Assembly (NCBI GenBank): GCA_015069695.1 | Contig: JADCRZ010000021.1 | Coordinates: forward strand, 1 to 64,000 | DNA length: 64,000 nt | From: Williamsia sp. | Lineage (GTDB): Bacteria; Bacteroidota; Bacteroidia; Chitinophagales; Chitinophagaceae | Direction of reading: 5' to 3' | Shown: piece by piece, positions 1 through 64,000 of the stretch | Layout of the letters: each line of letters starts with the position of its first letter | How positions within the stretch are numbered: position 1 is the stretch's first letter | The notes under the pieces: generated by a model | Told to the model about the DNA's origin: nothing | What the model saw: only the letters and a program-made list of their open reading frames with translations | Database searches by the model: none | Program-made: the position numbers and the translations under genes

Positions 1-13
1 AGCCTTCACTGCG

Positions 14-89
14 CCCTTACAGGATGACAAGAAATAGGGGTGTCCTTGCTGGATAACAAAGAATGGAGGAGACCCTTACAGGATGACAA
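14..89. repeat. Three-copy 17-bp direct repeat
   Basis: The 17-mer CCCTTACAGGATGACAA occurs at 14-30 and again at 73-89. A diverged copy, TCCTTGCTGGATAACAA, lies at 43-59. The spacing is 29 and 30 bp. There is no convincing coding frame. The region lies at the window edge, so more copies may exist to the left. Its function is unknown; it could be remnants of a dispersed intergenic repeat. Confidence 0.7.
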
Positions 90-244
90 AAAGGGAAGAA
101 TATTCCTTTTCTCTTCCTTCCCGCTCACCATCACCCTCTCTTCTTCTCTCCTATTGCCTTATCCTGTCTCATCTCTTCTTCTCCCCATCCAATCCTGCGC
201 ATCCCCCCAATCCTGTAAATCAAGGTTCAGACATTCTTCCCTCC

Positions 245-413
245 GGCCTTTTGAAAGGGGCGTGAAGAAATTTACACGAAGCGTTAAGCAACGAACACGC
301 CCGGTATTGTACAAAAGCTAAATTCATGCACCGGCTGAAAGAAGAACTACCCTCCAGACCTAGCTTGTTCGTTGTAGCGAAGTGCAGTAAATTTTAGCCC
401 CTTTCAAACAGCC
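245..413. repeat. 169-bp quasi-palindromic element with terminal inverted repeats
   Basis: The outer 17 bp (245-261 and 397-413) are inverted copies of each other with 14 of 17 matches; the identical core is TTGAAAGGGGC. The symmetry continues inward. AAATTTAC at 268-275 mirrors GTAAATTT at 387-394, and CAACGAACA at 290-298 mirrors TGTTCGTTG at 366-374. About 67 bp of asymmetric sequence separates the arms. This is the architecture of a MITE or a large REP-like hairpin. No target-site duplication is obvious and no transposase is nearby. Confidence 0.6.
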
Positions 414-453
414 TTGATTTTTTTGCTTCTTTTTGCATCAAGGCAAAAAGAAG
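411..453. other. Two mutually exclusive hairpins downstream of the caspase-like gene
   Basis: CTTCTTTTTGC (426-436) pairs perfectly with GCAAAAAGAAG (443-453) across a 6-nt loop. GCCTTGAT (411-418) pairs with ATCAAGGC (437-444) and would compete with it. The site lies just past the stop codon of the minus-strand gene that ends at 462, so it may shape the 3' end of that mRNA. A minus-strand transcript would have A residues, not U, after the stem, so this is not a classical intrinsic terminator. Confidence 0.45.
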
Positions 454-461
454 ACGGAGTC

Positions 462-2681
462 TCACTCCTCAATCATTGCCTTCCTGAATGCCTTGATGAA
501 TATGGCCCCCAAGTTTTTATAGGGCGGAATGTAGTCTTCGAAAAATTCCCGCTTTTCGCCGGTGAATTGCTTGCTCAGCTCCCGCCACATAGGGATCCAG
601 TCGATGTTTCTTCCGTTTCGCAAGGCGGTATTCATGGCCAGGAGGATCGGTTCGTTCACCGTTTTGGTGCCTACCTGTTTGGAGGAGATGATGTGGGCAT
701 CGTCGCTGATGCTGAGGACTTCGTTGAGGTTGTTGTATCCTCCGCAGGAACCCAGGATCACGATCCGGGCGCTGGGCTGTATTTGCTGTAATGAATATTT
801 TACATGGTAGCTGTGGCCGCGATGGATAAAGATGGTTGGGGTAAGACCGTGGTCAGCCAGGTAAGCACCCAGCTTTTCCTGGGCTTTGGCGTCCGGATCG
901 TCTTCGCCGTACAAGGGCTTGTTGGCAAAGATCCATACGGGCTTGCCTTTGGTTGATTTGATGCTGATCCAGTTGGGATTGTTATCGGTAATGCTCCACT
1001 CGGGTTTGCCCCGGAAGAGGCTCAAGAAATTGGCGTAGCTGTTCTGGCCGTCCTTGTCCTCGTCACCATAAAAGAATACCTGTTGTACCACCCGGCCACT
1101 GTCGTCTTCGAGCGATTTGTAATCAACCGAATAAACCGGTGGTATACCCAATTCATCTGACAAATTTACTTTCAGGGATGAATCAGCCGATTCAAAAAGA
1201 GTTTTCTCCAGCCGGTAAACCACCTGGCCTGCTTTGTCAGCTTTTTTCTGGCAGCGCTGGTAGTTCCACTTTGCCTCATCGAGCATAAAGCTGGCAAGCT
1301 TGGTGTTTTTTTCCACGATGCTGCTGTAAGAGTCGGCCACATCCACGGCATCTTCTGCATTGTCGGGATTAGTAGATTTTTCCAGTCCGATCATAAAGGC
1401 GCGCATCAGGGAAGTCGCACTTTCCTGCGGCATGGACTTCAGCAGTGTATCAAGGGTATTGTAAGCCGCTGCCATTTTGATAAACTTCCTGAAATAATCT
1501 GCATTCACGCTCATGATAAGAGTATCACCGCGGGGAATTTTCATGCGCTGGAAAATGCGTTTAAATACGCCAAGGTAGCTCGACGTATAAATTTCCTCCT
1601 CTCCCATTACACATATGTAGTACAGTTCCTGGGCGGAAAGCGGCTCCAGGCATTTGAAACGCACCGGATCGGGCGAGTCGTGCAGGCCATTGATTTCCCG
1701 GATAAATGCCTCTTTGGCTTTTTTGGCCATCATGGCGGTGAGGGTCTTCATCTCCATGGGCGTGTCGTGCTGCATTCCTGCCATGCGGCCGGCGTATTCG
1801 ATCCTGGTTTTTACCAACAGGCGGTAGTAGTTCAGGGGATTGTCTTTTACATTGTCAATATCTTCAAAATGAATATCTCCCCTGGACAGTTTATCGATAA
1901 AAGGAAAATAAAGTTGTCCGCTTTTGCTGGTGGCCATCTTGACCACTGTCTTTACAAAATCATCACTGTTGGAGCGGATCTTCATAGCCAGCTTGTCGCG
2001 GGCCGCTGCATAATCATAGAGTTTTTTTGCATCCTGGTGCGCAGCCACAACAATCAGACTGTCAGCAAATGGCACATCCGTATTGTACTTAAGAACGGTT
2101 AAGATCTCTGTAGGATGCAGCGCCAGGTATTTTCTTACCAGCACAACTTTGGAGGCGGGTACGCCCACATTTTCCGGGAATGAAAAGCAATCAGCCACAA
2201 TTTTGCCAACACCGTAACTGCTTCTGGCAACAACAGGTTCGATGCTTTCGTTCTTCCGGTCCAGTTCCATGGCCGAGATGTATGCGTTTACAAGTGTCTG
2301 GGCCATGGTAATAGGAAAATCGTGTTTTCCGTAATTCCCATTGTACCCTTTGAGCAGAGATTCCAGTCCAAGCAGGTATTTTACCTTGCTGTTGTGGCTG
2401 AGGGTGGAATCAAGTTCTATTCTTGCCTGCAATTCATCAACCTGGTTGATCAGCGCGTATTCAATCTGCTGGTTCACCGTTTCGTTGCCGGAGAGGGTAA
2501 TGGCATGATCGTCTTTTCCATCCAGTTTTTGAAGCACAACCTGCTGATGATCAACTTTATCGTGCCATAATAACCTGGTTTTATCAAATTTATAGGTATG
2601 TACTGCTGCGGCGCCTGATTGCGCTTCTACCCGGCAAGCAAAAAAGAACAATCCTGTAAGAATTAGTATGAATCTATCCAT
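462..2681 (-). CDS. Secreted protein with a caspase-fold (clan CD-like) C-terminus
   Basis: This is a 739-residue protein with an N-terminal signal peptide (about residues 1-20, ending in VEAQ). Residues 30-500 are charged and probably helical, and I do not recognise a family there. The last 200 residues carry the two hallmarks of clan CD cysteine peptidases: a hydrophobic strand followed by HRGH (His about 620 and 623), then IVILGSCGG with Cys about 646. A caspase or gingipain His-Cys dyad is arranged like this. I infer a periplasmic or cell-surface peptidase, or a caspase-like domain of unknown role; activity is not shown. It is monocistronic, with a TAATTTTG promoter element at 2707-2714. 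The gene is divergent from the phosphate block. Confidence 0.6.
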   Translation of the reverse strand: MDRFILILTGLFFFACRVEAQSGAAAVHTYKFDKTRLLWHDKVDHQQVVLQKLDGKDDHAITLSGNETVNQQIEYALINQVDELQARIELDSTLSHNSKVKYLLGLESLLKGYNGNYGKHDFPITMAQTLVNAYISAMELDRKNESIEPVVARSSYGVGKIVADCFSFPENVGVPASKVVLVRKYLALHPTEILTVLKYNTDVPFADSLIVVAAHQDAKKLYDYAAARDKLAMKIRSNSDDFVKTVVKMATSKSGQLYFPFIDKLSRGDIHFEDIDNVKDNPLNYYRLLVKTRIEYAGRMAGMQHDTPMEMKTLTAMMAKKAKEAFIREINGLHDSPDPVRFKCLEPLSAQELYYICVMGEEEIYTSSYLGVFKRIFQRMKIPRGDTLIMSVNADYFRKFIKMAAAYNTLDTLLKSMPQESATSLMRAFMIGLEKSTNPDNAEDAVDVADSYSSIVEKNTKLASFMLDEAKWNYQRCQKKADKAGQVVYRLEKTLFESADSSLKVNLSDELGIPPVYSVDYKSLEDDSGRVVQQVFFYGDEDKDGQNSYANFLSLFRGKPEWSITDNNPNWISIKSTKGKPVWIFANKPLYGEDDPDAKAQEKLGAYLADHGLTPTIFIHRGHSYHVKYSLQQIQPSARIVILGSCGGYNNLNEVLSISDDAHIISSKQVGTKTVNEPILLAMNTALRNGRNIDWIPMWRELSKQFTGEKREFFEDYIPPYKNLGAIFIKAFRKAMIEE

Positions 2682-2706
2682 GCGTACGCTTCTTGATTAC
2701 ACAGTG

Positions 2707-2714
2707 CAAAATTA
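2707..2714 (-). promoter_or_regulatory. TAnnTTTG -7 element for the caspase-like gene
   Basis: On the minus strand this reads TAATTTTG, an exact match to the Bacteroidota -7 consensus. It lies about 26 bp upstream of the ATG at 2681. No clear TTG -33 element is visible at the usual spacing. Confidence 0.5.
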
Positions 2715-2906
2715 GGATCTAGCAAGTTAAGAACGATCCTGCTTCTTAAGACTGTATATTAGTGACAAATAGTTTGCCGATTAAGTTGCCTTATATAGGA
2801 TTATTTTGCCAAACAGGGTCCTTTTCGGGATTAAGAAATTGTAAACTCGACCCGCTGGCTACCGCTGCTGCATTATTTGCTATAGGTTTGCGGAAACAAT
2901 TTGTTA

Positions 2907-3593
2907 ATGGATAGCAAAGGCCAAACGATCCTGATTGCCGACGATGAGCCTGATATCATAGAAATCATTGAGTATAACCTCACAAAAGAAGGGTACGAGG
3001 TCTATACCGCAAATGATGGCGATGATGCCCTGGAGAAGGCCAAAAAGGTGAAACCGGATCTGATTATCCTGGACATTATGATGCCCAAGAGAACAGGTGT
3101 GGAAGTTTGTGAGATCCTCCGGGCACAGCCTGGTTTTAACAAAACCCTGATTATTTTCCTGACAGCCCTGAACGACGAATCTTCCCAAATGAAGGGGTTT
3201 GATACGGGGGGAGACGATTATGTCAGCAAACCTGTCAGTCCCAAATTACTCATCAGCCGGGTCAATGCCTTGTTCCGGAGAGCCGTTAAAACACCGGAGG
3301 AAACCCAGGGCATCCTGCAAACCGGCAACCTGGTGATCGACCCCGTCCGTTATGTGGTAATTGTTGGCGACCGGGAATGCATTCTCGCCAAAAAGGAATT
3401 TGAGCTGTTGTATTTGCTCGCTTCCCGTCCCGGCCGGGTTTTTCTGCGGCACGAGATCCTGAACCAGGTTTGGGGCAAAGACGTGATCGTGGGCGACCGG
3501 ACCATAGACGTGCATATCCGCAAGATCCGGCAAAAGCTGGAGCTGGATTGTATTAAAACTGTAAAAGGGGTTGGTTACAAATTTGAAATTTAA
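2907..3593 (+). CDS. PhoB-like DNA-binding response regulator
   Basis: This is a two-component response regulator of 228 residues. It has an N-terminal receiver domain (acidic pair in IADDEPD, phospho-acceptor Asp about 56 in LIILDIMMP, conserved Lys in YVSKP) and a C-terminal OmpR/PhoB winged helix (about 130-225, with DVIVGDRTIDVHIRKIRQKL and the terminal GVGYKFE). I place the start at ATG 2907 instead of the TTG two codons upstream. The cognate kinase follows 72 bp downstream, then a DUF47 protein and a phosphate transporter. Phosphate is therefore the likely stimulus; that is inference from context. Confidence 0.88.
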   Translation: MDSKGQTILIADDEPDIIEIIEYNLTKEGYEVYTANDGDDALEKAKKVKPDLIILDIMMPKRTGVEVCEILRAQPGFNKTLIIFLTALNDESSQMKGFDTGGDDYVSKPVSPKLLISRVNALFRRAVKTPEETQGILQTGNLVIDPVRYVVIVGDRECILAKKEFELLYLLASRPGRVFLRHEILNQVWGKDVIVGDRTIDVHIRKIRQKLELDCIKTVKGVGYKFEI

Positions 3594-3624
3594 TCTGCAG
3601 GTCAGCCGGTGGCACCAAATAGGC

Positions 3625-3632
3625 TAATTTTG
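3625..3632 (+). promoter_or_regulatory. TAnnTTTG -7 element before the kinase gene
   Basis: TAATTTTG is an exact match to the Bacteroidota -7 consensus, in the 72-bp gap between regulator and kinase, 34 bp before the kinase ATG. It suggests that the kinase can be transcribed independently of the regulator gene. Confidence 0.4.
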
Positions 3633-3665
3633 GGTCCTGTATAAACGAGCCGGTTACCGGTTATC

Positions 3666-4709
3666 ATGAACGCGAAGAACCTTTCTCCCCAACAATTGGC
3701 AGCTATCAATGCGATCAGCATCGCTGTCCTTTCTGCCATAGCCAACTGGGTATTTGTGCACGATTTTTTTGTTGCTGCTGTTATTTTCCTGATTTTGGGG
3801 GTGGTTTCCTATATCCTGATCTTATTCTTCTTACAGCGTTTTATTTACCGGCGCATCAAGCTGATCTACAAATTTATCCACCAAACCAAGGCCGGTAAAA
3901 AAGAAGAGGTTTACTTTAAATACATCCTTCCTAAAAAAAGCATTGATGAGGTAAGTGAGGATGTGGGAAAATGGGCCGTTCAAAAAAGCAATGAGATTGC
4001 CCTGCTCAAAAAAAATGAAGCCTACCGCAAAGAGTTTTTGCAAAACCTGGCCCACGAATTCAAGACACCCATTTTTGCCATCCAGGGTTATGTAGATACC
4101 CTGCTGGACGGGGCGCTGGACAATGCACCTGTAAGAAGGAAATTCCTAGAGAACGCCTCCAAAAACATTGACCGGCTGGTAAACCTCATGAACGACCTGG
4201 ATGAGATTTCCCAGCTGGAAGGCGGAGAACAGGTACTGAACAAGCAACCATTTATCATCCAGGATATTATCCGCGAAGTCTACGAGTCTTTGTCTATGCA
4301 GCTCAACGCAAACGGCATCAAGACCCAGATCAAAAAAGGCTGCGATTACCCCGTTTCTGTGCTGGCCGATAAAGAAAAGATCAGGCAGGTAATTATCAAC
4401 CTGGTAGAAAATTCCATCAAATACGGAAAGCAAAATGGCACCATATCCGCCGGCATCTACAATACCGACGGACAGCATGCGCTGGTAGAGATCAGTGACG
4501 ACGGGATGGGGATTGAGGAAGAGCACCTTTCCCGCATTTTTGAACGCTTTTACCGAACCGACCGCGGCCGGGCCCGCGACCGCCGGGGTACAGGCCTGGG
4601 CCTCGCCATCTGCAAACACATCATTGAAGCCCACGGACAAACCATTCATGCCCGCAGTACGCCGGATGTGGGCACCACCATAGGATTTACTTTAGAGCGA
4701 AATGGTTAG
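3666..4709 (+). CDS. PhoR-like membrane sensor histidine kinase
   Basis: This 347-residue histidine kinase is the likely partner of the upstream regulator. Two membrane segments lie at about 12-30 and 35-57 with almost nothing between them, so there is no periplasmic sensor domain. A linker follows, then the HisKA box with the phospho-His at 130 (LAHEFKTP). The ATPase domain shows an N box (NLVENSIKYG), G1 (DDGMGI), F box (FERFYR) and G2 (RGTGLGLAI). The minimal sensor region resembles PhoR-type kinases that read the state of a phosphate transporter through partner proteins. The DUF47 and PiT genes downstream fit that role. Confidence 0.85.
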   Translation: MNAKNLSPQQLAAINAISIAVLSAIANWVFVHDFFVAAVIFLILGVVSYILILFFLQRFIYRRIKLIYKFIHQTKAGKKEEVYFKYILPKKSIDEVSEDVGKWAVQKSNEIALLKKNEAYRKEFLQNLAHEFKTPIFAIQGYVDTLLDGALDNAPVRRKFLENASKNIDRLVNLMNDLDEISQLEGGEQVLNKQPFIIQDIIREVYESLSMQLNANGIKTQIKKGCDYPVSVLADKEKIRQVIINLVENSIKYGKQNGTISAGIYNTDGQHALVEISDDGMGIEEEHLSRIFERFYRTDRGRARDRRGTGLGLAICKHIIEAHGQTIHARSTPDVGTTIGFTLERNG

Positions 4710-4837
4710 TAGGGAATGGTGGAAAGAAACATTCTTCCTTCATTGCATGGATACGATAAAATAATCATATTGCATAAGCAAGGATATTAATAAATCATTA
4801 CTAAAAAGGTTTTTAGGAAATGCAAGGTCAATATTTC

Positions 4838-4845
4838 TATTTTTG
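4838..4845 (+). promoter_or_regulatory. TAnnTTTG -7 element for the DUF47 gene
   Basis: TATTTTTG is an exact -7 match ending 15 bp before the ATG at 4861. The predicted transcript start is about 10 nt before the ATG, so the leader would be very short. An upstream TTG at 4843 that could extend the frame lies inside this element, which argues against using it as a start codon. Confidence 0.55.
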
Positions 4846-4860
4846 CGCAAACTTTATAAC

Positions 4861-5508
4861 ATGGGCCTGAACTCCATCATGAAAATTTTTATGCCGAAGG
4901 ACAAGGTCTTTTATACCTTGTTTGAGGAGGTGGCAGCTACGGTAGGACAAATGGGCATTTTACTCAAGGAAGTCGTCAACGAAACGGATTTTGACAAAAG
5001 AGCGGTGATCATCTCCAAGCTGGAGGACATGGAGCACATCAACGACGATTACACCCATAACATATTTACCGAACTCGGCAGAAACTTCATCACCCCCTTC
5101 GACCGGGAAGACATTCATCACCTGGCAAGCGCGCTGGATGATATAGCCGATTATATCTTTTCCTCTGCCAAGAAGATCAATTTTTACAAGGTCAATCCCA
5201 ACGACAAAGGCTTTCAAAAAATGGCCGACCTGATCGAGCTTGCGGCACAGCAGATAAAAATTGCTGTACACGAGCTGCGTGATATGAAAAACATGCGCCA
5301 GATCACCGATGCCCTGGTACGGGTGAACAACATCGAGAACCAGGCTGATGACGTTTTTGACATGAGCATCGACCGGTTGTTTGAAATAGAACCCGATGCA
5401 AAGGAAGTGATCAAGAAACGGGAAATTTATCAGGTGATGGAACTGGTAACAGACAAATGCGAGGATGCTGCCAATGTGATCGAATCCATTATCATCAAGT
5501 ATGCCTGA
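4861..5508 (+). CDS. DUF47 (PhoU-like) phosphate transport regulator
   Basis: This is a 215-residue all-helical cytoplasmic protein of the DUF47/YkaA family, which is structurally related to PhoU. Visible signs are the regularly spaced acidic metal-binding-type helices (FDREDIHHLASALDDIADY near residues 80-98, and a second EDAAN near the end). DUF47 genes are commonly paired with PiT transporters and modulate their activity. Here the PiT gene starts 72 bp downstream. I take ATG 4861 as the start, since the upstream TTG overlaps the promoter element. Confidence 0.85.
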   Translation: MGLNSIMKIFMPKDKVFYTLFEEVAATVGQMGILLKEVVNETDFDKRAVIISKLEDMEHINDDYTHNIFTELGRNFITPFDREDIHHLASALDDIADYIFSSAKKINFYKVNPNDKGFQKMADLIELAAQQIKIAVHELRDMKNMRQITDALVRVNNIENQADDVFDMSIDRLFEIEPDAKEVIKKREIYQVMELVTDKCEDAANVIESIIIKYA

Positions 5509-5580
5509 TGAGCTTGTCTGAATAACCGGACATGTGTATCTGCATCATGCGATCTCATTTTTTCCCCAATCAAAATTTTT

Positions 5581-6597
5581 ATGACCTTTCTGGTAATCAT
5601 CATTCTGCTGGCATTGATCTTTGATTACATAAATGGTTTTCACGACGCCGCCAATTCTATTGCTACCATTGTTTCTACCAAGGTGCTAACTCCTTTCCAG
5701 GCAGTAGTATGGGCGGCGATTTTCAATTTTGCCGCCTTTTTTATTTCCAAATACCTCATCGGAGAATTCAAGATCGCCAACACAATTGCGACTTCCGTTA
5801 ACGAGGCTTTTATCACACAGGAAGTTATTTGTGCAGGCCTGATCGCCGCCATTATCTGGAACCTGCTTACCTGGTGGTTTGGTATTCCCTCCAGCTCTTC
5901 GCACACCCTGCTGGGTGGTTTTATGGGAGCGGCCCTGGCACACGCCGGCGCCCTGCACAAGGGTGGCATCGACGTGATCAACTACGCCAAAGTGGTCAGG
6001 ATCTTTCTCTTTATATTTCTGGCACCATTTATCGGCAGCGTGATTGCATTTTTAATTACGGTGTTTATCGTCAATGTGAGCCGGCACAGCATTCCCTACA
6101 AGGCAGAGCAATGGTTCAGGCGGCTGCAGCTGGTTTCTTCTGCTGCATTCAGTCTTGGGCATGGCGGAAATGACGCCCAGAAAGTAATGGGTATTATTGC
6201 TGCAGCCCTGGTGGCAAATGGCCAGCTCGACAGCATCAAGCACATGCCCAACTGGGTACCTATCGCCTGCTTTACGGCCATTGGTCTGGGTACCATGAGC
6301 GGCGGTTGGAAGATTGTAAAAACCATGGGCACACGCATCACCAAAGTAACACCGCTGGAAGGGGTGAGCGCCGAATCAGCGGGTGCGATCACGCTGTTCC
6401 TGACCGAGCACCTGGGCATACCGGTGAGCACCACCCATACGCTTACGGGCTCTATCATCGGGGTGGGTGCTACCAAGCGCTTGTCAGCCGTTCGCTGGGG
6501 CGTTACAGTGAACCTTCTCTGGGCCTGGATATTGACCATCCCTGTGAGTGCATTGCTGGCAGCCATCATCTATTATATTGTAAGCCTGTTCACCTAA
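5581..6597 (+). CDS. Inorganic phosphate transporter, PiT family
   Basis: This is a 338-residue polytopic membrane protein with about ten hydrophobic segments. It carries the duplicated PiT signature: GFHDAANSIAT near residue 19 in the first half and SLGHGGNDAQKVMG near 196 in the second. PiT proteins are low-affinity, cation-coupled phosphate symporters in the inner membrane. The length is short but typical of bacterial members, which lack the long central loop. It follows its probable regulator (DUF47) and a PhoBR-like pair, so this four-gene block probably senses and imports phosphate. Confidence 0.9.
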   Translation: MTFLVIIILLALIFDYINGFHDAANSIATIVSTKVLTPFQAVVWAAIFNFAAFFISKYLIGEFKIANTIATSVNEAFITQEVICAGLIAAIIWNLLTWWFGIPSSSSHTLLGGFMGAALAHAGALHKGGIDVINYAKVVRIFLFIFLAPFIGSVIAFLITVFIVNVSRHSIPYKAEQWFRRLQLVSSAAFSLGHGGNDAQKVMGIIAAALVANGQLDSIKHMPNWVPIACFTAIGLGTMSGGWKIVKTMGTRITKVTPLEGVSAESAGAITLFLTEHLGIPVSTTHTLTGSIIGVGATKRLSAVRWGVTVNLLWAWILTIPVSALLAAIIYYIVSLFT

Positions 6598-6768
6598 AAG
6601 TGCTCCAAGAAATTCTCCTTTCTTCTATTCAGACTAATTTCTCATTTTTGCCGCGAATTTAGATTCTGCAACGCTAAAAGTTGAACCGGCGCGTTTATCT
6701 CACTGTATAGTCTGTTGCGCACCTGTTGGCAGAGACAATTCATTATTTTATAGGAGAAACTACTTATT

Positions 6769-7635
6769 ATGAAAGGAATTATCCTGGCCGGCGGATCAGG
6801 CACCCGTTTACACCCGCTCACCTATGCGATCAGCAAACAGATGATGCCCGTGTACGACAAACCCATGATCTATTACCCGCTTTCTACCCTGATGCTTGCG
6901 GGCATCCATGAAATCCTGATTATCTCAACCCCTCACGACCTGCCCTTTTTTAAAAAACTGTTTGGCGATGGCTCCCAGATCGGCCTCCAGTTTACCTATG
7001 CAGAGCAACCCCTGCCCAATGGGTTGGCCCAGGCATTTGTAATCGGGGCTGATTTTATCGGGGACGACAAGGTTGCGCTGGTGCTCGGAGACAATATTTT
7101 TTACGGAACCGGCCTGGGCAAAACTTTGCAGGATAATACAGACCCGGAGGGTGGCATTGTATATGCTTACCATGTAAGTGACCCGGAGCGTTATGGCGTG
7201 GTGGAATTTGACAAGGAAATGAAAGCCATTTCCATTGAAGAAAAGCCCCTTCATCCCAAAAGCCATTTTGCGGTTCCCGGTCTTTATTTTTATGACAACG
7301 AAGTGGTCAGGATTGCCAAAAACCTGCAGCCCAGTCCAAGGGGTGAATATGAAATCACCGATGTAAACAAAGCTTACCTGCAGGCAGGCAGGCTGAAGGT
7401 GTCTATCATGGACCGGGGCACGGCCTGGCTCGATACCGGCACGTTCGACTCGCTGATGCAAGCCTCCCAGTTTGTGCAGGTAATTGAACAGCGGCAGGGA
7501 ATCAAAGTGGCTTGTATTGAAGAAATTGCCTTTCGCAAAGGCTTTATCGGGAAAGAGCAGGTAGCAGCCATGGCCAAGCCGCTGCTGAAGAGTGGGTATG
7601 GACAGTACCTGATGAATATCATCAACGAAGAATAA
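6769..7635 (+). CDS. rmlA: Glucose-1-phosphate thymidylyltransferase
   Basis: This enzyme condenses dTTP with glucose-1-phosphate to give dTDP-glucose, the first step of dTDP-rhamnose and related sugar synthesis. The nucleotide-binding signature GGSGTRL is at residues 8-14, followed by [19 protein letters not shown], and [10 protein letters not shown] near 105. The length of 288 matches the family (about 290). The other rml genes are not adjacent; the next gene is a galE-type epimerase. The products probably feed cell-surface polysaccharide. Confidence 0.93.
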
Positions 7636-7727
7636 AATGGGCGTTGCCCATCGGCGGCGGAATAGTTATATCTTTAATCTGAATACAAGATCCGGGTCGT
7701 GTGATGCCGGAAGAAAAACAAGTTTCC

Positions 7728-8783
7728 ATGAGTAAAATCTTAGTGACCGGCGGGTGTGGATATATCGGCTCGCATACGATTGTTGATCTGGTACAAAATG
7801 GGTTTGAAGTTGTGTCTGTTGATAACAATTCGCGTTCGCACGCCAGCGTAATGCAGGGAATAGAAAAAATCACCGGCCAGAAGGTAAAAAATTACAAAGT
7901 AGACCTGTGTAATTTTGACGATACGTTTGCCATTTTCCAGGAGAACGAAGACATCACCGGCATCATCCATTTTGCTGCATACAAAGCTGTCGGAGAATCC
8001 GTAGAGCAGCCCCTGATGTATTTTGAGAACAACCTGAACTCGCTCATCAACCTGCTTAAATGCGTGCAGGAATTTGAGACACCGCATTTTGTTTTTTCTT
8101 CTTCCTGCACCGTATATGGCAATCCGGATTCTATTCCTGTTACGGAAGCTTCCCCTATCAAACCCGCCGAATCGCCTTATGGACTCACCAAGCAGATGGG
8201 TGAGCAGATCATAACCGAATTCTCCAAAGTAAACGAAATGCACGCCATTTTACTGCGGTATTTCAACCCGGTTGGTGCGCATCCTTCCTCACTGATCGGT
8301 GAACTGCCTGTTGGCAAGCCTTCAAACCTGGTGCCTGCCATCACCCAGACCGCGATTGGCAAGCTGCCGCAGCTGAAAGTATATGGAGATGATTATCCTA
8401 CAAGAGACGGCTCCTGCATCCGTGATTATATTCATATCTGTGATATTTCCCATGCACATACACTGGCCCTTCAATATTTGATTGACAAAAAGTACAGTGA
8501 AAAATGCGAGGTGTTTAACCTGGGAACCGGAAATGGCGTTACTGTACTGGAAGTGATCAAAGCGTTTGAAAAGGTCAGCGGCGTCAAGTTGAACTATTCC
8601 ATCGGTCCGCGCCGCCCGGGTGATGTAGTGGCCATTTATGCCAACAACGACCACGCCCGTACATCCCTGAACTGGAACATTGAATACAACCTGGACGATA
8701 TGATGTCTTCAGCCTGGAACTGGGAACTCCATCTCAAACAGGATGAAGCGCTTTTCAACAAACAAAACACAGGTCTGAACTGA
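7728..8783 (+). CDS. galE: UDP-glucose 4-epimerase
   Basis: This 351-residue extended SDR interconverts UDP-glucose and UDP-galactose using tightly bound NAD. The Rossmann motif TGGCGYIG is at residues 7-14, the catalytic Tyr151 and Lys155 in SPYGLTK, and the Ser/Thr site in FSSSCTVYG near 126. I chose ATG 7728 because GalE proteins begin directly with the strand leading into the glycine motif. The open frame upstream of it (from GTG 7701) adds nine unconserved residues. An imperfect -7 element, TATCTTTA, lies at 7669-7676. The gene probably works with rmlA in sugar-nucleotide supply. Confidence 0.9.
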   Translation: MSKILVTGGCGYIGSHTIVDLVQNGFEVVSVDNNSRSHASVMQGIEKITGQKVKNYKVDLCNFDDTFAIFQENEDITGIIHFAAYKAVGESVEQPLMYFENNLNSLINLLKCVQEFETPHFVFSSSCTVYGNPDSIPVTEASPIKPAESPYGLTKQMGEQIITEFSKVNEMHAILLRYFNPVGAHPSSLIGELPVGKPSNLVPAITQTAIGKLPQLKVYGDDYPTRDGSCIRDYIHICDISHAHTLALQYLIDKKYSEKCEVFNLGTGNGVTVLEVIKAFEKVSGVKLNYSIGPRRPGDVVAIYANNDHARTSLNWNIEYNLDDMMSSAWNWELHLKQDEALFNKQNTGLN

Positions 8784-8814
8784 CCTTCCTCCCAGATCTT
8801 TAAACTTGATCCGT

Positions 8815-9369
8815 ATGCCTGTTGCCGTCATAGACAGTGAGTTATTACAACAGTTTCGCAACCCGGCAACAAAAGAAGCTGCTTACACGGCCATCATCAA
8901 AAAGTACCAGGAAAAGCTGTACTGGCACATCCGGCGCATGGTGGTGAACCATGAGGATACAAACGATGTACTCCAGAATATGTTTATCCGGGTGTGGAAA
9001 GGACTGGAAAACTTCCGGGAAGATTCACAGCTTTATACCTGGCTGTACAAGATAGCTACCAATGAATGTTTGACCTTCCTGGAACAGCAAAAAAGAAAAG
9101 GGGCCATTTCCTTTGACAAGGTTGAAGCAGACCTGACCAACAAAGTAAAGGCTGATGAGCATTTTGATGCCAAAAAGCTGGAATGGAAACTCCAGTTGGC
9201 GATCCAGCAATTGCCGGAAAAGCAGCGTCTTGTGTTCAACCTGCGTTATTTTGACGAGATGCCCTATGAGGAGATGAGCCGGGTATTGGAAACATCGGAA
9301 GGGGCCCTGAAAGCCTCCTATCACCATGCCGTTAAAAAAATAGAAGAATTCATCCTGCGCCCTGAGTAA
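8815..9369 (+). CDS. ECF-type RNA polymerase sigma factor
   Basis: This is a 184-residue sigma-70 family group IV factor. Region 2 covers about residues 20-90 (DVLQNMFIRVWKGLENF, then TWLYKIATNECL), and region 4 about 120-180 (LPEKQRLVFNLRYFDEM, then a helix-turn-helix with TSEGALKASYHHAVKKI). I place the start at ATG 8815; a TTG three codons earlier sits within a near-match -7 element (TAAACTTG, 8801-8808). The next two genes encode a one-pass membrane protein and a periplasmic protein, so I infer control by an envelope signal through an anti-sigma factor. Confidence 0.88.
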   Translation: MPVAVIDSELLQQFRNPATKEAAYTAIIKKYQEKLYWHIRRMVVNHEDTNDVLQNMFIRVWKGLENFREDSQLYTWLYKIATNECLTFLEQQKRKGAISFDKVEADLTNKVKADEHFDAKKLEWKLQLAIQQLPEKQRLVFNLRYFDEMPYEEMSRVLETSEGALKASYHHAVKKIEEFILRPE

Positions 9370-9466
9370 AATAACCGGGCTCTATCGAACCGGCCACAAG
9401 AAAAGAACAATTTTTTGTCAGTTAATCGTTAAACCAAAAAAGTCCCGACCAGTCTGAAGGCAGATT

Positions 9467-10231
9467 ATGCAGCGAACCGAACTTATATCTGAACTCTCAC
9501 AAATCAGCAAACCACTTGCTGAAAACCCTGTTTCTACTCCTTTTGTTGTTCCCGCAGGTTATTTTGACCAGCTTCCCGGTATTCTTCTCCAGCGCGTCCG
9601 GGCTCTTGAAGAAGCCCCTACCCTGGAAGAAGAAACAGCGGCCCTGTCTTCCCTGCTCGGCAGCATCAGCAAAAAAATGCCTTTTACCCTGCCCGAAACT
9701 TATTTTCAGGAACTGATACCGATCCCCCCTTCCATTTTAGCAGAGCAAGATGGACAGCTGGCAGCAGATCATTCAAGTCTGCTGCAATCACTGAAGGACA
9801 AGCCAACATACCGTGTACCCGCCGGTTATTTCGAAAAGCTGGCAGGAAACATTCAGGAACAATTACCTGATGAGACCAAAGCTCCCGTTGTACCCATCTC
9901 TTTTGGCAGAAAGATCACCCGGTATGCCGTAGCTGCTTCTGTTGCGGCCGTCATGGTTGTTTCGGGATGGTTCCTGTTACACAAACAGCAACCTCTTTCT
10001 TCGGCCGGCAACGGGGCATTGGCAAACATCGAACAAGTGAGCAACAAAGAATTGCAGGATTTTATTGATCAGAACACCGTTATTTTACCGGACAGCATTT
10101 CTGTTGTTTCCAGCGAGATCAGACCGGAAGATGTAAAGACCATGCTTGCTGGCATTCCGGATGCGGAACTGCAGCAATATATAGAACAACAGCCTGACCT
10201 GAAGGATCCGGCGCTTAACAACTACAATTAA
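9467..10231 (+). CDS. Single-pass membrane protein, probable anti-sigma factor with three YF motifs
   Basis: This is a 254-residue protein with one membrane segment at about 149-170. The N-terminal, presumably cytoplasmic, half carries three copies of a motif P-[FY]-x-[VL]-P-x-x-Y-F-x-x-L at residues 25-36, 72-83 and 114-125. I know of no named domain with this threefold pattern. The C-terminal half would be periplasmic and acidic. Its position right after an ECF sigma gene, and its topology, make it the likely anti-sigma factor; the motifs could be sigma-contacting helices. No zinc-binding anti-sigma HxxxCxxC motif is present. Only 5 bp separate it from the next gene. Confidence 0.6.
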   Translation: MQRTELISELSQISKPLAENPVSTPFVVPAGYFDQLPGILLQRVRALEEAPTLEEETAALSSLLGSISKKMPFTLPETYFQELIPIPPSILAEQDGQLAADHSSLLQSLKDKPTYRVPAGYFEKLAGNIQEQLPDETKAPVVPISFGRKITRYAVAASVAAVMVVSGWFLLHKQQPLSSAGNGALANIEQVSNKELQDFIDQNTVILPDSISVVSSEIRPEDVKTMLAGIPDAELQQYIEQQPDLKDPALNNYN

Positions 10232-10236
10232 ATAAG

Positions 10237-10632
10237 ATGAAAAAACTTTTATTCAGCATACTGGTTCTCTTATCCCTGCACGCTTCAACACAGGCACAAG
10301 ACGGCGGGAACAACAGGGTGGAAGCTTACAAAATTGCGTACATCACCAACCGCCTGAGTCTCACCACCGCAGAAGCACAGAAATTCTGGCCCATCTACAA
10401 TAGATACACCAGTGAAATCAAACAGGTAAAAACGCAGAATCCTGACATGGGAGAAATCGAGATGGAAGAAAAGGTCGTTAATATCCGCAAAAAATACAAG
10501 ACGGAATTTGCCCAGGCGATCTCTGATGAGAAGGTCAACCAGTTCTTCAAGATCGACAAGGAGTTCAACAATGTGATCCGCAAAGAGCTCCAGGAGCGCC
10601 GGCAGGATCGGCGTAACAACAAGCCTTTTTAA
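10237..10632 (+). CDS. Small periplasmic helical protein, Spy/CpxP-like
   Basis: This 131-residue secreted protein has a signal peptide (1-20, ending in TQAQ). The mature part is helical and highly charged. It has an LTTAEAQKFWPIYNRY stretch resembling the LTxxQ-type motifs of Spy/CpxP-like periplasmic proteins, followed by a basic, Arg-rich tail (QERRQDRRNN). It is the last gene of the sigma/membrane-protein unit, so it may be the periplasmic sensor or a chaperone-like target of the sigma factor. That role is inferred from context only. Confidence 0.55.
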   Translation: MKKLLFSILVLLSLHASTQAQDGGNNRVEAYKIAYITNRLSLTTAEAQKFWPIYNRYTSEIKQVKTQNPDMGEIEMEEKVVNIRKKYKTEFAQAISDEKVNQFFKIDKEFNNVIRKELQERRQDRRNNKPF

Positions 10633-10649
10633 GGATCATTGTGTGTCCG

Positions 10650-11390
10650 TTATTGAAAAGAATAAACCGGTGCTTTGATGTCATGATAAAATAGGAAAGT
10701 CCATTTTTCTTCTTCTCCCTGCTTCCACCATTCCTGCCGCAACTCCATGCATTTTTTTCCATCATAATCGTACTTGGCCATGAAACGGCTCCGCATCTGT
10801 TGAAGCTGGGGCGCCACATCACCCCCAAAAAGCACTTTTTCTCCGCCGTCAACGATCCAGAAAACCTGGTGGTAGGGACAATGCCCCCCTGTTATTTTGT
10901 AACGGATATATCCGTCGATCACGCCGTCGCCATGAAGCAGCTGAACCTGGGGTGAGTCCTGTAAGCAAATCAGTTCTTCAGGAATATAGGAAGGCAGGCC
11001 TTTTTCAAACGCAAACTTGAGTTCTGCATCCTGAACATAGTAGGTCGCGTTTGGAAAAGCCAGCTCCTTTGAGCCTGTTTTTGCCGGGTATCCTACGCCC
11101 CCCGCATGATCTTTGTGCAAATGGGTCATCAGCACTTTGGTAACATCAGTTGGTTGAAGTCCCTGCGCTGCCAGGTTGCGATGGATCTGAAGTTTTCCCT
11201 CCTGTTCAAACCCAAGTCCGGCATCCAGCAATAAAACATCCTCGGTTGTAACGATCAGAAATGGTTGGATTTCCACCAGCAAACTGCCTACAGGCCGGCT
11301 TTGCAGATCGTCTGCGCCTGTATCGAAGGGAACAAAGAGTTTTGTTTTGTCGATGGTAAACGCACCTTCTGAGAGCGTAATGATTTTCAT
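10650..11390 (-). CDS. Metallo-beta-lactamase-fold hydrolase
   Basis: This is a 246-residue cytoplasmic hydrolase. The metal-binding motif THLHKDHAGG (His90, His92, Asp94, His95) is followed by ITGGHCPYH near 162 and the FGGDV Asp near 184. That is the usual five-ligand pattern for a di-metal site. The substrate cannot be told; lactonases, glyoxalase-like enzymes and others share the fold. The start is ATG 11390: longer frames extend into the rodA gene and carry no family similarity. It sits downstream of rodA on the same strand, 47 bp away, and may be co-transcribed. Confidence 0.8.
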   Translation of the reverse strand: MKIITLSEGAFTIDKTKLFVPFDTGADDLQSRPVGSLLVEIQPFLIVTTEDVLLLDAGLGFEQEGKLQIHRNLAAQGLQPTDVTKVLMTHLHKDHAGGVGYPAKTGSKELAFPNATYYVQDAELKFAFEKGLPSYIPEELICLQDSPQVQLLHGDGVIDGYIRYKITGGHCPYHQVFWIVDGGEKVLFGGDVAPQLQQMRSRFMAKYDYDGKKCMELRQEWWKQGEEEKWTFLFYHDIKAPVYSFQ

Positions 11391-11437
11391 AAATGGGTAA
11401 ACACAATTGGTGAAACAATAATGGCCAGCGTACGCTG

Positions 11438-12781
11438 CTATCTTAATACCATTTGCCTGTCGGCATCTAAGCGGATCAGGATAAACAAGAGGATGGTGAA
11501 ACCCAGGAGCGCGGTACCGCCATAGCTGATAAAAGGCAGGGGAATACCGATTACGGGCGCCAGTCCGACCGTCATGCACAGGTTGATGGCAATATGAAAA
11601 AATAAGATACTGGCTACCCCGTAAGCATAGCACCGGCTAAACACGCTTCGCTGTCGCTCTGCCAGCGAAACGATCCGCATCAGCATCACCAGGTAAATAG
11701 AAAGCAGCACAAGACTGCCCACAAAACCAAAACCCTCGCCGATGGTACAGAAAATAAAGTCGGTTCCCTGCTCAGGCACAAAATCGTAGCGGGTTTGTGT
11801 TCCTTTCAGCAAACCCTTGCCCAGCAAGCCTCCGCTGCCAATAGCGATCTTGCTTTGCTTTACATTGTAATCACTTTCGCCCTTCTTTTTTCCTTTGTTT
11901 CTCTGCTCGATTTCCAAGGCAGCCGTCTGGTCTTTTGGAACATAGTCCTTGCCAATGGTATCATAGATGCGTTTTACCTGGTAAGGCTGAAACACATGAT
12001 CAAATACAAAGGGTACGGCAAAACGCTGCACGCCTACGCAAAATGCCCAGATGAGGACCACATAAAACAAGACACTGCGGTCGCGTTTGATTTGCCGGCG
12101 CAAAAAGAACAAGGTAAGCAGGGCTGCGCCTGTGAGGATAATGGCCAGCACATTGGGTTCTATCAACAAGGTTGCCACAACCAGTACAGCCAGCGAAAAA
12201 CCAATGATCAGTACGGCAGCAGGCAGTCCTTCCCGGAACATGACCAGGAAAAATGAAAAATAAACCAGGGCCAGTCCGGTTTCACTTTGTGCAATGGCCA
12301 GCAGGGCGGGAAAAACGGCGATGGCTGCTGCAACCAGCTGAGAGCGGGTTTTCTTAAAGTCTGTCTCGATCCGGGAGAGGTATTTTGCCAGCGCCAGGTT
12401 TACAAACACCTTACAGAGCTCAGCCGGCTGGAGGTTAAAAGAACCAAACCGGATGATCGATTTTGTACCCTTGATAGTGGTATGAAAAGGAAATACCAGT
12501 AAAAGGAGGAGGATGCCGAAGGCATACCATAGATTGGCAGTGGCCGGAAAGAATTTGCTGTCGATCAGTAAAATAAAAGTGGCAAACACGCTTGAAAGCC
12601 CGATCCAGAGCAGCTGCCGGCTGTAATCTGTTTTGAGCGACAAAAAGCTTTGCACCAGGGGATCACCTTCGTGGTAGGTAGCAGCAAAAATACTGAGCAG
12701 GCCGATGGTTACCAGTGCGATATACAACCACACCAATACCCAGTCGATGCCTTTTGAAAGAGAACTTGAATGCTGCTCCAT
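11438..12781 (-). CDS. rodA: Rod-shape SEDS glycosyltransferase RodA
   Basis: This 447-residue polytopic membrane protein of the SEDS family polymerises glycan strands from lipid II during side-wall growth, paired with PBP2. Recognisable parts are the repeated hydrophobic helices, GSFNLQPAELCK near residue 114, the loop KIAIGSGGLLGKGLLKGTQ near 310, FVPEQGTDFIF, and the late GIPLPFISYGGTALLG. It is longer than the usual 370-380 residues because of a charged, Lys-rich segment before KIAIGSGG. The gene starts 8 bp after the PBP2 stop, in the order mreB, mreC, mreD, PBP2, rodA. Confidence 0.93.
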   Translation of the reverse strand: MEQHSSSLSKGIDWVLVWLYIALVTIGLLSIFAATYHEGDPLVQSFLSLKTDYSRQLLWIGLSSVFATFILLIDSKFFPATANLWYAFGILLLLLVFPFHTTIKGTKSIIRFGSFNLQPAELCKVFVNLALAKYLSRIETDFKKTRSQLVAAAIAVFPALLAIAQSETGLALVYFSFFLVMFREGLPAAVLIIGFSLAVLVVATLLIEPNVLAIILTGAALLTLFFLRRQIKRDRSVLFYVVLIWAFCVGVQRFAVPFVFDHVFQPYQVKRIYDTIGKDYVPKDQTAALEIEQRNKGKKKGESDYNVKQSKIAIGSGGLLGKGLLKGTQTRYDFVPEQGTDFIFCTIGEGFGFVGSLVLLSIYLVMLMRIVSLAERQRSVFSRCYAYGVASILFFHIAINLCMTVGLAPVIGIPLPFISYGGTALLGFTILLFILIRLDADRQMVLR

Positions 12782-12789
12782 ATAAATCT

Positions 12790-14895
12790 TTAGGTTTTCT
12801 CTCTTGTACGCCCCGGCACTTCTTTCACCGCACTGTCCTTTACCCGTTTTGGTTTTTCACGCGGCGCGTTCATGATGGTCTGCGGCTTCTGTTCACGGGA
12901 TTGGCCCGATGTATCCGGCACATGGGGTTTTCTCCAGTATTTTTTTACCACTGCCGAATCATGCGTGATATTGAACCAGGCCACAGCCCGGGCTGAATCA
13001 GTGATGTACTGCAGCCGGGGCAGGTAAGAAGGCATAAGGTTGGTATTGGCAATCCGCTCAACTTCTTTCTGGCGGTCGGCACGCAGCGTATCGTTCAGGT
13101 ATTTCTCCAGCACGAGGTAGGCCATCGGGCCCGCCCAGGTAGCACCAAAGCCACCATTTTCAACTATGACCGCAACGGCAATGGTAGGGTTTTCGCGGGG
13201 GGCAAAACAAACAAAGAGTGAGTGGTCTTTTAGCTTTAATACCTTATGATCGATCACGCGCTTGTTTTCTGCGGTCCCTGTTTTCGCACATACATTCAGT
13301 CCTGGTATTTTGGTAATGTGTTTGGCAGTTCCTACCACGGTCACATCTTCCATGCCATCGATCACCACATTATATACATCATCCGGTATATGGGTCAGCA
13401 CTGCATGTTTGCGCCGGAACTTGTTGAGGACAGTATCTTCAGGAGTTTCTCCTTCAATCCCCTTGATAAAATGAGGGGTATAGTAATATCCCTTGTTGGC
13501 AACAATACAGATACCATTGGCTATCTGCAGGGGTGTCACCAGCATCTTATCCTGCCCGATCCCCAGCGTTACCATGGTACAGGAGTTCCAGGATCCGCGG
13601 TATTCCTTGTCGTAGGCAACTGTATCCGGTATATTGCCCCCGTCTTCACTGGGCAGGTCAACACCCAGGCGGTGACCGTAGCCAAAGGCTGTCATGTAGT
13701 CTTTCCATTTTGTCAATCCATTGCGCACACTGTGAATGGCCGGGTTGTCGACGGTAAGACGGAAGGTATTGCTGAAGAAAGAATTGCAGGAATGTGCGAT
13801 GGCCAGGCGCAGACTGGCCGCATGGCCTGCCCAGTGTTCTGTACACTTTACCGGCCTGTTGCAACCATAATAAGCGCCGCCGCAGCCGATATGACTGGAC
13901 GGATCAATGACTCCTTCATCCAGTCCGATCAGGGCACCCAGGGGCTTGTAGGTGGAACCCGCCGGGTACATTCCTTTGATCCCCCTATTTATGAGCGGAC
14001 TGCTTACATCAAGCACCAGCTTGTTGTAGTTTTTTTGTTTGTAGGGGCCTGTCAGTTCGTTCGGATCAAAATTGGGTGAGGAGGCCATGGCGATGATGCC
14101 GCCTGTTTTTGGCTCGATGGCAACGATGGATCCTATTTTGTGACTCAGCAGTTTTTCTGCCAATGCCTGTACTTCTATATCAATGTAGCTGCGCATATTG
14201 CGGCCTGCAATGGCAGGCGTATCATAAACACCCTTCTCATAATGTCCCTGGATCCGGTTTTTGTTGTCCTTGATCATGTACTGGATCCCACGCTGGCCCA
14301 TCAGCACTTTTTCATAATACTGTTCCAGGCCGGATCTTCCGGCATAATCACCCAGCTGGTAAAAAAAATTGCTCCTGCGCAGGATATTGGAGTCCACTTC
14401 TCCCACATAACCCATGATATGGGCTGCTGCGTTGTATGGGTAAGTGCGCACGGGCCGCTCTACCAGGGTAAAGCCGGGGTATTTATAAATGTTTTCTTCC
14501 AGCTTGGCCTGTTGGGCGGGTGGCAGCAGGTCTTCAAAAACCGAAGGCCGTACAGGCCCGTTTTTAAAGCGGGCATCATTGATCCTTTTCCTGAACTCGG
14601 CCGTATCGATTTCCATGAGCTGGCAAAACTCCAGCGTATCTATGTTTTTTACCTGGGCAGGTGTTACGGTCAGGTCGTAAAGAATGGTATTGTTCAGGAT
14701 CGGTTTGCCTTTCCGGTCGAAGATGATGCCCCGGTTTGGATAAACCCGTTTGGGGTAGATGGCATTGTCTTCTGCCAGTTTTTTGTACTGGCTCGACAGG
14801 ATCTGCAGGTTAAACAGTTGTACAATGACGATCAGGAATATACCAATAAATATAAGGCGGATAATATTGCTTCTCGAAAGATTCAACACAGCCAT
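12790..14895 (-). CDS. mrdA: Penicillin-binding protein 2 (elongation transpeptidase)
   Basis: This 701-residue class B PBP cross-links peptidoglycan in the elongation complex together with RodA. There is a short cytoplasmic tail, one membrane anchor at about 11-31, and a PBP dimerisation region (RGIIFDRKGKPILNN near 55). The transpeptidase motifs are the STYK nucleophile (Ser314, Lys317), SCN (369-371) and KTG (538-540). A proline- and lysine-rich tail of about 45 residues follows the catalytic domain and is longer than in enteric PBP2. It is the fourth gene of the mre cluster. Confidence 0.93.
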   Translation of the reverse strand: MAVLNLSRSNIIRLIFIGIFLIVIVQLFNLQILSSQYKKLAEDNAIYPKRVYPNRGIIFDRKGKPILNNTILYDLTVTPAQVKNIDTLEFCQLMEIDTAEFRKRINDARFKNGPVRPSVFEDLLPPAQQAKLEENIYKYPGFTLVERPVRTYPYNAAAHIMGYVGEVDSNILRRSNFFYQLGDYAGRSGLEQYYEKVLMGQRGIQYMIKDNKNRIQGHYEKGVYDTPAIAGRNMRSYIDIEVQALAEKLLSHKIGSIVAIEPKTGGIIAMASSPNFDPNELTGPYKQKNYNKLVLDVSSPLINRGIKGMYPAGSTYKPLGALIGLDEGVIDPSSHIGCGGAYYGCNRPVKCTEHWAGHAASLRLAIAHSCNSFFSNTFRLTVDNPAIHSVRNGLTKWKDYMTAFGYGHRLGVDLPSEDGGNIPDTVAYDKEYRGSWNSCTMVTLGIGQDKMLVTPLQIANGICIVANKGYYYTPHFIKGIEGETPEDTVLNKFRRKHAVLTHIPDDVYNVVIDGMEDVTVVGTAKHITKIPGLNVCAKTGTAENKRVIDHKVLKLKDHSLFVCFAPRENPTIAVAVIVENGGFGATWAGPMAYLVLEKYLNDTLRADRQKEVERIANTNLMPSYLPRLQYITDSARAVAWFNITHDSAVVKKYWRKPHVPDTSGQSREQKPQTIMNAPREKPKRVKDSAVKEVPGRTREKT

Positions 14896-14921
14896 GGGCC
14901 AACAAGAGATTTAGGGTGAAT

Positions 14922-15455
14922 TTACACCGTATTTGTTTTAAACTTTTCTTTTCTAAAAACCAGCAGTTCAGTTACCAGGATCAACAAAAGGCTGATGCAG
15001 CTTGTTGCCAGCACCTTGCCCAGAAAATACCAGAAAGTACCGAAATGCATCCATTCCAAAAATACCAGATAACCGTGGTGTAATAGGGTTAAAATTATGA
15101 CATACGTGAGGTAAGGAACCCAACCCATGCTGGTGATAGAGGGAGAAGCATAGTTCTGGTCGGCGCCTTCCTGCGAGATCAGTACATTGATCAGAAAGGG
15201 CCGCACGTACGCGATCAACACGCAGGGTGCGGCATGCAAACCGGGCGTGTTCAGAAAATAATCGAGTGTTAAACCATAGAGAAAAGAAACCAGCATCAGG
15301 CTGCTGCGTGATATATTAAAAGGAAGCCAGAGAATAAATAAGTAATAAAGATAGGGCGTGATAAAACGATGCAGCGGTGGCATCTTGTGCAATACATACA
15401 CCTGCACCAGGATAAATACAAAGAACCGGATTATATTTTTTAGCAGGCTGCTCAT
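14922..15455 (-). CDS. mreD: Rod shape-determining protein MreD
   Basis: This is a 177-residue integral membrane protein with about five hydrophobic helices and a short basic C-terminus. MreD has low sequence conservation. The call rests on size, topology and its position between mreC (1 bp upstream) and the PBP2 gene (26 bp downstream). It links MreC and the elongation enzymes in the inner membrane. Confidence 0.85.
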   Translation of the reverse strand: MSSLLKNIIRFFVFILVQVYVLHKMPPLHRFITPYLYYLFILWLPFNISRSSLMLVSFLYGLTLDYFLNTPGLHAAPCVLIAYVRPFLINVLISQEGADQNYASPSITSMGWVPYLTYVIILTLLHHGYLVFLEWMHFGTFWYFLGKVLATSCISLLLILVTELLVFRKEKFKTNTV

Positions 15456-15456
15456 C

Positions 15457-16302
15457 TTATTTTTTTATAGACTCCTCCAGTTGCTGGCGTTCTGCTTTTT
15501 GCAGGTCATCAATCACAGTGACGTATTGCACATTTGAAAAGTTGGTTGCGGTCTTTAATTTAATAATATAGAACGCGCTGCTGGGGTCTTTGATCGAACC
15601 CGCCACTGTACCCACCATAATGCCGGGTGGGTAAATAGACGATAATTCACTCGTAAGTACGGTATCCCCGTTGGCAATCGGAGCACTTTTGGGAATATCG
15701 CGCAGCAGCACATATTGCGGACTCACACCATCCCATTCAACGGTGCCGTTTTCACCGCTTTTTTTCAGCTTGGCTTTTACTTTGAAGTTCTGGTTGAGCA
15801 TGCTCATCACCACTGCGTAATTCTCGCTTGCAGTTACAATCCTGCCTACTATTCCCTGCGGACCAATCACACCCATATCCTTTTTGATGCCTTGTGCCTC
15901 CCCGCGGTGAATGGTGAGGTAATTCATCTGGGCGCTGATAAAGCTGCCTACCACCCGGGCATCGTAGTAGCTGTATTTCTGAAACCGTTTGATGGAATCG
16001 ATCCGGATAGAATCTACTATGAACCGCTTGGCTGTGTCGGGTGCCTGGTAGTTCTCCCGCAGCAGGTTGCGCAGGTATACATTTTCTTTTGCCAGGGCCT
16101 CATTGGTATTCTTTAGCTTGAAGTAGTATTGTACGTTGTTGTACCGCTCGTTGATCTTCCCGGTAATTTCACCTGCCACATTCATGTAAGCAGCTTCGTG
16201 AAACTTGTTGTAACGGAACAAAAAGCTTAGCGCAATGATCTGAAGCACCAGGAAAAAGATAAAGTTGAAATATCTCCTAATGAACAGAAAGATGTTACGC
16301 AT
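15457..16302 (-). CDS. mreC: Rod shape-determining protein MreC
   Basis: This 281-residue protein has a short cytoplasmic start, one membrane helix (about 11-29), a coiled-coil region (about 55-85, NEALAKENVYLRNLLRE), and then the MreC beta-barrel domain. The domain is visible in YLTIHRGEAQGIKKDMGVIG and GIVGRIVTASENYAVVMSML. In the periplasm it organises PBP2 and RodA along MreB. The gene lies 120 bp downstream of mreB and almost touches mreD. Confidence 0.92.
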   Translation of the reverse strand: MRNIFLFIRRYFNFIFFLVLQIIALSFLFRYNKFHEAAYMNVAGEITGKINERYNNVQYYFKLKNTNEALAKENVYLRNLLRENYQAPDTAKRFIVDSIRIDSIKRFQKYSYYDARVVGSFISAQMNYLTIHRGEAQGIKKDMGVIGPQGIVGRIVTASENYAVVMSMLNQNFKVKAKLKKSGENGTVEWDGVSPQYVLLRDIPKSAPIANGDTVLTSELSSIYPPGIMVGTVAGSIKDPSSAFYIIKLKTATNFSNVQYVTVIDDLQKAERQQLEESIKK

Positions 16303-16422
16303 ACACCCAATTCCCGCTTTTCTGCCTACCGCAAAAAAAGGATCGTTTTAGTGAATTAAATAAAAAGTAAGTGAGGCAAGGTAATCATTCTTCCTGAATC
16401 GCCCGGGCCCATATATAGCTTG

Positions 16423-17448
16423 TTACCGCATTACAAACGGATAACGGTCGTACTGTTTCAGCGCAAGACCCGTACCCCGAACAACACTTTTGAGCGGATC
16501 ATCTGCTATATGAACAGGTAATTTTATTTTTTGTGTCAGGCGTTTATCCAGGCCCCTTAACAAGGCCCCTCCCCCGGTGAGGTAAAGTCCCCGGCGGTAA
16601 ATGTCTGAAGCCAGTTCCGGTGGCGTTGTTTCGAGCGCCTTTAAAATCGCTTCTTCTATTTTAAAGATAGATTTATCGAGTGCCTCTGCAATTTCCTGGA
16701 AGCTCACCATGATCTGTTTGGGAATCCCTGTTACCAGGTCGCGTCCGTTTACAGGCAGGTCATCCGGTGGGTTTTCCAGGTCTTTCATCGCAGCGCCGAT
16801 CTGGATTTTGATCTGTTCCGCGGTGCGTTCACCGATCAAAAGGCTGTGGTAGCGGCGGAGGGCTTCCATGATGTCGGAAGTAAACTCATCTCCTGCAATG
16901 CGGATAGACTGGTCGCACACAATACCTGCCAGGGCGATCACGGTGATACCGGTGGTTCCGCCGCCGATGTCGATGATCATATTTCCCACAGGTTCTTCTA
17001 CATCGATGCCGATACCCAGCGCAGCGGCCATGGGTTCGTGCAGGAGGTAGACTTCCTTTGCGCCGGCTTGTTCAGCACTGTCGCGCACAGCACGTTTTTC
17101 TACCTCGGTAATGGAAGAAGGAATACAGATCATCATGCGCCAGCTGGGCGGAAAAAGCGGCTTTTTAGGATAGATCATTTTGATCAGTTCCCGGATCATC
17201 AGCTCTGCTGCGTTAAAATCTGCGATCACCCCATCTTTCAGAGGGCGAACGGTCCGGATGCTTTCATGTGTTTTTTCATGCATCATCAGGGCCCGTTTTC
17301 CTACCGCCAGTACTGTTTTTGGATTATTGCGGTCTAAAGCAACTATTGAAGGTTCATTAACTACGATCTCATCATTGTGTATAATAAGCGTGTTCGCCGT
17401 ACCCAGGTCCATGGCTATTTCCTGGGTAAAAAAATTAAAAAGGCCCAT
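16423..17448 (-). CDS. mreB: Actin-like cell-shape protein MreB
   Basis: This 341-residue actin-fold ATPase forms membrane-bound filaments that direct lateral wall synthesis. It shows the phosphate-1 motif DLGTANTLI at about 16-24, IDIGGGTTGITVIAL (phosphate-2) near 165, and the adenosine motif YLTGGGALLRGLD near 293. An N-terminal amphipathic stretch, MGLFNFFTQEIAM, could bind the membrane. It is the first gene of the mreBCD-PBP2-rodA unit. A one-mismatch -7 element (CAATTTTG on the minus strand) lies about 35-45 bp upstream. Confidence 0.95.
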   Translation of the reverse strand: MGLFNFFTQEIAMDLGTANTLIIHNDEIVVNEPSIVALDRNNPKTVLAVGKRALMMHEKTHESIRTVRPLKDGVIADFNAAELMIRELIKMIYPKKPLFPPSWRMMICIPSSITEVEKRAVRDSAEQAGAKEVYLLHEPMAAALGIGIDVEEPVGNMIIDIGGGTTGITVIALAGIVCDQSIRIAGDEFTSDIMEALRRYHSLLIGERTAEQIKIQIGAAMKDLENPPDDLPVNGRDLVTGIPKQIMVSFQEIAEALDKSIFKIEEAILKALETTPPELASDIYRRGLYLTGGGALLRGLDKRLTQKIKLPVHIADDPLKSVVRGTGLALKQYDRYPFVMR

Positions 17449-17651
17449 TATTTAGAGTCAGATTTATATAGTCCGTTTACAATGCCGCAAAATTGAAGTA
17501 AATAATCCAGATTAACAAAGTGAATCAATAAATCAAAACTTTTCTTGTGCAGCTGGAAAAAGCACCCATCCAAACGGCTGCTGGCAGCATGCCGCACGGC
17601 TTTGCCGCTCTGCAAAAAACCGTACAAAGAGCATCGAATCTACCCATACAA

Positions 17652-17665
17652 TAACCTATAGGTTA
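17652..17665. promoter_or_regulatory. 14-bp perfect palindrome between purD and mreB
   Basis: TAACCTATAGGTTA is perfectly symmetrical. It lies in the 285-bp gap between the mreB start and the purD stop. It could be a binding site for a dimeric regulator or chance; nothing else in this gap is recognisable. Confidence 0.25.
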
Positions 17666-17733
17666 CCGTTAGAGTACCATAAACCTGGTTGCTGTAAACC
17701 TGATCACCGCCGAGCCGCTGGGTTTGTTGCAGG

Positions 17734-19014
17734 TTAAGCAAATTCAAAGCCAATATCTTTCCGGAAGTACATTTCTTGGAAACTGATCTTTTCCAGCGCT
17801 TTTTTTGCATTCGCTGCAGCCTCTGCAACCGAGCTGCCAAATGAAGTTGCGGTAAGCACCCGTCCTCCTGTGGTCACAATTTTACCTCCCTCCTGCCGGG
17901 TAGCTGCATGAAAAAGCAGGCTGCCGGATGGCAATGGCTCCTCCAAACCCTGGATGGGAAAGCCTTTTTGAAACTGTTCAGGATAACCACCGCTTACAGT
18001 CATGACCGTGCAGGCCGTACGGGGGTCTGCCTGGATCTTTGCGTGCTCCAGGCGGTGTGTGGCCGCCATTTCAAACAATTCTACCAGATCATTCTGCAGC
18101 CGGGGCAATACCACTTCGGTCTCCGGGTCACCCAAGCGGCAGTTGTATTCAATTACATAAGGATCTTCACCTACTTTGATCAACCCGATAAATACAATAC
18201 CTGTATACCGGATCTTCTCTGCTGCCAGGCCCTTGATCGTAGGCATCACAATGCGTTGTTCTACCTTATCCATAAACACCTTGTCTGCAAAAGGTACCGG
18301 ACTTACAGCCCCCATGCCGCCGGTGTTCAGGCCGGTATCTCCCTCCCCGATCCGCTTGTAATCCTTTGCTTCCGGCAGCACAACATAGTTCCGGCCATCT
18401 GTGAGCACAAATACGCTTAGCTCCAAGCCCTGCAAGTGTTCTTCCACCACCACCTTTTTTGCAGCCTCCCCGAATTTGTTTTCCCTGATCATGGATGTAA
18501 ATTCAGCCAGCGCCTCGTCCCGGCTTGTGCAAATAAGCACACCTTTGCCGGCCGCCAATCCATCGGCTTTTAATACCACCGGCAGGGTATGCTGCTGCAG
18601 GTAAGGCAAGCCTTCTTCAAAAGAATGGTTGTCAAAGACCCGGTAAGCCGCCGTAGGAATGTCATTCCTTTTCATAAACGCTTTTGCCACTGCTTTGCTG
18701 CCTTCCAGCATCGCGCCGGCGCGTGACGGACCAATCAGCAGGATAGAACGAAGCGATGCTTCATCGTAAAAGAAATCAGCAATGCCTTTTACCAGCGGCT
18801 CTTCCGGACCAACTACCAGCATACCAATCTCTTCTTTTAAACAAAAAGCGCCTAATGCATTGAAATCGGTGGGCTGGATGGAAACATTGGTGCCGCACTG
18901 CGTTGTTCCTGCATTGCCGGGCGCGATAAACAATCTTGTGCAGAGCGGACTTTGGGCGAGTTTCCAGGCAAGCGCATGTTCACGCCCGCCGGAGCCAAGT
19001 AAAAGGATGTTCAT
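17734..19014 (-). CDS. purD: Phosphoribosylamine-glycine ligase
   Basis: This enzyme catalyses the ATP-dependent ligation of glycine to phosphoribosylamine in purine synthesis. It is a 426-residue ATP-grasp enzyme. The N-terminal motif GSGGREHALAWKL is at about 7-19, with PGNAGT near 35, the ATP-binding LPVVLKADGLAAGKGV near 138-153, and GDPETEVVLPRL near 285. I take ATG 19014 as the start because the family begins directly with the strand before GSGGREH; the 23 upstream residues are unrelated. It is divergent from the peptide transporter gene. No other pur gene is nearby. Confidence 0.95.
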   Translation of the reverse strand: MNILLLGSGGREHALAWKLAQSPLCTRLFIAPGNAGTTQCGTNVSIQPTDFNALGAFCLKEEIGMLVVGPEEPLVKGIADFFYDEASLRSILLIGPSRAGAMLEGSKAVAKAFMKRNDIPTAAYRVFDNHSFEEGLPYLQQHTLPVVLKADGLAAGKGVLICTSRDEALAEFTSMIRENKFGEAAKKVVVEEHLQGLELSVFVLTDGRNYVVLPEAKDYKRIGEGDTGLNTGGMGAVSPVPFADKVFMDKVEQRIVMPTIKGLAAEKIRYTGIVFIGLIKVGEDPYVIEYNCRLGDPETEVVLPRLQNDLVELFEMAATHRLEHAKIQADPRTACTVMTVSGGYPEQFQKGFPIQGLEEPLPSGSLLFHAATRQEGGKIVTTGGRVLTATSFGSSVAEAAANAKKALEKISFQEMYFRKDIGFEFA

Positions 19015-19204
19015 ATCTCGGATGGTTAAAACTGCTTTTAAATACCTGTAAGCAAACAAGTGAATGCTGCGAAGAAACAGCAATTTCCGCTACCCGGAAC
19101 AAAAATCAGGAAGATTAAAGACAATGTAGCGGGAGATCAGTTGATGCATCTAATTAATCTGTATTTTGGGGAAGCTAATACGATCCTTACACAAAAACTG
19201 CATT

Positions 19205-20794
19205 ATGCGTCAAAGAGTAACTGCATCAAACAGCCATCCCACCGGTTTATACATTCTTGCTACTACTGAAATGTGGGAACGGTTCAATTACTACGGGATG
19301 CGGTCTATCCTGACGCTGTTTATGACAAAGGCTCTTTTGCTGGATAAGGCTTATTCGTCTAACCTGTACGGAAGCTACACGGGGCTGATCTTTTTAACGC
19401 CGCTCATCGGTGGTTATGTTGCAGACAGGTATTGGGGGAACAGCCGCTCTATCGTGATGGGTGGACTTGTAATGGCCATCGGCGAATTCTTTCTTTTTTT
19501 CTGCAGCAACTTTTACAAGAGCGCGCCACAGCTTTCCGGAATGTTGTTCTTTGTTGGATTGGGATGCATGATCGCGGGGAACGGCTTATTCAAACCCAAT
19601 ATTTCTTCCCTGGTAGGACAACTATATCCTTCCAACGACCGGCGCAAGGATGCAGCCTATACCATATTTTATATGGGCATCAACACCGGGGCTGCCCTTG
19701 GGCCACTGATCTGTGGCGGGCTGGGTGATACCAATGATCCGTCCGATTTTAAATGGGCGTTCCTGGCAGGTGGCATCGGCATGATCATCAGCGTTATCAT
19801 CCAGAAAATATTTCAGCGCAGGTTCGTGATTGACCCCACGGGTACTCCCTTGGGCGGGGTGCCGGCAGGTTCGCCCCGGCAAGCATCCAATCCGCTCATG
19901 ATCGCAGGCTCCCTTTTTCTGTTCGCCATTCTGATGATCGGGATTCTTTATACCGATGCAAAGGTTTTTGGCTTTCTGCCCTACCTGCTCGCCGTGTCTG
20001 CCTTGTTTATCATTGTATTTATTTTTTCAGATAAAAGTCTGACCCCGGTTGAGAAACAAAAAATCCAGGTGATATTCATCGTCTCATTCTTTGTCGTGTT
20101 CTTCTGGACCGCTTTTGAGCAGGCCGGTGTTTCGCTGACATTTTTTGCGGAAGAAAAAACCCGGCGCAACCTGGGTTGGAGCTGGCTGCCGGACCGTTTT
20201 AAAACGATTCCGACGAGCTGGTTTCAAACCCTGAATGCGCTGTTTGTTGTGGGCTTTGCACCCCTGTTTGCCTGGCTTTGGCTGAAACTGGGTAAGCGCG
20301 AACCTTCGTCGCCGACAAAAATGGCGATCGGATTGTTGCTGATCGCCCTCGGTTTCCTGGTGATCGCTACAGGTGCCAAAGGCCTCGGCCCAGGCATAAA
20401 GGTCAGTATGATCTGGCTTACTGTCATGTACGCATTTCATACCTGGGGCGAACTGAGTATATCTCCCATTGGTTTGTCGCTGGTGAACAAGCTCTCACCG
20501 TTGAAGTTTGCTTCTCTCCTCATGGCTGTCTGGTTTCTTGCCAATGCGCTGGCCAACAAACTGGCAGGCTCGCTGAGTTCTTTGTATCCGGAAGAAGGCA
20601 AAACCACCCATCTGTTTGGCTACCAGATCAACAACCTGTATGATTATTTTATGCTCTTTGTATTTGCTTCCGGACTTGCTTCGCTGATCTTGTTCCTGAT
20701 CTCCAAAAAATTGCAGTCGATGATGAAAGGCGGCAAGTATGCAACGGAAGATCTGGCATCAGGGGGTGCTGATCCGGCCTTGCTGCACAATTAG
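19205..20794 (+). CDS. POT-family proton-coupled oligopeptide transporter
   Basis: This 529-residue major-facilitator protein with about 14 hydrophobic helices imports di- and tripeptides with protons. The POT signature ExxERFxYYG is at residues 22-31, directly in the first helix, and FYMGINTGAALGPL near 156-169 is the second family motif. ATG 19205 is chosen because it places the signature at the usual distance from the start; the frame can extend 13 residues upstream. A TATTTTG element lies at 19162-19168. Confidence 0.9.
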   Translation: MRQRVTASNSHPTGLYILATTEMWERFNYYGMRSILTLFMTKALLLDKAYSSNLYGSYTGLIFLTPLIGGYVADRYWGNSRSIVMGGLVMAIGEFFLFFCSNFYKSAPQLSGMLFFVGLGCMIAGNGLFKPNISSLVGQLYPSNDRRKDAAYTIFYMGINTGAALGPLICGGLGDTNDPSDFKWAFLAGGIGMIISVIIQKIFQRRFVIDPTGTPLGGVPAGSPRQASNPLMIAGSLFLFAILMIGILYTDAKVFGFLPYLLAVSALFIIVFIFSDKSLTPVEKQKIQVIFIVSFFVVFFWTAFEQAGVSLTFFAEEKTRRNLGWSWLPDRFKTIPTSWFQTLNALFVVGFAPLFAWLWLKLGKREPSSPTKMAIGLLLIALGFLVIATGAKGLGPGIKVSMIWLTVMYAFHTWGELSISPIGLSLVNKLSPLKFASLLMAVWFLANALANKLAGSLSSLYPEEGKTTHLFGYQINNLYDYFMLFVFASGLASLILFLISKKLQSMMKGGKYATEDLASGGADPALLHN

Positions 20795-20822
20795 TAGAAA
20801 ATGAATTGAGGGTTTGTAGTGA

Positions 20823-21209
20823 TCAATTGTTCTTGAAGGGTACCACCATTTGAAAAACCGGGATGGTTACCCGGAATGTTTTTTTGTTGTTGATGTTTTC
20901 CATCAGGTATGTTCCGTACATCCGGCCCATTTCTGTACGCAGGTTGCAACCGCTTACATACTGGTATTTTTCACCTGGGTTGAGGACGGGTTGAACGCCT
21001 ACAACCCCCTCTCCTTCTACTTCCCGGTGTTCGCCGTTGCTGTCAAAAATATACCAGTGCCGGCGCTGGAGCTTAACAGGAAATGGGTTGCGGTTCTCGA
21101 TGGTGATGCGGTAAGCAAACATAAATTCTCCTGATACCGGATTGGAGTAATCCGGCTGATAGAAAGTTTCTACATTTACTTCAATTCCTTCAGAAATGGT
21201 TGAAGCCAT
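20823..21209 (-). CDS. apaG: ApaG (Co2+/Mg2+ efflux-associated) domain protein
   Basis: This is a 128-residue stand-alone ApaG domain, a fibronectin-III-like beta sandwich. Family features are YRITIENRNPFPVKLQRRHW near 30-49 and the glycine-rich loop EGEGVVGVQPVLNPGE near 60-75. The biochemical role of ApaG is not settled; links to Co2+ resistance and to nucleotides have been reported for homologues. It is convergent with the transporter gene, 28 bp apart. Confidence 0.9.
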   Translation of the reverse strand: MASTISEGIEVNVETFYQPDYSNPVSGEFMFAYRITIENRNPFPVKLQRRHWYIFDSNGEHREVEGEGVVGVQPVLNPGEKYQYVSGCNLRTEMGRMYGTYLMENINNKKTFRVTIPVFQMVVPFKNN

Positions 21210-21391
21210 AAGAAATAGATAATTTGATCGGGCGGCAAACCTGTTGCGGATTTACACCCTGATTAACTGGTCTGAGCTTCAACTAAAGTAAGCCAAATTT
21301 TTCTTATCTGAAGATTGATCTTGTCTGACCTGTATAAATCGCAAAAAAAATATACATTGCCGTCAGGCTCAATAACCATAAAAAAAGGTAT

Positions 21392-22843
21392 ATGAAAGTT
21401 GCAGTAGCAAAAGGCGATGGCATCGGTCCGGAAATCATGGAAGCTGTATTGAACATCTTCAACGCAAACGGGGTTCCGCTTGAATATGAGTACGTGGACA
21501 TGGGCAAATGGGTTTTTGACAAAGGCTATTCAAACGGCATGACACCGGCTGCGCAGCAAGCCATAGAAACTTACGGCATCCTTTTCAAAGGTCCGATGGA
21601 AACACCCAAAGGCAAGGGGGTAAAAAGCGTGAACGTAACAGCACGCAAAACCTGGAATACCTATGCCAACAAGCGCGTGTTTCAAACCCTGCACGGAGTA
21701 GACACGGTGTTTTCCAAAGCCGGCATTCCGATCGATATTACGATTGTACGGGAAAATATCGAAGACACATACGGGGGCATCGAGCACATGCTCACGCATG
21801 ATGTATCACTCAGCCGCCGCTTTATTACGCGGCCTGGCAGCATGCAAGTGATCCGCTATGCTTTTGAGATGGCCAAGAAAAAAGAAGCCAAACGCATCAC
21901 CTGCGGCCACAAAGCCAATATTATGAAGCTGACCGATGGCCTGTTCCTGGAATGTTTTTATGAGGTAGCCAAAGAATATCCTGAATTAAAAGCTGATGAC
22001 ATAATTGTGGACGACCTGGCCATGAAGCTGGTGGTGCGGCCCAATGAATTTGATGTAGTGGTACTCACCAACCTGCAGGGAGATATCATTTCTGATCTCT
22101 GTGCCGGTTTGGTGGGCGGATTGGGATTCGCTCCCAGTGCCAATATTGGTGATCATATTTCTATTTTTGAAGCGGTACATGGAACAGCGCCGGATATTGC
22201 CGGCAGAAATATTGCCAACCCCACAGCTTTGCTCCTGAGCGGACTGGCCATGCTGCGGCATATCGGGCTGATGGAAAATGCAGCTACGATAGAAAATGCC
22301 TTGCTGTACACCCTGGAAAGCGGCGTGCATACCGGTGATTTTGGCAACAAGCAAACGCCTTCGCTTAATACCACCCAATTTGCAGCAGCTATTATCAGCA
22401 ATTTTGGCAAAACGCCTCAGAACGGTGCCAAGCCCCTGCTGGCGAATTCCATTGTTACACCCACCCTGTTCCAACCGGATCACAATGCCATGATGGAGTC
22501 AAAAGAAACAGAATTGGAAAGGATCCAGGGCGCAGATTTTTTTATTGAAAGCAATGAACAGCCGGCAGACATTGCACGCAAATGTTTGCGGCATGCCGGC
22601 CTGAAATTCAAGCTGATTAACATCAGCAACCGGGGAACGCAGGTATGGCCTACAGGTTCCATTTACACCAACCTGGTGAATCAATACAATGTACGTTTTG
22701 AAACAGTGGATGAGAATGCGCTGAGCCAGCATGACATCTCTGGTTTGTATGTAAGCCTGATCGGTGATTTTAAGATCTGCTCACTCGAATTGCTGTTGAT
22801 GCTGGGTAACAAAAGGGCGTACAGCTTGGCACAAGGCCAGTGA
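21392..22843 (+). CDS. icd: Isocitrate dehydrogenase, probably NAD-dependent
   Basis: This TCA-cycle enzyme converts isocitrate to 2-oxoglutarate. It has 483 residues. The beta-decarboxylating dehydrogenase core spans about 1-340 (substrate motif KSVNVTAR with Ser79, Asn81, Arg85; NIEDTYGGIEH near 122), followed by a C-terminal extension of about 140 residues as in Thermus-type IDH. The cofactor loop reads HGTAPDIAG at 263-271 with Ala275. Escherichia coli NADP-IDH has Lys-Tyr and Val at the three matching places, while NAD-type enzymes have Asp-Ile and Ala. I therefore infer NAD preference. It is monocistronic. Confidence 0.85.
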   Translation: MKVAVAKGDGIGPEIMEAVLNIFNANGVPLEYEYVDMGKWVFDKGYSNGMTPAAQQAIETYGILFKGPMETPKGKGVKSVNVTARKTWNTYANKRVFQTLHGVDTVFSKAGIPIDITIVRENIEDTYGGIEHMLTHDVSLSRRFITRPGSMQVIRYAFEMAKKKEAKRITCGHKANIMKLTDGLFLECFYEVAKEYPELKADDIIVDDLAMKLVVRPNEFDVVVLTNLQGDIISDLCAGLVGGLGFAPSANIGDHISIFEAVHGTAPDIAGRNIANPTALLLSGLAMLRHIGLMENAATIENALLYTLESGVHTGDFGNKQTPSLNTTQFAAAIISNFGKTPQNGAKPLLANSIVTPTLFQPDHNAMMESKETELERIQGADFFIESNEQPADIARKCLRHAGLKFKLINISNRGTQVWPTGSIYTNLVNQYNVRFETVDENALSQHDISGLYVSLIGDFKICSLELLLMLGNKRAYSLAQGQ

Positions 22844-22896
22844 TCTGACCGGTCCTGTTTATTTTGCTTACGTGCAGCTGGCTAGCGCAGCTGCTT

Positions 22897-23238
22897 CTAC
22901 ATCTTTTTCGCCGCAGAGTATCCGTTGTTTTTTAACCATTGCAGCACTTTATCGCGCTGGTCTCCCTGTACAATGATCTCAAGGTCTTTCACGGAGCCGC
23001 CGGTACCGCAAAATGCTTTTAATTTTCTGCCCAGTTCCTGTGCATCGTCCTCGCGTCCTGCAAAGCCAGTTACCAGGGTAACTGCCTTCCCTGCGCGTTG
23101 TTTGGTATCCAGCCTGATCCTTAGTTTTTGCTGGGCAGGAGGAAGTGTATTTATCTGTTCTTCCGGCTGATGAAGCTGAAATCCTGGATTGGTTGAATAA
23201 ACGATGCCATCCGGATTGCTGGTCTTTTTCTTGCTCAT
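22897..23238 (-). CDS. SUI1/eIF1-like translation factor (YciH family)
   Basis: This 113-residue protein has a C-terminal SUI1 fold, the bacterial counterpart of eukaryotic translation initiation factor eIF1. Visible marks are VTLVTGFAGREDDAQELGR near 53-71, FCGTGGSVKDLEIIVQGD near 78-95, and the terminal GYSAAKK. The first 45 residues are a low-complexity, Lys/Gln-rich tail. In bacteria the role in start-site fidelity is suggested but not firmly established. It is convergent with icd. Confidence 0.88.
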   Translation of the reverse strand: MSKKKTSNPDGIVYSTNPGFQLHQPEEQINTLPPAQQKLRIRLDTKQRAGKAVTLVTGFAGREDDAQELGRKLKAFCGTGGSVKDLEIIVQGDQRDKVLQWLKNNGYSAAKKM

Positions 23239-23355
23239 ACTATACCATTTTCAACCTGCTGTATAATCGGTGTTTTATCTTTTCAAGCAACTCAGGCTCT
23301 TATCAGCTTATGCATGCTTATACAAAAGCAACGGGCTTCCCTCCCGGTTTTGGCT

Positions 23356-24210
23356 TTACACCATGACAGCTTTAAGGCTCAGGTCAAGGCTTTGTGCCTG
23401 GTGGATCAGGGCTCCCACGCTTACATAGTCTACACCCGTTCTGGCATACTCCACAATGTTGTCGAGGTTGATGCCGCCACTGGCTTCTGTTTCAATAAGG
23501 CCGTCTATGATGCGCATGGCTTGCCGGATCTGGTCAGGCGAAAAGTTATCGAGCATAATGCGATCAACCTTACCTGTCGCCACTGCCTGCCTTACCTCTT
23601 CGATGGAACGGGTCTCTACTTCGATCTTCAGGTGGAGTCCGTTTGCCTGTACATAGTCCCATGCCTTGACCACAGCAGCTTCTATGCCGCCGCTGTAATC
23701 AATGTGGTTGTCTTTGAGCATGATCATATCATACAGGCCAAAGCGGTGATTGACGCCCCCACCGATGCGGACGGCTTCTTTTTCCAACAGGCGAAAATTG
23801 GGCGTCGTTTTACGGGTGTCCAGCACCTGTGTTTTGTATCCGCGCAGGCGGGCAACATACTGGTGGGTTAACGTGGCAATGCCGCTCATGCGCTGCATGC
23901 AATTAAGCACCAGCCGCTCGCATTGAAGGATGGTATGAACTTTGGCTGTTACTTCAAAAGCCTGCTCACCTGTCTTCATTTCATCCCCATCTTTTTTAAA
24001 CGCGGTGAACAGGCAACCCGGTTCTTTGAACAGAAATATCTGTTCTGCCACTTCCATACCAGCCAGTATGCCATCCTGTTTTATCTTTAATACAGCTTTA
24101 CCGCTGGATTGGGATGGAATGCAGGACAGGGTTGAATAATCACCATTGCCTATATCTTCTTCTAAAGCCGATTTTATAAGGAAGTTTAACTTGTTGGGAG
24201 GGAGTGCCAT
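23356..24210 (-). CDS. nadC: Nicotinate-nucleotide pyrophosphorylase (carboxylating)
   Basis: NadC converts quinolinate and PRPP to nicotinate mononucleotide in NAD synthesis. It has 284 residues. The N-terminal segment EEDIGNGDYST (about 14-24) and the phosphoribosyl-binding barrel motifs LDTRKTTPNFR (about 138-148), GGGVNHR and MLKDNHI are typical. Start ATG 24210 matches the family N-terminus. A perfect -7 element lies only 5 bp upstream, implying a nearly leaderless mRNA. nadA and nadB are not in the window. Confidence 0.93.
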   Translation of the reverse strand: MALPPNKLNFLIKSALEEDIGNGDYSTLSCIPSQSSGKAVLKIKQDGILAGMEVAEQIFLFKEPGCLFTAFKKDGDEMKTGEQAFEVTAKVHTILQCERLVLNCMQRMSGIATLTHQYVARLRGYKTQVLDTRKTTPNFRLLEKEAVRIGGGVNHRFGLYDMIMLKDNHIDYSGGIEAAVVKAWDYVQANGLHLKIEVETRSIEEVRQAVATGKVDRIMLDNFSPDQIRQAMRIIDGLIETEASGGINLDNIVEYARTGVDYVSVGALIHQAQSLDLSLKAVMV

Positions 24211-24215
24211 GTGAA

Positions 24216-24223
24216 CAAATCTA
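24216..24223 (-). promoter_or_regulatory. TAnnTTTG -7 element of nadC, implying a leaderless mRNA
   Basis: On the minus strand this reads TAGATTTG, an exact consensus match, ending 5 bp before the nadC ATG. The predicted transcript start coincides with the start codon. It lies just past the terminator of the upstream gene, which supports a separate transcription unit. Confidence 0.5.
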
Positions 24224-24236
24224 GCTAAAACTAGCT

Positions 24237-24270
24237 GAAAAAAAGAACCCTGCAATAATGCAAGGTTCTT
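24237..24270 (-). terminator. Intrinsic terminator after the DUF4783 gene
   Basis: On the minus strand, arms AAGAACC (24270-24264 side) and GGTTCTT (24249-24243 side) plus an inner TGCA/TGCA pair form a stem with one mismatch and a 4-nt loop. Seven U residues follow (24244-24238). It separates the DUF4783 gene from nadC. Confidence 0.65.
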
Positions 24271-24292
24271 TAATCTTCAAGGGGACAATTAT

Positions 24293-24682
24293 TTAGTCGA
24301 GCTTTTGAAAGCGCAAATCTTGTAAGTATTGTTTATCTCCTTTTTGTTTCATGAACAAGGTTGTTCTGTAATTACCGCCATTGGTATGCAAAGTGCCGAT
24401 GCAGTAATTTGTTTCAGGGTTTTCACTCTTGTAGCGCAGGTCAAAGTTCCTGACATTGTTCCTGTGAAAGAACTCTCTTAAAATCATCTCGGCCTGCGTA
24501 CGGCTGTAATTGTCTGCATTGTCAGGGAGCGAAATATCTACCCTGTTATCGAAATACTTGGAAAGCTGCGCCGCATTTCCTGATTTCAAGGCTACCAGAA
24601 CATTGTCCATTTCAACCGTGTTAACAAAGGAACAACACACAATGGCCAGCACAATAGAAATAGACCCCAGGTACTTTTTCAT
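24293..24682 (-). CDS. Secreted DUF4783 protein (NTF2-like)
   Basis: This 129-residue protein has a signal peptide (about 1-23) and a small alpha/beta domain of the DUF4783 family, which is common in Bacteroidota and resembles the NTF2/SnoaL fold. Visible marks are LKSGNAAQLSKYFDNRVDIS near 32-51, a central QAEMILREFF, and the closing YLQDLRFQKL. The function of the family is unknown; the location is periplasmic. It has its own terminator, so it is probably monocistronic. Confidence 0.75.
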   Translation of the reverse strand: MKKYLGSISIVLAIVCCSFVNTVEMDNVLVALKSGNAAQLSKYFDNRVDISLPDNADNYSRTQAEMILREFFHRNNVRNFDLRYKSENPETNYCIGTLHTNGGNYRTTLFMKQKGDKQYLQDLRFQKLD

Positions 24683-24853
24683 ATAAAAATGTAGTTTTTC
24701 ATAATCCCTGCTTGCCTGCTAACACCGGATTAAAATCAGCCGGAAGTATACTAAAAACATGCCAGATTTACCAACCAAATTTTTTTTGATTTTATTTTAC
24801 CAGAAACAGGGCATTCTGTAAACGGTTGAGTCAAAATAATTTAGTTTCGTTGC

Positions 24854-26377
24854 ATGAACGATCGAAAAGTTATCCTGGTTATCATGGACGGCTGGGGCCT
24901 GGGAAAAGTTGCTTCCAGCGATGCCATTCAACACGCGCATGTGCCTTTCATCAATTCTTTGTATAACAAGTATTCCAATACTACGCTGATCACCTGTGGA
25001 GAAAGCGTTGGTTTACCGGAAGGCCAAATGGGCAACAGTGAAGTGGGCCATCTGAACCTTGGCGCCGGCCGCATTGTATACCAGGAGCTGCAGCGCATTC
25101 ACGTATCGATCCGCAACGGAGAGTTTTACCAAAACCCCCAGTTGCTCGCAGCGCTGCAATACGCCAAGCAAAACAACAAGCCCCTGCACCTGATCGGGTT
25201 GGTAAGCGATGGCGGAGTTCATTCCCATACCTCCCACTTAAAAGCGATTACCTCCCTTTGTGCCACCGAAGGGGTTGAACAGGTTTATATTCATGCTTTT
25301 ACGGATGGCCGGGATACAGATCCCAAAAGCGGTTTTTCTTTTATAAAAGATCTGCAGACCCATCTGGATCACACAACCGCCCGAATCGCCAGCGTTACCG
25401 GCCGCTACTATGCGATGGACCGCGACAAGCGCTGGGAACGGGTAAAGCTGGCTTATGATGCCCTGGTAAATGGTGCCGGCACCCGTGTTACCAGTGCCTT
25501 GGAATCCATCGAAGATTCTTATAAACAAGGCATAACAGATGAATTTGTAAAGCCGATTATAGTTGTGGGTGAAGATGGGCAGCCACTGGCAACCATCAAG
25601 GACGGAGACGCAGTGATCTGCTTCAACTTCAGAACCGACCGGTGCCGGGAGATCAGCCAGGTGCTGAGCCAGACCGACATGCCGGAGTACGGAATGAAAA
25701 AGTTGGCCATCCATTATACTACCATGACGGAGTACGACAAAACATTCCAGAACGTAGCGGTTATCTTTGAAACCGACAACCTGAACAAGACGCTGGGAGA
25801 AGTGCTGGCGGCAAACAATAAGAAACAATTGCGGATGGCTGAAACTGAAAAATATCCGCATGTAACCTTTTTCTTCAGCGGTGGAAGAGAAGTTCCGTTT
25901 GAAGGTGAGCAACGCATGATGGTAGCTTCCCCCAAAGTGGCCACCTACGACCTGCAGCCCGAAATGAGCGCGTATGAACTGACCGACAAAGTGGTAGGAG
26001 CCATCGAAACAGCCCAGTTTGATTTTATTTGCATCAACTACGCCAATACCGACATGGTAGGCCATACAGGTATCTGGACGGCCGTGATCAAGGCGGCAGA
26101 AACCGTAAACGAATGTGTGGAACGGCTGGTAACTGCTGCCCTGCCAAAAGGATATACGATCTTTCTTACGGCCGATCATGGCAATGCAGACTTTATGATC
26201 AACGAGGACGGTTCACCCAATACCGCCCATTCGCTCAACCCGGTGCCCTTCTTTATTATCGACAACGAATGGAAAGGAGATATTCAACCTGGCAAGCTGG
26301 GTGATATTGCACCTACTATTCTGACCATGATGAACCTGCCTGTCCCGGATGAAATGACAGGAAAAATACTGGTTTGA
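24854..26377 (+). CDS. gpmI: 2,3-bisphosphoglycerate-independent phosphoglycerate mutase
   Basis: GpmI interconverts 3- and 2-phosphoglycerate in glycolysis through a phosphoserine. It has 507 residues, the normal length. The N-terminal metal motif is IMDGWG (10-15), the catalytic Ser62 lies in MGNSEVGH, HAFTDGRDTDP is near 127-137, and FLTADHGNAD carries the C-terminal metal ligands. It starts with ATG 24854. A one-mismatch -7 element, TAGTTTCG (24842-24849), leaves a leader of only a few nucleotides. Confidence 0.96.
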   Translation: MNDRKVILVIMDGWGLGKVASSDAIQHAHVPFINSLYNKYSNTTLITCGESVGLPEGQMGNSEVGHLNLGAGRIVYQELQRIHVSIRNGEFYQNPQLLAALQYAKQNNKPLHLIGLVSDGGVHSHTSHLKAITSLCATEGVEQVYIHAFTDGRDTDPKSGFSFIKDLQTHLDHTTARIASVTGRYYAMDRDKRWERVKLAYDALVNGAGTRVTSALESIEDSYKQGITDEFVKPIIVVGEDGQPLATIKDGDAVICFNFRTDRCREISQVLSQTDMPEYGMKKLAIHYTTMTEYDKTFQNVAVIFETDNLNKTLGEVLAANNKKQLRMAETEKYPHVTFFFSGGREVPFEGEQRMMVASPKVATYDLQPEMSAYELTDKVVGAIETAQFDFICINYANTDMVGHTGIWTAVIKAAETVNECVERLVTAALPKGYTIFLTADHGNADFMINEDGSPNTAHSLNPVPFFIIDNEWKGDIQPGKLGDIAPTILTMMNLPVPDEMTGKILV

Positions 26378-26432
26378 CCCTTGTTGAATTCCATCTATAT
26401 TACCCAAAAAACCTCTAACCCAACCTGTTACT

Positions 26433-27335
26433 GTGGAAATCTTATCAGTCCAGAACATTCATAAATCATACGGCGCTATCAAAGCGTTGAAAGGTGTTTC
26501 CTTTGCCGTGCCGGAAGGTGCCGTCTTTGGCATATTGGGACCGAATGGCAGCGGCAAAACAACCCTCCTGGGGATTGTTATGAATGTACTGATAGCCAAC
26601 GGGGGCAATTATCTGTGGTTCGGGCAGGAAGCGGCTGATGAGCAGCGCAAGAAGATCGGAACCCTGCTGGAAACCCCCAATTTCTACCATTATCTGTCCG
26701 GAAAACAGAATCTTGCTATCACGGCAGCCATCCAGGGCCATTCGCCGGCAGGCATTGATGCGGTGCTGCAAAAGGTCAATCTGTATGAGCGCCGCGATTC
26801 AAGATTCAGCACCTACTCTCTTGGCATGAAGCAAAGGCTGGCACTGGCAGCTGCCCTGCTGGGTGACCCGTCCGTGCTGGTGCTTGATGAACCAACCAAC
26901 GGACTAGACCCGGTAGGGATAGCCGAAACCCGGGAGCTGATCAAGCTGCTGGCAAGCGAAGGAAAAACGATTATCCTGGCCAGTCACCTGCTGGACGAAG
27001 TAGAAAAGGTTTGCACCCATGTAGCCATCCTGCAGCGAGGCGATCTGATCACTTACGGACATGTGGATGAGGTACTCAAAAATGAAGACATTGTTGAAAT
27101 AAGCGCTTCCGACAACGACACACTGGAAAGAATCATAAAAGAATACAGTGCACAATACACGCTGAAACGGGATGGCAACTATGTCCAGCTGTTCTTTCAA
27201 CCCGGTACGGCAAATCTTGACCAGATCAACCGGTTTTGCTTTGAAAGAGGTATTGTGCTGAATCACCTGCGGCTGAAAAAGAAAAGCCTGGAATCTAAGT
27301 TCTTCGAGCTTACACATGGCAGCAGCGTAAACTAA
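26433..27335 (+). CDS. ABC transporter ATP-binding protein
   Basis: This 300-residue ATPase of the BcrA/drug-and-antibiotic type energises the permease encoded 27 bp downstream. The Walker A motif is GPNGSGKT (36-43) and Walker B is VLVLDEP (148-154). The signature is the degenerate YSLGMKQR (128-135), usual in this subgroup. The switch His is in LASHLLDEV. A C-terminal domain of about 80 residues follows the ATPase. The start is GTG 26433; there is no in-frame ATG before the conserved QNIHKSYG. It is probably an exporter, but the substrate is unknown. Confidence 0.85.
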   Translation: MEILSVQNIHKSYGAIKALKGVSFAVPEGAVFGILGPNGSGKTTLLGIVMNVLIANGGNYLWFGQEAADEQRKKIGTLLETPNFYHYLSGKQNLAITAAIQGHSPAGIDAVLQKVNLYERRDSRFSTYSLGMKQRLALAAALLGDPSVLVLDEPTNGLDPVGIAETRELIKLLASEGKTIILASHLLDEVEKVCTHVAILQRGDLITYGHVDEVLKNEDIVEISASDNDTLERIIKEYSAQYTLKRDGNYVQLFFQPGTANLDQINRFCFERGIVLNHLRLKKKSLESKFFELTHGSSVN

Positions 27336-27362
27336 CTATTATTATCCTTCCAATCTTTTTAC

Positions 27363-28175
27363 ATGTTTCACCTCCTGAAGATCGAATGGCTGAAAGTTAA
27401 AAATTACCGTACATTCTGGATCCTGCTTGCATTGGTCCTTATCAGCATACCTGCCCTGAATTACATGATCTTTGATCTGACTGACAATTCATTTGGCCAG
27501 AACGGCAAGCAAGTACAGCGGATGTTGCTGGGCCGTCCGTTCAGCTTTCCGCTGGTATGGCAAACAACTGGTTGGCTGTCGAGCCTGGTGCTGTTTATTC
27601 CGTCCTTGTTGATCATCACCTTAACCACCAATGAGTTCACTTACAAAACACACCGGCAGAACATCATCAACGGATTAAGCAGGGTTCAGTTTATCTCGGT
27701 GAAGATGGTTGAAGTATTGCTGCTTGCGCTGCTTACAACCATCCTGGTATTTATTTCCGCATTCTGGATCGGCCATGTGGCCGCTGAACCAACTGAAACC
27801 GTACGGCAGTTTGCCAATACAAAGCAGCTGGGCTATTTTTTTGTGGAAGCCCTGAGTTATATTATGTTTTCTTTTCTTCTGAGCGTGATGATCAAGCGGG
27901 CCGGTTTGGTAATGGGGTTGTTTTTTCTGTACAGCATGATCGGGGAGCAGATTGCAGTCGTCGTGATGATGAGGTTTGCCAATGACATTGGGCGTTTTCT
28001 TCCGCTTGAAACCAGTGACCGGCTGATCCTCAATCCATTCTCCCGGTTGATCAGCACACCGGAAGCGATCAAAAAATGGCAGAACGAATTTGTCTTCACA
28101 TTTTCCAGGTCTATCGCGTATGTATTACTTTATGCATTTATTTGCATTTGGTATTTCAGAAAAAGAGATCTTTAG
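27363..28175 (+). CDS. ABC-2-type membrane permease
   Basis: This 270-residue permease has six predicted membrane segments (first at about 19-37). The N-terminal MFHLLKIEWLKVKNYRTFW is typical of ABC-2 permeases, as is the cytoplasmic EFTYKTHRQNIINGLSR near 92-108. It pairs with the upstream ATPase. The next gene starts 3 bp after its stop, so the three genes form one operon. Confidence 0.82.
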   Translation: MFHLLKIEWLKVKNYRTFWILLALVLISIPALNYMIFDLTDNSFGQNGKQVQRMLLGRPFSFPLVWQTTGWLSSLVLFIPSLLIITLTTNEFTYKTHRQNIINGLSRVQFISVKMVEVLLLALLTTILVFISAFWIGHVAAEPTETVRQFANTKQLGYFFVEALSYIMFSFLLSVMIKRAGLVMGLFFLYSMIGEQIAVVVMMRFANDIGRFLPLETSDRLILNPFSRLISTPEAIKKWQNEFVFTFSRSIAYVLLYAFICIWYFRKRDL

Positions 28176-28178
28176 GGA

Positions 28179-28700
28179 ATGATGAAATTCGTTGTCTCTC
28201 TCTTGCTGGTGGCCGCTCTCCTGCCTGTTCAGGCACAAAACCAGCGCAGTGTGATCAAAGGGCAGGCGCTGGAGATGGCCCGGGCCCTGCTGAAAAAAGA
28301 CTTTCCTGCTTTCAGCAAATTTGTACATCCCAAGCTGGTTGCAGCTGCCGGGGGCACCAATAAACTGGTTGAACGCCTCGACTCGGCGAATGCACTCGCA
28401 AAACAATTTGGCGCTGAAATCAAAAAGATCCATATCGGCGATCCCAAAGAACCAATTGCCTACAAAAACACCTTACAAACCACCCTTCCGCAATCTTCCG
28501 AAATGGCAACTCCCATGGGAAATGTTGTTTTGGAAACGACGCTGATCGCACTGTCTGCAGATGGCGGAAAAAACTGGCAGTTCCTGGATACTTCTGTATT
28601 TAGCGTCAAAGAAATCAAAAGATCAGTACCAGAGTTAAGTCCTGATCTCGTTATTCCGCCGCAGAAGCCACCGAAGATCATACCAAACCAGCAACAATAA
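28179..28700 (+). CDS. Secreted protein of unknown function linked to the ABC transporter
   Basis: This is a 173-residue protein with a clear signal peptide (1-19, ending in VQAQ). The mature part begins with a helix (GQALEMARALLKKDFPAFSK) and ends with a proline-rich tail (PPQKPPKIIP). The fold hints at a small NTF2-like domain, but I recognise no family. Translational proximity (3 bp) to the permease gene suggests a common transcript. A role with the transporter is possible but unproven. Confidence 0.55.
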   Translation: MMKFVVSLLLVAALLPVQAQNQRSVIKGQALEMARALLKKDFPAFSKFVHPKLVAAAGGTNKLVERLDSANALAKQFGAEIKKIHIGDPKEPIAYKNTLQTTLPQSSEMATPMGNVVLETTLIALSADGGKNWQFLDTSVFSVKEIKRSVPELSPDLVIPPQKPPKIIPNQQQ

Positions 28701-28769
28701 TTTAAACGAAGGTGGCAGCACGTAGGCTCTTTTGAGTAGCCCAGGGCTACAGGCATCTACCTGGCTTCT

Positions 28770-29702
28770 TTACTTCTTTTTGATCAAGTCATCTATCGCC
28801 CCTTCCAGGGTTGGAAACTTAAAATTGTAACCGGCTTTTCTGATCTTATCGCAGCACACCGTGGTGCTTTTCAGAACTTCGGTACTCATTTCACCCAGGG
28901 CGGTTTCCAGCAGAAAGCCGGGCACATGGGCCGAGACATAAAATTTTCCCTTCATAGTTTTGGCCAGGTGGAGGGTCAGCTCTTTGTTGCTCACCGGTTT
29001 GGGCGCCACTGCATTGTAAGGGCCATGCAGGTTTTCCTGTTCAATGGCGGCCAGGTACATCTGGCAAATATCATCTACATGGATCCAGCTCATTATTTGC
29101 TTGCCGTTTCCCAATATGCCGGCAAGGCCAAAATAAACAGGCTTTTTAAAAGCAGCCAGCACACCTCCGCTATTGTCGAGCACCAGCCCGGTTCGCAGGA
29201 TCACCAATCGTATATCCAGGCCCGTTACAGGCTGGATGCTATCTTCCCACAACTTGCAGGTATGGCCTAAAAACCCCTCATCAGGCGGATCGGTTTCAAC
29301 AAAAGGGTGCGGATTGGGTATACGCGGATCTTCTCCATACCAGCCGATGGCAGAAGCACTGATCAAGGCCCTGACCTTGTTGCCGTTTTCTGTAAGCCCC
29401 TTGATGAGCAGCGCACTGCTTTGTATCCTGCTGGAAACAATTTCTTCCTTGCGTTTTTTTGTCCACCGCTTCTCCCCTACGTTGGCGCCTGCAAGGTGAA
29501 CGATATAATCTGCCTGCAGAATCGCATCTTTATCGATGGTTTGCTGCTCTATATCCCACAGCGCGTAACGCAATGGCGGGTTTGCTTTCTCCGTAGGTAA
29601 CTCGCGGGTAAGAACGATCACCTGGTATCCTTTGCTGATCAGGTGCCGGGTGAGCTGCCGGCCAATCAAGCCTGTACCTCCCGTAATAAGAACTGTTTGC
29701 AT
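28770..29702 (-). CDS. TIGR01777-family NAD(P)-dependent epimerase-like protein
   Basis: This 310-residue extended SDR of the YfcH/SulA-like TIGR01777 group has a nucleotide motif GGTGLIGRQL near 7-16, IVHLAGANVGEKRW near 77-90, SASAIGWYG with the catalytic-type Tyr, and a C-terminal DUF1731 segment (LKSTTVCCDKIRKAGY, FPTLEGAIDDL). The substrate is unknown; proposals include nucleotide-sugar chemistry. Start ATG 29702 fits the family; a longer frame would begin inside ftsZ. It lies downstream of the ftsZ terminator. Confidence 0.85.
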   Translation of the reverse strand: MQTVLITGGTGLIGRQLTRHLISKGYQVIVLTRELPTEKANPPLRYALWDIEQQTIDKDAILQADYIVHLAGANVGEKRWTKKRKEEIVSSRIQSSALLIKGLTENGNKVRALISASAIGWYGEDPRIPNPHPFVETDPPDEGFLGHTCKLWEDSIQPVTGLDIRLVILRTGLVLDNSGGVLAAFKKPVYFGLAGILGNGKQIMSWIHVDDICQMYLAAIEQENLHGPYNAVAPKPVSNKELTLHLAKTMKGKFYVSAHVPGFLLETALGEMSTEVLKSTTVCCDKIRKAGYNFKFPTLEGAIDDLIKKK

Positions 29703-29722
29703 GAAATGATGCTTTATGGTAG

Positions 29723-29748
29723 AAAAAACCCTCCGGAGAACCGGAGGG
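29723..29748 (-). terminator. Intrinsic terminator of the mraZ-ftsZ cluster
   Basis: On the minus strand an 8-bp perfect GC-rich stem, CCCTCCGG/CCGGAGGG, with a 4-nt loop is followed by six U residues (29728-29723). It lies 47 bp past the ftsZ stop and ends the division and cell-wall cluster. Confidence 0.85.
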
Positions 29749-29794
29749 CTAACAACTAAAAACAATAAATGTTGTACACGGGCTTTGTCAGGCA

Positions 29795-31681
29795 TCAATC
29801 CGGTTTCTTTCCGTCCAGAAAAGTGTTGATGGTACTGATCTGCGACTTGTTGTTGCCATCAGCTTTGACCGTGTAGTTACTGTAAAAATTTTCGGCGCTG
29901 CTCACCGTATTATACAATTCAAGGTTGCGGCGGATATAGGCCGGTACCGATTCAAATTCTGTGCTTGCATCTGCCCCGTTGATGTTAAACGAAAGATTGC
30001 GGAGCTTTTGGATGCGCTCGGAAGCGCGTCTTTTCTGCTCTTCTATCTCATCAATCGGCAGCTCGTTCTGCAACGTGTTTTCCTGCAGGTTAAGTACTTC
30101 TTTTATTTCTTCAGCAGGCAGGTCTTCTTCCTTGATCACCAGCTGCATTTCAAAAGGAATATCCTCGTTGTGCTGTTCTTCCAGCTTGTTGTTGCGGACA
30201 GCCTTTTTGTTCTTCAATGCATCATCGCCGGATACCGGCATGGCAGGTTTTTCAAACTGCACGGGTTGCTTTTCATGGACAATAGAAACAGATATTGCCC
30301 CGGCGTTTGTTTGCTCCGCAGAAAGCGGTTTTGGGTGTTCGGCTACCACCTGCACTTTCGGGGTGCTGGTAATTTCCTTTCCATCTCCGTTCAGCTCAAA
30401 TTTTTCGGGCGTATCCTTTTTTTCAACGATGTGGTTTACCGGGCGCTGGTTGTTGAATATCACCACGGGAGAAACCTGGGGAGCTGGTTCCAGCTCGGTT
30501 AGCGTAGGCATATAAGCCTGGTTGGTAACCGGCTCATCTTCCCTGTTTGGCTGCACGTCTGCTTTTTTATCCTTGTCGGTCAGGTCAACTATGGACGGAG
30601 AAGCGGGTGCGCTCTGCCTGGCAGTATTTTCACTTGCCGGGTCAGAGAGGCTCATCACAATCTTTTCGTCTTTTACCGGTTCAGGTTTTTTCTCTTCTTT
30701 TTTGTAGAAGGGGCTTTTGTGTTCAAAGCCGGTCGCGATCAGGGTGATACCGATCTTCTCTCCCAGGCCATTGTCGTAACCCAAACCAAGAATGACATCG
30801 GTGTCCTCACCGGCGTGCTGCAGCAGATAGGTTTGGATGATTTCTACTTCATCCATGGTAAATTCGTTTTCCCCTTCTGCCGAATTGATGTTGATCAGGA
30901 TCCACTTGGCGCCCCTGATGTCGTTGTCGTTGAGCAGGGGTGAGTTCAGGGCTTCTTCGATGGCTCGCTGTGCCCGGTTCTCTCCTTCTACGGATGCGCT
31001 TCCCAGGATGGCTACGCCGCCGTTGCGCATAACAGTACAAACATCGGCAAAGTCGACATTGATTTGTCCGGTGCTGTTGATCACGTCGGTAATGCATTTG
31101 GCTGCTGTGGCCAGTACATTATCGGCTTTGGCAAAAGCATCCTTCATTTTTAAATTCCCGAATTGGTGCCGCAGCTTGTCGTTGCTGATCACCAGCAGCG
31201 TGTCTACATATCTCTTGAGCTGTTCAATGCCTGCTTCAGCCTGTTGCTGGCGTTTTTTTCCTTCGTAAGAAAAAGGCGTGGTAACAATACCGACGGTAAG
31301 AATGCCCAGGTCTTTGCAGACAGAAGAGATGATGGGTGCGCCTCCTGTTCCGGTTCCGCCGCCCATGCCTGCTGTAATAAAAGCCATCTTGGTATTTACT
31401 TCCAGGATGCGCTTTACTTCTTCGAGGCTTTCTTCTGTTGCCTGCTTGCCGATCTCCGGATTGGCACCGGCACCCAGGCCCTGGGTCAGGTGCGGCCCCA
31501 GCTGTACCTTGTTAGGAACCTGGCTTTGCGCAATAGATTGCGCATCGGTATTGCATATAATAAAGTTAACGCCTTCAATATTTTGGCTGAACATGTGATT
31601 GACCGCATTGCTGCCACCTCCACCAATTCCGATCACCTTAATGATAGATGATTTTTCCTTTGGCAAATCAAAGTGTATCAT
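29795..31681 (-). CDS. ftsZ: Cell-division tubulin homologue FtsZ
   Basis: FtsZ polymerises with GTP into the Z ring. Here it has 628 residues against about 380 in Escherichia coli. The GTPase core fills the first 320 or so: GIGGGGSNAVNHM, tubulin signature GGGTGTGGAP, and the T7 region with DFADV. A long, acidic and Pro-rich linker follows. A C-terminal-peptide-like motif, ESVPAYIRR, lies at about 577-585 and is followed by 43 more residues. That motif usually binds FtsA and ends the protein. Start ATG 31681 is chosen because the N-terminal MIHFDLPKEK is family-like. Confidence 0.95.
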   Translation of the reverse strand: MIHFDLPKEKSSIIKVIGIGGGGSNAVNHMFSQNIEGVNFIICNTDAQSIAQSQVPNKVQLGPHLTQGLGAGANPEIGKQATEESLEEVKRILEVNTKMAFITAGMGGGTGTGGAPIISSVCKDLGILTVGIVTTPFSYEGKKRQQQAEAGIEQLKRYVDTLLVISNDKLRHQFGNLKMKDAFAKADNVLATAAKCITDVINSTGQINVDFADVCTVMRNGGVAILGSASVEGENRAQRAIEEALNSPLLNDNDIRGAKWILININSAEGENEFTMDEVEIIQTYLLQHAGEDTDVILGLGYDNGLGEKIGITLIATGFEHKSPFYKKEEKKPEPVKDEKIVMSLSDPASENTARQSAPASPSIVDLTDKDKKADVQPNREDEPVTNQAYMPTLTELEPAPQVSPVVIFNNQRPVNHIVEKKDTPEKFELNGDGKEITSTPKVQVVAEHPKPLSAEQTNAGAISVSIVHEKQPVQFEKPAMPVSGDDALKNKKAVRNNKLEEQHNEDIPFEMQLVIKEEDLPAEEIKEVLNLQENTLQNELPIDEIEEQKRRASERIQKLRNLSFNINGADASTEFESVPAYIRRNLELYNTVSSAENFYSNYTVKADGNNKSQISTINTFLDGKKPD

Positions 31682-31777
31682 AGCTTGTGTATTATTTGAC
31701 AACTGGATTGCATGCACGCAGGCGCATACAGCCAGTTAAGAAGTTAAAGATGAATAATAATAATTAAAAAAGCAATT

Positions 31778-33151
31778 TTATAAATGCTGGTCTTCTTCTT
31801 CCTTGAACAGGTCGATGATACCATCTTTAAACTTGCCCCAGAAATCACGCAACCCCTTCCTGTTTCTAACTTTTTCTCTTGTTATTATTTCCTCTTCTGC
31901 TTCCGGCTCATCGATGGGCTCAGCCACTTTCAAAGTTTCCGGTATCTCTACTTTTCTGTGCGTGCTTTCAAATTGCTTTCTGTTGTGTTCAAAATCACTG
32001 TATCCTTTTAAGATCAACCCGATACAGGTGGCGTAAGCAGGTTTGCTCAGCTCTTCGATGTGGCCGCTGGCCAGGTGTTCATTGGGAAGACCGATGCGCG
32101 CATTCAGGCCGGTGACATATTCGGTGAGCTGGATCAGGTGCTTCAGTTGCGAACCACCGCCGGTAAGCACAATGCCGCCGTTGAGCATGCGATTGTCCAG
32201 GCCTACCTGCTTCAGGTGGTAAGAGACAAAGTCCATGATCTCACTCATGCGGGCCTGGATGATGCCGGCCAGGTTTTTTACGCTGATCTCCTTGGCAGGC
32301 ATGCCGCGCAAGCCAGGTATGGTGATGTATGCGTTGGCATTCGCTTCGTTTACAAGAGCAGAGCCAAACTGCACCTTCATTTGTTCAGCCTGTGTTTTCA
32401 GCACCCCCAATCCTGTTTTGATGTCGTTGGTGATGTTTTCACCCCCAAACGGAATAACGGCCGTGTGCTTGAGAATGCTTTCATAAAACACAGCCAGGTC
32501 GGTGGTGCCGCCACCAATGTCTACGATGGCTACGCCTGCCTCCAGGTCTTCGCTGGCCATTACAGCGCTGGCCGAAGCAAGCGGCTGCAGCACCATGTCC
32601 TTTGTAATCAACCCGCTTTTTTCAACGGCCCGGTTGATGTTGCGGATGGCATTCTTGTCGCCTGTAATGATGTGGAAATTGGCCCCGACTTTTACGCCGC
32701 CATACCCGATCGGGTTGGCAATGTTCTGAAAATTGTCAACTGTAAACTCCTGTGGAATCACATCAATAATCTGGTCGCCTGCGGGTATATACGTCTTGTA
32801 CTGGTCAGCGATCAGCTGGTCTACTTCACGCTGCGTAATTTCTTCATTGCTGTCGTGGCGGACGATATCGCCTCTTGTCTGAAGGCTTTTGATATGGTGT
32901 CCGGCTATTCCGACATACACTTCTTTAATGTCTAGGTGGGGGTTGGATGCGAAGCAGTTATTGAGCGCCGCAAGAATTGCCTTAATGGTTTCATCAATGT
33001 TGAGCACCTGTCCGTGTTTAACCCCATTGGAGTTGGAGCGACCAAAGCCCAGGATCTCAACTTTGCCGTGTTCATTTTTTCTACCTGCTATGGCGGCTAT
33101 CTTCGTAGTCCCGATGTCAAGCCCAACGATAACAGGTTGTTCATTGTTCAT
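31778..33151 (-). CDS. ftsA: Actin-like division protein FtsA
   Basis: This 457-residue actin-fold ATPase tethers FtsZ to the membrane. It has VGLDIGTTKIAAIAG at 9-23, DIGGGTTDLAVF near 206 (phosphate-2), and VLTGGGSQLKHL near 337. The last 25 residues (GLRDFWGKFKDGIIDLF) form an amphipathic helix suited to membrane binding. A charged, Glu-rich linker precedes this helix. It lies between ftsQ and ftsZ, 96 bp before the latter. Confidence 0.94.
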   Translation of the reverse strand: MNNEQPVIVGLDIGTTKIAAIAGRKNEHGKVEILGFGRSNSNGVKHGQVLNIDETIKAILAALNNCFASNPHLDIKEVYVGIAGHHIKSLQTRGDIVRHDSNEEITQREVDQLIADQYKTYIPAGDQIIDVIPQEFTVDNFQNIANPIGYGGVKVGANFHIITGDKNAIRNINRAVEKSGLITKDMVLQPLASASAVMASEDLEAGVAIVDIGGGTTDLAVFYESILKHTAVIPFGGENITNDIKTGLGVLKTQAEQMKVQFGSALVNEANANAYITIPGLRGMPAKEISVKNLAGIIQARMSEIMDFVSYHLKQVGLDNRMLNGGIVLTGGGSQLKHLIQLTEYVTGLNARIGLPNEHLASGHIEELSKPAYATCIGLILKGYSDFEHNRKQFESTHRKVEIPETLKVAEPIDEPEAEEEIITREKVRNRKGLRDFWGKFKDGIIDLFKEEEDQHL

Positions 33152-33193
33152 AATATTTTGTTTTAGTTGTTTTAAAATTTCTCTCTGCGGATT

Positions 33194-34303
33194 TTACTGC
33201 AGTTTGGGCATTACGGCTTTTGGTTTTTCACGGGTTGAATTCTCTTTCGGTTTGGTTGCACGGGGTACAGGATTTACTTCCTTCTTTTTGGTTGCTGCAG
33301 GTTGTTTGGGGGCAGCAGCCTTTTTCCCGGGATCTTTTGGCTTGGGTGAAGACCGGATTATGTCTACCCTGCTTTGAGCAGGCCGGTCCGTCAGGGAATC
33401 ACCGGCTTGTTTCTTGTCAATGCTTTCTACTGGTATTGATTCAGCGGGGATCGAGTCGGTGAGCACCTTTTTAGATTCTTCAATCAGCTTTTGGATGTTT
33501 TTCAATGCCTGCAGCGAATCAATGCGGCTCACGAGGGTCTTTTTGGTACCGATCACCTGGTTATTGTATTCCACGCTGATGGTGCTGTACCGGTTAAAGC
33601 CATAATTTCTTAGGACCGTTTTATAGAACAAAGCCAGGCGGTTGAACTTGCCCGTATAATCCTCTCCGTCCCCAAACCTGATCAGGTGGCTGCCAAACGT
33701 AGGAACCATCTCAAATTGTCTCAAAGGAGTGATATCTACCTGCGCGATCTGTGCTTTCCAGAACGAATCCTGCAGAATGTACTGGCTCACATGACTGATC
33801 TGCCGGAGCAACACACTGTCACCTTTGCCTGTTGTGGGGAAGCCGGTAAAAACAGGCAGCTGCACCACAAAGCGTTTGTTGCCGGGAGGGATCAGGGCGC
33901 CGGAACTATCTATATAGAATGACTGTCCTTCTTCATTGAACACACGGCCTACCGGCTCTCTCTCCAGGATCAATACATGGAGCACAAAGTTGTTGTCGAA
34001 GAACAACCTGGCTTCTTTTACCCAAACATTTTTTTCCAGCAAGGTTTGTAGATGCTGCAAATCGCAGGCAGCGATAGATTTCCCGACCGGATGGTTGATG
34101 CCATTCTGGGAGATAAGCTCAATGATATCGTGGTTGTTCAAAAACATAAACCGGTTTGCACCTTGTATGCTGATCTTTACCTGCTGGCAGGTTTTGTGGT
34201 TTTTTATGTCGATGGCAGCTGCGAGCAATACAGTAACACCTGATGCCAGCAGCACCCAGACAAGGTTGATCAAGAATCGTGTTATTTTCCGCTTTATCTT
34301 CAT
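33194..34303 (-). CDS. ftsQ: Division protein FtsQ
   Basis: This 369-residue bitopic protein has a cytoplasmic basic start, a membrane helix at about 10-30, a POTRA domain (about 40-110, with VKISIQGANRFMFLNNHDI) and an FtsQ beta domain (SHLIRFGDGEDYTGKFNRL near 210). The C-terminal 80 residues are low-complexity, rich in Lys, Pro and Ala, and are absent from enteric FtsQ. It recruits FtsL and later proteins to the septum. The gene is 44 bp downstream of murC. Confidence 0.88.
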   Translation of the reverse strand: MKIKRKITRFLINLVWVLLASGVTVLLAAAIDIKNHKTCQQVKISIQGANRFMFLNNHDIIELISQNGINHPVGKSIAACDLQHLQTLLEKNVWVKEARLFFDNNFVLHVLILEREPVGRVFNEEGQSFYIDSSGALIPPGNKRFVVQLPVFTGFPTTGKGDSVLLRQISHVSQYILQDSFWKAQIAQVDITPLRQFEMVPTFGSHLIRFGDGEDYTGKFNRLALFYKTVLRNYGFNRYSTISVEYNNQVIGTKKTLVSRIDSLQALKNIQKLIEESKKVLTDSIPAESIPVESIDKKQAGDSLTDRPAQSRVDIIRSSPKPKDPGKKAAAPKQPAATKKKEVNPVPRATKPKENSTREKPKAVMPKLQ

Positions 34304-34347
34304 TGCCGGATAATAAAATCCCTTCCGGTATATTTAAAGCAGTTATC

Positions 34348-35736
34348 CTAAACTGCCTGTGTTATCAAATCTTTCAACGGCTTGACCAGTGCATCAATGT
34401 CACCCGCTCCTGCTGTAATCAGTACTTCGCCCGCTGTGCCATCAAGCTGGGGGAGATACTGATCCTTTATATAGTTGATCAACTCCTGTCTTGTCATGAT
34501 CTGTTTACGCGCCCGTTTTATCTTTTCAAAAATCAGCCCGCTGCTCACGCCTTCCACCGGCAGTTCTCTTGCCGGGTAAAGGGGGAGCAAAATTAGCTGA
34601 TCTGCGCTTTCCAAACTCATTGCAAATTCATCTGCGAAATCTTTTGTTCTGCTGTAGAGATGAGGCTGGAATATGATCGTACATTTCCTGCCCGGAAAAA
34701 GCGTTTTGACGCTCTTCAGCAAGGCGTTCAGCTCTTCCGGATGGTGTGCATAATCATCAATATACACCAGCTTGTCGCTCATTACAATGTATTCAAACCG
34801 CCTTTTTACCCCTTTAAAGCCTGCGAGGGCCTTCCTGATTGCCTCGTTTTCTATACCAAGTGCGTGGGCCACAGCTGTTGCAGCAATTGCATTCTCCACA
34901 TTGTGCATACCTCCCATGGGCAGTTCAACCTGGCTCAACAAGTTGTCGCTCATCACCACATCAAACTCGTATCCTCCTTGCCTGATGCGGATATTGGCGC
35001 CCCGCACGCTTGCAGCATCATTTTGCAAACTATAGCTAAGATGCCGCTGGCTGCCTGTTTCATAAGGCTGCTTCAATCCGTGCTTCGTCAGCAGCAGTCC
35101 GCCCGGTTTTACCTTTTGCATAAAATCAACAAAGGCATGCTGAAGGGCTTCTTCCGTACCGTAGATGTCCAGATGGTCTGCATCCATGGCACTTACAAGA
35201 GCGATGTCGGGGTTCAGGCGCAAAAAACTCCGGTCATATTCATCCGCCTCGATCACACAAACATTGCGTTCATGGCTCCAGAAATTGGTTCCATAATTAG
35301 CCGAGATGCCTCCCAAAAAAGCATTGCAACCATACCCACTGTCGCGCAGCACATGGGCGATCATGGTAGAGATGGTCGTTTTGCCATGCGTACCGGCTAC
35401 ACAGATATTGAATGATCCTGCGCTGATGATCTCCAGCACTTCGCTTCTTTTGAGTACAGGATAGCCATGCCGGCGATAGTATGCGAGCTGTCTATTTGTG
35501 GCAGGTATGGCTGGTGTATATACAACCAGTTGCACCTCCTTTGGCAGCTCGTCCAGCTCTTCGGTAAAACAGATCCTGATGCCTGATTGTGCCAGTGCGG
35601 TGGTTAATGGCGTAGCGGTTTTGTCGTACCCTTCTACTTCAACGCCGCGTGCATGGAAATACCTGGCCAGCGCGCTCATACCGATTCCACCAATGCCGAT
35701 GAAATAAATTTTATGTATATCGCTCAGCTGTATCAA
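34348..35736 (-). CDS. murC: UDP-N-acetylmuramate-L-alanine ligase
   Basis: MurC adds L-alanine to UDP-MurNAc in the cytoplasm. It has 462 residues. The N-terminal UDP-binding motif is IGIGGIGMSALA (about 13-24), the ATP-binding motif GTHGKTT is at 115-121, DADHLDIYG is near 191, and DDYAHHPEEL is near 322. All three Mur-ligase domains are present. It lies between murG (115-bp gap, the largest within the cluster) and ftsQ. Confidence 0.95.
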   Translation of the reverse strand: MIQLSDIHKIYFIGIGGIGMSALARYFHARGVEVEGYDKTATPLTTALAQSGIRICFTEELDELPKEVQLVVYTPAIPATNRQLAYYRRHGYPVLKRSEVLEIISAGSFNICVAGTHGKTTISTMIAHVLRDSGYGCNAFLGGISANYGTNFWSHERNVCVIEADEYDRSFLRLNPDIALVSAMDADHLDIYGTEEALQHAFVDFMQKVKPGGLLLTKHGLKQPYETGSQRHLSYSLQNDAASVRGANIRIRQGGYEFDVVMSDNLLSQVELPMGGMHNVENAIAATAVAHALGIENEAIRKALAGFKGVKRRFEYIVMSDKLVYIDDYAHHPEELNALLKSVKTLFPGRKCTIIFQPHLYSRTKDFADEFAMSLESADQLILLPLYPARELPVEGVSSGLIFEKIKRARKQIMTRQELINYIKDQYLPQLDGTAGEVLITAGAGDIDALVKPLKDLITQAV

Positions 35737-35851
35737 AGTACTCAGGCCGTTTCTAAATTGTTGAACAATCAGTTTTACTTAGTCGAAAAGTTTAGCATGC
35801 CGCTACACGTCATCCTGCATAAATTCTACGGTCATACAAACAACATCGCTG

Positions 35852-36943
35852 CTACGCGATCGATTTTAATATTTCCGTCGCCACCCGTTTATCTGCATCT
35901 ACAAACGCCATCTGGGCTATGTTCTGTCCGAGTTCATCTAGTTTCATCCCGTCTTTCGACAACTCAACTACCAAAGGAACGAGTTTATTGTTTGCTTCAT
36001 TGTCTTTTACTAGCACTCCGGCCCCGTTCTGAACCAGGTGCATGGCATTCATGGTCTGGTGGTCTTCCGCTGCAAACGGATATGGAACAAATACAGCCGG
36101 TTTTTTCATCACGCACAATTCTGCAATAGCCATTGCGCCTGCCCGTGAGATCACCATATCAGCCGCTGCGTAGGCGTATTCCATCTGTGTGATAAAATCG
36201 CTTACATAGATATTCTCTTTTCCCTGCGCCAGCTGTTTGCCTTTTGCGGCATAGGGCTTTCCTGTTTGCCAAAGCAGCTGCAGGCTGTTTTCTGCAAGCA
36301 GTTCGAGATGGGTTGCTACAGCTTCATTGATGCTGACCGCACCCAGGCTCCCTCCGATCGACAGAACAGTTTTTTTTGCCGGATCAAGTCCGTAAAACCG
36401 GATCCCCTGTTCGCGCGTGATATGCGAATGGGCGATCGCTGAGCGCACCGGATTGCCACTTAAAACAAGCTTGTCTTTTGGAAAGAACTGCTCCATGCCG
36501 GCACTGGCAACAAACACTTTCACAGCTTTTTTTCCCAACACCTTGTTCGACCGGCCAGCGTAGGAATTTGATTCATGGATGAAAGTAGGAATGCCTTGCT
36601 GTTGTGCAAACCGCAGAACCGGAAAGCTGGAATAACCACCCACACCAATAGCAGCATCCGGCCGGAAACTGCTGAAGATGTTTCTTACCTGAAAAAAACT
36701 TTTTGCCAGCTTGTATGGCAATGCAAAATTTTTTATCAAAGAACTCCGGTTATACCCTGCTATGTCCAATCCCCTGATCTCATAACCTGCCTGCGGTACT
36801 TTTTCCATTTCCATTTTTCCCTTGGCGCCCACAAACAGGATCTCTATGGTTGGCTCAAGCTCCCGGAGCGCATTCGCGATCGCAACGGCCGGAAATATAT
36901 GTCCGCCTGTTCCTCCCCCCGCCATGATCACTTTTTTGCTCAT
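35852..36943 (-). CDS. murG: Lipid II-forming GlcNAc transferase MurG
   Basis: MurG transfers GlcNAc to lipid I at the inner face of the membrane. It has 363 residues of GT-B fold. The donor/acceptor loop AGGGTGGHIFPA is at about 8-19, GVGGYSSFPVL near 101, and the UDP-GlcNAc signature RAGAMAIAELCVMKKP near 266. It is preceded by ftsW (54 bp) and followed by murC. Confidence 0.95.
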   Translation of the reverse strand: MSKKVIMAGGGTGGHIFPAVAIANALRELEPTIEILFVGAKGKMEMEKVPQAGYEIRGLDIAGYNRSSLIKNFALPYKLAKSFFQVRNIFSSFRPDAAIGVGGYSSFPVLRFAQQQGIPTFIHESNSYAGRSNKVLGKKAVKVFVASAGMEQFFPKDKLVLSGNPVRSAIAHSHITREQGIRFYGLDPAKKTVLSIGGSLGAVSINEAVATHLELLAENSLQLLWQTGKPYAAKGKQLAQGKENIYVSDFITQMEYAYAAADMVISRAGAMAIAELCVMKKPAVFVPYPFAAEDHQTMNAMHLVQNGAGVLVKDNEANNKLVPLVVELSKDGMKLDELGQNIAQMAFVDADKRVATEILKSIA

Positions 36944-36997
36944 TGCTTAAACCTGGTCTAAATAAATTGTTTCTACCTGCATCCGGGTCCTGCTCTC

Positions 36998-38302
36998 TTA
37001 TTCTTTTTCTGCTACAGGTTCTTCTTCCTCTTGTTCTACGGCAAGTGCTTGTTCCTTCTTTAGTTTTCCTTCTGCCTGCTCAACGTTTCTGGCCACGCTT
37101 AAGATAATTCCGATCGCCAGACAGGTAAACAGGAATGAACTACCGCCCATACTTACCAGCGGCAGGGTAACACCGGTTACCGGAAACAAGTTTACATTCA
37201 CGGCCATGTTCGTCAGGGCCTGTATCGCGAGCATAAAGCTCAAACCCAGAGCAAGAAACGCACCAAAAGCATACGGGCATTTTCTGAAAATCCGGATGCT
37301 TCGCAACAAAAAAATCATGTATACAAACAAGATCACCGCGCCACCTATAAGTCCGTACTCCTCAATGATGATTGCATAAATAAAGTCGGAATAAGGATGG
37401 GGCAAAAAGTTTCGCTGTTCACTATTACCTGGTCCTAGTCCGACCCATCCGCCCTTGGCAATAGCAATCTTTGCCTGGTTTACCTGGTAGTTGTCATCGT
37501 CATCGGCTTCCTGGCTTCCATACATAAAATTGTCCACCCGATTCACCCAGGTATGCACGCGGGCAAACAATTTGGAGCCGCTTTCTGTTTTTGTTCTTTC
37601 CACACCTCCATCCTTGTGCTGGTACACAGCGGCGAGGATCAGCATCAGCACGGGTATCATTGCAATGCCTACTACCAGCAACAAATATTTTACCGGTACG
37701 CGTCCGATAAACAAGAGGAGCAGACTTGTAGCGCCGATGAGTAAAGCAGTAGATAAGTTGGCAGGCGCAATCAGCAAGCATATAATGCCTACAGGTATGA
37801 TGATGGGCAGGAATCCCTTTTTAAAATCCTTGATCACCTGCTGGCGTTTGCTCAGCAGCCGGCTGATATACATAAAAAGGGCAAGCTTTGCGAGGTCTGA
37901 TGTTTGAAAGGTCAGCTGGATAATAGGCAAGCGGATCCAGCGGCTGCCTTCATTCAAACGCACGCCAAAAAATAAGGTATAAATCAGCAACGGTATAACA
38001 AGCAGAAAAAGGATCAGGGAAACCCTGGAGTAAAGGGTATAGTTCACCCGGTGCGCAAAATAAATCACCAGGATGCCCAGTACAATAAAAGCGACCTGTT
38101 TAAACAGGTAAGACTCATTGCTCTTGCTCATCTTATACGCCAGCGTTCCGGTAGAGCTGTATACCACCAGCAGGGAGAACAATGCAAGCAATACAACGAT
38201 GGACCAAATAACTTTATCGCCCCTTGTCTTCCTGAGCAGGTTGGGGCCTACGTGCTGAAAAGATAAAAGATCACTCACCTGTATTTGCTTTGTGTCGCTC
38301 AT
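36998..38302 (-). CDS. ftsW: Septal SEDS glycosyltransferase FtsW
   Basis: FtsW polymerises septal glycan with its partner PBP. It is a 434-residue SEDS protein with about ten membrane helices. It shows NEGSRWIRLPIIQLTFQTSD near 121, AIAKGGWVGLGPGNSEQRNF, PHPYSDFIYAIIIEEYGLIG, and late GVTLPLVSMGGSSFL. The Glu/Gln-rich C-terminal tail (KKEQALAVEQEEEEPV) is cytoplasmic. Start ATG 38302 is chosen; the frame can extend 14 residues upstream without conserved sequence. Confidence 0.94.
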   Translation of the reverse strand: MSDTKQIQVSDLLSFQHVGPNLLRKTRGDKVIWSIVVLLALFSLLVVYSSTGTLAYKMSKSNESYLFKQVAFIVLGILVIYFAHRVNYTLYSRVSLILFLLVIPLLIYTLFFGVRLNEGSRWIRLPIIQLTFQTSDLAKLALFMYISRLLSKRQQVIKDFKKGFLPIIIPVGIICLLIAPANLSTALLIGATSLLLLFIGRVPVKYLLLVVGIAMIPVLMLILAAVYQHKDGGVERTKTESGSKLFARVHTWVNRVDNFMYGSQEADDDDNYQVNQAKIAIAKGGWVGLGPGNSEQRNFLPHPYSDFIYAIIIEEYGLIGGAVILFVYMIFLLRSIRIFRKCPYAFGAFLALGLSFMLAIQALTNMAVNVNLFPVTGVTLPLVSMGGSSFLFTCLAIGIILSVARNVEQAEGKLKKEQALAVEQEEEEPVAEKE

Positions 38303-38383
38303 GGTTGAGAACCGGATAAATAAAATCTGAGAGCTGTCAGCCAATCAGCTGATAACTTGAGAATAGGATATTTTGCAGGCAGC

Positions 38384-39724
38384 TTACAGTTCCATCACTG
38401 CATCTTTAAACTGCTTGCCCCGGTCTTCATAGTTTTTGAACAAATCAAAGCTGGCACAGGCAGGGCTCAGCAGCACTACACCATCTTTCTCTGCTAGCGA
38501 AAACGCCAGCTGAACAGCTTCTTTTGCACTGGACGCATCTGCCACATGGGCCACTTTTTTGTCAAAAGCTTCATGGATCTTGGCATTTTCCAGTCCCATG
38601 CAAACGATGGCGGTTACTTTTTGCTCAACCAGTTCTTCGATCAGCGAGTAATCATTGCCTTTGTCTACCCCGCCCAGGATCAGCACGGTAGGCTTGCTCA
38701 TGTTTTCCAGGGCATACCAGGTAGAGTTGATGTTGGTTGCCTTGCTGTCGTTGATGAAATCAACTCCTTTCACCGTGGTCACATATTCCATGCGGTGTTC
38801 GAGCGATTCAAAAGAGGCAATGGCTTCCTTGATCTTTTCTTTGCGCAGCCCGAGGGTGGCAGTAGCAATCCCTGCAGCCAGCGTGTTGTACTGGTTGTGT
38901 TTGCCAGGCAACGCAAAATCGTAGATGCTCATGGAGATGGGCTCGTTTCCTGTTTTGATGGTTACTTTATCATCTTTGATAAAGGCCCCTTTGTTTAATT
39001 CTTCTTGCATACTAAATGGTAATAGGTTAGAATATATGGAAAACCGATTTAAGTACTCTTTTGTAACCGGATCGTCCTGGCAGTAGATGAAAAAATCATC
39101 GGCTGTCTGGTTCATTGCGATCCGGAACTTGCTCCTGATATAATTTTCAAATTTGTATTCATACCGGTCCAGGTGATCTTCCGTGATGTTTGTCAGCACC
39201 GCGATCTCGGGCCGGAAGCCATGGATGTCATCCAGCTGAAAACTGCTCAGCTCTGCTACATACAAGGCTTTGGGATCAAGGGCTACCTGGCGTGCAAAGG
39301 AGTAACCGATGTTTCCGACCAGGGCACAATCCAATCCGCCGTGCCGGCAGATATGGTAGATAAGTGCGGTCGTCGTTGTCTTCCCATTGCTTCCCGTGAT
39401 GCCAATGATCTTGCTGTTGCCCTTGTGTCGGTAAGCCAGCTCAATTTCACTGATCACCGGTATTCCCTTTTGCCTGATCTTTTTTACCAGGTCAGCTTTT
39501 TCAGGAATGCCCGGACTCTTCATTACTTCATCTGCTTCCAGTATCTTGGCTATGCTATGGCTTCCTTCCTCATACCGGATCCCTGCTGCTACCAGTTCTT
39601 CCCGGTATTTTTCTTTGAGCGGACTGCTGTCTGACACAAATACATCATACCCTTCTTTTTGTCCCAGCAGGGCTGCGCCGATGCCGCTTTCGCTGCCACC
39701 CAGTATAACCAGTCGTTTCGCCAT
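38384..39724 (-). CDS. murD: UDP-N-acetylmuramoyl-L-alanine-D-glutamate ligase
   Basis: MurD adds D-glutamate to the peptide stem precursor. It has 446 residues with three Mur-ligase domains. The N-terminal Rossmann-like motif is ILGGSESGIGAAL (about 7-19), the ATP loop is TGSNGKTTT (110-118), TNITEDHLDRY is near 178, and NDSKATNINST is near 314. It lies between mraY and ftsW, as in most cell-wall clusters. Confidence 0.95.
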   Translation of the reverse strand: MAKRLVILGGSESGIGAALLGQKEGYDVFVSDSSPLKEKYREELVAAGIRYEEGSHSIAKILEADEVMKSPGIPEKADLVKKIRQKGIPVISEIELAYRHKGNSKIIGITGSNGKTTTTALIYHICRHGGLDCALVGNIGYSFARQVALDPKALYVAELSSFQLDDIHGFRPEIAVLTNITEDHLDRYEYKFENYIRSKFRIAMNQTADDFFIYCQDDPVTKEYLNRFSIYSNLLPFSMQEELNKGAFIKDDKVTIKTGNEPISMSIYDFALPGKHNQYNTLAAGIATATLGLRKEKIKEAIASFESLEHRMEYVTTVKGVDFINDSKATNINSTWYALENMSKPTVLILGGVDKGNDYSLIEELVEQKVTAIVCMGLENAKIHEAFDKKVAHVADASSAKEAVQLAFSLAEKDGVVLLSPACASFDLFKNYEDRGKQFKDAVMEL

Positions 39725-39765
39725 GTCGCTTTTTCCTTCTTGTTAAGATCTGCCCTCCCCCGCAC

Positions 39766-41046
39766 TTACCTGATCTTCAGGGTTGCGATTGAAACAATCA
39801 CACACAATATGGTCACGATCCAGAAGCGGATGGCGATCTTGCTTTCATGATAGCCCAGCTTCTGGTAGTGATGGTGCAGGGGACTCATCAAAAAAATCCT
39901 TCTGCCTTCTCCCCATTTCCTTTTGGTATATTTAAAATAGCTCACCTGTAACATCACGCTCACTTCTTCTATCAGGAACACGCCACAGAAGATAGGCACC
40001 AGCAATTCCTTGCGCACAATGATCGCCAGCGCCGCAATAATTCCACCCAGCATCAGGCTGCCCGTATCACCCATAAACACTTGGGCCGGGTATGCATTGT
40101 ACCAGAGAAATCCTACGCAGGCCCCGATCATGGCACCGATAAAAATCGAGAGCTCGCCCAGGTTGGGTATGTACATGATGTTGAGATAGTCTGCAAACCG
40201 TATATTGCCGCTGGCATAGGCAAAAATGCCCAGGCATGCACCGATAATGGCACTGACGCCCGTTGCCAACCCATCCAGCCCGTCCGTAATATTGGCCCCG
40301 TTTGAGACAGCGGTCACAATAAATATGACGATGATGATGTACAGGATATAGGTTAGTCCGCGCAAGGCTGTGGGCAACAGCTTTGAATAATTGAACTCAT
40401 GCGTTTTTACAAAAGGAATGGTTGTGATGGGTTCAGGTGCTTCAAAGAAGAAGCGTTCTTTTCCTTCAATGCGCAGGATCTTCAGGCCTGTTGTGTCAGA
40501 AGGCTTTGTCAGGCCGGTATATTCCCGCCATACTTTGGTATTGCTGTTAAAGTACAGGGTGGCGCCTACGGCAACGCCAACCACTACCTGGCCCAGGATC
40601 TTGAACCATCCGGCCAGCCCGTCATCATCTCCTTTTTTGTAAGTAACCCCTTGCAGCTGTGCTTTTCGTTTGGCCTTCAACTTTAGGTAGTCATCGATAA
40701 AGCCGATCATGCCCAGCCAGATGGTGCTGAAGATCATCAGGCGCAGATAAGCTTTGTTTAAGTTTGCCAGCAAAAGGGTAGGGATCAGGATCGCGAGGAT
40801 AATGATAATGCCTCCCATTGTAGGCGTTCCTTTTTTCAGGTTTTCGCCTGCCAGTCCCAGTTCGCGCACACTTTCCCCGATCAGCTTTCCCTGCAAAAAA
40901 TTGATGAGCCTCCTGCCATACACCGTGGTAATGATCAGGCTCAACAGCACGGCCAGCAGGACCCTGAAGGTGATAAACTGGAACAAGGCTCCGCCGGGGA
41001 ACTTGATTCCATGTATTTTCAACCATTCAGACAAGTGATATAACAT
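39766..41046 (-). CDS. mraY: Phospho-MurNAc-pentapeptide translocase MraY
   Basis: MraY makes lipid I on undecaprenyl phosphate. It is an integral membrane enzyme of 426 residues against about 360 in enteric bacteria. It shows GKGTPTMGG-like KKGTPTMGGI near 72, FIDDYLKLKAKRK near 115, NITDGLDGLATG near 250, and PLHHHYQKLG near 390. The extra length is an insert of roughly 60 residues after the second Asp motif (about 130-210), probably a periplasmic loop with an extra segment. This seems usual for the phylum. Confidence 0.95.
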   Translation of the reverse strand: MLYHLSEWLKIHGIKFPGGALFQFITFRVLLAVLLSLIITTVYGRRLINFLQGKLIGESVRELGLAGENLKKGTPTMGGIIIILAILIPTLLLANLNKAYLRLMIFSTIWLGMIGFIDDYLKLKAKRKAQLQGVTYKKGDDDGLAGWFKILGQVVVGVAVGATLYFNSNTKVWREYTGLTKPSDTTGLKILRIEGKERFFFEAPEPITTIPFVKTHEFNYSKLLPTALRGLTYILYIIIVIFIVTAVSNGANITDGLDGLATGVSAIIGACLGIFAYASGNIRFADYLNIMYIPNLGELSIFIGAMIGACVGFLWYNAYPAQVFMGDTGSLMLGGIIAALAIIVRKELLVPIFCGVFLIEEVSVMLQVSYFKYTKRKWGEGRRIFLMSPLHHHYQKLGYHESKIAIRFWIVTILCVIVSIATLKIR

Positions 41047-41073
41047 GTTTTTTATTTAGCTGGCTTAATCCTT

Positions 41074-42540
41074 TTATTTTCCCAATGCTTCAAACATTTC
41101 CATCATAACTTCCTTGTCGTCAAAATGGAGTTTGACTCCTTTTGTCTCCTGGTATTTCTCATGCCCCTTGCCGGCAATCAGGAGAATGTCTTCCGGTTGC
41201 GCCAGGTGAACGGCGGTGCGGATGGCTTCTTTCCTGTTTTCCACGGCCATGTATTTTCTTCTGGCGGCACTGTTCAACCCCGTTTCCATGTCGTGTATGA
41301 TCGTGGCAGGGTCTTCGTTTCGCGGGTTGTCGGATGTAAAGATGACCTTATCGCTGTACTCACAGGCAACCTCTCCCATCAGCGGCCGTTTGGTTTTGTC
41401 GCGATCACCGCCGCAACCCACCACGGTAATGATCTGCTCATGCCCTTTGCGTAATTTTTTGATGGTCTTGAGCACATTGAGAAGGGCATCGGGTGTATGT
41501 GCGTAATCTACAATCCCGATCACTTTTTCTCTGGCCGACACACTGTAATCAAACCTGCCTTCTGCGCCGGTCAGGATGCTGAGGCAACGTAAGATCTCGT
41601 GTTTATCTTCCCCGCTGCTGACCGCCGCACCGTACACAGCGAGCAGGTTGTAGGCATTGAATTCACCGATCATCCTGAAATGCACTTCCTGCTCATCAAT
41701 TTGCATGATCAAACCGGTGAGATTGTTTTCCCGGATCTTTCCGCTGAACTCGGCGACCGTTTTCAGGCTGTAAAATTCTTTTTTTGCGTGGGTGTTTTGC
41801 AGCATCACAGCTCCCCGCTTGTCATCGGCATTGGATAGCGCAAATGCATCCGAAGGAAGAAAGTCGAAAAACTGCTTTTTTACCCGGATATATTCATCAA
41901 ATGTTTTGTGGTAATCAAGGTGATCATGTGTGATGTTGGTAAATATACCGCCGTTGAAACGCAGACCCGCGATGCGGTGCTGGTGAATGGCATGCGAACT
42001 CACTTCCATGAATGCATGCGTACAACCTGCTTCTACCATCCGGCTCATAAGTTCAGCCAGGCTGATGGGGTCAGGCGTTGTATGCGTGGCTTCTACAACC
42101 TGCTCTCCTACCTGGTTCTGCACGGTGCTTAGCAAACCGCATTTATATCCCAAGGCAGTAAAGAGCTTGTAAAGCAAGGTGGCCACGGTTGTTTTACCAT
42201 TGGTACCGGTAACACCTATCAACTTTAATTTTTCTGAAGGCTGGCCCCAGAAATTTTGGGCCATATAGCCCGCTGCTGCGGCTGTATTTTCAACCTGAAC
42301 CCATACTACGTTTTTGGCTGGCTCAACAGGCATGTCTTCACATACCACGGCTACAGCTCCCTTGCTGATAGCCTGGGAGATATATTGATGCCCATCTGTA
42401 TGCGTGCCCTTTACGGCAACAAAGACCGCCCCTGCGCGCAGCTTTGCAGAATTCGTTTGTACATCACGGATGGTAATGCCTGTATCACCCTGCACAGCTC
42501 GGATGCTCACCTTGTATAATATTTCCTGCAAATTCATCAT
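41074..42540 (-). CDS. murE: UDP-MurNAc-tripeptide ligase, meso-DAP type
   Basis: MurE adds the third stem residue. It has 488 residues. The ATP loop is TGTNGKTT at 111-118, TNITHDHLDYH near 210. The DNPR motif (in FTSDNPRNEDP) marks preference for meso-diaminopimelate over lysine. ATG codons at 42540 and 42537 are both possible starts; a TTG just before them is less likely. It lies 25 bp downstream of the PBP gene. Confidence 0.94.
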   Translation of the reverse strand: MMNLQEILYKVSIRAVQGDTGITIRDVQTNSAKLRAGAVFVAVKGTHTDGHQYISQAISKGAVAVVCEDMPVEPAKNVVWVQVENTAAAAGYMAQNFWGQPSEKLKLIGVTGTNGKTTVATLLYKLFTALGYKCGLLSTVQNQVGEQVVEATHTTPDPISLAELMSRMVEAGCTHAFMEVSSHAIHQHRIAGLRFNGGIFTNITHDHLDYHKTFDEYIRVKKQFFDFLPSDAFALSNADDKRGAVMLQNTHAKKEFYSLKTVAEFSGKIRENNLTGLIMQIDEQEVHFRMIGEFNAYNLLAVYGAAVSSGEDKHEILRCLSILTGAEGRFDYSVSAREKVIGIVDYAHTPDALLNVLKTIKKLRKGHEQIITVVGCGGDRDKTKRPLMGEVACEYSDKVIFTSDNPRNEDPATIIHDMETGLNSAARRKYMAVENRKEAIRTAVHLAQPEDILLIAGKGHEKYQETKGVKLHFDDKEVMMEMFEALGK

Positions 42541-42565
42541 CAAAAAACCCTGTTGATTTTATATT

Positions 42566-44665
42566 TTATTCCAACCAAACTGTCATGCTTGCTTTTGGCA
42601 AAGGTGAACCAGGATCAACCGATTGCCTTACCACCCTTCCCTTACCGACCGGCACCACACGCACATTCATTTTTTCAAGCAGGTACAAAGCGTCTTTCAA
42701 CCCCATTCCCTTTAAATTTGGTACGGCTTGCCGGCCTACTGTTTTTGTAGAAACAACCGTTTGCTGATCGCTCGCATATATGCTGCTCCATTCGTTCTGT
42801 CCTGCCGAATCCTTGTACTGGAGCTGCATGGCCTGCATGATCTCCCGGACATCGTGCGTACTGGCAGCATAATAATAATTGCTGCTGTCCTTGTTCATAT
42901 TGATCTTGCCGGTAGCCCCGGTGGTGTTTACATAAGAAGCATATAATTTGTCGGCGATTTCCTTGAAGACCGGTCCGGCCACAGCAGCCCCATAAAATTT
43001 GGATGCATACGGTTTGTTCTTGATCACCACGATGCAGGAATACTGGGGATGATCGGCAGGGAAATAACCGGCAAATGAAGATTGATAGATATGATCAGCG
43101 TAACCGTGGCGGCCGTTGGCTACCAGGGCGGTGCCTGTTTTCCCGGCGATTTTGTAATAAGGATTTTGCAAGGCTTTTCCGGTTCCTTCGAGCATCACGC
43201 CTTCCAGACAAGCTTTCAGCTGTTCAAGTGTTTCTGCGCTGCAGACAGACTCTTCCACGACCTCGGGTTTGTTTTCTTTAACGGTCAAGCTGTTATTCTG
43301 GATCGCGCTTACCAGGTAAGGCTTCATCATCCTGCCTCCGTTGGCTACGGCGTTGTACAGCATCAAGGTTTGCAGCGGACTAACCAGCACCTCATAGCCA
43401 AAAGCCATCCAGGGAAGCGAAGTGGCACTCCAGGTTTTAGAGGCGGGTGATTTGATCACCGGATAGGTTTCTCCCACCAGCCCTACGCCGGATGGTTCAT
43501 TGAAGTGCAGTTTTTTAAGATGCGCTACAAACTGGGAAGGATTTTTTGCGTATCCGTTCATAGCCAGCTTTGCCATGCCTACATTGGAGCTGTGTTCAAA
43601 TGCTTCTTTTACGGTAACCACATAGCCATGATCCTCACTGTCGTAAACCGTGCGGCCGTTGACCTTCCAGGTGCCGCCTTCCAGGTTCACCAGATCGGTC
43701 AATTTGCAGTGTTTGTCTTCGAGCAGGGACAGCATGGTCGCCAGCTTGAAGGTAGAGCCGGGCTCGGATGCACGGATCGCATAGTTCAGGTCTTCCCAGT
43801 AGTTTTTACCTGTTCCTTTTCCCAGGTTGGCCACTGCCTTGATTTTACCCGTTGCCACTTCCATCACGATACAGGTACCATGTTCACACTCATTTTCAAT
43901 CATCATTTTCATCAGGGCATTTTCAGCAATGTCCTGGATGTTGACGTCGAGCGTCGTGATAATATCCTTTCCGTTTTCCGGATCGATCTGGTAGCCTTCT
44001 ACCGGCATGGCTACGCCGCCTGCAATGTAGCGGACCAGCTTGCTGCCGCTTTCTCCCTTGAGCAGCGAATCGTAGGTCCGCTCCAGTCCTACGTTCTGTG
44101 CATTTTTGCGGGCGAGTCCGATGGTCCGGTTGGCCAGCAGCCCGAATGGATTGAGGCGTTTGCTTTTTACTTCTACGATAAACCCGCTCTTGTTTCTTCC
44201 CAGGTTCACCAGGGGAAAATCGCGCATGCGCTGGTACTGGTCGAAGGAAAGATTTTTTTTGAGGGAAAAGTACCGGTCTTTTTTTCTCCAGCCCTCCCGG
44301 AGGAGCTTGCTGTAGTAAGATGAAGGCCGGTCGAGAAAAAGGCCGGCTAAGGAAACAGAAAGGGAATCCACCAGCTTTTTAAACCGGGCGCCACCTTTTT
44401 CGCGCAATCCTTCTGCACCGAAGTCGATGTAAATATCAAAATAAGGAACCGAAGTACTGAGCATGCTGCCATCTTCGCTGTAAATGGTACCGCGTTCGGC
44501 AGCCAGCTCAATGTATTTCTGGTGAAGGCTGTCGCTTTTTGAACGCCAGTAAGCACCCTGCGCCTGTTGAATGTAAACAGCCCGGCCGAGAATGACCAGG
44601 CTAATTACCACGATACCCAGGAAGCTCAGGTATACTCTCCATAATATGTCGCGCTTAACTTCCAA
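42566..44665 (-). CDS. ftsI: Septal penicillin-binding protein 3 with PASTA domain
   Basis: This 699-residue class B PBP is the septal transpeptidase partnered with FtsW. It has one membrane anchor (about 11-30), RGTIYSEDGSMLST in the dimerisation region, and the transpeptidase motifs STFK (Ser304, Lys307), SSN (359-361) and KTG (509-511). A single PASTA domain closes the protein (VPNLKGMGLKDALYLLEK, about 646-698). PASTA on FtsI is uncommon in Proteobacteria but known in Bacteroidota and Gram-positives. Confidence 0.94.
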   Translation of the reverse strand: MEVKRDILWRVYLSFLGIVVISLVILGRAVYIQQAQGAYWRSKSDSLHQKYIELAAERGTIYSEDGSMLSTSVPYFDIYIDFGAEGLREKGGARFKKLVDSLSVSLAGLFLDRPSSYYSKLLREGWRKKDRYFSLKKNLSFDQYQRMRDFPLVNLGRNKSGFIVEVKSKRLNPFGLLANRTIGLARKNAQNVGLERTYDSLLKGESGSKLVRYIAGGVAMPVEGYQIDPENGKDIITTLDVNIQDIAENALMKMMIENECEHGTCIVMEVATGKIKAVANLGKGTGKNYWEDLNYAIRASEPGSTFKLATMLSLLEDKHCKLTDLVNLEGGTWKVNGRTVYDSEDHGYVVTVKEAFEHSSNVGMAKLAMNGYAKNPSQFVAHLKKLHFNEPSGVGLVGETYPVIKSPASKTWSATSLPWMAFGYEVLVSPLQTLMLYNAVANGGRMMKPYLVSAIQNNSLTVKENKPEVVEESVCSAETLEQLKACLEGVMLEGTGKALQNPYYKIAGKTGTALVANGRHGYADHIYQSSFAGYFPADHPQYSCIVVIKNKPYASKFYGAAVAGPVFKEIADKLYASYVNTTGATGKINMNKDSSNYYYAASTHDVREIMQAMQLQYKDSAGQNEWSSIYASDQQTVVSTKTVGRQAVPNLKGMGLKDALYLLEKMNVRVVPVGKGRVVRQSVDPGSPLPKASMTVWLE

Positions 44666-44702
44666 TGATCTTATTTGTTTGGCGCTGTTAAATAATTTTG
44701 TT

Positions 44703-45038
44703 CTATCTGTTTTCTCCAGCCACCGAATCTTTAAGCACGTAAGGCGGTTCGGTGAGTGGCTTTAATCCCAGGGGCTCTACTGCTTTGAGCAGCTCACTTT
44801 GCTTGCTTTGCAGCATCACCTCGCTTTTCAGCGTTTTGTATTCATACTGCAGTTCCTTGATCTCCCTGCTGACCTTGCTGATGTCTTTGATCGTGTTATC
44901 GGAATAATGACCGTTGTAGATATACAGGATGGCCAGTATACCCAGAAAAAGAAAATAAGGAATGTTGCGCACGATCCATTCGTAGTTAAAGCGGTATTTC
45001 CAGAATTTTCTTTTTGCTTTTTTGTTTTCCGTAGTCAT
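44703..45038 (-). CDS. ftsL: FtsL-like division protein
   Basis: This 111-residue bitopic protein has a basic cytoplasmic start, a membrane helix at about 27-45 (IPYFLFLGILAILYIYNGH), and then a coiled coil (SREIKELQYEYKTLKSEVML). Sequence conservation of FtsL is weak. The call rests on topology, size and position between rsmH and ftsI. It forms a complex with FtsQ and FtsB-type proteins at the septum. Confidence 0.82.
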   Translation of the reverse strand: MTTENKKAKRKFWKYRFNYEWIVRNIPYFLFLGILAILYIYNGHYSDNTIKDISKVSREIKELQYEYKTLKSEVMLQSKQSELLKAVEPLGLKPLTEPPYVLKDSVAGENR

Positions 45039-45123
45039 CTATTCCGTTTGTTTTCTCTCTGATTTTATGAGGTCATTCCTGCGAACCTGCTCTCTTGCGG
45101 TCAAATTAAAGAACGGGCTGCTT

Positions 45124-46041
45124 TTACTTTCTTACGGCCACCCGCAATTTGGCACTGCCAGAACGCGGATTTCTTTGCAACTCTTCTTTACCGGGCAGCA
45201 CCGGCTTTTTGTAAAGCGGCTCCAGCAGGCTTTTCTTGCTTTCATGTTGCCCGAAAGGATTGCTATCCTGCTCCGGCTCAAAATCACCCCGCTTGAAAAA
45301 GTTCTTCACGATCCTGTCTTCAAGCGAATGAAAGGTGATGATGGCGGCCCTGGCGCCCGGCTTCAGCACGGCGGGCAGCTGTTGCAGCATTTCACGCAAG
45401 GCACCCAATTCATCATTTACTTCTATGCGCAAAGCCTGAAAAACCTGCGCAAAATATTTGTGCGGGTTGCCTTTTACCACCTTGTAAAGAGCGGTTTTGA
45501 AGTTATTGACAGATTGGAGGGAGGTTTTCCTTCGTACGGCTACAATGGTATGTGCCAGGGTTTTTGCATTGGTGACCTCTCCATACTGTTCAAACAACTT
45601 GTGCAGTTTTTCTTCGGGATAAGTTTGAATGACGTCGTAAGCAGTCAGGGTTTGCCGGCGGTCCATGCGCATGTCCAGGTCGGCTTCAAAACGGGTGGAA
45701 AATCCTCTGTCGGCTTTGTCAAGCTGGTGGCTTGATACACCCAGATCGGCCAGCACCCCATCCACCGGTCCGGTTTTGTGCAACCGGAGAAAGCGCTCCA
45801 GGTGGCGGAAATTGTGGGGCAGGAAAAGCAGCCGGGGATCAGGTTGCATGTTTTGCAGTGCATCTGCATCCTGGTCAAAAGCAACCAGCCTGCCTTCGCT
45901 GCCCAGCAGTGAGAGGATCCTCTTTGCATGACCTCCCCCGCCAAAGGTGCAGTCAACATATAAACCGTTTGCCCGTATGGCAAGGGCATCGATAACTTCC
46001 TGCAACAGCACCGGTTCGTGATAACTGTCTTTTTCTTCCAT
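45124..46041 (-). CDS. rsmH: 16S rRNA m4C1402 methyltransferase RsmH
   Basis: RsmH N4-methylates C1402 of 16S rRNA using SAM. It has 305 residues. It begins with YHEPVLLQEVIDAL, followed by the SAM motif DCTFGGGGHAKRIL (about 30-43). Further marks are DGVLADLGVSSHQLD near 93, GFSTRFEADLDMRMD, and AAIITFHSLEDRIVK. It starts 2 bp after the mraZ stop, so the two are translationally linked. Confidence 0.95.
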   Translation of the reverse strand: MEEKDSYHEPVLLQEVIDALAIRANGLYVDCTFGGGGHAKRILSLLGSEGRLVAFDQDADALQNMQPDPRLLFLPHNFRHLERFLRLHKTGPVDGVLADLGVSSHQLDKADRGFSTRFEADLDMRMDRRQTLTAYDVIQTYPEEKLHKLFEQYGEVTNAKTLAHTIVAVRRKTSLQSVNNFKTALYKVVKGNPHKYFAQVFQALRIEVNDELGALREMLQQLPAVLKPGARAAIITFHSLEDRIVKNFFKRGDFEPEQDSNPFGQHESKKSLLEPLYKKPVLPGKEELQRNPRSGSAKLRVAVRK

Positions 46042-46043
46042 CC

Positions 46044-46511
46044 CTACTCTCCCTCATTTACGGCTCCGCCCGTCATCACTTGCTGGGCAAGATGGCTGAA
46101 CGTATCAGGCGAAAACGATTCAAAGAACTGTGCATATTTCTGTTTGTCCCAGATCTCAATTTTGTTCACGGCCGCAACCAGTACAATGTCCTTTTCAAGG
46201 GATGCATACTCTTTTAGGTTTTGCGGCACCAGCAACCGGCCTGCCGAGTCTGTTTCGGTGATGGTGGCCCCGTTTAAAAAATATCTTCTGAACTCCCTGA
46301 CCTTCGGATCAAAATCGTTCAGCTTGCTGATTTCTGCGAATATGGGCTCCCAACTGGCGATAGGATACAGACTCAAACATTTTTCAAAACCCCGGTTGAT
46401 TACGAACCGGTTGTTGCTATCTTCGGGCAGTTGCTTTTTAAACGCGGCCGGCAATAAAAATCTACCTTTTGCGTCGAGGGTAGATTCATATTCACCTAAA
46501 AAACCTGTCAT
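46044..46511 (-). CDS. mraZ: Transcriptional regulator MraZ
   Basis: MraZ is a DNA-binding repressor that controls its own cell-wall/division operon. It has 155 residues with two AbrB-like halves, each ending in the D-x-x-G-R type motif: STLDAKGRFLLP near 8-19 and ETDSAGRLLVP near 85-95. ATG 46511 is chosen because MraZ proteins begin with a few residues before FLGEY. An alternative ATG at 46547 would add 12 residues and overlap the likely promoter. Its probable operator lies at 46561-46575. Confidence 0.92.
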   Translation of the reverse strand: MTGFLGEYESTLDAKGRFLLPAAFKKQLPEDSNNRFVINRGFEKCLSLYPIASWEPIFAEISKLNDFDPKVREFRRYFLNGATITETDSAGRLLVPQNLKEYASLEKDIVLVAAVNKIEIWDKQKYAQFFESFSPDTFSHLAQQVMTGGAVNEGE

Positions 46512-46546
46512 GTAAAAAGCATTCGGATTATGAACATTAATTGACA

Positions 46547-46575
46547 CAAAATAACACTATTTCCCACTTTCCCAC
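46547..46575 (-). promoter_or_regulatory. mraZ promoter and probable MraZ operator
   Basis: On the minus strand, two tandem GTGGGAA units (46575-46569 and 46567-46561) lie 50-64 bp before the ATG at 46511. MraZ is known to bind repeated TGGG-type sites upstream of its own gene. A one-mismatch -7 element (TTATTTTG, 46554-46547) follows, so bound MraZ would cover the -33/-7 region. The 8-bp period is tighter than the roughly 10-bp spacing known in other bacteria. Confidence 0.6.
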
Positions 46576-46594
46576 CTAAACGCATTCCGATTAT

Positions 46595-46736
46595 TTTTCC
46601 ACAGCAGATGTGGAAAACAGCGGCCGTTTTCTTCAGATCCAGGTGCAGTTCTAAGTGATATACGCACTGGCACCCGGCTTTGTGCCATGCTTAAATGTGG
46701 ATAAGTTGTGAATAGTTCCACAAACCATGTGAACAA
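46595..46736. promoter_or_regulatory. Cluster of DnaA-box-like 9-mers
   Basis: A perfect DnaA box, TTATCCACA, is on the minus strand at 46704-46696. One-mismatch boxes are TTTTCCACA at 46595-46603, its inverted copy at 46617-46609, CTATTCACA at 46715-46707 and TTGTTCACA at 46736-46728. The last three minus-strand boxes are spaced 11 and 21 bp apart, close to whole helical turns. An A/T tract follows (46737-46745). The region lies between the divergent mraZ and queA genes and is non-coding. It could be a replication origin or a DnaA-controlled promoter. Confidence 0.5.
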
Positions 46737-46851
46737 GATTTTTTGGATCATCAAAAGCTGCGCGCAGCAAGGGTTTGTAAAGAGGCTAAAATCCTTGATA
46801 CAGGCCTGATTGGGCCATTCACCTGCCTTCTATTTTGCGCTGCACCTTGTT

Positions 46852-46859
46852 TATCTTTG
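46852..46859 (+). promoter_or_regulatory. TAnnTTTG -7 element of queA
   Basis: TATCTTTG is an exact consensus match ending 8 bp before the queA ATG at 46868. The predicted transcript start is within about 3 nt of the ATG, so the mRNA would be leaderless or nearly so. Confidence 0.55.
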
Positions 46860-46867
46860 CATCATTC

Positions 46868-48100
46868 ATGCAGCATCCCAAACACCTTCTCACCAACGCT
46901 TATACCTACACGCTCCCCGATGATCGCATCGCCCGCTTTCCGCTGGCAGCAAGAGATCAATCCAAATTGCTTATATATCAAAAGGGTGAGATCCGGGAAG
47001 ACCGGTTTTACCAGCTGGATCGTTATCTCCCTACAGGCTCGCTGCTGGTATTCAACAATACCAGGGTGATTCCTGCCCGCCTCCTTTTTCGCAAACAGAG
47101 CGGAGGTGTGATTGAGATCTTTATGCTTGAACCGGAGCAAAAAGAAGCTTACGGAAGCCTGTACGAAAAAAATCTGGGCACCATCCGCTGGAAATGCCTG
47201 ATCGGGGGGGCCAGCAAATGGAAACGGGGACAGGTCATGCAAAAAGAATGGACATGGGAAGGACGGGAGGTCCAGTTAGAAGCCTCCATCGCTGAACGAA
47301 AACCGGATTGCTTTGTGATCCAGTACAATTGGCGCCCTGCTGAAACCAGTTTTTCAGAAATCCTCCAGGAGGCTGGTTCTATTCCTATTCCCCCGTACCT
47401 CAAGAGGGAAGCAGCCTCGGAAGATACGGAGCGGTATCAAACCATCTATGCACGCGAGCAAGGCTCCGTGGCGGCCCCTACTGCCGGTTTGCACTTTACC
47501 GATGGGGTGTTTGCAGCCCTTGCAGCCAAAGGGATCCAGGTTTCTTTTATCACCCTGCATGTAGGCGCGGGTACGTTTGCCTCTGTAAAAAGTAGAACCC
47601 TGGAAGGCCATGCCATGCATGCAGAATGGATGAATATAGAACTGGCCTTTGTCAGGCAGCTCATTGCGCACCAGGGCCCGGTCATTGCCGTAGGAACGAC
47701 CTCCCTCCGCACACTGGAGAGTTTGTATTGGCTGGGTACCAAATGTTGGAAAGACCCTTTGCTTTCACCTGGACAACTGACGCTTGATCAATGGGATCCT
47801 TATGAGGAAGCTCCGCGTGCTGCACCGGAACCCAAGCAGGCATTGCAAGCCCTGGAAGAATGGATGGTGAAGAAAGGGTTGCAGCAACACATGACAGAGA
47901 CCCGCCTGCTGATCGCGCCGCCTTACCAGCCCAGGCTGGCACAGGCACTCATAACCAATTTTCACCAGCCGGGCTCTACCCTTCTCTTGCTGGTAGCAGC
48001 GGTCACCAAAAACAAATGGAAAGAAATCTATGATTGGGCCTTGGCGCACGAATTCCGTTTCCTGAGTTATGGCGACGGATGCCTGATCTATTTTGATTAA
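46868..48100 (+). CDS. queA: tRNA ribosyltransferase-isomerase QueA
   Basis: QueA transfers and isomerises the ribosyl moiety of SAM onto 7-aminomethyl-7-deazaguanine in tRNA, giving epoxyqueuosine. It has 410 residues, longer than the usual 340-360. It shows the early DDRIARFPLAARDQSKLL near 20-37, LVFNNTRVIPARLLF near 60-74, the signature GSVAAPTAGLHFT near 199-211, and ITNFHQPGSTLLLLVAA near the end. ATG 46868 is favoured over a longer frame that would start inside the promoter. It overlaps the convergent kinase gene by 4 bp. Confidence 0.93.
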   Translation: MQHPKHLLTNAYTYTLPDDRIARFPLAARDQSKLLIYQKGEIREDRFYQLDRYLPTGSLLVFNNTRVIPARLLFRKQSGGVIEIFMLEPEQKEAYGSLYEKNLGTIRWKCLIGGASKWKRGQVMQKEWTWEGREVQLEASIAERKPDCFVIQYNWRPAETSFSEILQEAGSIPIPPYLKREAASEDTERYQTIYAREQGSVAAPTAGLHFTDGVFAALAAKGIQVSFITLHVGAGTFASVKSRTLEGHAMHAEWMNIELAFVRQLIAHQGPVIAVGTTSLRTLESLYWLGTKCWKDPLLSPGQLTLDQWDPYEEAPRAAPEPKQALQALEEWMVKKGLQQHMTETRLLIAPPYQPRLAQALITNFHQPGSTLLLLVAAVTKNKWKEIYDWALAHEFRFLSYGDGCLIYFD

Positions 48101-49437
48101 GCGTGCATCAGCGGTATATCAATAGTAAAAGCGGTTCCTTTTCCCTGTACGCTGTCCACCCTGATTTTACCCTGGTGCGCATCCACGATCGACTTTACAT
48201 AGCTGAGTCCCAATCCAAAACCCTTTACGTTGTGGACATTGCCGGTATGAGCCCGGTAAAATTTTTCAAAAATCCGTTTGGCGGTTTCCTTGTTCATCCC
48301 GATGCCATTGTCTTCAACGCGCACCAGGAGTGATTTGTGGGAAGAATGGGTGGTGATGTTGATGACCAGGTTTTCCCTGGAGTATTTGATGGCGTTGTCT
48401 ATCAGATTGCTGATCAGGTTCGTGAAATGCACTTCGTCGGCATTGATCACATCGTGGTGTGCGTTGAGCAGCAGGTTGGCATGGGCATTTCGTTCCTGCA
48501 ACTGCAGACTGAAATTATCCAGCGCACGATGGATCACCTCATGCACGTGGATGGGTTTCAGGTTGAGCTGGATCTCCTGCCTGTCTGAAAGGGCCGCCTG
48601 GAGGATGGTCTCGACCTGTTTGTTCATCCGCTTGTTTTCTTCTTTGATGACCCCGCTGAAATACTGAAGCTTTTCTTTGCTCTCCAACACCTTTTCATTG
48701 CGCAACGCATCTACAGCCAGCGAGATGGTTGCAAGGGGCGTCTTAAATTCATGGGTCATGTTGTTGATAAAGTCATTCTTGATCTCACTCAGTTTTTTCT
48801 GTCTGAGCAGGGCACTCACCGTAACATAAAACGCGGAAAGAAGAATAAGCACAAACAGGCAGGCGCCTGCAATCATCCACCGGAGCTGGCTGCGCACGAT
48901 GTGTTTGATATTGGGTACCATCACAATCAGGTACTCGGCCGGTATCAATCCTTCCAGACTGCTTCCGGTGGGCACTTCGATGGGATAAATTATCTGTTTG
49001 TTTCTGACCGTGTCTTTGAGCAGGTTGATAAAGCCCTTTGATTTCATTTCGTAGTCCATCAGGGCACCGTCCAGAATAACGGCAAATTCAAAAGGGGTAT
49101 CTTTTAAGCCATGGTTGTTGAATGATTTGCGCAAACTTTCGTTCACCATAAATTCCGTGTACCTTGAAGATACGGTAGAAGGCTTCATGAATTCCTTCAG
49201 GATCTGGTCGGATGGCCAGTTAAAAGTAGGTTTCAGCGTGTTTTTCAGGGAAGGAAGGGTCACATTGGTTTCAGCTGTCAGCTGTCCGCCCACTTCTGCA
49301 ACAGACGTGATGATATGCATGTTCAGCTCGTCTTCCTTGTTCTCCAGCATCGATGAAAACCAGGATACCTGGATCAGGATGATTCCAACAAGCGACAACG
49401 TGATCAGTATAATGATGATGGGGAAAATTTTTTTCAA
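48097..49437 (-). CDS. Orphan membrane sensor histidine kinase
   Basis: This 446-residue kinase has membrane segments at about 4-26 and 186-208, which flank a periplasmic sensor region of about 160 residues that I do not recognise. The phospho-His is 229 (NMTHEFKTPLA). The ATPase motifs are NLIDNAIKYS, VEDNGIGM, FEKFYR and GFGLGLSYV. No response regulator is adjacent, so its partner must be encoded elsewhere. Its end overlaps the queA end by 4 bp, with shared TTAA stop bases on opposite strands. Confidence 0.88.
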   Translation of the reverse strand: MKKIFPIIIILITLSLVGIILIQVSWFSSMLENKEDELNMHIITSVAEVGGQLTAETNVTLPSLKNTLKPTFNWPSDQILKEFMKPSTVSSRYTEFMVNESLRKSFNNHGLKDTPFEFAVILDGALMDYEMKSKGFINLLKDTVRNKQIIYPIEVPTGSSLEGLIPAEYLIVMVPNIKHIVRSQLRWMIAGACLFVLILLSAFYVTVSALLRQKKLSEIKNDFINNMTHEFKTPLATISLAVDALRNEKVLESKEKLQYFSGVIKEENKRMNKQVETILQAALSDRQEIQLNLKPIHVHEVIHRALDNFSLQLQERNAHANLLLNAHHDVINADEVHFTNLISNLIDNAIKYSRENLVINITTHSSHKSLLVRVEDNGIGMNKETAKRIFEKFYRAHTGNVHNVKGFGLGLSYVKSIVDAHQGKIRVDSVQGKGTAFTIDIPLMHA

Positions 49438-49780
49438 TCGTCGCTGGTTTTAATGAACAATACATCCCCGCATTGGGTTCAAGATTGACATGGCGTTATA
49501 AAGATATGGTGGGGAAAAGTTATTTTATAAAAATACATCAAGGCCCGAATTTTTAAAATCATCCCGGCTGCAATCGCCGGGTTTTAACAGAGGTTTTGCA
49601 ATGAAACCGGGGCTTGTAGGGGATTTTCCGCAGGATGGCCGTTTAAGAAAGAAAGATTTCATGGTACCTATTTTTATAGTAATTTAGAAAAACAGATTGC
49701 TTTATATCACGCATTGTTGACCTGAAACAGAAGGTTTAACCAAGTGATTTGCCGTTCTATTTTTGAGTCAATCTAAAGAT
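49438..49780. other. 343-bp intergenic region with one GC-rich hairpin
   Basis: This gap lies between divergent genes and holds no credible ORF. CCCGGC (49563-49568) and GCCGGG (49576-49581) form a 6-bp stem with a 7-nt loop followed by TTTT, a terminator-like shape on the plus strand. No gene is known to end there, because both neighbours start from this gap. The algH -7 element lies at 49758-49765. Nothing else is recognisable. Confidence 0.4.
49758..49765 (+). promoter_or_regulatory. TAnnTTTG -7 element of the algH-like gene
   Basis: TATTTTTG is an exact match, ending 15 bp before ATG 49781. A TTG at 49763 that would lengthen the frame lies within it and is therefore unlikely to be a start codon. 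The same arrangement is seen for the DUF47 gene. Confidence 0.55.
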
Positions 49781-50338
49781 ATGAATACACCTGCACCAGG
49801 AACCTTGCTGATCGCAGACCCTTTTCTGAAAGATCCTAATTTTAAACGTTCTGTTGTATTTATCTGTGAGCACCAGGCTGAAGGAAGTTTTGGATTTGTG
49901 TTGAACAGAACCTATGAGCACAGTTTGAATGAACTGATCGCCGGTATTGAAGATTTGGAAATTCCGGTATTTTGCGGCGGACCGGTTCAGATGGATACCA
50001 TTCATTTTTTGCACCAGTACCCCACGCAAATTCCCGGTAGCTACAAGGTGTCGGATGATATTTATTTTGGCGGCAATTTTGAAACCGCGATTTCCCTGAT
50101 CCGCGCCGGTGAAATCGATTTGGGCCGGATCAGGTTTTACATCGGCTACTCTGGCTGGAGCAGCGGCCAGCTGGATGACGAGCTGAAGGAAAAATCATGG
50201 ATTACCGTCAATGCCACCCGAAAGCTTTTATTCCACCGAGATACGAACCAGCTCTGGAAAGAAGCCCTCCGCCACCTGGGCGGTGATTATGAGATGCTGG
50301 TCAATTTTCCCCTTGATCCCAATCCAAGATTAAATTAA
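49781..50338 (+). CDS. YqgE/AlgH family protein
   Basis: This is a 185-residue DUF179 protein. Typical marks are PGTLLIADPFLKDPNFKRSV near 5-24, HQAEGSFGFVLNR near 31-43, VFCGGPVQMDTIHFLH near 66-81, and the central IGYSGWSSGQLDDEL. The family is widespread and named for a regulator of alginate genes in Pseudomonas, but its biochemical function is not known. It is monocistronic and is followed by a bidirectional terminator. Confidence 0.9.
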   Translation: MNTPAPGTLLIADPFLKDPNFKRSVVFICEHQAEGSFGFVLNRTYEHSLNELIAGIEDLEIPVFCGGPVQMDTIHFLHQYPTQIPGSYKVSDDIYFGGNFETAISLIRAGEIDLGRIRFYIGYSGWSSGQLDDELKEKSWITVNATRKLLFHRDTNQLWKEALRHLGGDYEMLVNFPLDPNPRLN

Positions 50339-50350
50339 ATGCATCAAAAT

Positions 50351-50383
50351 AAAAAAGGCTGTTTTCCGGAAACAGCCTTTTTT
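50351..50383. terminator. Bidirectional intrinsic terminator
   Basis: An 8-bp stem, GGCTGTTT/AAACAGCC (50357-50364 and 50370-50377), is flanked by six A residues on the left and six T residues on the right. It can therefore work on both strands. It lies between the convergent algH-like and outer-membrane protein genes. Confidence 0.88.
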
Positions 50384-50401
50384 ATTGAAACCTGTTTTTG
50401 C

Positions 50402-51076
50402 TTAGTGAAGCGTAAAGAACAGTCCGGCGTGTACGCCCCAGTTGTTCAAGTTATCTACTCCATTAAAATTAAACGGCAAATAATTATAATTCGCTCCCAG
50501 GTTAACACCCGCCGTTTTTGTTCTTCCTAAAGCTATATTGACACCTGCATCACCGCTGAACGCCGGTTTGAACAGGGATTTGCTGTAAGGAAATTCTCCC
50601 AGGTATTGCTTGTAATTCACCAGGTTACCACCTGCACCGAGTCCTACATACGGTCGCACCAGTCCTTCTTTGAGGATGGTGTAATCGACTTTGGCCATGA
50701 TAGGCAGGGTCTGGATTGAATTGGACAGCACGGCAGAAACTGTACCCTCTCCGGTTGTATAAACCTGACGCGGATATTTCTGGTAATAATCGTTGTACAA
50801 AACGCCCAGACCTACATCCCACTGGTTATTAATAGGGTAAGCCAATGCTGCTCCAAAACCGGAAAAAGAAGTTTTGCTTATTTCGTCTTTAAAGCTGCCT
50901 ATGGGCGTACTGATGTTGTAGCCTATCTTGAGCTTTAATTTACTTTTATCTTCCGATCCATAGTACGCAGCCTTGTCTTTATCCCCTGCTCCGTAACTTT
51001 GCGCCTGGGTTGAAAAAGCAAAAGTCAGCATCAATCCGGCTATTGCTGTATATCTTAATAATTCTGTCTTTTTCAT
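50402..51076 (-). CDS. Outer-membrane beta-barrel protein
   Basis: This 224-residue protein has a signal peptide (1-25, ending in TQAQ) and alternating beta strands rich in Gly, Tyr and Asn, as in small porin-like barrels. Features include GYNISTPIGSFKDEISKTS near 53-71, VGLGVLYNDYYQKY, RPYVGLGAGGNLV, and the terminal HAGLFFTLH. The cargo or role is unknown. It lies 22 bp downstream of a DUF4136 lipoprotein gene and is probably co-transcribed with it. Confidence 0.75.
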   Translation of the reverse strand: MKKTELLRYTAIAGLMLTFAFSTQAQSYGAGDKDKAAYYGSEDKSKLKLKIGYNISTPIGSFKDEISKTSFSGFGAALAYPINNQWDVGLGVLYNDYYQKYPRQVYTTGEGTVSAVLSNSIQTLPIMAKVDYTILKEGLVRPYVGLGAGGNLVNYKQYLGEFPYSKSLFKPAFSGDAGVNIALGRTKTAGVNLGANYNYLPFNFNGVDNLNNWGVHAGLFFTLH

Positions 51077-51098
51077 AATGTGTTCACTCTAGTGTTTC

Positions 51099-51743
51099 TT
51101 AATTGGTGGCTTTCAGATAAGGTGATTGGCTAAAGAATGCTCCTACTTCGCTGGCAGCATTGGCATCCAGAAACACACCTGTCCCCCTTGCCAGTGCACT
51201 CCATACGGTCCTGATCTTGTTGCCATTGGTTGTAGCATTCTTCAGGTCAAGCATGTCGACCGACAAACCGGCTTCATTCACCTGGTACAATCCGTAATAA
51301 GAGGGCGCATAGTAGCCATAGCCTCCATAACCCCAATAGTAAGGATCATAATAGCTGCCGTAATAATCCCAATAGTTTGGATAGCTGACCACACCTGTGT
51401 AGGTGTTTGAGATCCGGGACACGTTGATACCCAGATCAGGCTGTGCTGTTTTACTTACCAGGGTGAAGCCGCGCTGCTGCATGGCAGCTTTTACCGCATT
51501 GATGATCTGCAGATCGTAGGCCGTTTGCACCTTTCCTTCCAGGCGGTCATTGCTGATAACCGCAGCCGAGTCAACGATGCTGAAGGTTTTATAATTGGTA
51601 AACCGCGCAGATGAATCATAGTTGGTCACATAGATCCTGGATTCTTCTGCATTCAGGTGATCTAAAGGATCTTTGGTGCAACTGCTCAAAAAGGCTGCGA
51701 TAAAAACCAATGACCCCAGCGTTAAAAAATCTCTCTTGCTCAT
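51099..51743 (-). CDS. DUF4136 lipoprotein
   Basis: This 214-residue protein has a lipoprotein signal (lipobox LSSC, Cys22). The DUF4136 domain includes YDSSARFTNYKTFSIVDSA near 44-62 and VKAAMQQRGFTLVSKTAQPD near 86-105. It is marked by a Tyr/Gly/Pro-rich stretch of about 30 residues in the middle (NYWDYYGSYYDPYYWGYGGY). The function of DUF4136 is unknown; it is probably anchored in the outer membrane. It forms a pair with the barrel protein downstream. Confidence 0.82.
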   Translation of the reverse strand: MSKRDFLTLGSLVFIAAFLSSCTKDPLDHLNAEESRIYVTNYDSSARFTNYKTFSIVDSAAVISNDRLEGKVQTAYDLQIINAVKAAMQQRGFTLVSKTAQPDLGINVSRISNTYTGVVSYPNYWDYYGSYYDPYYWGYGGYGYYAPSYYGLYQVNEAGLSVDMLDLKNATTNGNKIRTVWSALARGTGVFLDANAASEVGAFFSQSPYLKATN

Positions 51744-51850
51744 ATCATTTGTTTTTGTTCATATAACTCGAAAGGATATGCCACGGTTGAATGGGCCACG
51801 CCAATTAACGCAGTTCTAACATAAGCCTGTTGTACGGACCACAACAACAA

Positions 51851-51875
51851 AAAGCCCACCTCGTAAAAGGTGGGC
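51851..51875 (-). terminator. Terminator of the atpD-atpC operon
   Basis: On the minus strand a 7-bp stem, GCCCACC/GGTGGGC (51875-51869 and 51860-51854), with an 8-nt loop is followed by UUU and a G-broken U run. It lies 40 bp after the atpC stop. Confidence 0.8.
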
Positions 51876-51915
51876 GAATACATTGAGAACGCAAGAGATA
51901 TGCCAGTAGCTAAAA

Positions 51916-52188
51916 TTACTCGTTGAGGGTATCCACAGCGGTAGCACCTTCCACAAGTACGGTTACGTTGTTATGGATCACTTCAACAAAACCGCTTTGG
52001 ATGGTATAAGAAGCCGCGCTGCCACCGATCTTATCTTTGAGGATCTTCAGACTGCCTGATCTTAGTGATGCCACGAGGGGGGCGTGTTTTTCCAGTACTT
52101 CAAACATGCCATCTTCTCCCGGCAGCTGTACACCATATACAGTTCCGCTATATAATTTTCTTTCCGGCGTTAAGATTTCCAGATTCAT
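51916..52188 (-). CDS. atpC: F-type ATP synthase epsilon subunit, short form
   Basis: This subunit of the F1 rotor stalk has only 90 residues, against about 135-140 in Escherichia coli. It contains the N-terminal beta sandwich (LEILTPERKLYSG, LPGEDGMFEVLEKHAPLVA, SGFVEVIHNNVTVLVE) but lacks the C-terminal two-helix domain that inhibits ATP hydrolysis in other bacteria. Short forms are known in the Bacteroidota/Chlorobi group. It starts 8 bp after the atpD stop. Confidence 0.92.
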   Translation of the reverse strand: MNLEILTPERKLYSGTVYGVQLPGEDGMFEVLEKHAPLVASLRSGSLKILKDKIGGSAASYTIQSGFVEVIHNNVTVLVEGATAVDTLNE

Positions 52189-52196
52189 AATTTTAT

Positions 52197-53711
<1,515 letters not shown>

Positions 53712-53736
53712 TTAGCTATTTTTTTAAATATGGTCG

Positions 53737-53744
53737 CAAAGGTA
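53737..53744 (-). promoter_or_regulatory. TAnnTTTG -7 element of atpDC
   Basis: On the minus strand this reads TACCTTTG, an exact match, about 40 bp upstream of the atpD ATG. The inferred leader is about 35 nt, longer than for most other promoters in this window. Confidence 0.5.
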
Positions 53745-53832
53745 TGGGAACGGAAGCAAAAATCCGAATAGATCGCGGGAGATCAGTTTTATATGGCTAA
53801 GGAAAGACAGGAATGGGATGGGCCCAATGACC

Positions 53833-54183
53833 CTATGAACGCTTTTTTTTAAACAAGGATCCGATAGCTCCTCCGGCTTTTCTGAGGAGCCCAGAAGGCT
53901 TGGCTGCCTGCAGCACCTTCAACCCCTTGAAGGCTACCGGGCTTTTTTTCAGAAAAAAACTGTTGATCAGTCCGCGGCCTGCGCCCAGGGCCAGGGAGCT
54001 TACTTTTCCCCTGATAAAACCAGGCAGTACATTGTCTACACCCGAGTAGAAGAGTTCGCCGGGAACATGGCTGATCCGTTCACGCAGGACTTCTTCGCGC
54101 GCCCTGATGCGCTGGCGGAGTGCCTGTTGTTCCACCCTGAGATCTTCAAGGGAGCGGATAGAATTATTTGTTGGGTTCGCCAT
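53833..54183 (-). CDS. Small basic protein of unknown function
   Basis: This 116-residue protein has an N-terminal helical region with Arg/Glu repeats (RVEQQALRQRIRAREEVLRE), a Gly/Ser-rich middle with weak hydrophobic stretches, and a strongly basic end (GSLFKKKRS). I do not recognise a domain. Its start overlaps the end of the holin-X-like gene by 20 bp, so it is translated from the same mRNA. It is probably associated with the membrane together with its two upstream partners. Confidence 0.6.
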   Translation of the reverse strand: MANPTNNSIRSLEDLRVEQQALRQRIRAREEVLRERISHVPGELFYSGVDNVLPGFIRGKVSSLALGAGRGLINSFFLKKSPVAFKGLKVLQAAKPSGLLRKAGGAIGSLFKKKRS

Positions 54184-54541
54184 CGTTCAATTCGTGGGTG
54201 TCAGAAAAAAACAAGCTGATAATCAGATCAGAGAAGTATTTACGCAGTATCTTTCTTTGCATGTAAACAATGAAAAGAAAAACTGCGTATAAGGCTGTGA
54301 TAATTATAAAACCCAGGTACCAGTTCCTGGTTATCTGTGCAAAAAAGTATACACCCAGGGCACTGATCAGCAGTACAACCAGCAATGACAACAAGCCCAG
54401 GCATAAACCCAGCAGCAGGGAAGAACCAATCCCAGCTGTCCTTTCTGCAGTTTGATATTTCAGCAAGAGCAGCCGCTCTTGTATATATTCTTCTACCAAC
54501 TGCTGGGTTTCTTTGAAAAATCCCTGTTTATCGGGTTCCAT
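54164..54541 (-). CDS. Phage_holin_3_6-like (holin-X superfamily) membrane protein
   Basis: This 125-residue protein has an amphipathic N-terminal helix (QLVEEYIQERLLLLKYQTAE) followed by two membrane helices at about 40-70 and 74-95 and a short cytoplasmic tail. This matches the holin superfamily 3.6-type proteins that are common next to YtxH genes in Bacteroidota. The family name does not imply phage lysis. It overlaps the upstream YtxH gene by one base and the downstream gene by 20. Confidence 0.72.
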   Translation of the reverse strand: MEPDKQGFFKETQQLVEEYIQERLLLLKYQTAERTAGIGSSLLLGLCLGLLSLLVVLLISALGVYFFAQITRNWYLGFIIITALYAVFLFIVYMQRKILRKYFSDLIISLFFSDTHELNDGEPNK

Positions 54542-54798
54542 TAGCTGACACTTTTCTTCAGCTTATAGGCTTTCTTTTCAATATCATCAGAAACTTCTTT
54601 GCTTTTGTGCAGGTAGTGATCCAGCTTGTCCTCGAAAGAACTGTAAGCTTTTTTCAACTCGTCCTGTGCTTTTTCAGCGGCATCTTTGATATCATCAACT
54701 ACATCCTGCCCTTGATCGCTTTGCAGAAAAATTGCCAAAGCTGCGCTGGCTGCAGCTCCTACCGCCAACCCGATCCAGAAACTTGTGCTATTTGCCAT
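54541..54798 (-). CDS. YtxH-domain protein
   Basis: This 85-residue protein has one N-terminal membrane helix with a glycine/alanine face (FWIGLAVGAAASAALAIFL, about 6-24) and a long charged helix (DIKDAAEKAQDELKKAYSSF). That is typical of YtxH general-stress-type proteins. It is first in a three-gene overlapping operon. An exact -7 element, TACATTTG on the minus strand, lies at 54838-54831, 33 bp upstream. Confidence 0.78.
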   Translation of the reverse strand: MANSTSFWIGLAVGAAASAALAIFLQSDQGQDVVDDIKDAAEKAQDELKKAYSSFEDKLDHYLHKSKEVSDDIEKKAYKLKKSVS

Positions 54799-54830
54799 AG
54801 TGTTCTATTTTTGAGATGAATAAATGGATT

Positions 54831-54838
54831 CAAATGTA
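54831..54838 (-). promoter_or_regulatory. TAnnTTTG -7 element of the YtxH operon
   Basis: On the minus strand this reads TACATTTG, an exact consensus match, with about 33 bp to the ATG at 54798. It is the only candidate promoter for the three overlapping genes downstream. Confidence 0.5.
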
Positions 54839-54991
54839 CAGGTTTAATTTTCAACCAGATCTACTTCTGTTTGAAAATTATTTGTGAGAAAAGAACGTCA
54901 TTTTTGTCCTTTATTGTACTAAGCATACAAGCATCATGCTAAAATTTTTTTTGGGTATTAATCTCACCACATACCAAACAACAGCACGCCT

Positions 54992-56149
54992 ATGTTCCTG
55001 GTAAATGTCAGCGACGGAAAAACTGCCCGGGAGTTCATAGCCGTCAATCCCCTGATGAACCAGGGAAATCCTCATTATATCCGTCCGCTGGACAAAGACG
55101 TCCATGATGTATTTGACCCTGCTAAAAACAAAGCCTATCGCTTTGGCCAAACTGCGCGCTGGATCCTGAAGGATGACCAGCAAAAGCTGATCGGACGCAT
55201 CGCCGCTTTTACCAATACAAAGTACAAGAACAAAGGCGATGATGTGCCCGTGGGCGGGATCGGCTTCTTTGACTGCATCAACAACCAGGAAGCAGCCGAT
55301 ATGTTGTTTGATGTAGCCAAACACTGGCTGCTCCAGCAAGGCATGCAGGCCATGGATGGCCCCATCAATTTTGGGGAACGTGACCGCTGGTGGGGGCTAC
55401 TGGTGGAAGGATTTGATCCACCCGTCTACTGCCTTAATTACAATCTACCCTACTATCGGTCCCTGTTCGAGACCTATGGCTTTAAGCTGTTCTACCAGCA
55501 GATCTGTTTTGCCATGAAGCCCAAAAAGCCCCTGCAGCAGAAACTATACGAACGCCACGCGCTCATTGCTGCTGACCCCGATTTTTCTGTCCGCTGGCTA
55601 CAACACGGTGACCTCGACCGGATGGCCAAGGACTTTACCACTGTTTACAACAAAGCCTGGGCCGGGCATGGAGGCCTCAAAGAATTGAATACAGCAACAG
55701 CGGTGAAGATGTTCAAGTCCATGAAACCTGTCATGGATAAAAGGGTCATCTGGTTTACTTATTACAAGGAAGAGCCGATTGCCCTGTTTGTGAACCTGCC
55801 TGATCTCAATCAATGGTTCAGATCATTGAACGGCCAGTTCGGACTGCTGGCCAAACTGAAATTCTTATGGCTCAAATGGACCCGGCCCTGCACCCGCTTT
55901 GTTGGATTGGTGTTTGGCGTGATTCCCGAGTACCAGCAAAAAGGCGTGGACGCATACATGATTATAGAAGCCTACAAGGAAATCCTGGAATTGCCGTACG
56001 AGGAGTATGAAATGCAATGGATCGGTGATTTCAACCCCAAGATGATCCGGGTAGCAGAAGGATTGGGAGCCCACCCCAGTAGGAAATTAACGACATACCG
56101 CTATTATTTTGACCGCTTAAAAGAATTCAAGCGCCATCCGCAAGTGTAA
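54992..56149 (+). CDS. YghO/bCerS-like GNAT-fold protein, candidate acyltransferase
   Basis: This is a 385-residue cytoplasmic protein. The pattern GPINFGERDRWWGLLVEGFD (about 122-141), followed by the aromatic YNLPYYRSLFETYGF, and a C-terminal half with VFGVIPEYQQKGVDAYMIIE (acyl-CoA-binding-type helix) match my memory of the YghO family. That family has been linked to bacterial ceramide synthase (bCerS). Chitinophagaceae are known to make sphingolipids. I infer an N-acyltransferase; the substrate and the assignment are unverified. It is followed after 30 bp by a DUF1905 gene. Confidence 0.55.
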   Translation: MFLVNVSDGKTAREFIAVNPLMNQGNPHYIRPLDKDVHDVFDPAKNKAYRFGQTARWILKDDQQKLIGRIAAFTNTKYKNKGDDVPVGGIGFFDCINNQEAADMLFDVAKHWLLQQGMQAMDGPINFGERDRWWGLLVEGFDPPVYCLNYNLPYYRSLFETYGFKLFYQQICFAMKPKKPLQQKLYERHALIAADPDFSVRWLQHGDLDRMAKDFTTVYNKAWAGHGGLKELNTATAVKMFKSMKPVMDKRVIWFTYYKEEPIALFVNLPDLNQWFRSLNGQFGLLAKLKFLWLKWTRPCTRFVGLVFGVIPEYQQKGVDAYMIIEAYKEILELPYEEYEMQWIGDFNPKMIRVAEGLGAHPSRKLTTYRYYFDRLKEFKRHPQV

Positions 56150-56179
56150 GCTGGATGGCCCTCAACCTTATTTTTATTT

Positions 56180-56689
56180 ATGGTTAGTTTCACCGCAACC
56201 ATTTACCAGTTCAAAGAAAACGGCGATAAAACCGGGTGGACTTATATTGAAATTCCGGCTAACCTGGCATCAGTTCTACAACCCGGGTCCAAGAAGTCTT
56301 TCCGGGTAAAAGGGTTTTTGGATGATTATGCCTTCAGCGGAGTGAGCCTGCTTCCGCATGGTGAGGGCAATTTCCTGATGGCCTTGAATGCAACGATCAG
56401 AAAAGGCATCCGTAAACGAAAGGATGCCACCGTGCGGGTAAGGATGGAAACAGACAACCAGGTGTGGGAGATACCAGGCTATATCACAGACTGCCTGGAT
56501 GACGAGCCGGCAGCGAAAGCACATCTTCAAAGCTTGCCCAAAAGCCACCAACGCTATTTTATAAAGTGGGTCGAATCCGCAAAAACGGAACCTACAAAGA
56601 CAAAGCGGCTGGGCCAAATGATCACAGCTTTGGCAAAGGGACAAGGCTACCCTGAGATGGTGAGAGCAAACCGGGACAAGCTTGATTAA
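56180..56689 (+). CDS. DUF1905 and YdeI/OmpD-associated domain protein
   Basis: This 169-residue protein has an N-terminal DUF1905 domain (about 1-95: GWTYIEIPANLASVL, SFRVKGFLDDYAFSGVSLLP, MALNATIRKGIRKRKDATV). The C-terminal YdeI/OmpD-associated region (OmdA, about 110-165) contains LPKSHQRYFIKWVESAKTEP and a basic helix with TKTKRL. The biochemical role of these domains is unknown. The 30-bp gap and shared strand suggest co-transcription with the preceding gene. Confidence 0.8.
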   Translation: MVSFTATIYQFKENGDKTGWTYIEIPANLASVLQPGSKKSFRVKGFLDDYAFSGVSLLPHGEGNFLMALNATIRKGIRKRKDATVRVRMETDNQVWEIPGYITDCLDDEPAAKAHLQSLPKSHQRYFIKWVESAKTEPTKTKRLGQMITALAKGQGYPEMVRANRDKLD

Positions 56690-56728
56690 GCCAATATAAG
56701 GTTCGTTTGATCCATACGATCTTTCAAG

Positions 56729-56747
56729 CCTTATTCGAAAAATAAGG
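56729..56747. other. AT-rich hairpin after the DUF1905 gene
   Basis: CCTTATT (56729-56735) and AATAAGG (56741-56747) form a 7-bp stem with a 5-nt loop. It lies 40 bp after the DUF1905 stop, but no T run follows, so terminator function is uncertain. Confidence 0.3.
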
Positions 56748-56938
56748 ATTCGGGTCAACCAGGGAAATTTCATGTGAACAGAAAAAATTGTCTGCAGGAT
56801 AACGGCTTTCTATAAGACCCTGACTACTAATATAAAAAATTTCAAATATTATCTTTTCCTTATGTTGATAAGTTAAAGCTGCCTGAACAAGCAGCATTCT
56901 GGTTAAAATTTGAATCTTTGCAGGCAAAACTTTCTGCA

Positions 56939-59900
56939 ATGAGCAAAATTGTCCGCAACTTTTTAAGCATAGCAATATGCTTGATCTTTCTATCATCGCT
57001 TTACGCCCAGGAAACAACTTCTGAAATAACCGGTGTTGTTACCGACAACAAAACGGGACTGGTGGGCGCTACCGTAACGGTTGTTAACCAGTCAACCGGC
57101 GGGAAATATGAGACCCTCACCCGCAAAGAAGGAAGGTATAACCTGCCCAACCTGCGTGTAGGTGGTCCCTACTCGGTTTCAGTTACTTTTGTAGGATACA
57201 AAGAAGAAAAACAAGATAGTATTTTCCTGTTGCTGGGACAGGCATTCAAGGCCAATTTCAACCTCACCTCAGCCTCCCAATCACTCGAGAATGTGGTCGT
57301 AACTGCCGGCCGGCAGGAAAAAGTGATCAACAACAACCGGACGGGCAGTCAGGAGATCATCAACAGGACGCAGATTGAACGGCTGCCTACGATCAACCGC
57401 TCACTGCAGGACTTTACCAAGCTCACGCCCTCTGCCAGCGGGTTCAATATCGGTGGCCGCAACGGCTTTTTAAACAATGTAACGGTAGACGGTGCCAACC
57501 TGACCAACACGTTTGGATTGGGCTCCTCTCCTGCCCTTGGAAGCCAGACCAATTCGCAACCCATCAGCCTGGATGCCATCGAGCAGATCCAGGTTAACGT
57601 ATCTCCATACGATGTACGCCAGGGCGGCTTTTCGGGAGCCGGCATCAACTCGGTAACCAGAAGCGGTACCAACCAGTTCCGGGGTTCGGTTTATACGTAT
57701 CTGCGCTCACCGGATGTACAGGGATACAATGTGCGCACCATTGAAGTTCCTAAGCAGGATTACAGCTACAACCTGCGCGGAGCTTCCTTGGGCGGTCCCA
57801 TCATTCCCAATAAACTGTTCTTTTTTGTCAGCGGTGAGCAGGAAAGATTAAAATCACCCGGCACGAGCTATATTGCTTCTGATGCAAGCCACCAACCCGG
57901 CGGCAATGTTTCGCAGGCCAGCAAAAACACCCTCGACAGCCTGAAGAACTTTTTGATGAGCAGGTACAGCTACGACCCGGGGGATTATCAGGGCTATACC
58001 TACAGCACCCAAAGTGATAAGTTGACGGTGAAGCTGGATTGGAACATCAACAGCAAAAACACCTTTACCGTTAAATACAATTACCTGAAATCTTTCCGGG
58101 AAATACCTGCCAGCAACAGTGGTTCTGTGAATGCAGTTGGAAGAACGGCCGGTCCTACCGCCATGCCATTTTACGGCAGCGGCTATGCGCAGAACAACAA
58201 CTTCAACATCGTGATCGGTGAGTTGAATACACGCATAAGCAACAGGTTCTCCAACAAATTGCAGGTAGGATACTCTGCGCTGCGGGATTTCCGCTCCTAT
58301 CTCTCACCGCAGGTCTTTCCGCTGGTTGACATCCTGGACGGATCAGGCAATCCGTTCACCAGCTTCGGCAACGAACAATACTCGTATGGAAACAGGTTGA
58401 ACACTGACATCACCCAATTGTCTGACATCTTCACCTGGTACCAGGGAACACATGAGTTTACGTTCGGGACCCAGAATTTTTACAAGAAATATGTAAACGG
58501 GTTTTCTCCCAGCTACCAGGGTGTTTACAGGTTCAGTAACCTGGCTGATTTTTATGCCAGTGCCAATGGTATAAAAAGAACCCTGGCCCGCTATGACCTG
58601 TCTTATGCCCTGACCAAAGACGGTTCTTTTCCTTTTGCAACCCCTGCTGCATTGGAAGTAGGTGTGTTTGCCCAGGATAAATGGAGGATCAAATCCAACT
58701 TTACACTAACCTACGGCTTGCGGATAGACGCGCCTTTCTTTAAAGCCGAATTTACTTCCAATCCCAATGTGCCCGCGCTGACCTTCAGGAATGGTCTCCA
58801 TGTTGATGTGGGACAAAAGCCCAAAACAACACCGCTGTTTTCTCCGCGCGTAGGTTTCAACTGGGATGTGAAAGATGATAAAGTAACGCAGGTGCGCGGC
58901 GGTATTGGATTGTTCTCAGGTCCGCCCCCGTTTGTTTGGATCAGCAACCAGGCCAGCAACAACGGTGTGCAGTTTGGCACCATCGGAATAAACAACGATA
59001 CCTCCCGTCTTTTCAGTCCGGATGTAAATAAGTACAGACCGTCAAGCGGAACAAATACCTCTTACAGCATCAACGTTACAGACAAAAACTTCAAGTATCC
59101 CCAGGTACTAAAAGCAACCCTGGCCGTTGACCGGAAAATTCCCGGCGACATCGTACTGACCCTGGAAGGCAATTACTCCAAGGACATCAACAATGTAAAC
59201 TTTGAAAACATCAACCTGCCTTCTACCGGTACGGCGCTTGTTGGATCGGATAACAGGATCCGCTACGCTTCATCCAGAATTTATGGTGGTGTCCCGGTTG
59301 CTTCACTCACCAATCCAAATATCAGCAATGCAATCCTGATGAAGAATTACAACAAGGGCTATGCTTATTATTTGACCATCCAGGCCCAGAAAACATTCCG
59401 CAATTTATACCTGAATGTGGCCTATACATATTCAAAATCAAAAGACCTGAATATAGGCGGCTCAACAGCCAGTACCTTGTGGGGCACCAGGCCGGTGAAA
59501 GGAGATCCCAATGCGCCGGAACTGGGTTACTCCAATTTCTATGTGCCGCACCGGGTGATCGCATCTGCTTCCTACCGCTTCAGCTACGGCAAAAACTTTG
59601 CGACATCTATCGGGGCCATCTTTGAAGCTTCGCCCAGTGTGATCACCGAAGCCAGCTTGTACGGCGTGGCATCTTATGTATACAACGGCGATGTAAACAA
59701 CGATGGCAATACCAGCAACGACCTGATCTATATTCCCAAAGACCAGAACGACATTGTACTGGTTCCTGTTAATACCGGCGGCGGTACGATCACTGATACC
59801 AGGACAACAGCACAGATATGGGCACAGCTGAACAACTACATCAACCAGGATCCTTACCTGAGCAAACACCGCGGACAAGTTGCAGAGCGAAATGGCCTGG

Positions 59901-60253
59901 TAATGCCTTTTGCAAAACGTCTTGACCTGAACATCACGCAGGATTTTTACCTGGTTACCGGAACCGGTAAAAAGACCAGCGACAAACACACCCTGCGGCT
60001 CAGCTTCGACCTGATCAATGCAGGCAATTTCATGAACAAGAATTGGGGTATCTATAAAACCACCAATCTTACCAGTTTCCTGAAATATGAAGGGCTTGCA
60101 CCCGCAGGCACCGCAAATGCCGGCAAGCCCCGCTATTCTTTCCAATACCTGGATGCAGCCAACCAGATTCCGCTTACCAGCACATTCAAAGACTATACCG
60201 GTCTTCTCTCGCGCTGGCAGGCACAGATCGGCATCCGGTATCTTTTTAATTGA
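56939..60253 (+). CDS. TonB-dependent receptor, Oar-like, with CarboxypepD-regulatory domain
   Basis: This is a 1,104-residue outer-membrane receptor. It has a signal peptide (about 1-23, ending in LYAQ), a carboxypeptidase-regulatory-like domain (about 27-100: TGVVTDNKTGLVGATVTVV), a plug (NVVVTAGRQEKVI near 115; NVTVDGANLTNTFG), then a long beta barrel that ends in the aromatic IGIRYLFN. No SusD-type lipoprotein is adjacent, so this is not a polysaccharide-utilisation pair. The substrate is unknown. The start is at ATG 56939; an upstream in-frame start adds seven unlikely residues. A one-mismatch -7 element, AATCTTTG, lies at 56913-56920. Confidence 0.9.
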   Translation: MSKIVRNFLSIAICLIFLSSLYAQETTSEITGVVTDNKTGLVGATVTVVNQSTGGKYETLTRKEGRYNLPNLRVGGPYSVSVTFVGYKEEKQDSIFLLLGQAFKANFNLTSASQSLENVVVTAGRQEKVINNNRTGSQEIINRTQIERLPTINRSLQDFTKLTPSASGFNIGGRNGFLNNVTVDGANLTNTFGLGSSPALGSQTNSQPISLDAIEQIQVNVSPYDVRQGGFSGAGINSVTRSGTNQFRGSVYTYLRSPDVQGYNVRTIEVPKQDYSYNLRGASLGGPIIPNKLFFFVSGEQERLKSPGTSYIASDASHQPGGNVSQASKNTLDSLKNFLMSRYSYDPGDYQGYTYSTQSDKLTVKLDWNINSKNTFTVKYNYLKSFREIPASNSGSVNAVGRTAGPTAMPFYGSGYAQNNNFNIVIGELNTRISNRFSNKLQVGYSALRDFRSYLSPQVFPLVDILDGSGNPFTSFGNEQYSYGNRLNTDITQLSDIFTWYQGTHEFTFGTQNFYKKYVNGFSPSYQGVYRFSNLADFYASANGIKRTLARYDLSYALTKDGSFPFATPAALEVGVFAQDKWRIKSNFTLTYGLRIDAPFFKAEFTSNPNVPALTFRNGLHVDVGQKPKTTPLFSPRVGFNWDVKDDKVTQVRGGIGLFSGPPPFVWISNQASNNGVQFGTIGINNDTSRLFSPDVNKYRPSSGTNTSYSINVTDKNFKYPQVLKATLAVDRKIPGDIVLTLEGNYSKDINNVNFENINLPSTGTALVGSDNRIRYASSRIYGGVPVASLTNPNISNAILMKNYNKGYAYYLTIQAQKTFRNLYLNVAYTYSKSKDLNIGGSTASTLWGTRPVKGDPNAPELGYSNFYVPHRVIASASYRFSYGKNFATSIGAIFEASPSVITEASLYGVASYVYNGDVNNDGNTSNDLIYIPKDQNDIVLVPVNTGGGTITDTRTTAQIWAQLNNYINQDPYLSKHRGQVAERNGLVMPFAKRLDLNITQDFYLVTGTGKKTSDKHTLRLSFDLINAGNFMNKNWGIYKTTNLTSFLKYEGLAPAGTANAGKPRYSFQYLDAANQIPLTSTFKDYTGLLSRWQAQIGIRYLFN

Positions 60254-60267
60254 TCAAAAAGTATCTT

Positions 60268-60310
60268 AACTACAAAAGGCTGTCTGGTTTGCAGACAGCC
60301 TTTTGTAGTT
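60268..60310. terminator. Bidirectional terminator with a perfect 19-bp stem
   Basis: The arms 60268-60286 and 60292-60310 are perfectly complementary over 19 bp with a 5-nt loop. The core is GGCTGTCTG/CAGACAGCC, flanked by AAAA and TTTT. It lies between the convergent TonB-dependent receptor and the barrel-protein genes and can end both transcripts. Confidence 0.9.
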
Positions 60311-60361
60311 ATAGGCACTATGATTTTATCTACTTAAAAATCAAGGCATCGGTGGCCTTCC

Positions 60362-61033
60362 CTAAAATTTGTATCCCACAAAAACCTGTACAACGTTGTT
60401 CTTTGATTTCAAATCCTTGGTCGGTGGAATAAATGCGGGATAGATGGGCATGGTGGTGCTGGTTTCTTTGTAGACGTTGCTCAATCCAAGGTTATAGCGG
60501 GCACCAAGAAGCAAGCCTTTTACAGGATGAATTTCCACTCCGCCGGCAAAGCCATACTCAAAACGGTTGTAATAATCAGCCACTGCTGCATAGGGATTTT
60601 TTGAGCCATTGGCTGAACTGCTGTCGGCCTTTGCATTGAGCAGGTAGGCCAGCTGGATACCGGCTTGCAGCTGCACAAAACGGGTGATATTCACGGTGGT
60701 CATTTGCGGCAGCAGGATATAGTCCAGCATCACAGAACCGCTTTTGGTATTTGTTTTAAAGTCATAGCCTTGCCGGGAAAACAAGATCTCGGAGCGATAT
60801 CCCATGATGGTCTTTCCGCTGAAGCCGGGGGAAATAAAGGCCCCTGCCTGAAACCCGGTCCTGTTGGCAGCATTGATGTTGGAAGCATTGGTCACATTGG
60901 CAAAATTGGCACCGAACTTTATGCCCAGTCCGGCTTTGGAAGAACTTTCAGATTTGGCAGCATCTTGTGCAATGGCAGAGAAACTAAAAATGGTGGCAAG
61001 AAAAAAGAGGGTTCCGGTTAAAGTTGTTTTCAT
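60362..61033 (-). CDS. PorT-family outer-membrane beta-barrel protein
   Basis: This 223-residue protein has a signal peptide (1-22, ending in AIAQ) and then eight or so amphipathic strands. Family-like parts are GLGIKFGANFANVTNAS near 37-53, FQAGAFISPGFSGKTIMGY, PQMTTVNITRFVQLQAGIQL near 133-152, and the terminal VVQVFVGYKF. Similar proteins are numerous in Bacteroidota outer membranes and mostly uncharacterised. It is divergent from the small barrel-like gene at 61170. Confidence 0.8.
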   Translation of the reverse strand: MKTTLTGTLFFLATIFSFSAIAQDAAKSESSSKAGLGIKFGANFANVTNASNINAANRTGFQAGAFISPGFSGKTIMGYRSEILFSRQGYDFKTNTKSGSVMLDYILLPQMTTVNITRFVQLQAGIQLAYLLNAKADSSSANGSKNPYAAVADYYNRFEYGFAGGVEIHPVKGLLLGARYNLGLSNVYKETSTTMPIYPAFIPPTKDLKSKNNVVQVFVGYKF

Positions 61034-61169
61034 TTGTTTTGTTTGTAACGGTAAAGTTTTTCTTGTTAAAGGGTTAAACAGCTGTTTTCTTGTTTTTACA
61101 GCCCTTTGACGCAGCTTTGTAAGATTGGGTTACATCATTTTCACTATCTTCATTTACTTACTTGATTGC

Positions 61170-61700
61170 ATGAAACAACTGCTAAAGAAATTCTGTTTGC
61201 TGGCTGTACTCGGTATTACACTTGAAACGCAGGCGCAGGAAGAATTCCCCAAAGGGTGGGTCATGTACCTGGAAGCTTTGCAAGGTGCCGCTACAAACTT
61301 TCATGCAGGGCCCGACCAGTTTGTTGGGAATCTCCAGCTAAGCCCGCAGCTCACCTTAATTCCTGATCACATCCGTGTATCAGCTATCGGGGGCACTGCT
61401 TTTTACAACAAAAAATTTTATGGAACATACGGTGCCGGGTTGAACTGGAGACTTTCTACCATCAGTTTTGATCCGTTTGGCTCCCTCCTGAACCTGCAGG
61501 TTCAGCTGCAGCATCTGTGGGGCACAGACAAGCAAAGATTAGTGGGCGGCGGGTTGAAGGCCGAGCTGGGACAAATCTTCCTGGTTGGCATCAGCGCCCA
61601 CCGGGATTATCAGTTGAATGAATGGTGGCTTCAGACCGGGATTGGCTTTAACCTCCTGCACAAAAAAAAGAAGGATGCAGGAGATCCGTTCGAAAAATAG
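61170..61700 (+). CDS. Secreted protein of unknown function, probably a small beta barrel
   Basis: This 176-residue protein has a signal peptide (1-23, ending in TQAQ). The mature part alternates polar and hydrophobic residues (LQLSPQLTLIPDHIRVSAIG, FYGTYGAGLNWRLSTI, LLNLQVQLQHLWG) and ends in WWLQTGIGFNLLHKKK, which suggests an outer-membrane barrel. I do not recognise a family. Start ATG 61170 is chosen because an upstream TTG would break the signal peptide. The patatin gene starts 4 bp after its stop. Confidence 0.55.
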   Translation: MKQLLKKFCLLAVLGITLETQAQEEFPKGWVMYLEALQGAATNFHAGPDQFVGNLQLSPQLTLIPDHIRVSAIGGTAFYNKKFYGTYGAGLNWRLSTISFDPFGSLLNLQVQLQHLWGTDKQRLVGGGLKAELGQIFLVGISAHRDYQLNEWWLQTGIGFNLLHKKKKDAGDPFEK

Positions 61701-61704
61701 GCGT

Positions 61705-62721
61705 ATGAAAAGAGCATTGGTCATTAGCGGCGGCGGCGCCCGGGGCGCTTTTGCAGTGGGCGTAATCCGGTATTTGTCTAGTCATTTTCCATCGATTGTG
61801 TTCGACTCCATTATTGGAACCAGTACAGGTGCCCTGATCGCACCGATGGCTGCAATCGGCGACATTAACACGCTCGTCAAATTGTATACAACGACCACCA
61901 CCAACAATATCATCCTCAAGGGAAATATTGTCAACCGCCTGCTCTCCAGCAATTCACTGTATGATGCCTCGCCACTGGCCCAGCTGATTTCACAGTATTA
62001 CAACGACGCTTACTGCCAGAAGCTATTTCAGCTGCAAAAAGAAATTTACCTGGTCACTACCTGTTTGCAAACCAGCGATACGGTTTATTTTACCAACCGC
62101 GATGCGCAGCTCCAGACAGACTTTGATGTGCGCAAATTGCTCAATCCGGATGAACTCCGCAGGGCCATGATGGCATCGGCCTGCCAGCCTGTTTTTATGC
62201 CGCCGATCGAAGTGAAAAAAGGAAGTGTACCGTTGCGGCAGTATGTAGATGGGGGTGTTCGCGAACTGGCGGGATTGCAGTTGGCAATTGATGCCGGGGC
62301 AGAGGAAATCTTCGCCATCCTGCTTACGCCGGCCAATGCACCGGCTGAGGAAAAAAATTTTAATAATACGCTGTCTATCCTCGAACAAACGGTTGATATT
62401 TTTACGCAGGATGTAGGTTTGAACGATGTGCAGCTGCCGCTGGCTTATAACCGGGCGTTGGGTTATATCGCTGCTGTAAAAAACAAGATGCTGGCAGCGG
62501 GCATTCCCCCGCAAACCATCGACAATTATTTCACCGTTCCGGACAATCCGTTCTCCGGCAAAAAACCCCTGAAGATCTGGATCATCCGGCCGGATACGGC
62601 GCTTGGCGGTGGCCCGGGCGGACTCAACTTTGATCCGGCTGAAATGAAAGCGATGCTGGCGAAAGGCGAACAAAAAGCAGCTGATTTCATGGCGCACCTG
62701 CCACCCCAGGGAAGTGTGTAA
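61705..62721 (+). CDS. Patatin-like phospholipase
   Basis: This 338-residue lipid acyl hydrolase has the oxyanion-hole motif SGGGARGAF (8-16), the nucleophile Ser40 in GTSTG (38-42), and Asp182 of the catalytic dyad in YVDGGVREL. There is no signal peptide, so it is probably cytoplasmic or membrane-peripheral. The substrate is likely a glycerophospholipid, but this is inferred from the family. Start ATG 61705 matches the family; a longer frame overlaps the preceding gene by 83 bp. It is probably co-transcribed with that gene. Confidence 0.88.
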   Translation: MKRALVISGGGARGAFAVGVIRYLSSHFPSIVFDSIIGTSTGALIAPMAAIGDINTLVKLYTTTTTNNIILKGNIVNRLLSSNSLYDASPLAQLISQYYNDAYCQKLFQLQKEIYLVTTCLQTSDTVYFTNRDAQLQTDFDVRKLLNPDELRRAMMASACQPVFMPPIEVKKGSVPLRQYVDGGVRELAGLQLAIDAGAEEIFAILLTPANAPAEEKNFNNTLSILEQTVDIFTQDVGLNDVQLPLAYNRALGYIAAVKNKMLAAGIPPQTIDNYFTVPDNPFSGKKPLKIWIIRPDTALGGGPGGLNFDPAEMKAMLAKGEQKAADFMAHLPPQGSV

Positions 62722-62830
62722 AGCTTGGTTGAAGAAGAGCGGGCTGTTGCCATCGGGACTTACTATCCCTGCTTACCTTTTATTGTAAGCGGATGATACT
62801 TGCATACTGGTCATCTACAACACTTGGCAT

Positions 62831-64000
62831 ATGAAAATTTATTTTACGATCGCTGCCCTGTTCCTGTATTTAGCTGCATTTGAACAGGTGCCTGTGGAGA
62901 ATTATCCGGAAGACCCGGCCTCTGTTGAACATCCCGGTGTTCCCAAAGGTGAAGTCATGAAGTTTACGTTTGAAAACTCGGCTATTTTTCCCGGTACCTG
63001 GCGCGAGTACTGGGTTTATGTGCCGGCACAATACAAGCCGGATCAGCCTGCCTGCGTATACGTAAACCAGGATGGCATCCAGTGGAAAGCACCCACCGTT
63101 TTCGACAACCTGATCTACAAAAAAGAAATGCCCGTTACCATTGGTGTGTTTGTGATGCATGGGCGGGTGCGCAGCAACCAGGGCGACAGCGCGCTTGACC
63201 GCTTTAACCGGAGCTTTGAGTATGATGGTCTCGGTGATGCCTATGCGCGGTTTATCCTCAACGAGATCCTTCCGGAAGTAGAAAAAAAGAAAACAAGTGA
63301 TGGACGGGCCATCCGGCTCTCGCACAACGCCAATGACCGCGCCATCGGCGGATCAAGCAGTGGGGCTGTCTGCGCTTTTACCTGCGCATGGGAACATCCG
63401 GAAGCTTTTTCCCGCGTGTTCAGCGCTATTGGCACATATGTAGGCCTCCGGGGTGCAGACCGCTATCCTACCCTGATCCGCAAATCGGAGCCCAAGCCCA
63501 TCCGGGTGTTTATGCAGGATGGTACGAACGACCTGAACATCTACGCCGGCGATTGGTGGAAAGCCAATGAAACCTTGGAGCGGGCGCTTCAGTTTGCAGG
63601 CTACGAAGTAGAACATGTATGGGGAGAAGGTGCTCACAGCGGCAAACAAGGTACCGCGCTTTTTCCGCAGGCCATGCGCTGGCTGTGGAAGGGATGGCCG
63701 CAGGCTGTTAAAACAGGAAGCTCAAAAAACCAGGTTCTCAGCGACATCCTGGTTCCCGGTGAAAACTGGGAGCTGGTGGGAAGCGGCTATGGGTTTACAG
63801 AAGGCACCGCAGCCAATGCTGCAGGAGAGGTTTTTTTTCAGGACATTCCCAATTCCAAAACATACCAGGTTAGTGCCGACGGCAAACCGGCGGCATTGGG
63901 CTTAAACGCCAAAAAGGCCAGCAGCACGGCTTTTGGGGCAGATGGAAAACGGTATACAGTAGCCGGAGAAACCCGCCAGATCATCAGTTACGACCGGAGT
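62831..64000 (+). CDS. Secreted esterase with a C-terminal SMP-30-like domain (partial)
   Basis: The reading frame is open for 390 codons and leaves the window without a stop, so the protein is truncated here. It begins with a signal-like hydrophobic stretch (1-17). An enterochelin-esterase-like alpha/beta hydrolase follows (about 45-295). The nucleophile Ser176 lies in GGSSSGA (173-179), DGTNDLN is the acid-side loop, and His269 is in GEGAHSG. After about 310, LVGSGYGFTEGTAANAAGEV starts an SMP-30/gluconolactonase-type beta propeller. It is probably a periplasmic carbohydrate or ester hydrolase. The start is ATG 62831. Confidence 0.8.
   Translation, partial: MKIYFTIAALFLYLAAFEQVPVENYPEDPASVEHPGVPKGEVMKFTFENSAIFPGTWREYWVYVPAQYKPDQPACVYVNQDGIQWKAPTVFDNLIYKKEMPVTIGVFVMHGRVRSNQGDSALDRFNRSFEYDGLGDAYARFILNEILPEVEKKKTSDGRAIRLSHNANDRAIGGSSSGAVCAFTCAWEHPEAFSRVFSAIGTYVGLRGADRYPTLIRKSEPKPIRVFMQDGTNDLNIYAGDWWKANETLERALQFAGYEVEHVWGEGAHSGKQGTALFPQAMRWLWKGWPQAVKTGSSKNQVLSDILVPGENWELVGSGYGFTEGTAANAAGEVFFQDIPNSKTYQVSADGKPAALGLNAKKASSTAFGADGKRYTVAGETRQIISYDRS

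Follow-up and report, generated by a model that had tools for sequence, protein, structure and literature searches.

Predicted DnaA boxes ahead of mraZ belong to a Chitinophagaceae module that may couple the division and cell-wall operon to the replication initiator

We consider it fairly probable, from sequence comparison, that five predicted DnaA boxes ahead of mraZ in the 64,000-nucleotide stretch of DNA analyzed here (the window) are the local copy of a Chitinophagaceae-wide module, and that this module serves as a DnaA-responsive promoter element that ties the entire dcw operon (mraZ through ftsZ) to the initiator of replication. The genome to which the window belongs (222 contigs, 7.66 Mb; the window lies on contig C124) encodes a single DnaA, typical by NCBIfam and with a GRDHTT motif in domain IV. 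The first dcw gene is mraZ (46044..46511, minus strand; TIGR00242 above cut-off), whose closest relatives are found in Chitinophagaceae (Paraflavitalea, Puia, and Chitinophaga). Control from the box region would extend over the operon that mraZ opens (29795..46511, minus strand), comprising mraZ, rsmH, an ftsL-like gene, an ftsI-like PBP gene, murE, mraY, murD, ftsW, murG, murC, an ftsQ-like gene, ftsA, and ftsZ, of which the first six were named via NCBIfam and the others from translations and gene order. A fixed, family-wide module at the head of the dcw operon offers a concrete, mutable target in Bacteroidota for the open question of how bacterial division is linked to the initiation of replication. 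In the open-access literature on DnaA with mraZ or on Bacteroidetes origins, we found no report of this module or of such control in Bacteroidota.

The region is non-coding and lies between divergent genes, as the initial annotation had described, with the mraZ ATG at 46511 on the minus strand and the queA ATG at 46868 on the plus strand (queA, 46868..48100). Closest to mraZ is the proximal box, TTTTCCACA (46595..46603, plus strand), which reads TGTGGAAAA on the mraZ strand at -92 of the mraZ ATG and represents the family-wide invariant site. A second TTTTCCACA (46609..46617, minus strand) completes a perfect 9-bp inverted repeat with a 5-bp spacer (46595-46617; TTTTCCACA-5-TGTGGAAAA), the inverted pair proposed earlier; in the relatives read, there is no such arm at the equivalent place. 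Further from mraZ, the three tandem array boxes on the minus strand have starts 11 and 21 bp apart, again as first noted: the perfect TTATCCACA (46696..46704), which misses the family register slot at -102 from the proximal box by no more than 1 bp; CTATTCACA (46707..46715), 11 bp on and within 1 bp of slot -113; and TTGTTCACA (46728..46736), two helical turns (21 bp) beyond that, at -133, where relatives have sites at -134/-135. All five sites thus stand where they had been placed, but their description as one perfect and four one-mismatch boxes depends on the consensus chosen: TTWTNCACA gives three perfect boxes and two with a single mismatch, whereas the strict TTATCCACA gives one perfect box, two with one mismatch, and two with two, and either general DnaA consensus may differ from the specificity of this genome's own DnaA.

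Counted individually, boxes with one mismatch are no commoner in the window than expected (140 observed versus 141 expected), yet the clustering of the five sites is exceptional. Exact TTWTCCACA occurs 149 times in the 7.66-Mb genome, so by a Poisson estimate about 0.0003 triplets of exact boxes within 110 bp would be expected per genome; one is observed here, and dnaB has another upstream. With no more than one mismatch allowed, the genome contains a single copy of the tandem pair TTATNCACA-NN-TTATNCACA, at 46696-46715.

Comparison of 80 Chitinophagaceae mraZ loci, picked by mraZ similarity and related to one another, so that the locus counts are not independent, places the window sites in a wider pattern. 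A strong proximal box (TGTGGAAAA/TGTGGATAA; TGTG[GT]A[AT]AA) starts between -92 and -98 of the mraZ ATG in 74 of 78 distinct loci, a range of 7 bp, and is absent in its exact form from the other four. Its start lies 58 to 60 bp from the end of the TTATTTTG motif of the probable promoter in 74/75 loci, and its GTGG lies 36 bp from the GTGGG core of the MraZ operator in 70/76. In the window, that operator corresponds to direct repeats (GTGGGAAAGTGGGAA ATAGTGTTAT TTTGTG; 46545..46576, minus strand) which overlap the probable promoter, are conserved in relatives, resemble the published MraZ repeat type AAAGTG[T/G] (PMC8475190), and form an element separate from the DnaA boxes. The density of perfect boxes is 6.15/kb across the 250 bp preceding mraZ, compared to 0.10/kb downstream. 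A separate search led to five further family genomes; array boxes are present in all five and an exact proximal box in three, with two lacking it.

Upstream of the proximal box, and in register with it, the relatives carry an array of weak TTATnCACA sites that face in one direction at steps of 10 to 11 bp, or about one helical turn. Of the sites with at most two mismatches to TTATNCACA, 371 lie on one strand and 50 on the opposite strand, compared to 115 and 36 in dinucleotide shuffles. Their spacings peak at 10/11, 21, 32, 42-43, and 53 bp, at 17 to 87 times the shuffled level, and their positions peak near -60, -70, -81, -92, -102, -113, and -124 from the proximal box. Dereplication to 47 loci left this pattern unchanged, with 10.5 bp the best period among those tried. 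CACA occupies 25% of in-phase slots but 2.6% of out-of-phase positions, roughly a 10-fold difference, and in array units picked solely for having CACA in a register slot, the five bases left free resolved to T-T-A-T-n (A 0.82, T 0.90), while background CACA sites were flat. In 30 loci, the window among them, a divergent queA lies upstream of mraZ; elsewhere this position is taken by a divergent gene for a BamD-like lipoprotein, a co-directional gene resembling alpha-amylase, or a histidine kinase gene (names from translations). The neighbor, queA included, varies across the family, whereas the module remains at mraZ. Against this background the window reads as a degenerate copy of a larger and more regular module: its array retains three recognizable boxes, off the family register by 1 to 2 bp or less, and it has the extra inverted box at 46609.

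A strong site at a fixed position combined with a helically phased row of weak sites would favor cooperative binding and fits a DnaA-responsive promoter element. We envisage that DnaA would occupy the strong proximal box, whose end is separated by about 50 bp from the probable -7 element downstream, and would nucleate on the best of the array boxes. When DnaA-ATP is plentiful, binding could extend cooperatively along the weak boxes, set one turn apart in a single direction, as an orisome-like filament, which together with the oppositely facing proximal box might form a single nucleoprotein complex. This complex could in turn alter transcription from the MraZ-autorepressed promoter, so that expression of the division and cell-wall operon would be coupled to the state of the replication initiator. 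Activation is slightly likelier than repression because the sites lie upstream of the promoter core. The earlier suggestion, a division promoter under putative DnaA control, draws support from conservation throughout the family, from the constant distances to the MraZ operator and the mraZ promoter, and from the persistence of the module when the neighbor changes. A bolder version, which we advance tentatively and rate a little short of an even chance, is that an origin-like DnaA filament acts as a transcription switch: a helically phased DnaA-ATP array, more regular than the family's origin, would gate the whole division and cell-wall operon jointly with MraZ, and the initiation of replication would thereby directly set the expression of division genes throughout a bacterial family.

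An alternative hypothesis, which we regard as unlikely but the most serious competitor, is that the cluster is a DnaA titration or nucleotide-exchange locus of the datA, DARS, or Bacillus subtilis box-cluster type, situated incidentally at mraZ and buffering DnaA without regulating the gene. A regular array of many weak boxes could hold DnaA, and non-coding control regions of that type include datA and DARS (PMC4585315). However, titration needs neither rigid distances from the MraZ operator and the mraZ promoter motif nor retention with mraZ when the neighboring gene changes. The datA, DARS, and B. subtilis clusters resemble the mraZ module in being non-coding box clusters distant from oriC; to our knowledge, none of them is defined by fixed spacing to one promoter. 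The module may also have a dual role in titration and promoter control.

Somewhat less probable still is that the proximal box, and perhaps others too, are MraZ-binding repeats or sites for another regulator rather than DnaA boxes. The proximal-box sequence GTGGAAAA is one base away from the MraZ repeat GTGGGAAA, and at mioC in Escherichia coli, the site bound by MraZ overlaps a DnaA box (Eraso et al. 2014, cited in PMC4446571), which makes competition between MraZ and DnaA a real possibility. The mioC promoter is like the mraZ promoter in carrying DnaA and MraZ sites together, but there the sites overlap, whereas ahead of mraZ, the MraZ gene itself, they stand 36 bp apart. That offset places the proximal box outside the 10-bp register of the MraZ repeats, and the boxes have the core GTGGA, once GTGTA, in place of GTGGG. 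Proximal-box variation falls at bases that DnaA tolerates (TTTTCCACA/TTATCCACA/TTATACACA), and TTATnCACA emerges from the array units without having been selected for. In addition, the array is absent from the mraZ loci read in the sister family and in other members of the class (Bacteroidia) and phylum (leaving aside three class-level loci in which the mraZ start was not located), although the MraZ repeats are kept there.

The possibility first raised for these sites, that they are the chromosomal replication origin, is very improbable, although the boxes are clustered, intergenic, and adjoin an A/T tract. The GC-skew check that had been proposed was run by sampling skew in relatives and in two contigs of the window's genome (C124 and C172), and the minimum falls away from mraZ. 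On a 4.83-Mb contig of Chitinophaga sp. YR573 (NZ_FOJF01000001.1), sampled skew turns from mostly negative to mostly positive at 2.46 Mb; within the contiguous 430 kb spanning this switch, cumulative skew reaches its minimum at 2,528,001, coinciding with the top box cluster of those 430 kb (2,526,346-2,526,579). This cluster is flanked by a surA/ppiD-like gene on one side and nadA on the other, and ybeY and gidA are nearby (names from translations; nadA confirmed), whereas mraZ is at 1.2 Mb, 1.3 Mb from the minimum, and dnaA is at 1.68 Mb. In the window's own genome, nadA is on C172, where a skew minimum and a box cluster again coincide in the region upstream of nadA; on C124, by contrast, skew declines steadily across mraZ. 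Among relatives with both genes on one contig, mraZ and nadA are 1.0 to 1.5 Mb apart. A long contig of C. polysaccharea has noisy skew, mostly positive past nadA at 2.40 Mb, and is consistent with this placement; in the complete one-contig relative G043, skew was too weak for placing the origin. Because skew and synteny both contradict it, we reject an origin at mraZ. As a by-product, the family's oriC is probably located between the surA/ppiD-like gene and nadA, far from dnaA, at about 11500-11918 of C172 and at 2526346-2526915 of the YR573 contig. A chance cluster without function is the least credible explanation, since single near-match boxes in the window do occur at the expected frequency but conservation, register, and strand bias extend across 80 loci.

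Boxes also occur at other loci. Three strong DnaA boxes lie upstream of the replicative helicase gene dnaB, divergent from pheT (G000:C140:43038-43079; L082 10039-10080). Among dnaB loci of relatives, 16 of 17 (15 from the family, 2 from the sister family) have at least one perfect TTWTNCACA within 450 bp upstream, with 4.4 boxes/kb upstream compared to 0.15/kb downstream, making this region a candidate second DnaA-controlled promoter. Across 12 whole genomes, the tight tandem pair occurred eight times, against once for a reversed-pattern control; four of the eight are at mraZ promoters, one is at the YR573 origin, one is upstream of dnaB, and two are at unassigned places. Tight tandem DnaA-box pairs at unassigned places were noted at G101:C5:393781-393800 and G001:C7:3807358-3807377, and box pairs on C157 and C135 appeared on reading to be unrelated to the module. 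The dnaA promoter regions (L087-L096 and L001) contain no DnaA-box array; they share a conserved block about 100 bp before the start, around ATATTCGTCGTCCTGTCTGAAAA in Chitinophaga.

The DnaA-responsive promoter element proposed here has its closest architectural counterpart in oriC of E. coli, where, in the model of Rozgaja et al. 2011 as described in PMC4285127, arrayed low-affinity DnaA sites are filled from the strong nucleation boxes R1 and R4. Both systems combine strong boxes with runs of weak boxes in the same direction, and in both, an array and a single strong box face each other; unlike those arrays, the mraZ module lies away from the origin, is tied to a promoter, and is known from its sequence. 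The boxes at the oriC of the family itself are visibly less regular. In function, a warning for our reading comes from E. coli, where transcription of ftsZ proved not to depend on the DnaA boxes upstream of it (PMC8203912). Division-gene promoters bound by DnaA are described for ftsZ in Caulobacter and ftsL in B. subtilis (PMC8203912), the operon of the latter also containing rsmH and pbpB (PMC11019786). Like these promoters, the mraZ module would place DnaA boxes ahead of cell-division genes. Unlike them, it belongs to Bacteroidota and sets the whole dcw operon, from mraZ to ftsZ, behind a helically phased array.
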